Below are positions 1-38,871 of a stretch of DNA of 38,871 nt, piece after piece (the stretch's first letter is position 1; each line of letters begins with the position of its first letter). The translations under genes were made by a program, and so were the position numbers. Location of the stretch: positions 1-38,871 of the forward strand of contig NZ_JOIX01000072.1 of the NCBI RefSeq assembly GCF_000720175.1, given 5' to 3'. Origin of the DNA: Streptomyces sp. NRRL S-337. GTDB taxonomy: Bacteria > Actinomycetota > Actinomycetes > Streptomycetales > Streptomycetaceae. The notes below the pieces were generated by a model that ran no database searches, was not told the origin of the DNA, and worked only from the letters and a program-made list of their open reading frames with translations.

Positions 1-1744
1 CGGTGGGGGCGTGGGGGGTGAGGAGGTCGAGGAGCTGGGGCTTGGTGAGGGTGAGGGTGAGGTCGGGGCTGCCGTCGGCGGTGGGGGCGGGGGCGCCGGG
101 GGAAGCCCGGTGGGTGAGGGCGCCGTGGGAGAGGGTCAGCCGCCAGGTGCGGTCCTCGTCGGGGAGGTAGAGGTCGAGGGTGAGCGCGGTGGACCAGGCG
201 CGCGGCCCGTCGATGCGCACGGCCAGTGAGTCCAGGAGCTGGTCGACGGTGAGCGCCCGGGCGAGGTCGGGGGCGGCGGTGGAGTCCTGGGTGTCGTCCC
301 GGGCGGCAGGGGCGCCGCGCAGTTCGCCCGCACCGGTGAGGTAGACGTTGCGCCAGACCGCGTTCTCCGCGCCGTGGCCCAGGCATTCGTAGACCTCGGC
401 GAGGGCGCGGCGGGCCCGCACGTTGTGCGGGTCGGCGAAGACGGCGTGGTTGAGGAGGGTCGCGGCGAACCGCAGGTCGCCGTCGGCCGCGTAACCCTTG
501 CCGGCGTTCACGGTGGCCTCGACGCCGCCGAGGGCGTGGACGTAGCGCCGGGCCTGTTCGGCCGGCGGGTGCTCCCACAGGTGGGCGGGGTTGCCGTCGA
601 ACCAGCCCAGGTAGCGCTGGGCGACCGCCTTGACGTGGTCGCTGACCGAGCCGTAGTAGCCGTGGTGGGACCACACCCGCGCCAGGGCCGGCGGCAGCCG
701 CAGCTGCTCGGCGATCTCGGTGCCGGTGTACCCGGCGTTGAGCAGCCGCAGGGTCTGGTCGTGGAGGTAGGCGTACAGGTCGCGCTGGCCGGCCAGGAGG
801 GCCCGGATGCGGTCCTTGCCCCAGGTCGGCCAGTGGTGCGAGGCGAAGGCGACCTCGGTGCCGTCACCGAAGAGGGCGAGCGCCTCGTCGAGGTGGCGGG
901 ACCAGGCCCGGCTGTCGCGGACCGCCCCGCCGTACAGCGGCAGGACGGTGTGCAGGGTGTGGGTGGCGTTCTCGCCCAGGCAGAGCGCCTGGTGCGCGGG
1001 GAAGCCGAAGTTCATCGCGGCGGGGGCCTCGGCGTCCGGGGTGAGCTGGAAGACGAGGTGGACGCCGTCGAGGATCTCCTCCTGGCCGGTGCGGGTGATG
1101 TCCACGGTCGGCGGGATCAGGGTGCGGGTGCCGGTGGAACGGGTGGTGCCCAGCCCGCAGCCGATCTGGCCGTCCGGTCCCTTCGGCAGCGCGGTGCCGT
1201 ACGTGAAGGCGGCGCGCCGGGACCTCGCGGGTCCGGCGTCGAGCTGCTCGCCGACCGCGTGGGCGAGGAAGCCGGCCGGGGCGAGGACCGGTACGGGATC
1301 GTGCCCGGCGGGGACGACACCGCCGGCGCCGCCGAAGTGGCCGGCGTGCGAGTGGGTGTAGATCAGCCCGGTGACCGGCCGGTCGCCGCGGTACTTGCGG
1401 TACAGCTCCAGGGCCGCGGCGGCGGTCTCGGCGGAGAGCAGCGGGTCGACGACGATGACGCCGTGGTCGCCCTCGACCAGCGTCATGTGGGCCAGGTCCA
1501 GGCCGCGGGCCTGGTAGATGCCGTCGGTGACCTCGTAGAGGCCCTGGCGGCTGACCAGCCTGCCCTGCCGCCAGAGGCCCTCGTGGGCGGTGTCGGGGCA
1601 GTTCTGGGCCAGGAATCCGTAGGCCGCGGCGTCCCAGACCGGCCGGCCGTCGTCCGTGGTGATCCGCGGCGGGTCGAGCTCGGCGATGAAGCCGCGGTCG
1701 GCGTCGGCGAAGTCTTCGTGGTCATCGACGGGTGCAGCGGTCAC
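1..1744 (-). CDS. Alkyl/aryl-sulfatase family metallo-beta-lactamase-fold hydrolase (partial, 3' end outside window)
   Basis: About 581 codons are visible and the reading frame runs off the left edge, so the C-terminus is missing. The GTG start at 1744-1742 has a purine-rich RBS (GGAGAGGGAG) just upstream. The N-terminal half is a metallo-beta-lactamase fold with the metal motif HSHAGHFGG at about residues 131-139, followed by LGENATHTLHT and SHHWPTWG, all typical of SdsA1-type alkyl sulfatases that hydrolyse SDS-like esters. A helical dimerisation region follows, and the visible end (LTLTKPQLLDLL) fits the SCP2-like lipid-binding domain that closes this family. The family normally has HxHxDH; here the Asp is Gly135, which should affect the second zinc site. 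Known: SdsA1 enzymes run to about 630-660 residues, so 50-80 residues are probably missing. The family call is firm; the substrate is inferred. Confidence 0.88.
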   Translation of the reverse strand, partial: MTAAPVDDHEDFADADRGFIAELDPPRITTDDGRPVWDAAAYGFLAQNCPDTAHEGLWRQGRLVSRQGLYEVTDGIYQARGLDLAHMTLVEGDHGVIVVDPLLSAETAAAALELYRKYRGDRPVTGLIYTHSHAGHFGGAGGVVPAGHDPVPVLAPAGFLAHAVGEQLDAGPARSRRAAFTYGTALPKGPDGQIGCGLGTTRSTGTRTLIPPTVDITRTGQEEILDGVHLVFQLTPDAEAPAAMNFGFPAHQALCLGENATHTLHTVLPLYGGAVRDSRAWSRHLDEALALFGDGTEVAFASHHWPTWGKDRIRALLAGQRDLYAYLHDQTLRLLNAGYTGTEIAEQLRLPPALARVWSHHGYYGSVSDHVKAVAQRYLGWFDGNPAHLWEHPPAEQARRYVHALGGVEATVNAGKGYAADGDLRFAATLLNHAVFADPHNVRARRALAEVYECLGHGAENAVWRNVYLTGAGELRGAPAARDDTQDSTAAPDLARALTVDQLLDSLAVRIDGPRAWSTALTLDLYLPDEDRTWRLTLSHGALTHRASPGAPAPTADGSPDLTLTLTKPQLLDLLTPHAPT

Positions 1745-1827
1745 GGGGCGCTCCCTCTCCGGGGCGGCGGCGGGCCCAAGGCCCCTGCCCCACACGTTCG
1801 ATTTAACCGGCTTTGTCCGGGTGGCGC

Positions 1828-2262
1828 ATGCCTGCCTCCGCGGCGGCCGGGGAGCGCCGGCGCGGCCAACGGCGTTACGGGCAGGGCTGGGCAGGGCACA
1901 ACAACGCAGGTGAGGTCGTATCCGGGCGCGGCAATTCGGCCGGCCGGGACGGGGCCCGCCTCGATCTTCCGGGAGGGGAGGGACGCCCTCTGTCCCCGTA
2001 CGACGACCGCGCCTTCGGCGAGCTCGCCGAGTCGTTCCGGCACCGTGCCGCTCCGTACGCCCAGCTCCGCACCCCGCCCGCCGGCCGCGGCACCTGGCCC
2101 CCTCCCGGGCTCCGGGGCATGGGCTGGCTGGTGCCCGCCGCCGCGGCCGGCAGCCTGGCCGCCGGGATCCTGCTGCCGCACGCCCTCCTCCTGGCGGGCG
2201 GGCTGGTCCTGGCCGGCCTCGCCGGACACCTCTCGGCGGGTGGGCGCGGGCGGTACCGATAG
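1828..2262 (+). CDS. Small membrane protein, possibly DUF3040-like, start uncertain
   Basis: The second half of this frame has strong Streptomyces codon bias and reads as a short charged N-terminus (SPYDDRAFGELAESFRHRA) followed by two hydrophobic segments near the C-terminus. That layout resembles small DUF3040-type actinobacterial membrane proteins, but I cannot confirm the family. The first ATG in frame is used here, but it has no clear RBS and the first 50 or so residues are Gly/Arg-rich with little character. The strongest purine-rich ribosome-binding stretch (about 1971-1983) precedes a CTG codon at 1990, which would give a protein of about 90 residues. It is divergent from the sulfatase and convergent with the SPW protein. 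Function is unknown. Confidence 0.5.
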   Translation: MPASAAAGERRRGQRRYGQGWAGHNNAGEVVSGRGNSAGRDGARLDLPGGEGRPLSPYDDRAFGELAESFRHRAAPYAQLRTPPAGRGTWPPPGLRGMGWLVPAAAAGSLAAGILLPHALLLAGGLVLAGLAGHLSAGGRGRYR

Positions 2263-2386
2263 GGGTCTTCCCCGGCACCGACAGGGGTCCTCCCGGGCCC
2301 GGCGACGGCATACGGCCGCCGGCCGGCCTGTCCGGAAAGGGCAGGCGGACCGGCGGTCACTCATTGCGGCCCCCGCGGGCACCGCC

Positions 2387-2824
2387 TCAGGTGGTGCGGC
2401 GCCTGGATGCCGCGGCGACGCACAAGGCGCCCAGCAGGAACGTCAGACCACCAATGACGATGTTGTTCCAGATGACGCCCGCGTCCGGGCTGCGGCCCAC
2501 GAGCCAGGGCGCGATGATCATCCACACGCCGATCGCGCACATCGCGCCGCTCAGGCCGTACATCCGCGCCGGGGTCACGGTGAAGCCGACCGCCAGCAGG
2601 GCGATCGCGATCCCGACGATCAGGTTGTGCGTTGCCAGGGCGGGCTGCGCCAGCGTGTAGTGGACGATGAACGGCGAGACGGCGCAGTACAGGCCGACGA
2701 GGAACACCGGACCGTCGACAAGTACCACATCACGCCCACCGAGCACCCGCTCGTATCGGGCCTGCATCTCCGAAGCGTCGGGGTGACCTGCGAGATCTCC
2801 CCTGTGGTGTGAGACGTCGGCCAT
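2387..2824 (-). CDS. SPW repeat family integral membrane protein
   Basis: This 145-residue protein has about four hydrophobic segments in its last 100 residues. Two half-repeats end in motifs close to the SPW signature (CAVSPFIVHY and MIIAPWLVGRSPDAGVIWNN followed by GG), which defines the SPW-repeat family of small actinobacterial membrane proteins. The N-terminus is short, charged and His-rich (MADVSHHRGDL). I chose the ATG at 2824 because AAGGAGG lies about 6-8 nt upstream; an upstream start (2878) would put that RBS inside the gene. The family has no established biochemical role. It appears to be monocistronic, with a non-coding gap of about 120 bp before the cobalt-linked gene to the right. 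Confidence 0.75.
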   Translation of the reverse strand: MADVSHHRGDLAGHPDASEMQARYERVLGGRDVVLVDGPVFLVGLYCAVSPFIVHYTLAQPALATHNLIVGIAIALLAVGFTVTPARMYGLSGAMCAIGVWMIIAPWLVGRSPDAGVIWNNIVIGGLTFLLGALCVAAASRRRTT

Positions 2825-2947
2825 GCGACTCGCCTCCTTCACTGGCAGCCTGGCCGTTATTCCGTGGCATCGGGCCACGGTTTCATTCTGCGCTTATGTC
2901 GCCTTTATGTGTAGATGAAGCAGCAGGTGAATTTTGAAGGGGTACGG

Positions 2948-3532
2948 TCACCTTTCCGCTCCCCCGTGGTACAGCGCCCGGCCCAGGCCCAGATTCCAGC
3001 GGCCGCCCCGCCCACTCAGCTCCGTCACGGTCAGCGGCGCCACGTCCAGCCGCCAGAACGCGTCCGCCGGCACCCGCAGGGCACACACCGCGGCGGCCCG
3101 CACCACGTCCGGTTCCACGACCGCCAGCACCCGCCCGGCGTCCAGCGCCATCCGGGTCAGCCAGCCCGCGACCCGGTCGCAGAGCTGCCGCAGCGACTCC
3201 CCGCCGTGCCCGGCGAAGTCCGGATCGGACAGCCAGGCGGAGACCGCGAGCGGTTCCGTTTCGGCCACCTCCGCCAGGGTCCGCCCCCGCCACTCCCCCA
3301 TCGCGCAGCCCGCCAGCTCCGGCACCGGGCCGGCCGGCAGTCCGAGCTCCTTCGCGGTGCGCCGGCAGCGCGCGGAGGGCGAGGCGAAGACTCGGTCGGT
3401 GTCCGGCAGCGCCCCCGCGGCGGCCCGGGCCCGCCGCAGTCCGGCCGCGTGCGGCGGGGAGTCGTCGTCGAAGCGCACCTCGCGCTGGGCGTCGCCCGCG
3501 GCCGGCGAGACCAGCATCACCCGAGTTGTCAT
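2948..3532 (-). CDS. Histidine-phosphatase-fold protein with degenerate active site, next to cbtAB
   Basis: This 194-residue protein follows the histidine phosphatase (phosphoglycerate-mutase) pattern: SPSARCRRTAKELGL matches the usual SPxxRAxQTAE region, CAMGEWRGRTLAEV matches GxWEGR, and GGESLRQLCDRVAGWL matches the GGES segment. The catalytic N-terminal RHG is replaced by SPA (MLVSPAAGD), and the late HGG/HxG site reads VVEPDVVRAAA, so both catalytic histidines are absent. AAAGGAG before the ATG at 3532 supports this start. It is divergent from the B12-riboswitch-controlled cobalt transporter genes, and CobC/CobZ-like phosphatases act in cobalamin synthesis, so a link to cobalt or B12 is plausible. 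As written it is more likely a pseudoenzyme or binding protein than a phosphatase. Confidence 0.7.
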   Translation of the reverse strand: MTTRVMLVSPAAGDAQREVRFDDDSPPHAAGLRRARAAAGALPDTDRVFASPSARCRRTAKELGLPAGPVPELAGCAMGEWRGRTLAEVAETEPLAVSAWLSDPDFAGHGGESLRQLCDRVAGWLTRMALDAGRVLAVVEPDVVRAAAVCALRVPADAFWRLDVAPLTVTELSGRGGRWNLGLGRALYHGGAER

Positions 3533-3655
3533 GCCCTCTTCTCTCCTTTGCCGCCGGGGCTCCAACTCACCTGGGGAGCAAGGGAGTTGCCCGGCGGATG
3601 CGCCCCAGCCCGCACCAGTCCGCCCCCCGAGCGGTCTTGGCCGGGTGGCCGGATC

Positions 3656-3790
3656 GCGGTACGTTTCCCGGTGCTTGACGACGGCATGACGGAAGCCGGT
3701 GGGATCCCGGTGCGGTCGCGCCACTGTATGTCCGGTTTTTTATCAGCCCGCCAGGGGCCGGTACCGGACGAGCCAGACCCGCATGTCGTC
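3656..3790 (+). promoter_or_regulatory. Cobalamin (B12) riboswitch upstream of cbtB
   Basis: The core reads GGAAGCCGGTGGGATCCCGG, then the invariant GCCACTG at 3720-3726, and ends with a B12-box-like AGCCAGACCCGC at 3771-3782. These are the hallmark elements of the cobalamin riboswitch, in order and on the strand of cbtB. A variable arm with a T-run (about 3734-3742) lies between them. A short perfect hairpin (GGGGA/TCCCC, 3807-3823) sits just before the cbtB RBS (AGGAGG, 3829-3834) and could be part of the expression platform. Known: adenosylcobalamin binding usually represses cobalt or B12 transport genes. Exact 5' boundaries are estimated. Confidence 0.85.
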
Positions 3791-3841
3791 CTGCACTCCC
3801 ATTAACGGGGACGCGAGTTCCCCCCAACAGGAGGTCATGCC

Positions 3842-4063
3842 ATGGCTTCGTCCATCGCACCGCCGGCCGCCGGCGCCACCACCACCCCCGCTCCGCTCCC
3901 GCTGAAGGCGATCGCCCCCTGGGCGCTGTTCGCCGGGGTGCTGATGCTGATCCTGCTGTACTTCGTCGGCGCAGAGCAGGGCGCCACCTCGCTGCTGTCC
4001 GGTTCGGACGTCCATGAATGGCTGCACGACGGGCGCCACCTCCTCGGCTTCCCCTGCCACTGA
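3842..4063 (+). CDS. cbtB: CbtB, small subunit of a predicted cobalt transporter
   Basis: This 73-residue protein has one transmembrane segment (APWALFAGVLMLILLYFVGA) and a short C-terminal tail rich in histidine (HEWLHDGRHLLGFPCH), the classic CbtB layout in which the C-terminal His residues are thought to bind metal. The ATG at 3842 has AGGAGG with a 7-nt spacer; an ATG at 3837 is too close to that RBS. It sits directly under the B12 riboswitch and 15 nt before cbtA, so the two are one operon. CbtAB is predicted, mainly from riboswitch association, to import cobalt for cobalamin synthesis. The family call is strong; direct transport evidence for the family is limited. Confidence 0.93.
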   Translation: MASSIAPPAAGATTTPAPLPLKAIAPWALFAGVLMLILLYFVGAEQGATSLLSGSDVHEWLHDGRHLLGFPCH

Positions 4064-4078
4064 CGGACGGCCGCAGCC

Positions 4079-4828
4079 ATGAACTCCCTCACCGTCAGGG
4101 CCCTGCTGGTCCGCGGCATGCTCGCCGGCCTCGCCGCCGGCGCGCTGGCCCTCCTCGTCGCCTACGTGCTGGGCGAACCGCGGATCGACGCGGCCATCGC
4201 CTTCGAGGAGGCACACAGCCACGAACACGAGATGGAAGTGGTCAGCCGCGGACTGCAGTCCACGGCCGGGCTCGCCACCGGCGTCCTGGTCTACGGCGTG
4301 GCGCTGGGCGGGATCGCCGCACTGGCCTTCTGCTTCGCCCTGGGGCGGATCGGCCGGTTCGGGGCCCGCGCCACGGCCCTGCTGCTCTCCGGGGCGGCGC
4401 TGGTGGCCGGCTACGTCGTGCCGTTCCTGAAATACCCGGCCAATCCACCGTCGGTCGGCGACCCCGACACCATCGGCAAGCGCACCGCCCTGTATTTCCT
4501 GATGATGCTGCTCGGCCTCCTGCTGGCCGTCGCCGCCACGATCCTCGGCCGGCGGCTGGCTCCGAAGCTGGGCAACTGGTACGCGACGGTGGCCGCCGTC
4601 GCCGCGTTCGCGGTCGCCGTCGGGCTCGCCTACGCGTTCCTGCCGGCCGTCAACGAGGTGCCCGCGGACTTCTCCGCCACGCTGCTGTGGCAGTTCCGGC
4701 TGTCGGCGCTCGCCGTCCAGCTGGTGCTGTGGGCCGCCTTCGGGCTGGTCTTCGGGCATCTGGCGGAGCGCGTCGTCACGGCCCGGCCGGCGGCCGAGCG
4801 GGCCGAGGCGGTGTCCGTCGCCTCCTGA
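4079..4828 (+). CDS. cbtA: CbtA, membrane subunit of a predicted cobalt transporter
   Basis: This 249-residue membrane protein has about six transmembrane segments. After the first one comes a histidine/glutamate cluster (FEEAHSHEHEMEVVSRGLQS), a likely metal-binding loop characteristic of CbtA. A conserved VPFLKYPANPP motif follows the third segment. It is co-transcribed with cbtB under the B12 riboswitch and ends just before a strong intrinsic terminator, so cbtBA form a two-gene unit repressed when cobalamin is plentiful. The ATG start follows the cbtB stop by 15 nt. Confidence 0.93.
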   Translation: MNSLTVRALLVRGMLAGLAAGALALLVAYVLGEPRIDAAIAFEEAHSHEHEMEVVSRGLQSTAGLATGVLVYGVALGGIAALAFCFALGRIGRFGARATALLLSGAALVAGYVVPFLKYPANPPSVGDPDTIGKRTALYFLMMLLGLLLAVAATILGRRLAPKLGNWYATVAAVAAFAVAVGLAYAFLPAVNEVPADFSATLLWQFRLSALAVQLVLWAAFGLVFGHLAERVVTARPAAERAEAVSVAS

Positions 4829-4850
4829 TCGGGCACATCCACCGCACCAA

Positions 4851-4891
4851 AGGTCCGGGGCCCGCGAGCACTCCTCGCGGGCCCCGGACCT
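4851..4891 (+). terminator. Intrinsic terminator after cbtA
   Basis: A perfect 18-bp inverted repeat (AGGTCCGGGGCCCGCGAG and its complement) with a 5-nt loop lies 22 nt after the cbtA stop. There is no T-run, which is usual for Streptomyces terminators. It also lies downstream of the convergent ribA gene and could serve both strands. Confidence 0.85.
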
Positions 4892-4938
4892 GCTGCGCCA
4901 CACCCGGGCCGTTACGGCGGGCGGGAACTGACGGTTTG

Positions 4939-5631
4939 TCAGAGCTGGCCCGGGATGCCGTCGAGGTGCGGCAGGTCGTGGTCGAGACGCTCGCGCTTGG
5001 TGCGGAGATAGCGGATGTTCTCCGCCTGGGGCTCGGCCAGCAGCGGGACGCGTTCGGTGACGGCGATGCCGTGCCGCACCAACGCGGCGCGCTTGCGCGG
5101 GTTGTTGGACAGCAGCCGCACCGCGCGGACGCCGAGGTCGTCGAGGATCTGCGCGGCGGCGCGGTACTCCCGGGCGTCGACCGGGAGCCCGAGCGCGATG
5201 TTCGCCTCGACGGTGTCCAGTCCCTCCTCCTGGAGCTGCATCGCCCGGAGCTTGGCCAGCAGGCCGATGCCCCGGCCCTCGTGGCCCTGGAGGTAGACCA
5301 GCACCCCGCGCCCGGCCGCCGCTATCGCCCGCAGCGCCGCGGACAGCTGGTCACCGCACTCGCAGTGCCGGGAGGCGAACGCGTCCCCGGTCAGGCATTC
5401 CGAATGCACCCGGGTCAGCACCGGTTCGCCGGTGACCTCGCCGTACACCAGCGCCACGTGCTCGGTTCCGCTGGGCCGGTCGAGATAGCCGACCGCCCGG
5501 AACTCCCCGTAGGCGGTGGGCAGCCGGACCGAGACCACCCGTGCCACACCGGGCAGTGGGCGGGCCGTGTCGGGGGCGACGGCGAGGTCATGACCGGGGC
5601 GGGGGCCGCACAGGGCGTCGGGGTCCGTCAT
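4939..5631 (-). CDS. ribA: GTP cyclohydrolase II, Met-variant (formamidopyrimidine-forming type, SCO6655-like)
   Basis: This 230-residue single-domain GCH II has the zinc site Cys79, Cys90 and Cys92 (HSECLTGD and RHCECGDQL), the HEGRGIGLL loop, and [10 protein letters not shown] near the C-terminus. There is no fused RibB domain. At the place of E. coli Tyr105 (KIRAYALQ) it reads KLRAMQLQ, so the residue is Met131. Known: among the three S. coelicolor GCH II paralogues, SCO6655 carries Met here and releases the formylated intermediate (FAPy) instead of completing deformylation, and a Tyr/Met swap controls this. I therefore infer a FAPy-producing enzyme. The divergent neighbour is a creatininase-family amidohydrolase, suited to removing the formyl group. 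No clear RBS precedes the ATG. Confidence 0.93.
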
Positions 5632-5678
5632 GGCGCGATGGTACCCACGGGGGTCGGAACCCGGCGGCGATCACTCAG

Positions 5679-5693
5679 ATACATGACAAGTAT
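5679..5693. promoter_or_regulatory. Candidate operator in the ribA/creatininase divergent promoter
   Basis: ATACATGACAAGTAT is a 15-bp near-palindrome of the form ATACWTGWCAWGTAT in a short AT-rich patch of an otherwise GC-rich 125-bp divergent intergenic region. It looks like a GntR-type or similar dimeric regulator site able to control both genes. No regulator gene is adjacent, so the assignment is by pattern only. Confidence 0.4.
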
Positions 5694-5756
5694 GCTGCGG
5701 CACCCGCGTCCCGACCGGCTCCCGGCGAGCCGACCGACGAAAGGCGGCCGATCCCG

Positions 5757-6512
5757 ATGACCGCTCCCCCGCAACCGCCGACGCCCGCCGGGCTGTTGCC
5801 GGCCGACACCACCGAGGACGTCCGCAGAAGGCGGCCGGAACTTGCGGTGCTGCCCATCGGCAGCTTCGAACAGCACGGCCCGTACCTGCCGTTGACCACC
5901 GACACGGTCATCGCCTGCACCGTCGCCCGGGAGGTGGCCGCCGCCCATGACGTCCTGCTGCTGCCGCCGCTGACCGTCTCCTGTTCGCAGGAGCACGCCG
6001 CCTGGCCGGGGACGGTCAGCATCTCCGCACGGACGCTGCACGCCGTCGTCACGGACCTCGCCGACTCGCTGCTCCGGTCCGGGATCGAGGCCCTGGTCCT
6101 GGTCAACGGCCACGGCGGGAACTACGTGCTGCGCAACGTGGTGCAGGAATCCGCCGGGCGCGGCATCCGGATGGCGCTCTTCCCCGGCACCGCCGACTGG
6201 GACGCCGCCCGCGACCGGGCCGGGATACGCACCTCCGCACACAGCGACATGCACGCGGGCGAACTGGAGACCTCGATCCTGCTGCACGCCCATCCGGAAC
6301 TGGTCAAGGACGGCTACGCCGGCGCGGACTGCCCGGCCGACGACCGCCGGCACCTGCTGACGCTGGGGCTGTCGGCGTACACCACGTCCGGTGTCGTCGG
6401 CCGCCCCTCGCTCGCCTCGGCCGCCAAGGGCCGGGAGCTGCTGGCCGGACTGACCGAGGCGTTCGCCGCGTACGTCACACTGCTGGGTGCCGGGGCGGAC
6501 GCCGATGACTGA
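5757..6512 (+). CDS. Creatininase-family amidohydrolase, probable FAPy deformylase (ArfB-like)
   Basis: This 251-residue protein has the creatininase metal-binding pattern: GSFEQHGPYLPLTTDT near residues 36-50 (Glu38, His40, Asp49), NGHGGN near 120, and DMHAGELETS with the late Glu. Family members include creatininase, MftE of mycofactocin synthesis, and ArfB, the archaeal enzyme that hydrolyses the formamide of 2-amino-5-formylamino-6-ribosylaminopyrimidinone phosphate. It is divergent from a GCH II predicted to stop at exactly that compound and overlaps a RibD-type reductase gene by 8 nt, so an ArfB-like role is the best inference. The ATG at 5757 follows GAAAGGCGG. No mycofactocin genes are near, which argues against MftE. 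Confidence 0.85.
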   Translation: MTAPPQPPTPAGLLPADTTEDVRRRRPELAVLPIGSFEQHGPYLPLTTDTVIACTVAREVAAAHDVLLLPPLTVSCSQEHAAWPGTVSISARTLHAVVTDLADSLLRSGIEALVLVNGHGGNYVLRNVVQESAGRGIRMALFPGTADWDAARDRAGIRTSAHSDMHAGELETSILLHAHPELVKDGYAGADCPADDRRHLLTLGLSAYTTSGVVGRPSLASAAKGRELLAGLTEAFAAYVTLLGAGADADD

Positions 6513-7713
6513 GGTGCTGGGGACCGCACAGGCGTGGCAGCGGCTGCGGCGGATCCGTACGGAAGGGCAGGCCCGGGCCGCCGGGCTGGTGCGGGACGGC
6601 GACGGCCGGCCGCGCTGGGAGGAGCCCGCCTCGGCCGGCGCCACGGAGCTCGCCGAGCGCTACCTGCCGCTCTGCCTGGCCGGCCCGCGGGTGGCGTTCG
6701 GGCAGTTGGGGCAGAGCCTGGACGGCTTCGTGGCGACCCGCACCGGCGACGCCGACTACGTCACCGGGACGGCCGACCGCCGCCATCTGCACCGGCTGCG
6801 GGCGCTCGCCGACGCCGTGCTGGTCGGCGCGGGCACGGCCGTGGCGGACGATCCGCGGCTGACCGTACGGGCCTGCCCCGGCGACAACCCGGTGCGGGTG
6901 GTGCTCGATCCGCGCGGCCGGGTGCCGCACGGCAGCGGGGTGTTCACGGACCGGGCCGCGCCGACGCTGTGGCTGGTGGGGCCGGACGCCGCGGTGCCGC
7001 CGGACGTAACGGGCGAGGGCGTCGAGGTGCTCCGGCTGCCCGACGCGGCGGCGTTCGCCCCGTCACGGCTGCTCGCGGCCCTGGCGCGCCGCGGCCTGGG
7101 CCGGGTGCTGATCGAGGGCGGCGGGGTGACCGTGTCGCGGTTCGTGCAGGCCGGTGCGCTGGACCGGCTGTACCTCACGGTCGCGCCGGTACTGATCGGG
7201 GACGGCGTGCCCGGCCTGCGGTTCCCCGGGACGACGGTGATGCGCGAGGCGCTCCGGCCGCCGCTGCGGCGCACCCTGCTCGGGGAGGACACCCTCTTCG
7301 AGATGGAGTTGCGGACGGCCGGCGCGGAGGGCGGCGCCCCACCGGGCGCACAGCACCACGACGCCGGGCAGGCTGGCGGCGAAGGCGAGGACGCCGTAGA
7401 CGACGGCGGTGGCCAGGCCCTGCGCGGCGCCCAGCCCGGCGGCGCCGAACGCCCAGGCGGCGACGCCCTCGCGGGGCCCCCAGCCGCCGACGTTCAGCGG
7501 CAGCGCCATGGCGAGCAGGGCGAGGACGACCAGCGGCACCAGCTCGGCGGTCGGTGCGGTGACGCCGACGACCCGGGCGGCCAGGACGAACATGGCGAGG
7601 TAGCCCGCGAGGACCACCGCGGAGGACAGGGCGACACCGAAGCGGACGCCGGGGGCGGCCAGGCCCTGGCGCGCCTCGGTCAGGAAGGTGCCCAGCGCGC
7701 GCCGGACGCGTGA
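6505..7713 (+). CDS. RibD C-terminal-type pyrimidine reductase with a non-conserved antisense tail
   Basis: Residues about 60-272 form a RibD_C/dihydrofolate-reductase-like domain: GQSLDGFVA, LRALADAVLVGAGTAVADDPRLTVR, LIEGGGVTVSRFV and LTVAPVLIGDG. This family reduces the ribosylaminopyrimidine phosphate with NADPH in riboflavin-type pathways (ArfC/RibD reductase). The start ATG lies within the last codons of the creatininase gene, implying coupling. The domain ends near 7320, but no stop occurs until 7713. The extra 130 residues are Gly/Gln/Asp-rich, have no domain character and are antisense to the convergent membrane-protein gene. They look like read-through created by loss of the intergenic region. 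There is no deaminase domain. Confidence 0.85.
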   Translation: MTEVLGTAQAWQRLRRIRTEGQARAAGLVRDGDGRPRWEEPASAGATELAERYLPLCLAGPRVAFGQLGQSLDGFVATRTGDADYVTGTADRRHLHRLRALADAVLVGAGTAVADDPRLTVRACPGDNPVRVVLDPRGRVPHGSGVFTDRAAPTLWLVGPDAAVPPDVTGEGVEVLRLPDAAAFAPSRLLAALARRGLGRVLIEGGGVTVSRFVQAGALDRLYLTVAPVLIGDGVPGLRFPGTTVMREALRPPLRRTLLGEDTLFEMELRTAGAEGGAPPGAQHHDAGQAGGEGEDAVDDGGGQALRGAQPGGAERPGGDALAGPPAADVQRQRHGEQGEDDQRHQLGGRCGDADDPGGQDEHGEVAREDHRGGQGDTEADAGGGQALARLGQEGAQRAPDA

Positions 7714-8256
7714 GGTGCCGGGGCGGCGCCGCAGCCACCGGGCGAGGACCAGCGCCGCGGCGCCCACCGCGGCGGCGGTCACGGCGGCGCCGGGTGAGGC
7801 CAGCGCGCGGACGGCCGGCGCGAGGACCGGGGACGGCCGGGCGAGCAGCACCACGGCCCCGGCGAGCACCAGCACCAGCTGGCCGGCGGTGCGTTCCAGG
7901 ACCACCGCCCGCACCCCGCGGCCCAGGTCGCCGGAGGCCCGGCCGTGCCCCACCGCGCGGTGGACGTCGCCCAGGACGCCACCGGGCAGCGCCGCGTTGA
8001 GGAACAGCGCCCGGTAGTAGTCGGCGACCGCCCGGCCCAGCGGCAGTCGAAGGCCCAGGCCGCGAGCCACCAGACACCAGCGCCAGGCACTGCCGACCGT
8101 GGTCAGCAGGCCGAGTGCGAGGGCCGCGAGCAGCGCTCCGGCGTCGATCCGGCGCAGCCCGTCCAGGAAGGCCCCGGAACCCAGGTGCCACACCAGAGCC
8201 GCCAGGATGCCCGCGCCCGCGAGCAGCCGCAGCAGCGCCCAGCCGCGGCGGTTCAT
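7063..8256 (-). CDS. Lysylphosphatidylglycerol synthase TM-region / flippase-like membrane protein
   Basis: This 397-residue product has 7-8 transmembrane segments over its first 315 residues and the motifs of the UPF0104/LPG_synthase_TM family (YYRALFLNAALPGGVLGDV, VVLERTAGQL, LPLNVGGWGPREG). Such proteins are MprF-type flippase domains without the aminoacyl-transferase part and often accompany glycosyltransferases and lipid-carrier pathways. The ATG overlaps the stop of the upstream methyltransferase as ATGA. The domain should end near 7310, but the frame stays open to 7063. The final ~80 residues are antisense to the convergent reductase and probably not functional. Transported substrate unknown; the context suggests the cluster's lipid-linked or amphipathic product. 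Confidence 0.8.
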   Translation of the reverse strand: MNRRGWALLRLLAGAGILAALVWHLGSGAFLDGLRRIDAGALLAALALGLLTTVGSAWRWCLVARGLGLRLPLGRAVADYYRALFLNAALPGGVLGDVHRAVGHGRASGDLGRGVRAVVLERTAGQLVLVLAGAVVLLARPSPVLAPAVRALASPGAAVTAAAVGAAALVLARWLRRRPGTSRVRRALGTFLTEARQGLAAPGVRFGVALSSAVVLAGYLAMFVLAARVVGVTAPTAELVPLVVLALLAMALPLNVGGWGPREGVAAWAFGAAGLGAAQGLATAVVYGVLAFAASLPGVVVLCARWGAALRAGRPQLHLEEGVLPEQGAPQRRPERLAHHRRPGEPQAGHAVPDQYRRDREVQPVQRTGLHEPRHGHPAALDQHPAQAAARQGREQP

Positions 8257-9110
8257 CCCCCGTCCCCGGGCGGCGGACCGGGCAGCGCCAGCAGGTCGGT
8301 GTGGTGCACGGTCACGCCCAGTTCGCCCGCCGCGCACTCCTCCAGCCGGCGCCCCAGATAGGCCGCCGCCTCCGGTGCCAGCGCGGGCCGCTGGGCGTGT
8401 GCGGCGCCGACCCAGCCGCGCAACCATTCGGCGGTCAGCGCGGACTCCGCGCAGCCGAGCCGCCACGGGCTGGACCGCAACCGCACCGTCCAGCCGTGCC
8501 GTTCGAACGCCGTGACCGCCGCCGCGACCGCGTCCGGACCGAGCAGCCCGCGGTCCCCGTCGGTACGGCGCTGGTGGTCGTTGAAGGCGGCGGCCAGCTC
8601 CGCGTCGAGCGGATCGGGCGGGGTCAGCTCCACCCGTCCGGCAACCGAGAGCGCCAGCAGGACCGGGCAGCCGGCACCCGCGCAGGCCGCCGCGAGCGCC
8701 TCGATCTCGTCGAGGGTGAGCAGATCGAGCAGGGCGGAGGCGGTGACCAGGGAGGTCCCGGCGAGGTCGGCGGCGGTGAGGGCGGTCAGGTCGCCGCGCT
8801 CGGTGGTGGCGGTGACCGGCGTGCCGTCGGCGGCCGTCGCGGGCATCCGGGCGCCGGCCTCGGCGAGCAGCACCGGGTCGTGGTCGTGCAGGATCCAGCG
8901 TTGCGGGCCGGGCAGCCGGACGGCGAGCCAGCGCGCCATGGAGCCGGTGCCGCAGCCCAGGTCGCGGATGGTCAGGCCGGGCGGGCCGGGCCGTCCGGCG
9001 AGCGCTCTGCGCAGCGGACGGAGGAGTTCGGGGGCCCGGGCCGCGGCGTCGGCGCGTTCGCGCAACTCCAGCCAGCGCGGGGCGAATCGGGGGCTGCCGA
9101 CGGCGGTCAA
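8253..9110 (-). CDS. Class I SAM-dependent methyltransferase
   Basis: The product is about 285 residues, with motif I DLGCGTGSMARWLA, an acidic loop LHDHDPVLLAEA after beta-2 and an LLDLLTLDEIEAL segment. The TTG at 9110 overlaps the glycosyltransferase stop as TTGA and has GGAG six nt upstream, so I prefer it. An ATG at 9179 would add 23 residues inside the upstream gene. The stop overlaps the start of the flippase-like gene as ATGA. The acceptor is unknown; the operon suggests a pterin/pyrimidine-derived or glycosylated intermediate. Confidence 0.82.
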   Translation of the reverse strand: MTAVGSPRFAPRWLELRERADAAARAPELLRPLRRALAGRPGPPGLTIRDLGCGTGSMARWLAVRLPGPQRWILHDHDPVLLAEAGARMPATAADGTPVTATTERGDLTALTAADLAGTSLVTASALLDLLTLDEIEALAAACAGAGCPVLLALSVAGRVELTPPDPLDAELAAAFNDHQRRTDGDRGLLGPDAVAAAVTAFERHGWTVRLRSSPWRLGCAESALTAEWLRGWVGAAHAQRPALAPEAAAYLGRRLEECAAGELGVTVHHTDLLALPGPPPGDGG

Positions 9111-10228
9111 CGGCTGCTCCGGGGGTCGTGCCGAAGCCGTTCCAGCGCTTCGGCCAGGCTGTGCGACGTCATCTCCCACCCCTCCAGCATGGCACGCCGT
9201 CCGCGCGCGGCTTCCCGCAGCCGGTGCCGCAGCGCCCGGTCCCCGAGCCAGTCGCCGAGGGCACCGGAGAGCGCCGCGGGTTCCCCGGCGGGGACGAGGA
9301 GGCCGGGCGGGGTGCCGTCGGGGGCCCGCCCGAGGGCCTCCGGTACGCCGTCGACGGCCGTGGCCAGGACGGGAATTCCGCGCGCCAGCGCCTCGGTGAT
9401 CACCATGCCGTAGGTCTCGGCGTACGAGGCGAGCACCAGCAGGTCGGCGGCGGCGTAGTGCGCGGCCAGCTCGGCACCGGTCTGTGGCCCGGCGAAACGG
9501 ATCCGGCCGCCGAGCCCCAACTCATCGACGTGATCCCGCAGTTGGGCGGCGTAACCGGGGTCTTTGCCGGGACCGCCGACGAAGGTGCAGTGCCAGGGCG
9601 GACCGGTGACGGTGGCCAGGGCGTCGAGCAGCCGGCGGTGTCCCTTGCGCGGGGTGAGCGCGGCGACGCAGAGCAGCGCGGTGCCGTGGCCGGTGCCGGG
9701 GGCGAGCGGTGCGGGGTCGGTCCCGGGCCGGGCGACGTGCACGCGGGCGGGCGGCAGGTGATGGTGCGCGGTGAGCCGGCCGGCGGCCCAGGCGCTGGTG
9801 GCCACGACGGCGCCGGCGGCGTGCAGGGCCCGGCGTTCCCGGGCGTCCAGGTCGGCGGCCTCGCGGGGGTCGAGCCCGGTCTCGTCGGCCAGCGGCAGAT
9901 GGACGAGGACGGCGAGCCGCAGCCGGGCGGCCTCGGGCCGCAGGACCTCGGGGACGCCGCAGCCGACCAGCCCGTCGAGGAGGACCACCGCGCCGTCGGG
10001 CAGTTCCGCCAGCAGCCGGGCCAGCTCGGCGCGGTCGGCGGCGGCCGGCCGCGGCCAGGCGCCGGGCAGGGCGTGCGGGCGCACGCGCCACCCCGCCGCC
10101 GGAAGGCCCTGGCACACCCGGCGGTCGTAGGTGTTGCCGCCGCTGGGCGCCGCCGGGTCGCCGACGCCGCCGGGCAGGACGACGTGCACCGTCCGCTCCC
10201 CGGCCGTGGCGGCGCCGCCGCGGGTCAC
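9107..10228 (-). CDS. GT4-family (GT-B fold) glycosyltransferase
   Basis: This 373-residue GT-B glycosyltransferase has an N-terminal Rossmann domain beginning [21 protein letters not shown] (acceptor side) and a C-terminal donor domain with [28 protein letters not shown] and the E-x7-E signature in [20 protein letters not shown]. The fold transfers sugar from a nucleotide sugar to an acceptor; donor and acceptor cannot be read from sequence. The GTG start overlaps the stop of the PTPS-like gene as GTGA, and its own stop overlaps the methyltransferase start, so translation is tightly coupled through the operon. Confidence 0.9.
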
Positions 10229-10623
10229 AGCGCGCGCTCGTAGGTGGCCCAGGCGATATGTGATTCGTGCAAGGTGACGGATATGCCGGTCAGTTCGCGG
10301 GCGCCCTCGCCGAGGTTTCCGGCCTGCACGCGGTCGGCGAGCCGGTCCGCGATGACCTTGGCCAGCGCCTCCGTCGAGGTGTTGGTGCCGGCGAAGGCGG
10401 GCTCGTCGTCGAGGTTGCGGTAGTTCAGCTCGCCGACCACACCGGCGAGTTCCTGGGTGGCCAGGCCGATGTCCACGACGATGTTGTCGGCGTCGAGCTC
10501 GGGCCGGCGGAAGGTGGCGTCCACGATGAACGTCGCGCCGTGGAGCCGCTGCGCGGGGCCGAACACGGCACCGCGGAAGCTGTGCGCGACCATCAGGTGA
10601 TCGCGGACGGTGATGCTGAACAA
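10225..10623 (-). CDS. 6-pyruvoyl-tetrahydropterin synthase / QueD homologue (SCO6650-like), cysteine-less
   Basis: This 132-residue T-fold protein is close to S. coelicolor SCO6650, whose crystal structure is known as a PTPS homologue with a zinc centre. Zinc-type histidines are visible in MVAHSF and RLHGATF, and the substrate-anchoring Glu is in [13 protein letters not shown]. The whole protein contains no cysteine, so the catalytic Cys of PTPS and QueD is missing and a standard reaction is unlikely. The TTG start has GGAGGA 7 nt upstream, and the stop overlaps the glycosyltransferase start by 4 nt. In context it probably acts on a pterin or a pyrimidine precursor derived from the FAPy branch. 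Confidence 0.9.
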
Positions 10624-10696
10624 GGCCGTTCCTCCGGTGTGATGTCGGTCTCAGTGACGGTGCGGTGGGGGCGGATCGGGGGCCGGGGCGCGGCGC

Positions 10697-11686
10697 CTAC
10701 CGGCCGTCCGGCGGTGCGTACCGGATGCGGTGGCAGAGCGCCGGGAGGTCGCCGGAGGCGAGCCGGGGCAGCACCTGCGGCAGTTCCTCGAAGGCGGACT
10801 CCCCGGTGATCAGCGCGTCGAAGGCCGGATCGGCGAGGAGTTCGAGGGCGAGCGCCATCCGGTCGGCGTAGCTGCGGCGGGCCCGCCGGGCCGGGGAGAC
10901 GGTGCCGACCTGGCTGCTGCGCACGACCAGCCGGCGGGAGTGGAACGCCTCGCCCAGCGGCAGGCTGACCCGCCGGTCGCCGTACCAGCTCAGCTCCAGC
11001 ACGGTGCCTTCCGGCGCGAGCAGTTCGAGGGCACGGGCCAGTCCTTCCTCGGTGGCGCTGGCGTGCACGACGAGGTCGCAGTCGCCCCGGGCCTCGGCGG
11101 GCAGCGCGAAGTCCACCCCGAGCGCCCGGGCGGTGGCGGCGCGGCCGGGATCGGCGTCGACCAACTGCACCCGCACCGCCGGGTAACGGGCGAGGAGGGC
11201 GGCCACACTGCATCCGACCATGCCGCCGCCGATCACCGCGATCCGGTCGCCGATCAGCGGCCCGGCGTCCCAGAGGGCGTTGACCGCGGTCTCGACGGTG
11301 CCGGCGAGGACGGCGCGGGCGGCGGGCACGGTGTCCGGTACGGGGGTGACGGCGTGGGCCGGGACCACGTAGTGCGTCTGGTGCGGGTACAGGCAGAAGA
11401 CCGTGCGGCCGTGCAGCGCGGGCGGTCCCTCCTCGACGACGCCGACGTTGAGGTAGCCGTATTTGACCGGTGCCGGGAAGTCGCCCTCCTGGTAGGGCGC
11501 GCGCATCGCCGTGTGCTGGCTCTCGGGCACCCCGCCGCGGAAGACCAGGGTCTCGGTGCCGCGGCTCACCCCGGACCAGAGGGTGCGCACCAGCACCTCG
11601 TCGGGCCCGGGCCCGGACAGCTCCGCCGGCCGGATCTCGCCCTGTCCTGGGGCGTTTGTCCAAAAGGCACAAGCGGCGCGCGGCAA
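10697..11686 (-). CDS. Zinc-type alcohol dehydrogenase superfamily oxidoreductase, BchC-like, without catalytic zinc Cys
   Basis: This 329-residue medium-chain dehydrogenase has the N-terminal segment SGVSRGTETLVFRGG where true zinc ADHs have CGxCGxD, so the catalytic Cys ligand is Ser. The SRGTE motif is shared with BchC-like dehydrogenases. KYGYLNVG replaces the usual GHE/GYE zinc region. The nucleotide-binding domain is intact (IAVIGGGMVGCSVAALLA). The TTG start at 11686 has AGGAGG with a 6-nt spacer. It is first in the operon, with a 73-bp gap to the PTPS-like gene. I infer an NAD(P)H oxidoreductase of the pathway, probably not zinc-dependent. Confidence 0.85.
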   Translation of the reverse strand: MPRAACAFWTNAPGQGEIRPAELSGPGPDEVLVRTLWSGVSRGTETLVFRGGVPESQHTAMRAPYQEGDFPAPVKYGYLNVGVVEEGPPALHGRTVFCLYPHQTHYVVPAHAVTPVPDTVPAARAVLAGTVETAVNALWDAGPLIGDRIAVIGGGMVGCSVAALLARYPAVRVQLVDADPGRAATARALGVDFALPAEARGDCDLVVHASATEEGLARALELLAPEGTVLELSWYGDRRVSLPLGEAFHSRRLVVRSSQVGTVSPARRARRSYADRMALALELLADPAFDALITGESAFEELPQVLPRLASGDLPALCHRIRYAPPDGR

Positions 11687-11793
11687 CGGGATCCTCCTGG
11701 ACGCTACGGCGAGGAGTCCTCGATGCTGGGGATCAAGGACGCCGTCACCCTACGCGGCGCCCCCGGACTCCGCCACAGGTCAAGGGAGGCACG

Positions 11794-12588
11794 GTGGCCG
11801 TACAAGAGCACTTCGACACAAGAGCCTTGGGGCCGGACACCACGGCGGGCATGGGCGTGCAGCTGCTGGTGCTGGAGGTGCTGTGCCGGCTGGTCGGGCT
11901 GGGCACCGCGGGATGGCTGACGGGCTCGGCGTTCGCGGTGGTGACCTGGGCGGTGCTCACGCTGGCGCTGCGCCGGTCGTGGACCGGTCCGTTCGGGCCG
12001 GCGAACCGTGTCACGCTGGCCCGGGCGATCCTGGTGGGCGGGGTGACCGCGCTGGTCGCGGACTCCTTCGACCGGCGGGCCCCGGTCGCGGTGCTGACCG
12101 CGCTGGCCACGGTGGCACTGATCCTGGACGCCGTGGACGGCCAGGTGGCCCGGCGCACCGGCACGGCGACGCCGCTGGGGGCGCGTTTCGACATGGAGGT
12201 CGACGCGTTCCTGATCCTGGTGCTGTGCGTGTACGTCGCGATGCCGCTGGGTGTCTGGGTCCTGGCGATCGGTCTGATGCGGTACGCGTTCGTCGCGGCG
12301 TCCTGGCTCTGGCCGTGGTTGCGCGGTGCGCTGCCGCCCAGCATGGCCCGGAAGACGGTGGCGGCGCTGCAGGGCGTCGTGCTGGTGGTGGCCGGTGCCG
12401 GGATCGTGCCGCGGGCGGTGGCCGGCGCTGCGGTGGCCACCGCGCTGGCGCTGCTGGTGTGGTCGTTCGGACGGGACGTCAGGTGGCTGTGGCGGGTGCG
12501 GACGGGGGCTCGGGCGGACTCCGCTACGTGCCCGCGTGCCGTCCCAGATAGACGACCAGTGCGAGGAAGAGCAGCAGCAGGTTCGTGA
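11794..12588 (+). CDS. CDP-alcohol phosphatidyltransferase family membrane enzyme
   Basis: This ~264-residue integral membrane protein carries the complete CDP-alcohol phosphotransferase signature Dx2DGx2ARx8Gx3Dx3D at residues 112-137 (LDAVDGQVARR then PLGARFDMEVD), preceded by GPANRVTLARAIL. The family transfers a phospho-alcohol group from a CDP-alcohol (such as CDP-diacylglycerol) to an alcohol acceptor. GTG at 11794 follows AAGGGAGG. It is divergent from the dehydrogenase operon across about 107 bp and probably shares a regulator with it. The last 20 or so residues lose membrane character and are antisense to a small convergent gene. Acceptor unknown; it hints that the cluster product is membrane-linked. 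Confidence 0.88.
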   Translation: MAVQEHFDTRALGPDTTAGMGVQLLVLEVLCRLVGLGTAGWLTGSAFAVVTWAVLTLALRRSWTGPFGPANRVTLARAILVGGVTALVADSFDRRAPVAVLTALATVALILDAVDGQVARRTGTATPLGARFDMEVDAFLILVLCVYVAMPLGVWVLAIGLMRYAFVAASWLWPWLRGALPPSMARKTVAALQGVVLVVAGAGIVPRAVAGAAVATALALLVWSFGRDVRWLWRVRTGARADSATCPRAVPDRRPVRGRAAAGS

Positions 12589-12919
12589 CGAGGACGGCGA
12601 GCAGGATCCGGCGCAACAGGCCGGTGCGCGGCGGCCGGTGGGTGACCAGCACGGCGCCGGGCAGCCGGGCCAGCTGGAGGCCCGGGCGGAGCGCGGTGGT
12701 ACGCGGGCGCAGCGCGCCGCAGCGCGGGGAGGTGTGGTGACGGGCGGTCGGCTCGGGGCAGCCGCGGCCGTGTCCGCGGGGTCGGTGCAACGGCCCCCGG
12801 GCCGGCGGGCGCCCGCGGCAGGGCCGGGCGGCCCCCGGGCCGGGGGGCGCCGGTATGCAGGTGCGGGAGCGCACCGCCCGCCAGGGCGGCGGTCCCTTAC
12901 GCCGTGCTGCGCCGGACAT
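12524..12919 (-). CDS. Hypothetical small membrane-anchored protein (tentative)
   Basis: The C-terminal 45 residues form a plausible single transmembrane segment (RILLAVLVTNLLLLFLALVVYLG) after a proline/arginine-containing stretch (LARLPGAVLVTHRPPRTG). The N-terminal two-thirds are Arg/Pro/Gly-rich without domain character, so the true start may be much closer to the C-terminus. Its end overlaps the convergent CDP-alcohol phosphatidyltransferase gene by 65 nt. Function unknown; I cannot exclude that it is non-coding. Confidence 0.35.
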   Translation of the reverse strand: MSGAARRKGPPPWRAVRSRTCIPAPPGPGAARPCRGRPPARGPLHRPRGHGRGCPEPTARHHTSPRCGALRPRTTALRPGLQLARLPGAVLVTHRPPRTGLLRRILLAVLVTNLLLLFLALVVYLGRHAGT

Positions 12920-13076
12920 CCGCGCTCACCCGGTCCCGCTGGGGTGTGACCGGGCGCCGCTCATGTCCGCGCCCCTGCCCGGCCCGCACCGCGGGTCTGG
13001 TGTGCCCGTACCGAATCGGCGAAACCGCCCACGCATGGTCCTCCGCGTTCAGGCCGCACGGCCGTCGCGTCATCTG
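12920..13076. other. Intergenic stretch without a recognised gene
   Basis: Together with the doubtful small gene to its left, 12589-13207 is the longest weakly coding stretch in the left half. Open frames here have no domain features or RBS. The only informative element is the AT-rich promoter patch just before the VOC gene. Confidence 0.6.
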
Positions 13077-13106
13077 TTGAATTGCGGATTTCTGCAACTG
13101 TAGACG
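13077..13106 (+). promoter_or_regulatory. Probable housekeeping-type promoter of the VOC gene, with an internal inverted repeat
   Basis: TTGAAT at 13077-13082 and TAGACG at 13101-13106, spaced by 18 nt, resemble a sigma-HrdB promoter. This is the only AT-rich patch in the surrounding 600 bp. The spacer holds an imperfect inverted repeat, TTGCGGA/TCTGCAA (13082-13097), which could be a repressor site. The 5' UTR would be about 90 nt. Confidence 0.42.
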
Positions 13107-13207
13107 ACAGGGGTGCCCGACCTGAATGGGTGGGCCGGACAAACCGGGTGCACGCCCGGCACGCGATCCGGTGGACAGGCCCGCGGCCTCCGCGGATAGT
13201 GACGCGC

Positions 13208-13582
13208 ATGACCTCACTGATACGGCACGTCACCGTCGACTGCACCGATGCCCACCATCTGGCGACCTTCTGGGCGAAGGTGCTGGGCGGTTCGCTGGCC
13301 GAGGACGACTTCCCGGGGGATCCGGAGGCCACGGTCACCACCGCGGCCGGTGCGCTGCTGTTCATCACGGTGCCCGAGGCCAAGGCCGGGAAGAACCGGC
13401 TGCATCTGGATCTGCAGCCGCAGGACCGCGGCCGCGACGAGGAGGTCGAACGGCTGCTGGCGCTCGGCGCGACCCTGGTCGCCGACCACCGCCGGCCCGA
13501 CGGGACGGGGTGGGCGACGATGGCCGACATCGAGGGCAACGAGTTCTGCGTGGAGCGCAGCGCGGCGGAACGCGCGGGCTGA
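13208..13582 (+). CDS. VOC (glyoxalase/bleomycin resistance-like) family protein
   Basis: This 124-residue protein contains two beta-alpha-beta-beta-beta modules: IRHVTVDCTDAHHLATFWAKVLGG at the N-terminus, then NRLHLDLQPQDRGRDEEVERLLALGA, ending WATMADIEGNEFCVER. That is the usual single-chain layout of small actinobacterial VOC proteins (glyoxalase-like domain). Candidate metal ligands are His8, His55-region residues of RLHLDL and the late Glu of GNEFCVE. ATG at 13208 is the first start after the proposed promoter. It is convergent with the UvrA-like gene, separated by a 14-bp palindrome GTCCCCGCGGGGAC. The substrate cannot be predicted; the family includes binding proteins for antibiotics. 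Confidence 0.85.
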   Translation: MTSLIRHVTVDCTDAHHLATFWAKVLGGSLAEDDFPGDPEATVTTAAGALLFITVPEAKAGKNRLHLDLQPQDRGRDEEVERLLALGATLVADHRRPDGTGWATMADIEGNEFCVERSAAERAG

Positions 13583-13631
13583 GCCCCGGATCAACTCCCC
13601 TGTCCCCGCGGGGACGTGCCGGTCCTCGGGC

Positions 13632-15938
<2,307 letters not shown>

Positions 15939-15962
15939 GTCAGCCGCCACCCCTCCTGATAT

Positions 15963-16011
15963 CCTTACACCGTAAAGAGTTCGCCGGGTGACGTTACTTT
16001 ATGGCGTAAGG
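15963..16011. promoter_or_regulatory. Paired TetR-type operators between uvrA-like and tetR genes
   Basis: Two 15-bp arms, CCTTACACCGTAAAG (15963-15977) and CTTTATGGCGTAAGG (15997-16011), are near-perfect inverted copies of each other (13 of 15). Each also contains its own dyad, TTACACCGTAA and TTATGGCGTAA. Centre spacing is 34 bp. The right site overlaps the RBS of the regulator gene (AAGGAG, 16008-16013) and the left site lies just upstream of the UvrA-like gene, so one regulator could repress both. Confidence 0.7.
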
Positions 16012-16020
16012 AGACGGCAA

Positions 16021-16821
16021 GTGGTGGTATTCGCCGGCCAGGGCGATCCCCGTCGGTCGATGGCTCTGCTGTGGCGCGACGAGCGCCCCGGCGGGACGCG
16101 TACGCGGCAGTGGCCGGGCCCCAAACCGGCCCTGAGCGTCGAGGTGATCGTCCGCGCGGGAATCGCGGTCGCCGACGCGGAGGGCATGGCGGCCCTGTCC
16201 ATGCGCGCGGTCGGCGAGCGGCTGGGCCGCACCGCCATGGCGCTGTACACCTACGTCCCGGGCAAGAGCGAGCTGGTGGACCTGATGTACGACCAGGTGC
16301 TGGCCGAGCTGCCGGACGACTACGACCTGGCGGCGGGCTGGCGGGCCGCGGTGACGTCCTGGGCCGAGGACACCTGGGAGTTCTACCTGCGCCACCCCTG
16401 GGTGCTCCAGGTCTCCCAGGCCCGCCCGGTACTCGGCCCCCACGAGTACCGCGCCCTGGAGACGCTGCTGGCGCTGCTGTACGCCACCGGCCTCGACTCC
16501 GCGGTGCTGCGGCCGGTGGTCGGGGCGCTGGTGCACGTCGTGCGCGGGGCCGCGCGGACCGTCGCCGAGTCCCGGGCGGCCGCGGCCTCGACCGGGGTGT
16601 CCGACGAGGACTGGTGGCTGGCGCGGTCCGGGATGCTGGAGGAGGTGGTGCCCGACTTCGCCGAGCGCTTCCCGCTGCTGGTCCGGCTGGAGACCGAGGG
16701 CGCGGCCCCGGTCACGGACGACGCGGTGCCGTATCTGGAACGCGAGGCGCGGGCGACCTTCGAGGGCGGGCTCGCGGTCGTCCTGGACGGGGTCGAGGCG
16801 GCGATCCGGCGCACCCACTGA
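16021..16821 (+). CDS. TetR/AcrR-family regulator with TetR_C-type ligand domain
   Basis: This 266-residue regulator has an N-terminal helix-turn-helix (VEVIVRAGIAVADAEGMAAL then MRAVGERLGRTAMALYTYV), followed by a long helical ligand domain of the tetracycline-repressor C-terminal type (WEFYLRHPW, ALLYATGLDSAVL, FEGGLAVVLDGVEAAI). GTG at 16021 is preferred because AAGGAG lies 7 nt upstream; frame-compatible starts from 15988 would lie inside the operator. It is divergent from the DrrC-like UvrA paralogue, so it probably represses that gene and itself and is released by a planar or DNA-active drug. Confidence 0.9.
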   Translation: MVVFAGQGDPRRSMALLWRDERPGGTRTRQWPGPKPALSVEVIVRAGIAVADAEGMAALSMRAVGERLGRTAMALYTYVPGKSELVDLMYDQVLAELPDDYDLAAGWRAAVTSWAEDTWEFYLRHPWVLQVSQARPVLGPHEYRALETLLALLYATGLDSAVLRPVVGALVHVVRGAARTVAESRAAAASTGVSDEDWWLARSGMLEEVVPDFAERFPLLVRLETEGAAPVTDDAVPYLEREARATFEGGLAVVLDGVEAAIRRTH

Positions 16822-17279
16822 GCCAGGACCGGCCGCACCGGCCCCGCCACCGAGGGCCGTTGGGGTGATGAAGGGAGCCTTGGGCCCCTTGCCGGGTGTC
16901 GTCGGCCGGGCCCCGCGCGTTGGTCTGCCATGACCGTCTTCCGCGTCCGACCGTGGTTCCTGCCGTCCAGCCTCGCGGCGTTCCTGACCGAGGTGTGGCC
17001 GGACGGGCCGGCTGACCCCCCGTCGGACGCCGGCCCCGGGGACCGTTCGGACGCGGCGTCCGATACCCGGTCAGGTGAGTGCCGGCCGGTCGATCCGCCG
17101 ACCGGCGCAGCAAGCTGCGGCGAGCCCCCCAAGAACCCCGCTGACCGGCCCTGATGCGCGGCCGGACGGACGGCAGGGCAGCGGACTTGACGGCGTGTCG
17201 GACACCGGCGGGCGCGCCCTCGGCCGTCATCGGGTCACCACAAATGGCGAGCGCGGTTGATCGCCCATAGCTTCGCCTC
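16822..17279. other. 458-bp intergenic region, no recognised gene
   Basis: Short open frames exist (for example 16930-17154 on the forward strand) but none has an RBS, a domain or a hydrophobic segment that would support it. The region should hold the promoter of the beta-helix gene; I could not identify it with confidence. Confidence 0.5.
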
Positions 17280-18341
17280 ATGGCGCTACAACAGATGACA
17301 CTCCTGGGCTGTGTCGCCGCGGTGATGGCCGGCGGACTGGGTGCGGCCCCTCCCTCCGATGCCCCGGGACGGCATGTGGTCCGCCCGGGCGAGTCGATCC
17401 AGCAGGCGGTGGACGCGGCCCGGCCGGGTGACACCGTCGTCCTGCGGCCCGGGGTCTACCGCGAGAGCGTGCTGATCACCACGTCGCGGCTGCGCCTCGT
17501 GGGGGCCGGCAAGAAGACGGTGATCCGCCCGTCGGCGAAGCGGGCGGCGAACCGCTGCGGCGAAGAGGGCAACGGCATCTGCGTGCTCGGCTCGCGGCAC
17601 CACCCGCTCCGGGACGTCAGCATCCGCGCGTTGACCGTCACCGGCTTCAAGCAGAACGGCATCTGGGCCTCCGGCACCGACCGGATGACCGTGCACGGGG
17701 TGACGTCCCGGAAGAACGGGGTCTGGGGCATCGCGCAGGAGAAGTCCACCCGCGGCGTGATCCGCGACAACTTCGTCACCGACAACGGCGACTCCGGCAT
17801 CTTCCTGGCGAACACCGTCAAGGAGGAGGGCGGCGCGACCGACACCCAGGGCGCGTCGATCACCCAGAACCGGATGTCCCACAACCGGATCGGTGTCACC
17901 ATCCGCCGGGTCAGGAACCTGACGGTCGGCCACAACACCGTCACCGGGAACTGCGCCGGAGTCTTCGTCGTCGGCGACGAGTCCCGCCCCCGAGCGGGCG
18001 CGCTGACTGTACGGGACAACGACGTCTCCCGGAACAACAAGCACTGCGCCGCCACCAAGCGGCTGCCGTTCCTCCAGGGCTCGGGCATCGTGCTCACCGG
18101 CACCGAACGGACGCTGGTGCGGCACAACCTGGTCCGCGACAACCGGGGCAAGTCGCCGCTCTCCGGGGGCGTGGTGCTCTTCCACAGCTTCGTGGGCGCG
18201 CTCAACGAGCACAACACCGTCGTCGACAACATCGTGCTGCGCAACAAGCCGGTCGACCTGGCCAACCGGGACCCCAAGGGCCGGGGCAACCGGTTCGTCC
18301 GCAACGTCTGCCGGACCTCGAAGCCGGCCGGGCTGTGCTGA
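17280..18341 (+). CDS. Secreted right-handed parallel beta-helix protein (NosD/pectate-lyase-like fold)
   Basis: This 353-residue protein begins with a hydrophobic signal segment (MALQQMTLLGCVAAVMAGGLG-APP), so it is probably exported. After a start strand typical of these proteins (VRPGESIQQAVDAARPGDTVVLRPGVYRE, in two parts), repeated short coils follow (NGIWASG, NGVWGIAQ, GIFLANT, RIGVTIRRV, CAGVFVVG, GSGIVLTG), each with Asn/Gly turns. These are NosD/CASH-type beta-helix repeats. Four to five cysteines may pair outside the cell. The fold binds or cleaves polysaccharide in many relatives, but no catalytic site is obvious. No strong RBS precedes the ATG. Confidence 0.85.
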   Translation: MALQQMTLLGCVAAVMAGGLGAAPPSDAPGRHVVRPGESIQQAVDAARPGDTVVLRPGVYRESVLITTSRLRLVGAGKKTVIRPSAKRAANRCGEEGNGICVLGSRHHPLRDVSIRALTVTGFKQNGIWASGTDRMTVHGVTSRKNGVWGIAQEKSTRGVIRDNFVTDNGDSGIFLANTVKEEGGATDTQGASITQNRMSHNRIGVTIRRVRNLTVGHNTVTGNCAGVFVVGDESRPRAGALTVRDNDVSRNNKHCAATKRLPFLQGSGIVLTGTERTLVRHNLVRDNRGKSPLSGGVVLFHSFVGALNEHNTVVDNIVLRNKPVDLANRDPKGRGNRFVRNVCRTSKPAGLC

Positions 18342-18405
18342 CGGCCCACCTGGCGCACCCGGTGCCACGGGTGCACTCACCTACCACGGGAGAATAGAGG
18401 CTCCA

Positions 18406-19434
18406 ATGACCACCGTAAGTCCCTCGCCCCAGTCGGCCATGCGGCTGCGGGAGCTCGTCTTCGGAGCCGCGTGCGCGGCGGCGGTACGGGCGGCGGCGCG
18501 GCTCGGCGTCGCCGACGCGCTCGGCGACCGGCCGGCCTCCGCCGAGGAGCTCGCCGCCGAGGTGAAGGCCGAACCTCGGCCGCTGGAAAGGCTGTTGCGC
18601 GCACTGTCCTGCTACGGGATCTTCGCGGAGACCGACGACGGGAAGTACGTCCACACCGACATGTCCCGGATGCTGCGCGAGGACACCCCGAACAGCCTGC
18701 GCTACATCTCCCTGTGGTGCACCGAGCCGTGGACCTGGGAGGCGTGGCCGCGGCTCGACGAGGCGGTGCGCTCCGGTCGCGACGTCTTCGACGACCTGTA
18801 CGGCAAGAGCTTCTTCGAGTACCTGCACCAGGACGCCACGGAGTCCGCCCAGGTCTTCGACCGGGCCATGACCACCTCCAGCAAGCAGTCGGCCGAGGAC
18901 GTCGCCCGGCTGCTGGACCTGTCGAAGGCACAGTCGGTGGCGGACATCGGCGGCGGGCAGGGCCACGTCCTCGCCAGCCTGCTGGAGAAGCACCCCTCGC
19001 TGGAGGGCACCCTGCTCGACCTGCCCACGGTCGTGGCGCATCCGGATCCCCGGCTGCGCGCGGGCGGTCCGCTCGCGCCGCGGGTGAAGGTGGTGCCCGG
19101 CGACTGCCGGGAGGACATCCCGGTCCGGGCCGACGTCTACATCATCAAGAACATCCTGGAGTGGGACGACGACTCCACCCGCCGGACGCTGCACAACGTC
19201 AAGTCGGCGGCCCGGCCCGGCGCCCGGGTGGTGGTCATCGAGAACCTCGTCGACGACAGCCCGTCGATGAAGTTCACCACCGCCATGGACCTGCTGCTCC
19301 TGCTGAACGTGGGCGGCGCCAAGCACACCAAGGACAGCATGATCCGCCGGCTCTCGGACGCCGGACTGGAGGTGCACGACGTCCTCGTCGTCAACCCGTA
19401 CCTGCACGCCTTCGAGTGCACCGTCCCGGCGTGA
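18406..19434 (+). CDS. O-methyltransferase-family protein lacking the usual catalytic His, beside the spore-pigment cluster
   Basis: This 342-residue protein has an N-terminal dimerisation winged-helix domain (LRELVFGAACAAAVRAAARLGV through LLRALSCYGIFAE) and a SAM-binding Rossmann domain (VADIGGGQGHVLASLL, GTLLDLPTVV, PGDCREDIP). This is the layout of aromatic polyketide O-methyltransferases. The motif normally reading KNxLHEWDD or KxxLHDW is KNILEWDDD: the general-base His position is deleted. It faces the whiE-type operon tail to tail with a 38-bp gap and may tailor the pigment, although this gene is not part of the classic eight-gene whiE set. Chemistry other than base-assisted O-methylation is possible. 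Confidence 0.85.
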   Translation: MTTVSPSPQSAMRLRELVFGAACAAAVRAAARLGVADALGDRPASAEELAAEVKAEPRPLERLLRALSCYGIFAETDDGKYVHTDMSRMLREDTPNSLRYISLWCTEPWTWEAWPRLDEAVRSGRDVFDDLYGKSFFEYLHQDATESAQVFDRAMTTSSKQSAEDVARLLDLSKAQSVADIGGGQGHVLASLLEKHPSLEGTLLDLPTVVAHPDPRLRAGGPLAPRVKVVPGDCREDIPVRADVYIIKNILEWDDDSTRRTLHNVKSAARPGARVVVIENLVDDSPSMKFTTAMDLLLLLNVGGAKHTKDSMIRRLSDAGLEVHDVLVVNPYLHAFECTVPA

Positions 19435-19472
19435 GCAACGGGCCGCCGCCCGGAACCGGCACGGCCTGCGCG

Positions 19473-19805
19473 TCAGCGACTGCCGTCGCGCTCCCAGCGG
19501 TAGAACTGCTGGGCCATCGCGTCCTTGGGGCTCCGCCAGGTCTCGGGGTCGTAGGCGCTGACGAAGGCGGACAGCTTGTCGCTCACCACACGGAACTCGG
19601 GGTGCTCGGTGACCTTGGCGATCTCCGGGCCGGGCGGCCGGTCGGATTCGATGAGGTGCAGGTACACCTCACCGAACTGGAACAGGGTCCGCCGCGAGAC
19701 GCCGACCAGGTGCGGCAGTTCCGTACGGTCGGACTCGCGGAAGACCTCCGCGATGTCCGGTGCCGAACCGGGTTTCATGCGGGCGACGATCAGAGCGTGA
19801 TGCAT
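19473..19805 (-). CDS. whiE-ORFVII: TcmI-type polyketide cyclase, WhiE ORFVII equivalent
   Basis: This 110-residue protein is a single ferredoxin-like alpha+beta barrel of the TcmI family (HHALIVARMKPGSAPDIAEVF, RTLFQFGEVYLHLIE, ending W-R-S-P-K-D-A-M-A-Q-Q-FYRWE). The family folds and cyclises later rings of aromatic polyketides. It is last in the reverse-strand spore-pigment operon, 56 nt after the aromatase gene; its ATG follows GAAGGGATC. Confidence 0.9.
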   Translation of the reverse strand: MHHALIVARMKPGSAPDIAEVFRESDRTELPHLVGVSRRTLFQFGEVYLHLIESDRPPGPEIAKVTEHPEFRVVSDKLSAFVSAYDPETWRSPKDAMAQQFYRWERDGSR

Positions 19806-19861
19806 CGGGAAGATCCCTTCGTTGCCGCCCGAGGGCGGTCCGGACGCGGCCCGGCGGGCCG

Positions 19862-20624
<763 letters not shown>

Positions 20625-20639
20625 GTGCGGTTCTCCTTC

Positions 20640-21890
20640 TCACGAGGGGGACGGCCGGCCCTGCCGCAGCACCATTGCCGCGTTCGAGCCCATCAGTCCC
20701 CGGCTCAGCACCAGCGCCGTCCGCAGTTCGGCGGGGCGGGCCCGGCCGGTCACGACGTCAAGGTCGTGGCACACGTCGACGACGTTGGGGGTGGGCGGCA
20801 CCACACCGTGTTCCATGGCGAGCACCGCGGCCGCGATGTCCAGGACGGGGGCACCGCAGTACGCCCGCCCGGTGCCGGTCTTGGGCGCGGTCACCGGGAC
20901 CTGGGTGGCCTGCCGGCCCAGGGCGTCCGCGAGGGCCAGCGCCTCGGCCCGGTCGGCCGAGGGGACGCCCAGGGCGTCCGCGAACACCACGTCGATCTCG
21001 TCCGGGGCGCACCGCGCGTCCTCCAGCGCGCCGCGGATGGCGTGGGCGAGTCCGGCCCGGGACTCCTCCCACCGGGAGGCGCCGGTGAAGGTCGCGGCGT
21101 GTCCGGACAGTTCGGCCCGGACGGGTGCGCCACGGCCCTCGGCCGCCGTCGCCTCCTCGACGACCAGCATCGCGCCGCCTTCGGCGGGCACGAATCCGCA
21201 GGCGCCGTCGGTGAACGGGCGGTAGGCGCGGACCGGGTCGTCGAGCGTGCTCAGGTCGTCGTAGCCGAGCTGGCAGACGACCGAGTAGGGGGCCAGCGGT
21301 GCCTCGGCGGCGCCCACGACGACCGCGTCGGTGCCGCGCCGCACGGTGCGGCAGGCGTGCGCCAGGGCGTCCAGGCCGCCCGCCTCGTCGCTGGCCACGA
21401 CTCCGCAGGGGCCCTTGAAGCCGCCGCGGATGGAGATCTGTCCGGTGCTGGCGGCGTAGAACCAGGCGATCGACTGGTAGGGGCCGACGTATTTGGAGCC
21501 CTGGCCCCACAGCCGTTGCAGCTCGCGCTGGCCGAACTCGCCGCCGCCGGACCCGGCGGCGGTGACGACGCCGACCGCGAACGGCGAGTCGGCGTAGTCG
21601 GCGCGGCCGAGGTGGGCGTCGTCCAGCGCGAGGTTGGCCGCCGCCATGGCGAAGTGGGTGAACCGGTCGGTCTGGACGAGGTAGCGCTCCTCGATCAGGT
21701 CCGCCGGATCGAAGCCGCGTACCTCACCGGCGACCTTGAGCGGCAGGTGCTCGCAGCCCTCCCGGGTCACCCGGTCGAGGACGCTGATGCCTTCCTTGGT
21801 CGCCTTCCAGAAGGCGTCAATACTCACCCCGTTGGGGGCGATGACGCCCATGCCGGTGACGACGGAGCGTCGTTCCTTCGCGGAGCTCAT
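20640..21890 (-). CDS. whiE-ORFIV: Chain length factor (KS-beta), WhiE ORFIV equivalent
   Basis: This 416-residue ketosynthase-fold protein pairs with KS-alpha. It starts [21 protein letters not shown] at 21890, overlapping the KS-alpha stop as ATGA; long frames extending further upstream are read-through of the KS gene. The nucleophile region reads [13 protein letters not shown], so the KS-alpha Cys position holds Glu169. Most chain length factors have Gln here (AEQAGG or similar), which promotes malonyl-ACP decarboxylation. The CLF sets chain length; WhiE-type systems make a C24 dodecaketide. Whether Glu is common in WhiE-type CLFs I cannot check. Confidence 0.93.
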
Positions 21891-23155
21891 GCCGACCTCC
21901 CGCCCTGTCGGGTCAGTACCACCGCTGACTGGAATCCGCCGAAGCCGCTGCCGACCGAGAGCACCGAACGCAGCGGCAGTTCCCGCGCCGTCCTGGGCAC
22001 GTAGTCGAGGTCGCACTCCGGGTCCGGGGTCTCGTAGTTGGCCGTCGGCGGCACGACCTGGTGGGTCAGGGCCAGCACGCAGGCGACGATCTCGATGGCG
22101 CCGATCGCGCCGAGCGAGTGGCCCACCATGGATTTGATGGAGCTCATCGGCACCTTGTGGGCGTGTGCGCCCAGCGACCGCTTGACCGCGGCGGTCTCGT
22201 GCCGGTCGTTCTGCTGGGTGCCCGAACCGTGCGCGTTGACGTAGTCGACCTGGGTGGCGTCGATCCTGGCGTGGTCGAGCGCGCGGTTGATCGCCTCGGC
22301 CATCTCCAGGCCCTCCTGGGTCAGCCCGGTCATGTGGTAGGCGTTGCCGAAGGTGGCGTAGCCGCGGAGCTCGCAGTGCACGGTCGCTCCGCGGGCCCGG
22401 GCGTGCTCCAGCTCCTCCAGGACGAGCACGGCGCCGCCCTCGCCCATGACGAATCCGTCGCGGTGGGCGTCGAACGGCCGGGAGGCGTGGGCGGGGTCGT
22501 CGTTGTTGGCGGAGGTCGCCTTGATCGCGTCGAAGCAGGCCACGGTGATCGGGGAGATCGGCGAGTCCGACGCGCCGGCGATACAGACGTCGACCTTGCC
22601 CTCCTCGATGGAGTGGAAGGCGTAGCCGATGGCGTCGAGGCCGGAGGTGCAGCCCGTGGAGACGGTCTGCACCGGGCCGTGCGCGCCGACCTGTTCGGCC
22701 ACCGCGGAGGCCAGCGAACTGGGCGAGAAGGCCCGCTCCAGGTGGCGGCCGGCCGGCCGGTGGTCGACGTCCCAGCGCTTGCCGCGGTCGCTGACGGCGA
22801 CGTAGTCGTGTTCGAGGCGGGTGGTGCCGCCGACCGCGGTGCCCAGGGAGACCCCGATGCGCCAGGGGTTCTCCCGTTCGGGGTCCAGGCCGGCGTCGCG
22901 CAGCGCCTCGTCCGCGGCGACCATGGCGAACTGGACGTACCGGTCCGAGCGGGCGACCTGCTCCGCGCTCAGGCCGTGCGCCGCGGGGTCGAAGTCGCAT
23001 TCGGCGGCGATGCGCGAGCGGAATCCCTCCGGGTTGAAGAGGGTGATGCCACGGGTCGCCGTACGGCCGGCGGACAGCAGGTCCCAGAAGGCGGGCACTC
23101 CCACCCCGCCGGGCGCGACGATCCCGACTCCGGTGACCGCCACGCGGCGCGTCAT
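21887..23155 (-). CDS. whiE-ORFIII: Ketosynthase alpha of the type II spore-pigment PKS, WhiE ORFIII equivalent
   Basis: This 422-residue beta-ketoacyl synthase has all catalytic residues: Cys169 in [12 protein letters not shown], His in [12 protein letters not shown] and Lys/His in [12 protein letters not shown]. It forms the minimal PKS with the chain length factor and ACP. The ATG overlaps the cupin stop as ATGA, and its stop overlaps the CLF start, so cupin, KS-alpha and CLF are coupled. Gene order and length match whiE and other spore-pigment clusters. Confidence 0.95.
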
Positions 23156-23586
23156 GACACCGGCTCCGTGCGTTCGGGCGGGGCGGCGGGGCTGCTCTCC
23201 TCGGTACCCTCGGTGTCGACGTGCCCCAGCTCGGGGCGGGGCGCCAGCGGGCCGAGGTGGAAGACCATCCGGGCCTCGACGTCCCCGACGTTGCGGAACC
23301 GGTGCCGCATGTAGGGCGGGATCAGCAGCCCCTGGTCCGGGCGCAGCGGATGGGGCTCCCCGTCGAGGTCCACTTCGAGCGCGCCCTGGACGACGTACAC
23401 GAACTCCTCGGAGTACGGGTGGTAGTGCTCTCCGATGCGCTCGCCGGGCTGTACGAGGGCCATGCCCATGAAGCCGCTCGTGGCACCCACCGCGCTGGGC
23501 GTCAGCATGGCGCGCAGATCACCTCCACGCCGGCGGTTGGGCTGGGTCTCGCTGAGGTCCACGATGCGTGGGCGGTGCGTGGTCAT
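23152..23586 (-). CDS. whiE-ORFII: Cupin-domain protein, WhiE ORFII equivalent
   Basis: This 144-residue single-domain cupin has the metal-binding motif [21 protein letters not shown] (motif 1, two His and a Glu) and [10 protein letters not shown] (motif 2 with His). Cupins of this position (SchB/CurC-type context) occur in nearly all spore-pigment and some angucycline-like clusters. Their exact reaction is unsettled, with roles in pigment oxygenation or cyclisation proposed. The start ATG is 67 nt downstream of ORFI. Confidence 0.9.
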
Positions 23587-23653
23587 GGCTGAATCCTCCA
23601 GGGGCGTGAAGCCGGCGGTGGGTTGGGATGGGACCTGCTCCGGGCGGACGGTG

Positions 23654-24772
23654 TCAGGCGCCCGCGGACCGGCGGTCGGTGATCAGGGCCATGTCGCAGC
23701 GCGCGAGGAAGCGCGCGAGCTCGCGGTCGTTGGACAGACCGCCGGCCACTTCGGAGTCGAGCAGACGGCGCAGCACGGCCGTCTTGCGCGAGCCGCGGAT
23801 GCCGAGCGAGAGCAGCGGGTCCTGGTCGAGCGGGATCCGCATGTCGACGAGCCGGACGACGACGTCGTCGCGCTGGAAGATGGTGCTGCCGGCGACGGGG
23901 CAGTCCGGGTCGTCGGCGGCCAGCTCGTCCTGGCGGGCCAGCATCCTGGCCAGCGCCATGCCGCAGCCTTCCTTGGCCGGGTAGAACAGCGCGTGGCGCC
24001 GTACGTCCTCGGGCCGCGCGCTGCCGGAGGCGACGTGGTGCACGGCGGGCAGGGCGGCGCGGGTGAAGAACACCCGGGCGGAGTTCGGGTCGCTGAGGTC
24101 GCGGTCCTGCTCCAGGTAGGGGTTGATGGCCTCCTCGACGGCCCGGACCTCGGGCTGCTGGGAGACGTGACGGAGCGCCGCCACCAGGTCGCCCTGCACC
24201 TCGACCGCACGGACCACGCGGTTGCCGTGCATGAACAGGGAGGTGCGGCGCAGCCGGGTGGTGTCGTCGACCCGGGCCTCCGGCGAGTCGTAGCCGGCCA
24301 GGATCTCGGCGACCTTGTCCTCGCTGCCGGGCTTCACGGTGAAGGTCAGCGCGTGCCGCACCACACCGTCGCCGACGCGGGGGTTGGCCTGGAGCCGGCC
24401 CTTGGGGGGCTCGGGGGCCCGGGCGGCGATGTTCGAGGTCTCGCGCAGGACGCTGAAGCGCAGCGAGCGGGTGTCGCGGACGCAGGCGTGCAGCGGCTGG
24501 ACCATCTTGACGTGCTCCTCGCTGTTGACCCAGGCGAGGAAGGGGGGTGCGCTCTCCCATTCGCTGGTGATCAGCCACTGCGAGGGGTTCTCGATGGACT
24601 GGCACAGCTGGTCGGTGAGGTGCCCGGGGACGGACGCGACCTGGTTGCGCAGGTGCTCGTAGGCTTCCAGGAACTGCTGCTGGGCTCCGTCGTGGAGGTC
24701 CAGGAGCAGTACGACCCTGAGCCGGGAGCCGTCGAAGGCTGACTGGGATATTCGTTCCGACAGCGTTGTCAT
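23654..24772 (-). CDS. whiE-ORFI: SchA/CurD-like protein with N-terminal monooxygenase-like domain, WhiE ORFI equivalent
   Basis: This 372-residue protein opens the operon. Residues about 15-110 resemble an antibiotic-biosynthesis-monooxygenase (dimeric alpha+beta barrel) domain ([43 protein letters not shown]). A SchA/CurD-like region follows ([61 protein letters not shown]). Known: such proteins are restricted to spore-pigment and related polyketide loci, and the function is undefined. ATG at 24772 follows AAGGAG at about 11 nt. The divergent promoter region to ORFVIII is 253 bp. Confidence 0.9.
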
Positions 24773-25025
24773 CGTCTACGCATCTCCTTCGGTGCCCGAT
24801 GGCCCCTGTGGTGCGTCGTCAGTTCCGGTGCGATCCGGGTGACTGAGCCGGATGGTGGGGCTGCCCGCCCCGGATGTCCGGGGGGCGTCCCGGATTCGAT
24901 CGTGGCCGGGACGTACGGGCGGCGCGAGATCTGTGAGCCATGCAGGTGAACCGTGATCGAACAGGTCCACGGCCGGGCATTCGTGCTCCATCTGCCCTCA
25001 ATGCGCCTTGGAGCTGGAGCACGCC
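24773..25025. promoter_or_regulatory. Divergent promoter region of the spore-pigment cluster
   Basis: This 253-bp gap separates the ORFI-VII operon from the ORFVIII hydroxylase and must contain both promoters. In S. coelicolor the matching gap holds whiEP1 and whiEP2, which fire late in sporulation, the latter depending on sigma-F. I found no clear -10/-35 pairs here, so the promoter positions are not assigned. Confidence 0.5.
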
Positions 25026-26660
25026 ATGAATCCCATCCCCCGAGAACGGGTCCCGGTACTGGTCGTGGGCGGGTCCCTGGTGGGCCTGTCCGCCTCGCTG
25101 TTTTTGGGACGGCTGGGTGTACGGCACCTGTTGGTCGAGAAGCACTCCGCCACCTCCCATCACCCGCGCGGGCGCGGCAACAACGTCCGCACGATGGAGC
25201 TGTTCCGGGTGGCCGGCGCCGAGCGGCCGATCCGCCAGGCGGCCTCGACGTTGGCCGGCAACCACGGGATCCTGCAGGCCCGTTCACTGACCGGCGACGA
25301 ACAGGAGTGGCTGTTCAAGGAGATCGACCCGGGCGGCGGGCTGGCCCGGATCAGTCCGGCCGGCTGGTGTCTGTGCAGCCAGAACGACCTCGAACCGGTC
25401 CTGGTGCGGTGTGCCCGCGAGCACGGCGGCGACCTGCGTTTCTCCACCGAGCTGGTCTCGTTCGAACAGGACGCGGACGGGGTGACCGCGGAGCTGAAGA
25501 GCCGGGAGACCGGCGAGCGGCGCACCGTGCGCGCGGACTACCTCATCGCGGCCGACGGTCCCCGCAGCCCGGTACGCGAGCGGCTGGGCATCGGGCAGAC
25601 CGGTCCGGGCGACCTGTTCCACAACGTGAGCATCACCTTCCGGGCCCCGGAGCTCGCGGAGGTGGTGGGCGACCGCCGCTTCATCGCCTGCTACCTGACC
25701 AACCCGGAGGCCGACGGCGCCCTGCTGCCGGTGGACAACGAGCGGGACTGGGTCTTCCACGCGCCCTGGCACCCCGACCAGGGCGAGACCCTGGAGGACT
25801 TCACCGACGAGCGGTGCATCGACCACATCCGGCGGGCTACGGGTGCGCTGGACATGGCGGTGGAGATCACCGGCAAGGCCCCGTGGCACGCCGCCGAGCG
25901 GGTCGCCGAGCAGTACGGCGAGGGCCGGGTCTTCCTCGCCGGCGACTCGGCCCACGAGATGTCGCCCACCGGCGCGTTCGGGTCGAACACCGGCATCCAG
26001 GACGCCCACAACCTGGCCTGGAAGATCGCCGCCGTCCTGGACGGCGCGGCGGGCCCGGAGCTGTTGTCGACGTACGAGGCGGAGCGGCTGCCGGTGGCCC
26101 GGGAGACCAGCGCCCGCGCCTCGGCCCGCTCCGCGGAGCACAGCCACCCCGGGTACGCACCGGCGCCCGGGGCCGGCGGGGGCCGGCAGCGCGGGGTGCT
26201 CACCGTCGCGCTCGGCTACTGCTACCCGCGCGGCGCGGTCGTCGGCGCCGATCCCGAACTCCCGGTGGTTCCGGACCAGTTGCGGATGACCGGCGAGCCG
26301 GGCACCCGCGCCCCGCACATGTGGCTGACCGGCCCCGAGGGCCGCCGCTCCACGCTCGACCTCTACGAGACGGCGTTCACCCTGCTGTCCGGCTCCGACG
26401 GCGACATGTGGCGCACCGCGGCCAAGGGCGCCGTCCAGCGCTTCGGGGTGCGGCTGAACTGCTACCTGATCGGCACCGAACCGGACGACGACCTGGCCCC
26501 GGAGGAGGGCGCCGACTGGGCCGAGAAGCACGGCACGACGCCCGAGGGTGCGGTGCTGGTGCGGCCGGACGGCTATGTGGCGTGGCGGGCGGAGGGCCGG
26601 GTGGCCGATCCCGAGGCGGCGCTCGCGGAGGTCCTGGAGGCGCTGCTGTGCCGGTCCTGA
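25026..26660 (+). CDS. whiE-ORFVIII: FAD-dependent aromatic polyketide hydroxylase, WhiE ORFVIII equivalent
   Basis: This 544-residue class A flavoprotein monooxygenase has an FAD-binding start (VPVLVVGGSLVGLSASLFLG), the DG motif (YLIAADGPRSPVRERLGI) and the GD motif (VFLAGDSAHEMSPTGAFGSN), followed by a C-terminal thioredoxin-like domain as in PgaE/RdmE-type hydroxylases. It lies divergent from the PKS operon, exactly as ORFVIII does in whiE, and late hydroxylation changes pigment colour in S. coelicolor. ATG at 25026 is used; GGAG lies about 9-12 nt upstream. It is followed by a strong terminator. Confidence 0.94.
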   Translation: MNPIPRERVPVLVVGGSLVGLSASLFLGRLGVRHLLVEKHSATSHHPRGRGNNVRTMELFRVAGAERPIRQAASTLAGNHGILQARSLTGDEQEWLFKEIDPGGGLARISPAGWCLCSQNDLEPVLVRCAREHGGDLRFSTELVSFEQDADGVTAELKSRETGERRTVRADYLIAADGPRSPVRERLGIGQTGPGDLFHNVSITFRAPELAEVVGDRRFIACYLTNPEADGALLPVDNERDWVFHAPWHPDQGETLEDFTDERCIDHIRRATGALDMAVEITGKAPWHAAERVAEQYGEGRVFLAGDSAHEMSPTGAFGSNTGIQDAHNLAWKIAAVLDGAAGPELLSTYEAERLPVARETSARASARSAEHSHPGYAPAPGAGGGRQRGVLTVALGYCYPRGAVVGADPELPVVPDQLRMTGEPGTRAPHMWLTGPEGRRSTLDLYETAFTLLSGSDGDMWRTAAKGAVQRFGVRLNCYLIGTEPDDDLAPEEGADWAEKHGTTPEGAVLVRPDGYVAWRAEGRVADPEAALAEVLEALLCRS

Positions 26661-26716
26661 ACCGGGCAGATCCACCGGATACCGCCCCGGTGTTGCGGCT
26701 GGTGGTGCTGAGGTGA

Positions 26717-26753
26717 GCGAAGGGGCCGGCGGGAAGTCCGCCGGCCCCTTCGC
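26717..26753 (+). terminator. Intrinsic terminator after the whiE-ORFVIII hydroxylase
   Basis: A perfect 16-bp inverted repeat (GCGAAGGGGCCGGCGG and its complement) with loop GAAGT begins 56 nt after the stop codon. No T-run follows. Confidence 0.82.
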
Positions 26754-26854
26754 GCCGGGAACGTATCTTCTGCCCGTCACCGCCGCAGGGGCATCTGCGG
26801 GCCGCCCCGGCCGCGTCCCGCAACCCGGGCGCCGATTTCCGGTTGAGTCCGGGC

Positions 26855-27169
26855 ATGGATGTCAAGAAGCCCGCCTCGCACCCTTTTCAGCGGATCTCGC
26901 TACCGCACCGGCCCCCGTCGCTGCCGCCGCCGCCCGCCCCTCAGGCGCGCCGGCCGCCCGAGGAGGACACCCCCATCTTCGACCAGCTGCTCAAGGAATG
27001 GCGGGCCGGCACCCTGCGCCCTACGGTTTCCTGGCCGACCGACGATCCGGGGAAGATCAGGGCGGGCGGCGCCGTTGGGAACGACGAGGGCTGTCCCCGT
27101 CCGCGTACCCGTGAAGAGGAGCATGACCGTGAGCCTGTACGACATCCCGCTGCGCACCCTGACCGGTGA
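26855..27169 (+). CDS. Small hypothetical protein with a PIFDQLLKEWRAG motif (tentative)
   Basis: The frame keeps strong GC3 bias and reads a proline-rich N-terminal half (PHRPPSLPPPPAPQARRPP) followed by an amphipathic helix EEDTPIFDQLLKEWRAGTL. The last 47 nt overlap the glutathione peroxidase start region and the final residues look random, so the functional part may be only the first 75 residues. I do not recognise a family. The position just upstream of gpx suggests co-transcription. Confidence 0.42.
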   Translation: MDVKKPASHPFQRISLPHRPPSLPPPPAPQARRPPEEDTPIFDQLLKEWRAGTLRPTVSWPTDDPGKIRAGGAVGNDEGCPRPRTREEEHDREPVRHPAAHPDR

Positions 27170-27617
27170 GCCCGCCTCGCTCGCCGACCACCGCGGCAAG
27201 GCACTGCTGGTGGTCAACGTGGCGTCCAAGTGCGGGCTGACCCCGCAGTACGAAGGTCTGGAGCGGCTGCAGCAGCGCTATGCGGACCGGGGCTTCTCCG
27301 TGCTGGGCTTCCCCAGCAACCAGTTCGCGGGCCAGGAGCCCGGCACCGCCGAGGAGATCGCCACGTTCTGCTCGACGACGTACGGCGTCAGCTTCCCGCT
27401 CTTCGAGAAGGGCGACGTCAACGGCGCCGCCCGGCAGCCGCTGTACGCCGAGCTCACGGCCGTCGCGGACGCCGAAGGGGCGGCCGGTGACGTGCAGTGG
27501 AACTTCGAGAAGTTCCTGATCGACGCCGAGGGCCGGGTCGCGGGCCGCTTCCGGCCGCGTACCGAGCCGGAGGCTCCCGAGCTGGTCGCCGCGATCGAGG
27601 CGGCCCTGCCGGCCTGA
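27123..27617 (+). CDS. Glutathione peroxidase family thiol peroxidase (Cys type)
   Basis: This 164-residue protein has the full GPx signature: NVASKCGLTPQY with peroxidatic Cys37 (not selenocysteine), GFPSNQFAGQEPG with Gln71, and WNFEKFLID with the catalytic Trp/Asn. A likely resolving Cys sits in IATFCSTTYGV, as in the thioredoxin-dependent GPx enzymes usual in bacteria; actinomycetes lack glutathione, so thioredoxin is the likely reductant. ATG at 27123 follows GAAGAGGAG. It is convergent with the STAS gene with a 14-bp gap. Confidence 0.93.
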   Translation: MTVSLYDIPLRTLTGEPASLADHRGKALLVVNVASKCGLTPQYEGLERLQQRYADRGFSVLGFPSNQFAGQEPGTAEEIATFCSTTYGVSFPLFEKGDVNGAARQPLYAELTAVADAEGAAGDVQWNFEKFLIDAEGRVAGRFRPRTEPEAPELVAAIEAALPA

Positions 27618-27631
27618 GCCCCGGGCGGGCG

Positions 27632-28036
27632 TCACGCCACGGCGATGTCCGCACCCCCGGCCGCTCCGGCACCGTCGCCGGCGGGGCCGGGGGCGTCGTC
27701 CGGCACGAGCTCGAAGTGACCGGTCAGTCCGGTCATCCGCAGCAGCCGTCCGACGCTGCCGCCGTCGGTGACACCGGCCAGCCGCAGCCGGCCGCCCCGC
27801 TGCCTGGTGCGGTAGCGGGCGCGGCTGAGCAGCGAGAGTCCGGCGCAGTCGATGAAGGTCACCGCGCGCAGGTCGAGCACGAGGTCGGTGCCCTGCGCGC
27901 CGGTGAGGTCGTCCATCCGGCCGGAGAGCACCGACACGGCGAGGATGTCGAGCTCACCGTGGAGCTCGTAGACGGTCGCGCCGTCGGCGGCGCGACCGGG
28001 TCCCGTGATTCTCGGGTAGTACTGACGTTCGTCCAT
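27632..28036 (-). CDS. STAS-domain protein (anti-sigma factor antagonist-like) without phosphorylatable Ser
   Basis: This 134-residue protein has a SpoIIAA/STAS fold (TVYELHGELDILAVSVLSGRM, DLVLDLRAVTFIDCAGLSLL) and a Gly/Ala-rich C-terminal tail. Classical antagonists have DSSG or DSTG with the phosphorylated Ser; here it is D63-C64-A65-G66, so kinase control by phosphorylation at this site is not possible. It may act constitutively or be regulated by its partner alone. No anti-sigma gene is adjacent. A possible sigma-B-like promoter lies about 140 bp upstream. Confidence 0.87.
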   Translation of the reverse strand: MDERQYYPRITGPGRAADGATVYELHGELDILAVSVLSGRMDDLTGAQGTDLVLDLRAVTFIDCAGLSLLSRARYRTRQRGGRLRLAGVTDGGSVGRLLRMTGLTGHFELVPDDAPGPAGDGAGAAGGADIAVA

Positions 28037-28180
28037 CGGCCCGGCCCACTTTCGTGCCGCGGCACCGGAAACGGCCAGGCGTCACGGCGGAGACGTACAA
28101 GAGAGGTGGGGGGCGCCCGGCGCGATCCGGGCGGGGTCGGCCCGTTTCCGGGGCGTCGTTGCGCTTGAGTTGTCTACGGC

Positions 28181-28205
28181 TTACCCGCCGTCCCGCCACC
28201 TCAAC
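28181..28205 (-). promoter_or_regulatory. Possible sigma-B/sigma-H-like promoter for the STAS gene
   Basis: On the reverse strand GTTG (28205-28202) and GGGTAA (28186-28181) are spaced by 15 nt, close to the Streptomyces stress-sigma pattern GNNT-N14-16-GGGTA(C/T). It would give a 5' UTR of about 135 nt. The rest of the 251-bp gap 28037-28287 shows no gene. Confidence 0.28.
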
Positions 28206-28287
28206 TCACCGGCGTACGCCGCCTCACGAGGTTGTCTCAAAGTCGCCCCTCGGCGCACGGCAGACGGTATCCACACCCCGCACGCCG

Positions 28288-28794
28288 TCACCTGCCGACG
28301 GCCCCGTCGGCCTGCTCCCGCAGGATGTCGGCGTGCCCGGCGTGCCGCGCGGTCTCCTCGATCATGTGCACCAGCACCCAGCGCAGCGACCGGACCGCAC
28401 CGGCCCTCCCCGCCGGGCGGACGCAGGCGCGGCCCAGGTCGTCGCAGCGCCCGGCGATCTCGTTGGACCGTCGGACGGCCGCGCGGTAGCCGGCCAGAAT
28501 GTCCTCCGCGCGCTCCTCGGCGCGGACCGTCATCCCGAGGTCCGGCGGCGCGTCCCCGGCGCCCTCGAAGGCCCAGACGAACCAGTAGTGCTCCGCGGCG
28601 GTCAGATGCTTGACCAGCCCGAGCAGGCTGGTCCCGGACGGCACCCCGGGAGCGCGCGCCGCCTGTCCCGCGAGGCCCTCCGCCTTGGCGGCCACGGCCT
28701 CGCGAAGGTAGTCGAGGAAGGCGAGCAGGGTGGTCTTCTCGTCGGCGTCGGTGCCTGGCGGGCCGGTGTCGGGGCGCGGCTGAGTCGTCGTCAC
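28288..28794 (-). CDS. DinB-like (DUF664) four-helix metal-binding protein
   Basis: This ~168-residue protein is a DinB/DUF664-type four-helix bundle: EKTTLLAFLDYLREAVAAKAEGL, LVKHLTAAEHYWFVWAF with the first two His ligands, and HMIEETARHAGHADILRE with the late His residues and the typical closing motif. The family includes mycothiol- or bacillithiol-dependent transferases as well as many uncharacterised proteins. GTG at 28794 is chosen because homologous-looking sequence starts there; the upstream extension is Arg/Pro-rich. Divergent from the ABC exporter. Confidence 0.85.
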   Translation of the reverse strand: MTTTQPRPDTGPPGTDADEKTTLLAFLDYLREAVAAKAEGLAGQAARAPGVPSGTSLLGLVKHLTAAEHYWFVWAFEGAGDAPPDLGMTVRAEERAEDILAGYRAAVRRSNEIAGRCDDLGRACVRPAGRAGAVRSLRWVLVHMIEETARHAGHADILREQADGAVGR

Positions 28795-28891
28795 CCGGGC
28801 ACCCAACCACGGTCCGGGCCGGGCCGCCCGCCATTTCTCTCCGGACACCCGGCTTCCCGCGGGATCCTGAGGGTGATCCTTGGGGAATCAG

Positions 28892-28922
28892 TTGACCTCA
28901 ATATTGGTTGAGGTCCTAGGTT
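28892..28922 (+). promoter_or_regulatory. MerR-type promoter with a SoxR-like box
   Basis: TTGACC (28892-28897) and TAGGTT (28917-28922) are separated by 19 bp, the long spacer characteristic of MerR-family targets. Centred in the spacer is CCTCAATATTGGTTGAGG (28896-28913), matching the SoxR box form CCTCAA-N6-TTGAGG; the dyad extends to GACCTCAA/TTGAGGTC. It lies about 60 bp upstream of the exporter start. Known: Streptomyces SoxR responds to redox-active metabolites and controls a small regulon that includes an ABC transporter gene. Confidence 0.75.
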
Positions 28923-28983
28923 CCTTTCATGTCGCCGGTCACTCACGGCGATCCCGTGACGACCCGGCACACAGGAGGCCACC

Positions 28984-30945
28984 ATGGACATGGAAGTCAC
29001 CGCCTGGCACTCGCTGCACAGCACGATGACCGCGCAGCAGGGCCGGCACCGCTTCTCCCGCGGCACACTGCGCCGCATCGCGGCGTTCGCCCGGCCGCAC
29101 CGGCGGCACCTGGTCTGGTTCCTGGTGCTGAGCACGGTGACCGCGATGCTCGCGGTGGCCACGCCGCTGCTCGCCGGCCGGGTGGTGGACGCGATCGTCG
29201 GGGGTGACTCGTCCGCCCTGGTGGTCGGCCTGTCCGGGCTGATCGCCCTGATCGCGGTCGCCGAGGCGGGCCTCGGACTGCTGACCCGCTGGCTGTCGGC
29301 GAGCATCGGCGAGGGACTGATCCTGGACCTGCGGACCACCGTCTACGACCACGTCCAGCGGATGCCGATCGCCTTCTTCACCCGGACCCGGACCGGCGCC
29401 CTGGTCAGCCGGCTCAACAACGACGTGATCGGCGCCCAGCGGGCGTTCAGCGACACCCTCTCCGGAGTGGTCAGCAACATCGTCACCCTGCTGCTCACCC
29501 TCGGCGTGATGCTCAGCCTCTCCTGGCAGATCACCCTGATCGCCCTGGTGCTGCTGCCGGTGTTCGTGCTGCCCGCCCGCAGGGTCGGCCGCCGGCTGGC
29601 GGCACTGCGCCGGGAGGGCGCCGACCACAACGCGGCGATGGGCACGCAGATGACCGAACGGTTCTCCGCACCGGGCGCCACCCTCGTCAAGCTGATGGGC
29701 CGCCCGGCCCGCGAGTCCGCCGAGTTCGCCGTCCGCGCCCGCCGGGTCCGGGACATCGGCGTCCGCTCGGCCATGGTCCAGACGTACTTCGTCACCGCGC
29801 TGACCTTGGTCTCCGCCCTGGCGCTGGCCGTCGTCTACGGCCTGGGCGGCTTCCTGGCGCTGCGCGGACAGCTGGAGGCCGGTGCGATCGTCTCGCTCGC
29901 CCTGCTGCTCACCCGCCTCTACGCCCCGCTGACCGCGCTGTCCGGCGCCCACATCGAGGTGATGAGCGCCCTGGTCAGCTTCGAGCGGGTCTTCGAGGTG
30001 CTCGACCTGAAGCCGCTGATCGCCGAGAAGCCGGACGCCCGCGAGGTCCCCGACGGGCCGGTGTCGGTGGAGTTCGACTCCGTACGCTTCGGCTACCCGT
30101 CCGCCGACAAGGTCTCGCTGGCCTCCCTGGAGGAGGTCGCCACCCTCGACACCCGCGGCGGCGAAGAGGTGCTGCACGGCATCTCCTTCCGCGCCGAACC
30201 CGGCCAGATGGTCGCCCTGGTCGGCTCCTCAGGCGCCGGCAAGTCGACCGTCGCCCAGTTGCTGCCGCGGCTGTACGACGCGGACTCCGGCGCGGTCCGG
30301 CTGTCCGGCGTGGACGTCCGCGACCTGACCGCCGCCTCGCTGCGCGGGGCCCTCGGCATGGTCACCCAGGACGGCCACCTCTTCCACGACTCGATCCGCG
30401 AGAACCTGCTGCTCGCCAAGCCGGAGGCGACCGAGGACGAGCTGTGGGACGCCCTCCGCCGGGCCCGCCTGGAGGAACTGATCTCCGGCCTCCCCGACGG
30501 CCTGGACACCGTCGTCGGCGAGCGCGGCTACCGCCTCTCCGGCGGCGAACGGCAGCGGCTGACCATCGCCCGGCTGCTGCTCGCCCACCCCCGGGTGGTG
30601 ATCCTCGACGAGGCCACCGCCCACCTGGACAACACCTCCGAGGCGGCGGTCCAGGAGGCGCTCGGCGAGGCCCTGGAGGGACGTACCGCGCTGGTCATCG
30701 CCCACCGGCTCTCGACCGTACGCGCCGCCGACCTGATCCTGGTCGTCGAGGGCGGCCGGATCGTCGAACGCGGAAGCCACGAGACACTGCTGGCGGCCGA
30801 CGGGCGGTACGCGGAGCTGTACCGGACCCAGTTCACCGAGGCGACTGCCACGTCTCCCGCCGCGTCGCCGTCGGGCCCGGACGCCGGGTCCGCACCGGCC
30901 GGTTCCGGCGACGACCTGCTGGTGGACCCGGCACTGGTGAACTGA
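28984..30945 (+). CDS. ABC exporter, fused membrane and ATPase half-transporter
   Basis: This 653-residue half-transporter has an N-terminal six-segment type-1 exporter domain (about residues 35-330) and a C-terminal ATPase: Walker A GSSGAGKST near 414, LSGGERQRL near 518, RVVILDEATAHLD near 540 and H-loop VIAHRLS near 573. A flexible tail rich in Ser/Ala/Gly ends the protein. An insert between beta strands (SADKVSLASLEEVATLDTRGG) enlarges the A-loop region. AGGAGG sits 6 nt before the ATG. A SoxR-like promoter lies upstream, so it probably exports redox-active aromatic compounds. It likely works as a homodimer, since no partner gene is present. Confidence 0.93.
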   Translation: MDMEVTAWHSLHSTMTAQQGRHRFSRGTLRRIAAFARPHRRHLVWFLVLSTVTAMLAVATPLLAGRVVDAIVGGDSSALVVGLSGLIALIAVAEAGLGLLTRWLSASIGEGLILDLRTTVYDHVQRMPIAFFTRTRTGALVSRLNNDVIGAQRAFSDTLSGVVSNIVTLLLTLGVMLSLSWQITLIALVLLPVFVLPARRVGRRLAALRREGADHNAAMGTQMTERFSAPGATLVKLMGRPARESAEFAVRARRVRDIGVRSAMVQTYFVTALTLVSALALAVVYGLGGFLALRGQLEAGAIVSLALLLTRLYAPLTALSGAHIEVMSALVSFERVFEVLDLKPLIAEKPDAREVPDGPVSVEFDSVRFGYPSADKVSLASLEEVATLDTRGGEEVLHGISFRAEPGQMVALVGSSGAGKSTVAQLLPRLYDADSGAVRLSGVDVRDLTAASLRGALGMVTQDGHLFHDSIRENLLLAKPEATEDELWDALRRARLEELISGLPDGLDTVVGERGYRLSGGERQRLTIARLLLAHPRVVILDEATAHLDNTSEAAVQEALGEALEGRTALVIAHRLSTVRAADLILVVEGGRIVERGSHETLLAADGRYAELYRTQFTEATATSPAASPSGPDAGSAPAGSGDDLLVDPALVN

Positions 30946-30958
30946 ACGCGGCATACCG

Positions 30959-30986
30959 AAGGCCCCCACCTCTTGGCGGGGGCCTT
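30959..30986 (+). terminator. Intrinsic terminator after the ABC exporter
   Basis: AAGGCCCCC and GGGGGCCTT form a perfect 9-bp stem with a 10-nt loop, 13 nt after the stop. The stem is flanked on both sides by the direct repeat GCATACCGAA (30951-30960 and 30989-30998). Confidence 0.78.
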
Positions 30987-31008
30987 CCGCATACCGAAAA
31001 CTGAGGAG

Positions 31009-31491
31009 ATGACGCAGCGCGCGGAACACTCCACCGTCATGGACCGGCTCGCCCTGGACGACCTGGTCACCGGCTACGCGGTCACCGTGGACGACGGCGA
31101 CTGGCCCGGCTACCTGGCCCTTTTCGCCGCGGACGCGCGGGTCGACTACCGCTCGGCGGGCGGCATCGAGGGCAGCGCCGAGGACGTCGCCGCCTGGCTG
31201 ACCGAGATGCTCCGGAACTTCGAGATCCGCCAGCACCTGATCGTCAACCGCCGGATCACGCTGGGCTCGCAGGACGGCGCACCGGGCGACACCGCCCGCA
31301 TCCGGGCCGACTACCTCAACCCGATGCGGCTGGCCGGCCCGGCGGCCGACGACGACGGCGGGCCCACCGCCCCCAACTACACCTGCGCCGGCCGCTACGA
31401 CTTCACCGCCCGCCGCACCCCGGACGGCTGGCGGCTGACCGCGGTCGTCGTACAGGAGAAATGGCGGGAGGTGCGGCAGGCGGGCGACTGA
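31009..31491 (+). CDS. SnoaL/NTF2-like fold protein
   Basis: This ~160-residue protein has the NTF2-like SnoaL_4 pattern: an N-terminal helix pair (ALDDLVTGYAVTVDDGDWPGYLALFAADARVDY), GIEGSAEDVAAWLTEML, HLIVNRRITL, and a final strand RYDFTARRTPDGWRLTAVVVQEKW. The fold serves as cyclase, dehydratase or hydrolase, or as a small-molecule binding protein. The start is uncertain: GAGGAG directly abuts the ATG at 31009, and an ATG at 31039 (MDRLALDDLV) may be the real one. It follows the exporter terminator and could be read through from it. Confidence 0.82.
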   Translation: MTQRAEHSTVMDRLALDDLVTGYAVTVDDGDWPGYLALFAADARVDYRSAGGIEGSAEDVAAWLTEMLRNFEIRQHLIVNRRITLGSQDGAPGDTARIRADYLNPMRLAGPAADDDGGPTAPNYTCAGRYDFTARRTPDGWRLTAVVVQEKWREVRQAGD

Positions 31492-31661
31492 CCCCGGGCG
31501 GTCCGCGACCGGGCGCGCCTCGGCCGTCCCGGCGAGGGTCCGGCTCCCCCGGGCGAGGCCCCCTTTCCTTGATCGCACCACCCGCGCACACTGGGCGTCC
31601 GGCCGGTCCCGCGCGCCCGGCCGAACGGACGAACCGGCACCCGGCAGACCGTGGAGACCGT

Positions 31662-33266
31662 ATGGACAGACCGCTCGGCCCCCGGACGCGGTGGCTCGGC
31701 TCCGCCTGGGGCCGGGGAGCGACCGCCGCGCTCGCCGGGGCGCTGCCGGCGCTCGCCTTCCCCGCCCCGTCGTGGTGGTGGCTGGCGTACGTCGCGCTGG
31801 TGCCGTGGCTGCTGCTGGTGCGGACCGCGCCCACGCCCCGGCGGGCGGCACTCGACGGCTGGCTGGGCGGGACCGGTTTCATACTGGCGGTGCACCACTG
31901 GCTGCTGCCGAGCCTGCACGTCTTCATCCTCGTCCTCGCCCTGCTGCTCGGTGCGCTCTGGGCGCCCTGGGGGCTGCTGGTACGGGCCCTGCTGGGCGGT
32001 ACACCCGGCGCCGGGAGATCGGCGACCGCGCTGGTGCTGGTGCCGTCGGGCTGGCTGATGGTGGAACTCGTCCGTTCCTGGGAATACTTGGGCGGCCCCT
32101 GGGGCCTGCTGGGCGCCAGCCAGTGGCAGGTCGCACCGGCCCTGCGGCTGGCGTCGATCGGCGGGGTCTGGCTGCTGAGCTTCCTGATCGTGGCGGTGAA
32201 CACCGCCCTGACCGAACTGATCGCCCGCCGCGCCACCTGGCGGCCCGCGGTCGCCGGCCTGCTGGTGTGCGCACTGGCGGGCGGCGGCGCGTGGTTCCTG
32301 GCGCCGGTCCCCCGCCCGGCCGGCACGGTGCGGATCGCGGTCGTCCAGCCGGGCCCGGACGGCACCCCCACCCAGCGGCTGGCCCGCAGTGAGGCGCTCA
32401 CCCGGTCGCTGGCCGGGCGCGGGGTGCGGCTGGTCGTCTGGGGCGAGAGCAGCATGTACCAGGACCCGGCGGACCGCCCGGCGCTCGCCGCCAAGCTCGC
32501 CGCACTGTCCCGGGAGACCGGTGCCGACCTGCTGGTCAACGCCGACTCGGTACGCGCCGGGCGGCCGGGTATCTACAAGAGCGCCGTCCTGATCGGCCCG
32601 CACGGCCCGACCGGCGACCGTTACGCCAAGAGACGGCTGGTCCCGTTCGGCGAGTACATACCGTTCCGGTCCGTACTGGGCTGGGCGACCAAGGTGGGCA
32701 AGGCGGCCACCACCGACCGGATACGCGGCACCCACCAGGTGGTGATGCCGGTCGCCACGGCCGGCGGGCTGCGGATCGGGCCGCTGGTGTGCTTCGAGAC
32801 CGCCTTCCCCGACCTGAGCCGCGCCCTGGCGCTCGGCGGTGCGCAGGTGATCGTCGCCCAGTCCTCGACGTCCACGTTCCAGGACAGCTGGGCTCCGCTG
32901 CAGCACGCCTCCCTGGGTGCCCTGCGGGCCGCGGAGACCTGGCGGCCGATGGTGCACGCCACGCTCACCGGCGTCAGCGCGGTGTACGGCCCCCGGGGCG
33001 AGCGGATCGGCAGCACGCTCGGCACCGACCGCGGCGCGGCCGCCGTCTACGACCTGCCGCTGGCCACCGGCACCAGCCCGTACACCCGGTTCGGCGACTG
33101 GGTGCTGTACGGGGCGGTGGGCGCACTGGTGCTCGCCGGTGCGTACAGCGGCGGGCAGCGGCTCGTCCCACGGCGGCCCGGCGGACGGACCCGACCGCGC
33201 CGGGCCGACGGCCGGACAGCTCCCTCGGACCGGCTCAGCGAGCGGACCGCTCCACCGCGTCGGTGA
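31662..33266 (+). CDS. lnt: Apolipoprotein N-acyltransferase
   Basis: This 534-residue membrane enzyme has about six N-terminal transmembrane segments (with GGPWGLLGASQWQ in the periplasmic-side region) and a nitrilase-type domain with the catalytic triad Glu262 (VVWGESSM), Lys323 (YAKRRLVPFGEYIPFR) and Cys377 (LVCFETAFPD), equivalent to E. coli Glu267, Lys335 and Cys387. It adds the third acyl chain to the N-terminal Cys of lipoproteins. Streptomyces usually have two Lnt proteins; this may be the Lnt2 type (S. coelicolor SCO1336). ATG at 31662 follows GTGGAG. Its end overlaps the convergent oxidoreductase gene by 32 bp. Confidence 0.93.
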   Translation: MDRPLGPRTRWLGSAWGRGATAALAGALPALAFPAPSWWWLAYVALVPWLLLVRTAPTPRRAALDGWLGGTGFILAVHHWLLPSLHVFILVLALLLGALWAPWGLLVRALLGGTPGAGRSATALVLVPSGWLMVELVRSWEYLGGPWGLLGASQWQVAPALRLASIGGVWLLSFLIVAVNTALTELIARRATWRPAVAGLLVCALAGGGAWFLAPVPRPAGTVRIAVVQPGPDGTPTQRLARSEALTRSLAGRGVRLVVWGESSMYQDPADRPALAAKLAALSRETGADLLVNADSVRAGRPGIYKSAVLIGPHGPTGDRYAKRRLVPFGEYIPFRSVLGWATKVGKAATTDRIRGTHQVVMPVATAGGLRIGPLVCFETAFPDLSRALALGGAQVIVAQSSTSTFQDSWAPLQHASLGALRAAETWRPMVHATLTGVSAVYGPRGERIGSTLGTDRGAAAVYDLPLATGTSPYTRFGDWVLYGAVGALVLAGAYSGGQRLVPRRPGGRTRPRRADGRTAPSDRLSERTAPPRR

Positions 33267-34143
33267 TGACGCGCTCGCACAGCTCGTGGGTGCGCAGCGC
33301 GTCCCGGGCGGACGGCTGCCGCCCGGCCCGTACGTCGTCCAGGAACGCCAGGACGATCTGCTCGATACCACGCTGACGGGCGACCGGCACCCAGTCACCG
33401 CGCCGCCGGACCGTCGGCTGCCCCTTGTGGTCGATGACCTCGGCGAGGTTCACGACCTGCCGCCGGGTGTCCTGCCCGGAGACGTCGAGGACCTCCTCGG
33501 CGGAGCCGCTGAGGCGGTTCATCGTGCCGATGGCGGTGAACCCGTCGCCGGAGAGCTGGAGCACCACGTGGTGCATCAGGCCGTCCCGGATCCGGGCCCG
33601 GACGTCGATGTGGTCCGGCTCGTCCGGCAGCAGGAACCGCAGGGTGTCGACGACGTGGATGAAGTCGTCCAGCACCAGCGTGCGCGGGTCCTCGGGCAGC
33701 CCGACCCGGTTCTTGTGCATCAGGATCAGGTCGCGGGCGTGCTCGCGGCACTGCGCGTAGGCCGGCGCGAACCGGCGGTTGAAACCGACGGTCAGGCCCA
33801 CGCCCCGGTCCTCGGCCAGCGCCACGAGCCGCCGGGACTCGTCGAGTTCGTAGGAGAGCGGCTTGTCGACGTAGGTCGGCACACCGGCCTCGACGAGCCG
33901 GGTGACCAGCTCGGGGTGGGCGGCGGTGGCCGCGTGCACGAACGCCGCGTCCAGGCCGACGGCGAGCAGCGAGTCCAGATCCGCGTGGAGCTGGTCGCCG
34001 GTCAGCCGGTGGGCGGCGCCGACCCGTTGGAGGGTCGCCGCGGTGCGGGTGTGCAGATGGAGTTCGGTCCCCGGCAGGGTGCCCAGTACGGGCAGGTACG
34101 CCTTCTGCGCTATGTCGCCGAGTCCGATGCAGCCGACCTTCAC
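33235..34143 (-). CDS. Gfo/Idh/MocA-family NAD(P)-dependent oxidoreductase
   Basis: This 302-residue protein starts with a Rossmann motif (KVGCIGLGDIAQKAYLPVL) and has the YVDKPLS version of the catalytic EKP motif, then the second domain (VGFNRRFAPAY, DDFIHVVDTLRFLLP with the conserved His). The family oxidises or reduces sugars and related cyclic compounds. GTG at 34143 overlaps the monooxygenase stop as GTGA and has GAGGAG upstream, so both belong to one operon controlled by the divergent TetR. Substrate unknown. Confidence 0.9.
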   Translation of the reverse strand: MKVGCIGLGDIAQKAYLPVLGTLPGTELHLHTRTAATLQRVGAAHRLTGDQLHADLDSLLAVGLDAAFVHAATAAHPELVTRLVEAGVPTYVDKPLSYELDESRRLVALAEDRGVGLTVGFNRRFAPAYAQCREHARDLILMHKNRVGLPEDPRTLVLDDFIHVVDTLRFLLPDEPDHIDVRARIRDGLMHHVVLQLSGDGFTAIGTMNRLSGSAEEVLDVSGQDTRRQVVNLAEVIDHKGQPTVRRRGDWVPVARQRGIEQIVLAFLDDVRAGRQPSARDALRTHELCERVITDAVERSAR

Positions 34144-35426
34144 TCTTGCTCCTCGCGTAGTGCCGCGGTCCTGGTGCCCCGCGCCCCGGCAGCATACGTG
34201 CCGGTCGGCGGCCGCCAGTCGGCGATGCCGTCGAGGGCGCGCAACGTGAGATCGGGGGTCAGGCGGGCGGTGGCGGCCATCAGCCCGGCGCGCAGTGCAC
34301 ACGCGGGCCGGGACCGCCAGGTGGTGAGCCGGCCGACCCGCTCGGCGCGGCGCACCACCTCCATGGTGCGCGGCAGCCGCTGCCGGGTGTACGCGGCCAG
34401 CGCGGCCCCCAGATCGGCGTCCGGCCCGGCCTCGTGCGCCAGCACGACGGCGTCCTCGACGGCCTGGCACCCGCCCTGCCCCAGATTGGGCGTCATCGGA
34501 TGGACGGCATCACCGAGCAGGGCGACCCGGCCGTGGTGAAAGGCGGGCGGCGGGGCCGCCGCGCTGTACACGTCGTTCCGCAGCACCTCGGCAGGGCCGA
34601 CGGCGTCGAGCAGCGCCGGAACGGGCTGGTGCCAGGCCCCGAACCGCCGCAGGAGTTCGGCCCGCTCGTCGTCGACGGCCCGGCCCCCGGCGGGCACGGC
34701 CGCGGTGGCGTACGCGTAGATCCGCCCACCGGCCAGCGGCACGGTGCCCCAGAGGCTGCCGCGCCCCCAGGTCTCGTGCGCCACCGGGCGCACCCCGTCG
34801 GGCGCCGGCACGACGAACCGCCACGCGGTGAATCCGGCGTAACGGGGAGCGGGGTGGCGGGGGAAGACGGCCCGGCGGACGGCGGAGTGGATGCCGTCGG
34901 CGGCGACTACCAGGTCAGCGGAGAGCTCGACGAGGTGAGGGTCGTCGGGCACGGGCCGGTGGGGGACGGTCTGGTCAGGTACGGAGATGCGGACCCGGGC
35001 CGGGCGGCCGCCCGGGCGGGGGTCACCCGGGTCGCCGAGGGTGGCGGTGGCGCCTGTACGGACCGCGCTCGCGGGGAGCCGGGCGGCGAGCAGGGCGACC
35101 AGTTCGGCGCGGTGCGCGATGGCCACCGGCCCACCGAAGCGCCGGACGGCCGCCGCGTTGTCCGTACGGGCCAGCCGACGTCCGCCGGGCAGCCGGAACT
35201 CGCCGGCCCCCTGCCAGTCGGCCATCGCACGTACCGCGTCGCCCACTTCGATCGTGTCCAGCGCGCGCTGGGCGTTCGGCGCCAGCGCAATGCCCGCCCC
35301 GACCGGCTCCAGCGCGGCGGCCCGCTCGACGACGGTGACCGCCCACCCCCGGCGCTCCAAGGCCACCGCGGCGGTGAGCCCACCGATCCCGCCTCCGATC
35401 ACCAGCGCGGTGCGCTGCCTCTTCAT
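34140..35426 (-). CDS. FAD-dependent monooxygenase (class A, 6-hydroxynicotinate/zeaxanthin-epoxidase-like)
   Basis: This 428-residue flavoprotein has GxGxxG in ALVIGGGIGGLTAAVALERRG, the DG motif (LVVAADGIHSAVRRAVF) and the GD motif (VALLGDAVHPMTPNLGQGGCQAVEDAVVLA), the layout of single-component aromatic hydroxylases. ATG at 35426 with CGGAGG 7 nt upstream is preferred; a longer frame to 35465 would enter the operator region. It is first in a two-gene operon and is divergent from a TetR gene whose three palindromic operators lie immediately upstream, so it is probably induced by an aromatic or terpenoid substrate. Confidence 0.92.
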   Translation of the reverse strand: MKRQRTALVIGGGIGGLTAAVALERRGWAVTVVERAAALEPVGAGIALAPNAQRALDTIEVGDAVRAMADWQGAGEFRLPGGRRLARTDNAAAVRRFGGPVAIAHRAELVALLAARLPASAVRTGATATLGDPGDPRPGGRPARVRISVPDQTVPHRPVPDDPHLVELSADLVVAADGIHSAVRRAVFPRHPAPRYAGFTAWRFVVPAPDGVRPVAHETWGRGSLWGTVPLAGGRIYAYATAAVPAGGRAVDDERAELLRRFGAWHQPVPALLDAVGPAEVLRNDVYSAAAPPPAFHHGRVALLGDAVHPMTPNLGQGGCQAVEDAVVLAHEAGPDADLGAALAAYTRQRLPRTMEVVRRAERVGRLTTWRSRPACALRAGLMAATARLTPDLTLRALDGIADWRPPTGTYAAGARGTRTAALREEQE

Positions 35427-35463
35427 GTCGCCTCCGAGTCCGTTCCAGGTCCGGGCACACGCC

Positions 35464-35533
35464 AACTACAGATGTAGTTACCATTCGACCGGAGACTACA
35501 CCTGTAGTCAGCGAAGGTCACTACATCCGTAGT
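35464..35533. promoter_or_regulatory. Triple TetR-type operator in the monooxygenase/tetR intergenic region
   Basis: Three copies of a 14-bp palindrome ACTACA-NN-TGTAGT: ACTACAGATGTAGT (35465-35478, flanked A/T so 16 bp perfect), ACTACACCTGTAGT (35495-35508, flanked G/C so 16 bp perfect) and ACTACATCCGTAGT (35520-35533, one mismatch). Start-to-start spacings are 30 and 25 bp. All lie between the two divergent genes, so a single TetR probably controls both promoters. Confidence 0.85.
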
Positions 35534-35554
35534 AGCCCCGCTAGGCTCCCTCCC

Positions 35555-36244
35555 ATGACCGCTCGCGACCGCCACCGCCCGGCTCCGACCGCCACTGCCC
35601 CCTCCTCCGGCCGCCCTCAGCTGATCGCGGATGCGGCAATTCGCCTGCTCGCCGAACGCGGGATGCGGGGGCTGACCCATCGGGCCGTCGACGAGGCGGC
35701 CGGTCTGCCGCTGGGCTCCACCTCGAACCTCGCGCGGACCCGGGAGGCCCTGTTGGAGACGGCGGTTCGGCGGCTGGCCGAACGGGAGGCCGCGGTGCTC
35801 ACCCCGGCGGAAATGCCGGCGGTCGCCGCGTACACCACCGGCCCCGGGACGGCGGCCGCCGGCACTCCGGAGGCGAACACTGGTCCTGAGGCGGTCGCGG
35901 AGGCCCTCGCACTCGCACTGCACCGCTACCTCGCACAGCACCGGCAGCTGCTCCTCGCCCGTTACGAACTCGCTCTGGAGGCCACCCGCAGGACCGCACT
36001 ACGGGAGATCTACGACCGGGCGGGGCGGGCCTTCCGCGAACCGATGGTGGCGATGCTGGCGGCGGCCGGCTCCACCGAGCCCGAACGGCATGCACTCTCG
36101 ATGGTGGCCTGGTGCGACGGCGTGCTGTTCTCCTGCACGGCAGGCCAGTTCCACGCCACCACCCCGACCCGCGCCGAGCTGCGCACCTCCTGCGCGGAAC
36201 TCCTGACCGGCATGCTGCGCCGCCAGGACGACGCAGAACGCTAG
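35555..36244 (+). CDS. TetR-family regulator of the divergent monooxygenase operon
   Basis: This 229-residue protein has the HTH RPQLIADAAIRLLAERGMRGLTHRAVDEAAGLPLGSTSNL followed (as separate segments) by a helical ligand domain (VAEALALALHRYLAQHRQLLLARYELALEATRR, ALSMVAWCDGVLFSC). The RPxxLADAAxxLL and PLGSTSNLARTREAL features are those of the TetR_C_6/PaaX-neighbour type regulators of oxidative catabolism. No RBS precedes the ATG and a TAGGCT -10-like box lies about 8-13 nt upstream (35542-35547), so the transcript may be leaderless. It lies next to three operators. Confidence 0.9.
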   Translation: MTARDRHRPAPTATAPSSGRPQLIADAAIRLLAERGMRGLTHRAVDEAAGLPLGSTSNLARTREALLETAVRRLAEREAAVLTPAEMPAVAAYTTGPGTAAAGTPEANTGPEAVAEALALALHRYLAQHRQLLLARYELALEATRRTALREIYDRAGRAFREPMVAMLAAAGSTEPERHALSMVAWCDGVLFSCTAGQFHATTPTRAELRTSCAELLTGMLRRQDDAER

Positions 36245-36254
36245 CGGGCACGGC

Positions 36255-36338
36255 GGCGGACGCTAGGAGGGCACGGCGTACGCCAGGGGGTACGGCGGAC
36301 GCCATGGGATACGGGGTACGGCGGACGCTAGGGGGTAG
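36255..36338. repeat. Short tandem repeat, about 19-20 bp, four units
   Basis: Units of the form GGCGGACGCYAKGGGGTAC occur at 36255-36274, 36275-36293, 36294-36312 and 36320-36338, with a 7-bp partial unit between the third and fourth. The repeat lies between the convergent tetR and helical-repeat genes; the latter's stop codon (36328-36330) is inside the last unit. Confidence 0.75.
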
Positions 36339-36885
36339 GGCCGGCGGCTCCGCCCAGCTGGAGCTCCAGGCGAGCGATCGCGTCCCGCAGCCCCTGGCGG
36401 TATTCGCCGTCGGCGAGCGCGTTGACCGAGGCCCGGGCCCGCAGCAGCTGGGCCCGGGCGTCGGCCGGCCGGTCGAGCGCCGCGTAGTCGGCCGCGATGT
36501 TGAGATGCAACGAGGGGAAGAAGGCACTCAGCGCGACGAGGGGGTGGTAGCGGGTGCCAGGGCCCTCCCCCGGCACGGCGGCCATCCCAGGCTCCCCTGC
36601 GGCGGGCACGGTGTCTTCGCGCCGCTCGGTGACGAAGCCCTCGGCCGCTTCCAGGGCCCTCAGGTCCCAGTCCAGTTCGTCCTGCGGGTCGTCCTGGGTA
36701 TCGGCCATGTAGTGCGCGAGGGCGCAACGATGGAAGGCGTCGCCCTGCGGCCCGATCTCGTGCCACAGCGCGGAGAGGCGGTTACGCGCCTCTTCGCGAT
36801 CGCCGGCCCGATGCAGCATGATCGCCTGGCCGATCCGGGTGAGTACCCCGTCCTCAGACAACGCCTCCAGCCGCTGCTCCACCAC
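36328..36885 (-). CDS. Tetratricopeptide-like helical repeat protein, unknown function
   Basis: The ~185-residue product is mostly amphipathic helices arranged like TPR pairs (ARNRLSALWHEIGPQGDAFHRCALAHYMADT, then HLNIAADYAALDRPADARAQLLRARASVNAL), a layout seen in Streptomyces cytoplasmic TPR proteins. GTG at 36885 has GGGGAG with a 6-nt spacer; starts further upstream (to about 36950) are possible. No catalytic motif is seen. Role unknown; it probably mediates protein-protein contacts. Confidence 0.7.
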   Translation of the reverse strand: MVEQRLEALSEDGVLTRIGQAIMLHRAGDREEARNRLSALWHEIGPQGDAFHRCALAHYMADTQDDPQDELDWDLRALEAAEGFVTERREDTVPAAGEPGMAAVPGEGPGTRYHPLVALSAFFPSLHLNIAADYAALDRPADARAQLLRARASVNALADGEYRQGLRDAIARLELQLGGAAGPTP

Positions 36886-37050
36886 CGCGCACTCCCCGTA
36901 TCCACTCACCACCGCTGACGTTTCCTCGACGCTAACCGCCACCGGAGAGCTTCGCTCGGTGTGCGCGACGCGCCGGGTGGCAGCCGGACGGGCGCGGGCC
37001 ACGGTCCCGGCCGGGTGGCAGCCGCACGGCCGCAGGCTACGGTCCACGGC

Positions 37051-37166
37051 CCCGGCCGGGGCAGCCGTACGACGGCGGACCACCACCCGGCCCGGGGGGC
37101 CGCACAACGGCGGGCCACCGCCCGGGCCGGGGCAGCCGCACGATGGCGGGCCATCACCCGGGGCGG
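37051..37166. repeat. Tandem 35-36 bp repeat upstream of ung, three full units
   Basis: Imperfect units starting CCCGG, with GCAGCCGYACGAYGGCGGRCCA inside (shown in parts), occupy 37051-37085, 37086-37120 and 37121-37156, with a fourth truncated copy and degenerate copies to the left from about 36975. They lie in the non-coding gap of 285 bp between the TPR gene start and the end of ung. Confidence 0.7.
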
Positions 37167-37170
37167 TTAC

Positions 37171-37848
37171 TCAGCCCAGGTCCGGGATGCGCCAGTCGAT
37201 CGGGGCGTGGCCGTGCGCGGCGATCGCGGCGTTGATCTGGGTGAACGGGCGGGAGCCGAAGAACTTCTTCGCCGACAGCGGGGAGGGGTGCGCGCCCTGC
37301 ACCACGGCATGCCGGTCCTGGTCGATCAGCGGCAGCTTCTTCTTGGCGTAATTCCCCCACAGCACGAAGACCGCCGGATCGGGCCGGGCCGCCACCGCGC
37401 GGATCACCGCGTCGGTGACCTTCTCCCACCCCTTGCCCTTGTGCGAATTGGCCTCCGCCTCGCGGACCGTCAGGACGGCGTTCAGCAGCAGTACGCCCTG
37501 CTGGGCCCAGGGCATCAGATAGCCGTTGTCCGGAATGGGATGGCCCAGCTCCTCCTTCATCTCCTTGTAGATGTTCCGCAGCGACGGCGGCGTCTTGACC
37601 CCGGGCTGCACGGAGAAGCACAGGCCGTGGCCCTGGCCCGCGCCGTGATACGGGTCCTGGCCGAGAATGAGCACCTTCACCTGGTCGTAGGGCGTCGCCT
37701 CCAGCGCCGCGAAAACCTGCTCACGGGGCGGATAGACCGGGCCCTGGGCCCGCTCCTGCTCGACGAAGTCGGTGAGCTCCTTGAAATAGGGCTTCGCCAA
37801 CTCCTCGCCGAGTACCCCGCGCCAGGACTCGGGCAGCATGTCGGTCAC
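37171..37848 (-). CDS. ung: Uracil-DNA glycosylase, family 1
   Basis: This 225-residue enzyme has the water-activating motif GQDPYHGAGQGHGL with Asp65, the uracil-binding Phe/Asn region (LCFSV, LLLNAVLTV) and the minor-groove loop HPSPLSAKKFFGSRPF with catalytic His. It excises uracil from DNA in base-excision repair. GTG at 37848 starts VTDMLPESWRGVLG, the usual N-terminus; a GTG at 37851 has the better distance to GGAGG. It stands alone and is convergent with nothing. Confidence 0.95.
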   Translation of the reverse strand: MTDMLPESWRGVLGEELAKPYFKELTDFVEQERAQGPVYPPREQVFAALEATPYDQVKVLILGQDPYHGAGQGHGLCFSVQPGVKTPPSLRNIYKEMKEELGHPIPDNGYLMPWAQQGVLLLNAVLTVREAEANSHKGKGWEKVTDAVIRAVAARPDPAVFVLWGNYAKKKLPLIDQDRHAVVQGAHPSPLSAKKFFGSRPFTQINAAIAAHGHAPIDWRIPDLG

Positions 37849-38006
37849 CACGTCAACAACCTCCGGTGTGTGTTGCGTTCTCACTCACAGAACCTACCGG
37901 CGACCACTGACAACACCGCCCACGGGCCATTCCCTTCCCGGGGCTGGGGCGAGAGCGGGGCGGGACGGGCAGGGCGGGGCAGGGCAGGGCGGACCGGGCT
38001 CGTTTA

Positions 38007-38095
38007 CCCGTGCCGTAAGCCCTTGCAGCACGGGCACCGGACACAAGCCTGCGGCAGGGGGCGGCCCCACGGCTATGGGGGGCTTACGGCACGGG
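38007..38095. repeat. 16-bp perfect inverted repeat at the border of the low-complexity region
   Basis: CCCGTGCCGTAAGCCC at 38007-38022 and its exact reverse complement at 38080-38095 are 57 bp apart. The interval holds no gene. The right arm shares the motif GGCACGGG with the tandem repeats that follow. Confidence 0.6.
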
Positions 38096-38290
38096 GCCGA
38101 CGGCGGCGGGGGCGGTCCCGCGGCGGGGGTCCCGCGGCGGCGGGGGCCACGGCGCGGGGGCCCGGCGGCGGGGGCCACGGCACGGAGGGCCACGGCGCGG
38201 GGGCCCGGCGGCGGGGGGCCACGGCACGGGGGCCCACGGCACGGAGGGGGTTCCTATGGCACGGGGGCGGTCCCACGGCACAGCGGGCTC
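38084..38290. repeat. G-rich degenerate tandem repeats
   Basis: About 14-15 bp units such as CCACGGCACGGGGG and CCCGGCGGCGGGGG repeat at least ten times, with runs of four to six G at short, regular spacing on the forward strand. Several four-run sets could form G-quadruplexes. No gene is convincing. Confidence 0.7.
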
Positions 38291-38871
38291 GGGCCCTCGC
38301 CCTGCTCCGCCGGAACTCACCTCGCCTCGCTGTGCCCCCCACGCCCCGCGGGGGCCCAGCCGCCCAGCCACATCCGTGCCCCCGTCACGCCCCCGCCAGG
38401 GCCCACCACTCTGTCTGAGCCCCCGCTCTCCGCCGGGCTCGGGGACCTTGCCGCGGCCCTCACCACGCCCCGCTCGGGCCCCCACGCCCCGCCAGGCCCA
38501 GCACACCCGCCAGGGCCCACCAGGCCCCCGCGGGGCCCACCACGCTCCGCCGAAGCCGATCGCCCCTCCGCCGGGCCCCGAGGCTTCACCACGCCCCACC
38601 AGAGCCTGGGTCTCCTCCGCCGTGCTGAGCCTCTTCCCCGCCCGGACCCCAGCTCCCACCGCCGGGCCCGAACCTGTCCCCTGCCTGGACCCCAGGGTCC
38701 CACCGCCGGGCCCGACCTCTCCCCCGCCCGAACCCCACGGCCCTTCCACCGGGTCCAAGCCTCTCTCACGCGGAACCCGAACCTTTCCCGCCAGGCCCCG
38801 GGCTTCCCCGCCCGGCCCCAGCTGCCCCCGTCCGGGCCCAGCTGCCCCCGCCGGGCTCCGGCGGCTTCCCC
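38291..38871. other. C-rich low-complexity region without a convincing gene
   Basis: This 580-bp stretch is C-rich on the forward strand and made of loosely repeated phrases such as CCGCCGGGCCC and CCACGCCCCGC. Long reverse-strand open frames translate to Gly/Arg/Pro/Trp-rich sequence without domains, RBS or normal codon position bias. It continues past the right edge. Confidence 0.6.

Follow-up and report, generated by a model that had tools for sequence, protein, structure and literature searches.

A conserved Streptomyces gene cassette with a predicted FAPy entry towards a putative pterin-like compound

Within a window of 38,871 nucleotides (contig NZ_JOIX01000072.1 of Streptomyces sp. NRRL S-337), comparison with related genomes supports the view that a block of nine genes at 4939-12588 is a real unit, that is, a dedicated biosynthetic cassette. 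The predicted entry steps, from GTP to 2-amino-5-formylamino-6-ribosylamino-4(3H)-pyrimidinone 5'-phosphate (FAPy), followed by deformylation and conversion to a ribityl form, are well supported by this comparison of sequences. The whole proposal, in which the cassette would lead from FAPy to a pterin-like product carrying methyl and sugar groups and perhaps linked to a lipid, is given a slightly better than even chance of being correct. The genes are as follows:

4939-5631, minus strand: GTP cyclohydrolase II (GCHII) variant of the SCO6655 type, predicted to release FAPy (PF00925, 2bz0 alignment, residue table, intact zinc motif)
5757-6512, plus strand: creatininase-family amidohydrolase, predicted FAPy formamide hydrolase with an ArfB/BrbF-like role (PF02633, motifs, coupling with non-Tyr GCHII)
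6505-7713, plus strand: RibD_C-type reductase without deaminase domain, type A (PF01872, match to PDB 6p8c, relatives fused to GCHII)
7063-8256, minus strand: flippase-like membrane protein (LPG_synthase_TM, PF03706), 3' end uncertain
8253-9110, minus strand: class I SAM methyltransferase (MT), equivalent to SCO6652 by gene counting (PF13649, DLGCGTG motif, AF2 model)
9107-10228, minus strand: GT4 glycosyltransferase (PF00534, EX7E motif ETYGMVITE)
10225-10623, minus strand: 6-pyruvoyltetrahydropterin synthase (PTPS) homologue without Cys, SCO6650 orthologue (3d7j match, motif table)
10697-11686, minus strand: medium-chain dehydrogenase (DH) of the alcohol dehydrogenase (ADH) fold, apparently without catalytic zinc ligands, weakly BchC-like (profiles, AF2 model)
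11794-12588, plus strand: CDP-alcohol phosphotransferase, divergent from the dehydrogenase gene (PF01066, motif)

All nine gene families named in the first-pass annotation of this region were recovered, eight through Pfam and the dehydrogenase least firmly, and the overlaps of 4-8 nt that it described are present between PTPS and GT4, GT4 and MT, and MT and flippase (4 nt each) and between creatininase and RibD (8 nt). The convergent RibD and flippase reading frames share 651 nt, a feature that the annotation did not mention and that leaves the 3' ends of both uncertain; the domains matched by the family models lie clear of each other, and the conserved part of the reductase ends near 7314. 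An Rfam scan gave 0 hits, a tRNA scan yielded nothing informative, and no TTA codons were found.

The conservation of the block is most evident in Streptomyces, where eight genes stand in one order in all 43 evaluable loci, the window included (8 of the 51 loci were dropped for short flanks), so that the arrangement is more than chance. Among 121 Streptomyces genomes, the PTPS was detected in 51, a close GCHII in 51 and both in 50, while a creatininase at an identity of at least 65% was present in 51, of which 50 were PTPS-positive. Ten PTPS-negative genomes carry a creatininase at 54-62% identity, and a control search by tblastn in five regions (L212-L216) of PTPS-negative genomes with creatininase found none of the other cassette genes. 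The dehydrogenase gene lies no more than 700 bp from that of the PTPS in 148 of 152 loci. After exclusion of loci under 20 kb (18 of 92), the CDP-alcohol transferase was found in 37 of 40 full loci, the flippase likewise in 37 of 40, and 31 full-length Arthrobacter-type loci contained only the dehydrogenase and PTPS, with a detectable GT4 also in 27. Versions of the cassette stay together in many soil bacteria and occur on plasmids from other phyla, among them those carried by Rhizobiaceae, by a methanotroph and by a purple sulfur bacterium (14 of 20 plasmid records with PTPS were inspected), and the CDP-alcohol transferase and flippase occur together in 6 of the 7 Rhizobiaceae plasmid records examined; the same species may have been counted twice across genomes and named records.

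The co-occurrence of membrane and sugar genes with the core, which had been expected from the window, is seen in Streptomyces, in other actinobacterial families and on Rhizobiaceae plasmids. The expectation of a nine-gene set in relatives held in part: a dedicated unit with eight conserved genes was found in Streptomyces, but the set is not universal, since Arthrobacter-type loci have two or three of the genes. The stricter statement that the nine genes always occur together was rejected on account of these loci, the reduced sets L223 (Neorhizobium, RibD not detected nearby), L226 (neither GT4 nor membrane genes nearby) and L228, the PTPS-positive genome G490, in which DH-PTPS-RibD_B is followed by unrelated genes and neither a Met-type GCHII nor a close creatininase match was found, and a plasmid of S. 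anthocyanicus on which the PTPS is an orphan.

The GCHII is a member of the GTP cyclohydrolase II family (PF00925, 2.1e-68; ribA model, 222 bits with a cut-off of 206) with an intact CX10CXC zinc motif, and its earlier description as a variant is explained by Met131, which in the alignment with 2bz0 replaces Tyr105 of the E. coli enzyme. The Tyr at this position is taken here to be product-determining and needed for the full deformylating reaction. The creatininase homologue belongs to its superfamily (PF02633, 8.7e-66) and contains the motifs EQH..D, NGHGGN and HAGELE, presumably the metal ligands. It scores best against the MftE NCBIfam model (146.8 bits, under the cut-off of 172) and reaches 37.3 bits with the ArfB model, below the cut-off of 180; its likeness to ArfB is one of proposed role. 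Across 89 loci with GCHII, the creatininase was absent nearby from all 16 of the Tyr type and present in all 73 of the non-Tyr type (72 over the score cut and L081 as a partial match); L079 and L082 have a creatininase and no GCHII in the stretch covered. The combination of Tyr GCHII and no creatininase is found in Micromonospora-, Micrococcales- and Rhizobiaceae-type loci. Cluster GCHII is found at three distinct positions in the actinobacterial tree, which does not include the further Tyr types carried by Rhizobiaceae and Palleronia; in the GCHII tree, which carries a long-branch warning, Tyr was lost and creatininase gained in a single event. Since kinship inflates the p-values (this one event and two A/B reductase changes on the trees), Fisher p-values were not accepted at face value, and independent-pairs tests comprised 1 or 2 pairs only.

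The next enzyme is a RibD-type reductase (PF01872, 7.1e-36) without a deaminase domain, whose best PDB match is 6p8c, a 2,5-diamino-6-ribosylamino-pyrimidinone 5'-phosphate reductase, and which scores 96 bits against the archaeal diamino-pyrimidinone reductase (ArfC) model TIGR01508, below the cut-off of 186. Relatives are fused to GCHII in three loci (L065, L069 and L108). Reductases A, B and C form separate clades, and the 51 PTPS-positive Streptomyces genomes comprise 9 with A only, 41 with B only, none with both and 1 with neither, the last being 79% complete. The query for A was the first 270 residues of the 402-aa reading frame, the remainder being antisense to the flippase, and the PTPS-negative G418 (46% match) was not counted, by which 10 became 9. 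Reductase B is present in all 9 non-Streptomyces genomes of the creatininase type and in all 4 Streptomyces lacking A, and it is absent from 6 of 6 genomes with A and from 5 of 5 Arthrobacter-type genomes searched. Of the 70 PTPS-negative genomes, 16 also have it. On the tree, the switch between A and B requires two changes.

The archaeal ArfA/ArfB/ArfC route provides the precursor of riboflavin and F420. The predicted steps of the cassette would resemble it in FAPy formation, deformylation by a creatininase fold and reduction without deamination, whereas the cassette differs in that its first enzyme is a GCHII rather than a GCHIII, in the addition of PTPS, sugar, methyl and lipid genes, and in a creatininase and a reductase that fall under the ArfB and archaeal-reductase model cut-offs. 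The suggestion that bacterial parts rebuild the archaeal logic is retained insofar as an ArfA/ArfB/ArfC-like order fits the GCHII/creatininase rule and the RibD fusions, but this archaeal-like part is one variant among the loci. The parts do not have the appearance of imports from archaea, as the Met-type GCHII groups in the tree with actinobacterial GCHII of RibBA length and the creatininase reaches 37 bits for ArfB and 147 bits for MftE. BrbF of S. meliloti, annotated as a creatininase, deformylates AFRPP (equal to FAPy) and serves riboflavin, according to its description, in which its GTP-opening partner is not known (PMC9478397); the cassette creatininase, in contrast, accompanies a specific GCHII.

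The PTPS homologue (Pfam, 8.5e-23) matches 3d7j, the structure of SCO6650, with an E value of 2.4e-68. It was correctly described as cysteine-less: the window protein contains no Cys, and all 91 relatives whose sequence extends across the corresponding position have Ala there. Its zinc and Asp-His motifs are altered (LNYRNLD), and it scores 34 bits against the QueD model (cut-off 89); it is a homologue rather than a PTPS or 6-carboxytetrahydropterin synthase by the positions assumed here to define these enzymes, namely the catalytic Cys, three zinc His and the Asp-His pair. The dehydrogenase is the weakest family call, with ADH_zinc_N at 2.3e-5, under its cut-off, and DAO, a Rossmann match (29.5 bits, cut-off 27.9), as the only Pfam match above cut-off. 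Its AF2 model (pLDDT 87.7) has an alcohol dehydrogenase fold, the best folds including threonine, idonate and sorbitol dehydrogenases; the label BchC-like keeps its sense as a weak resemblance, and its TIGR01202 score of 42.1 bits is far from the cut-off of 291. The remaining proteins are a GT4 glycosyltransferase (Glycos_transf_1, 4.1e-30), a methyltransferase (Methyltransf_25, 3.4e-7) whose AF2 model (pLDDT 90.8) retrieved a generic class I fold at a TM of about 0.6 with no substrate hint, a flippase-like protein (LPG_synthase_TM, 9.6e-33) and a member of the CDP-alcohol phosphotransferases (CDP-OH_P_transf, 8.5e-11; motif DX2DGX2ARX8GX3DX3D).

In the proposed pathway, the Met-type GCHII would open GTP to FAPy, the creatininase homologue would deformylate it, and the deaminase-less reductase would convert the ribosyl to the ribityl form, 2,5-diamino-6-ribitylamino-4(3H)-pyrimidinone 5'-phosphate; in loci with Tyr GCHII, one enzyme would perform both ring opening and deformylation. 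The dehydrogenase may then act on the side chain by oxidising one of its secondary hydroxyls. The zinc-less PTPS, a T-fold protein, may work on or close the resulting pterin-like system, which MT and GT4 would probably methylate and glycosylate. The CDP-alcohol transferase might attach a lipid to this compound or to its sugar, and outward movement of the lipid-linked form might fall to the flippase-like protein. No conserved phosphatase came to notice in the course of these comparisons.

Other readings of the same genes were weighed. Closure of the GCHII product to a pterin could bypass the ribityl stage, the RibD-type protein being a late pterin or side-chain reductase; this is judged unlikely. 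The DHFR-like fold of RibD_C would suit such a role, as would the retention of the reductase in clusters without nearby GCHII (L025-L027; L217 and L219) and the location of Streptomyces reductase B, mostly unlinked from the cassette, but the direct GCHII-RibD fusions and the diamino-pyrimidinone phosphate reductase as closest PDB match count against it, as does the placement of GCHII_B beside RibD_B in Micromonospora clusters and in six unlinked Streptomyces regions, the latter chosen for a third GCHII there. GCHII_B was found in only 1 of 7 RIBD_B regions sampled from PTPS-negative genomes, and G334 and G396 have RIBD_B without a GCHII_B neighbour.

Very little credence is given to an extra supply of riboflavin or F420 precursor beside unrelated genes, a role for which the riboflavin-type character of GCHII, creatininase and RibD and the function of BrbF would speak; none of the cassette genes scanned was found to belong to a deaminase, lumazine synthase or riboflavin synthase family, different GCHII and reductase types have been brought beside the same DH-PTPS pair, and the window genome retains a second GCHII within a 704-aa frame of RibBA length. 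It is equally improbable that two separate modules merely adjoin, one for pyrimidine or pterin chemistry (GCHII, creatininase, RibD, DH and PTPS) and one for a glycolipid (GT4, CDP-alcohol transferase and flippase). Arthrobacter-type loci without membrane genes and L226 are consistent with such a division, against which stand the company of membrane genes and core, in rearranged orders, in Streptomyces, other actinobacterial families and Rhizobiaceae, the GT4-MT fusion in L025 and L027, and the successive 4-nt overlaps from PTPS to flippase.

The related locus of S. coelicolor is SCO6650-SCO6655, where related members had been anticipated; the window PTPS is the SCO6650 orthologue, and SCO6655 is a GCHII according to the literature. 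Gene counting in S. tendae (L073) suggests that GT4, MT, flippase, creatininase and GCHII correspond to SCO6651, SCO6652, SCO6653, SCO6654 and SCO6655, respectively. The window differs in having its own RibD between flippase and creatininase, whereas most cassette-bearing Streptomyces have type B elsewhere. The locus itself was already known, as reportedly was FAPy formation by SCO6655 (Spoonamore 2006); in the open-licence literature searched, neither an overall role of the locus nor a description of the cassette pathway or product was found. Bacterial pterin glycosides include cyanobacterial glycosides and the biopterin-GlcNAc of Chlorobium, in which a pteridine glycosyltransferase acts on biopterin; these start from GTP cyclohydrolase I products. 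The proposed cassette product would share with them the idea of a glycosylated pterin, and the cassette differs in using GCHII/RibD enzymes and a GT4.

A bolder and distinctly unlikely picture can also be drawn, in which a membrane-anchored, glycosylated and methylated pterin would be built without GTP cyclohydrolase I. GCHII would open the ring, RibD would reduce C1', the dehydrogenase would re-oxidise C2' and a zinc-less T-fold enzyme would carry out the closure, after which the product would be put on a phospholipid and flipped. It would act as a lipid-bound redox carrier of a new type, partnered by cytochrome b561 in Proteobacteria and playing a part in the aerial hyphae or spores of Streptomyces.

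To our knowledge, SCO6655, which forms FAPy, and SCO6650, an inert homologue of PTPS, have been without a pathway since the 2000s, and they now fall into one conserved cassette, present in 51 of the 121 sampled Streptomyces genomes. The rule that creatininase is present where the Tyr is lost, together with the either/or reductases, provides a testable first half of a pathway; the genes for the CDP-alcohol transferase, flippase and cytochrome b561 are a hint that the pterin-like molecule may fall outside the usual cofactors.

The block at positions 4939-12588 of the window, within the 9.06-Mb assembly of its genome (a Streptomyces, judging by the closest named PTPS relatives), was described in the first-pass annotation as nine gene families with overlaps of 4-8 nt inside units; all nine families are present, and the overlaps measure 4, 4, 4 and 8 nt.

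Cassette genes in order, window 4939-12588
GCHII (-)
creatininase (+)
RibD_C-type reductase (+)
flippase-like protein (-)
SAM methyltransferase (-)
GT4 glycosyltransferase (-)
PTPS homologue (-)
dehydrogenase (-)
CDP-alcohol transferase (+), motif complete

The convergent reductase and flippase ORFs share 651 nt, the matched domains of the two lying without overlap. Genes for a histidine phosphatase and a CbtB/CbtA cobalt transporter (2948-4828) adjoin GCHII, and histidine phosphatase and CbtA occupy the same site in genomes G470 and G493 and in S. kronopolitis (locus L078). A UvrA-like ABC protein and a divergent TetR regulator (13632-15950) adjoin the cassette here and in G470. Type II polyketide genes, presumably spore-pigment-like, lie about 6 kb away at 18406-26660 (ketoacyl synthase, SchA/CurD-like, polyketide cyclase, FAD hydroxylase, O-methyltransferase).

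The cassette is real, widespread and coherent. Scanning named genomes of bacteria and archaea with a PTPS alignment confirmed at least 587 relatives, and among the best 80 loci kept from these the gene order is strikingly conserved. Across 40 loci of at least 20 kb, counted apart from Arthrobacter-type loci and a distant group (L025-L027), the dehydrogenase and glycosyltransferase occur in 40/40, the methyltransferase, flippase and CDP-alcohol transferase each in 37/40, GCHII in 35/40, creatininase in 29/40 and the RibD reductase in 13/40. The co-occurrence expected of the nine genes was borne out within the window's genus for eight, which keep one order and orientation in 43/43 loci with sufficient flank (window counted), reductase A being added in nine of the 43; it did not extend to the 31 Arthrobacter-type loci of the previous survey, which all hold the dehydrogenase and PTPS, GT4 being detected in 27 and the remaining genes in none. 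Of 121 genomes sampled from this genus, 51 carry PTPS, 51 a close GCHII and 50 both, the exceptions being G504 (a very fragmented assembly in which a 3.3-kb contig holds GCHII and creatininase) and G490 (a different locus, dehydrogenase-PTPS-RIBD_B). In an even sample across the phylum, 14 of 396 genomes gave a match. The distant cassettes L025, L026 and L027, from another class and perhaps, as a guess, Rubrobacter-like hosts, are ordered RibD-dehydrogenase-PTPS-GT4; L025 and L027 carry a GT4-methyltransferase fusion and a nearby sub-threshold acyltransferase match, L027 also FolB.

At the pathway entry, the residue at E. coli GCHII Tyr105 agrees fully with the presence or absence of creatininase in all 89 loci, of 152, that hold GCHII: 16 have Tyr and no creatininase, and 73 have Met, His, Gln or Leu with creatininase (72 by score; L081, with a partial match slightly under the cut, was added). 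L079 and L082 contain creatininase, GCHII being absent from the sequence stretch examined. On a tree of 59 GCHII rows, which excludes plasmid loci and has flagged long branches, cluster GCHII occupies three separate places; the non-Tyr/creatininase group forms a single clade next to actinobacterial RibBA-length GCHII, and the association thus depends on a single event. SCO6655 reportedly releases FAPy because Met replaces Tyr. The pattern fits such release and also the bacterial formamidase BrbF (PMC9478397), and the proposed first steps are well supported by sequence comparison.

The reductases split into clades A, B and C in a quick tree. Of the 51 PTPS-positive genomes in the genus, nine have A, 41 have B, none has both and one, 79% complete, has neither; A is missing from all 70 PTPS-negative genomes (with one 46% match disregarded), 16 of which have B. 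Beyond this sample, B occurs in 9/9 non-Streptomyces creatininase-type genomes and 4/4 Streptomyces without A, and is absent from 6/6 A genomes and 5/5 Arthrobacter-type genomes; the A/B switch requires only two changes on the cassette-protein tree. B adjoins a Tyr-type GCHII in Micromonospora clusters, and counterparts of this pair, 53-64% identical, are unlinked from the cassette in six Streptomyces regions selected for having a third GCHII. B is unaccompanied by that GCHII in G334 and G396, and the partner is present in 1/7 RIBD_B regions of PTPS-negative genomes. GCHII is fused to a RibD-type reductase in L065, L069 and L108. On this distribution and these fusions, the reductase is very likely a required partner in full cassettes, the statistics being non-independent. 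Where 2b3z has Lys ahead of its SLDG motif, the cassette reductases compared have Gln, Ser or His.

By translated search, PTPS occurs in 20 plasmid records, of which 14 were examined. An A. tumefaciens pAt plasmid, Peteryoungia and Rhizobium sp. SL42 combine GCHII (RibA), dehydrogenase, PTPS, GT4, methyltransferase and RibD with a CDP-alcohol transferase, a flippase-like protein, an annotated sulfatase and cytochrome b, a set matched by tblastn in three more, unannotated Rhizobiaceae records. Thiodictyon has the dehydrogenase, PTPS, GT4, methyltransferase, cytochrome b, RibD and CDP-alcohol transferase; Methylosinus OB3b has the dehydrogenase, PTPS, GT4, RibD and a methyltransferase-like protein; Neorhizobium has the dehydrogenase, PTPS, GT4 and a methyltransferase-like protein, with no RibD in the stretch examined; and two Rhodobacterales carry smaller sets, one without GT4. 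The dehydrogenase and PTPS thus form the constant pair, followed in regularity by GT4, methyltransferase and RibD reductase. Cytochrome b lies near the reductase in seven proteobacterial loci (L218, L219, L220, L224, L225, L227, L230), belongs to the Pfam family cytochrome b561 in L218 and L219, the two checked, and may be a redox partner of the cassette product. In Micromonospora and Rhizobiaceae the CDP-alcohol transferase or flippase has a putative sulfatase as its neighbour (L089 6289-8085, superfamily by Pfam; L218 5205-6791 and L220 4472-6115, by annotation, the Agrobacterium L218 protein matching no Pfam family). An MdoH-type membrane glucosyltransferase adjoins the dehydrogenase in Methylosinus (L217 9079-10881) and Neorhizobium (L223 7098-9011), and on an S. 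anthocyanicus plasmid (L222 9001-9426) the PTPS homologue is orphaned amid unrelated genes.

The PTPS homologue matches 3d7j, the SCO6650 structure, along its whole length and retains Glu in the last motif. Its description as cysteine-less is upheld, the aligned Cys site being Ala in 91/91 homologues; the third zinc His is missing in 88/91 and the Asp-His pair is altered. HGH is retained in three distant members, as the zinc motif in L025-L027. The model of the dehydrogenase shows an alcohol-dehydrogenase fold, with threonine, idonate and sorbitol dehydrogenases among its closest structural matches (TM 0.75-0.80); the zinc ligands are apparently absent. From the features of these two proteins, GT4, the methyltransferase and the CDP-alcohol transferase, we infer a pterin-like product, which the methyltransferase would methylate and which would be glycosylated in most lineages, possibly with a lipid anchor.

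By gene count from SCO6650, the methyltransferase corresponds to SCO6652, a hypothetical protein with log2 values of 0.8, 4.3 and 4.1 at 24, 48 and 72 h in second versus first mycelium (PMC3610822). SCO6655 and SCO2687 appear in a table of genes mostly rising in stationary phase (PMC2853524). The expression of SCO6652 and SCO6655 suggests that the cassette product is late and developmental.
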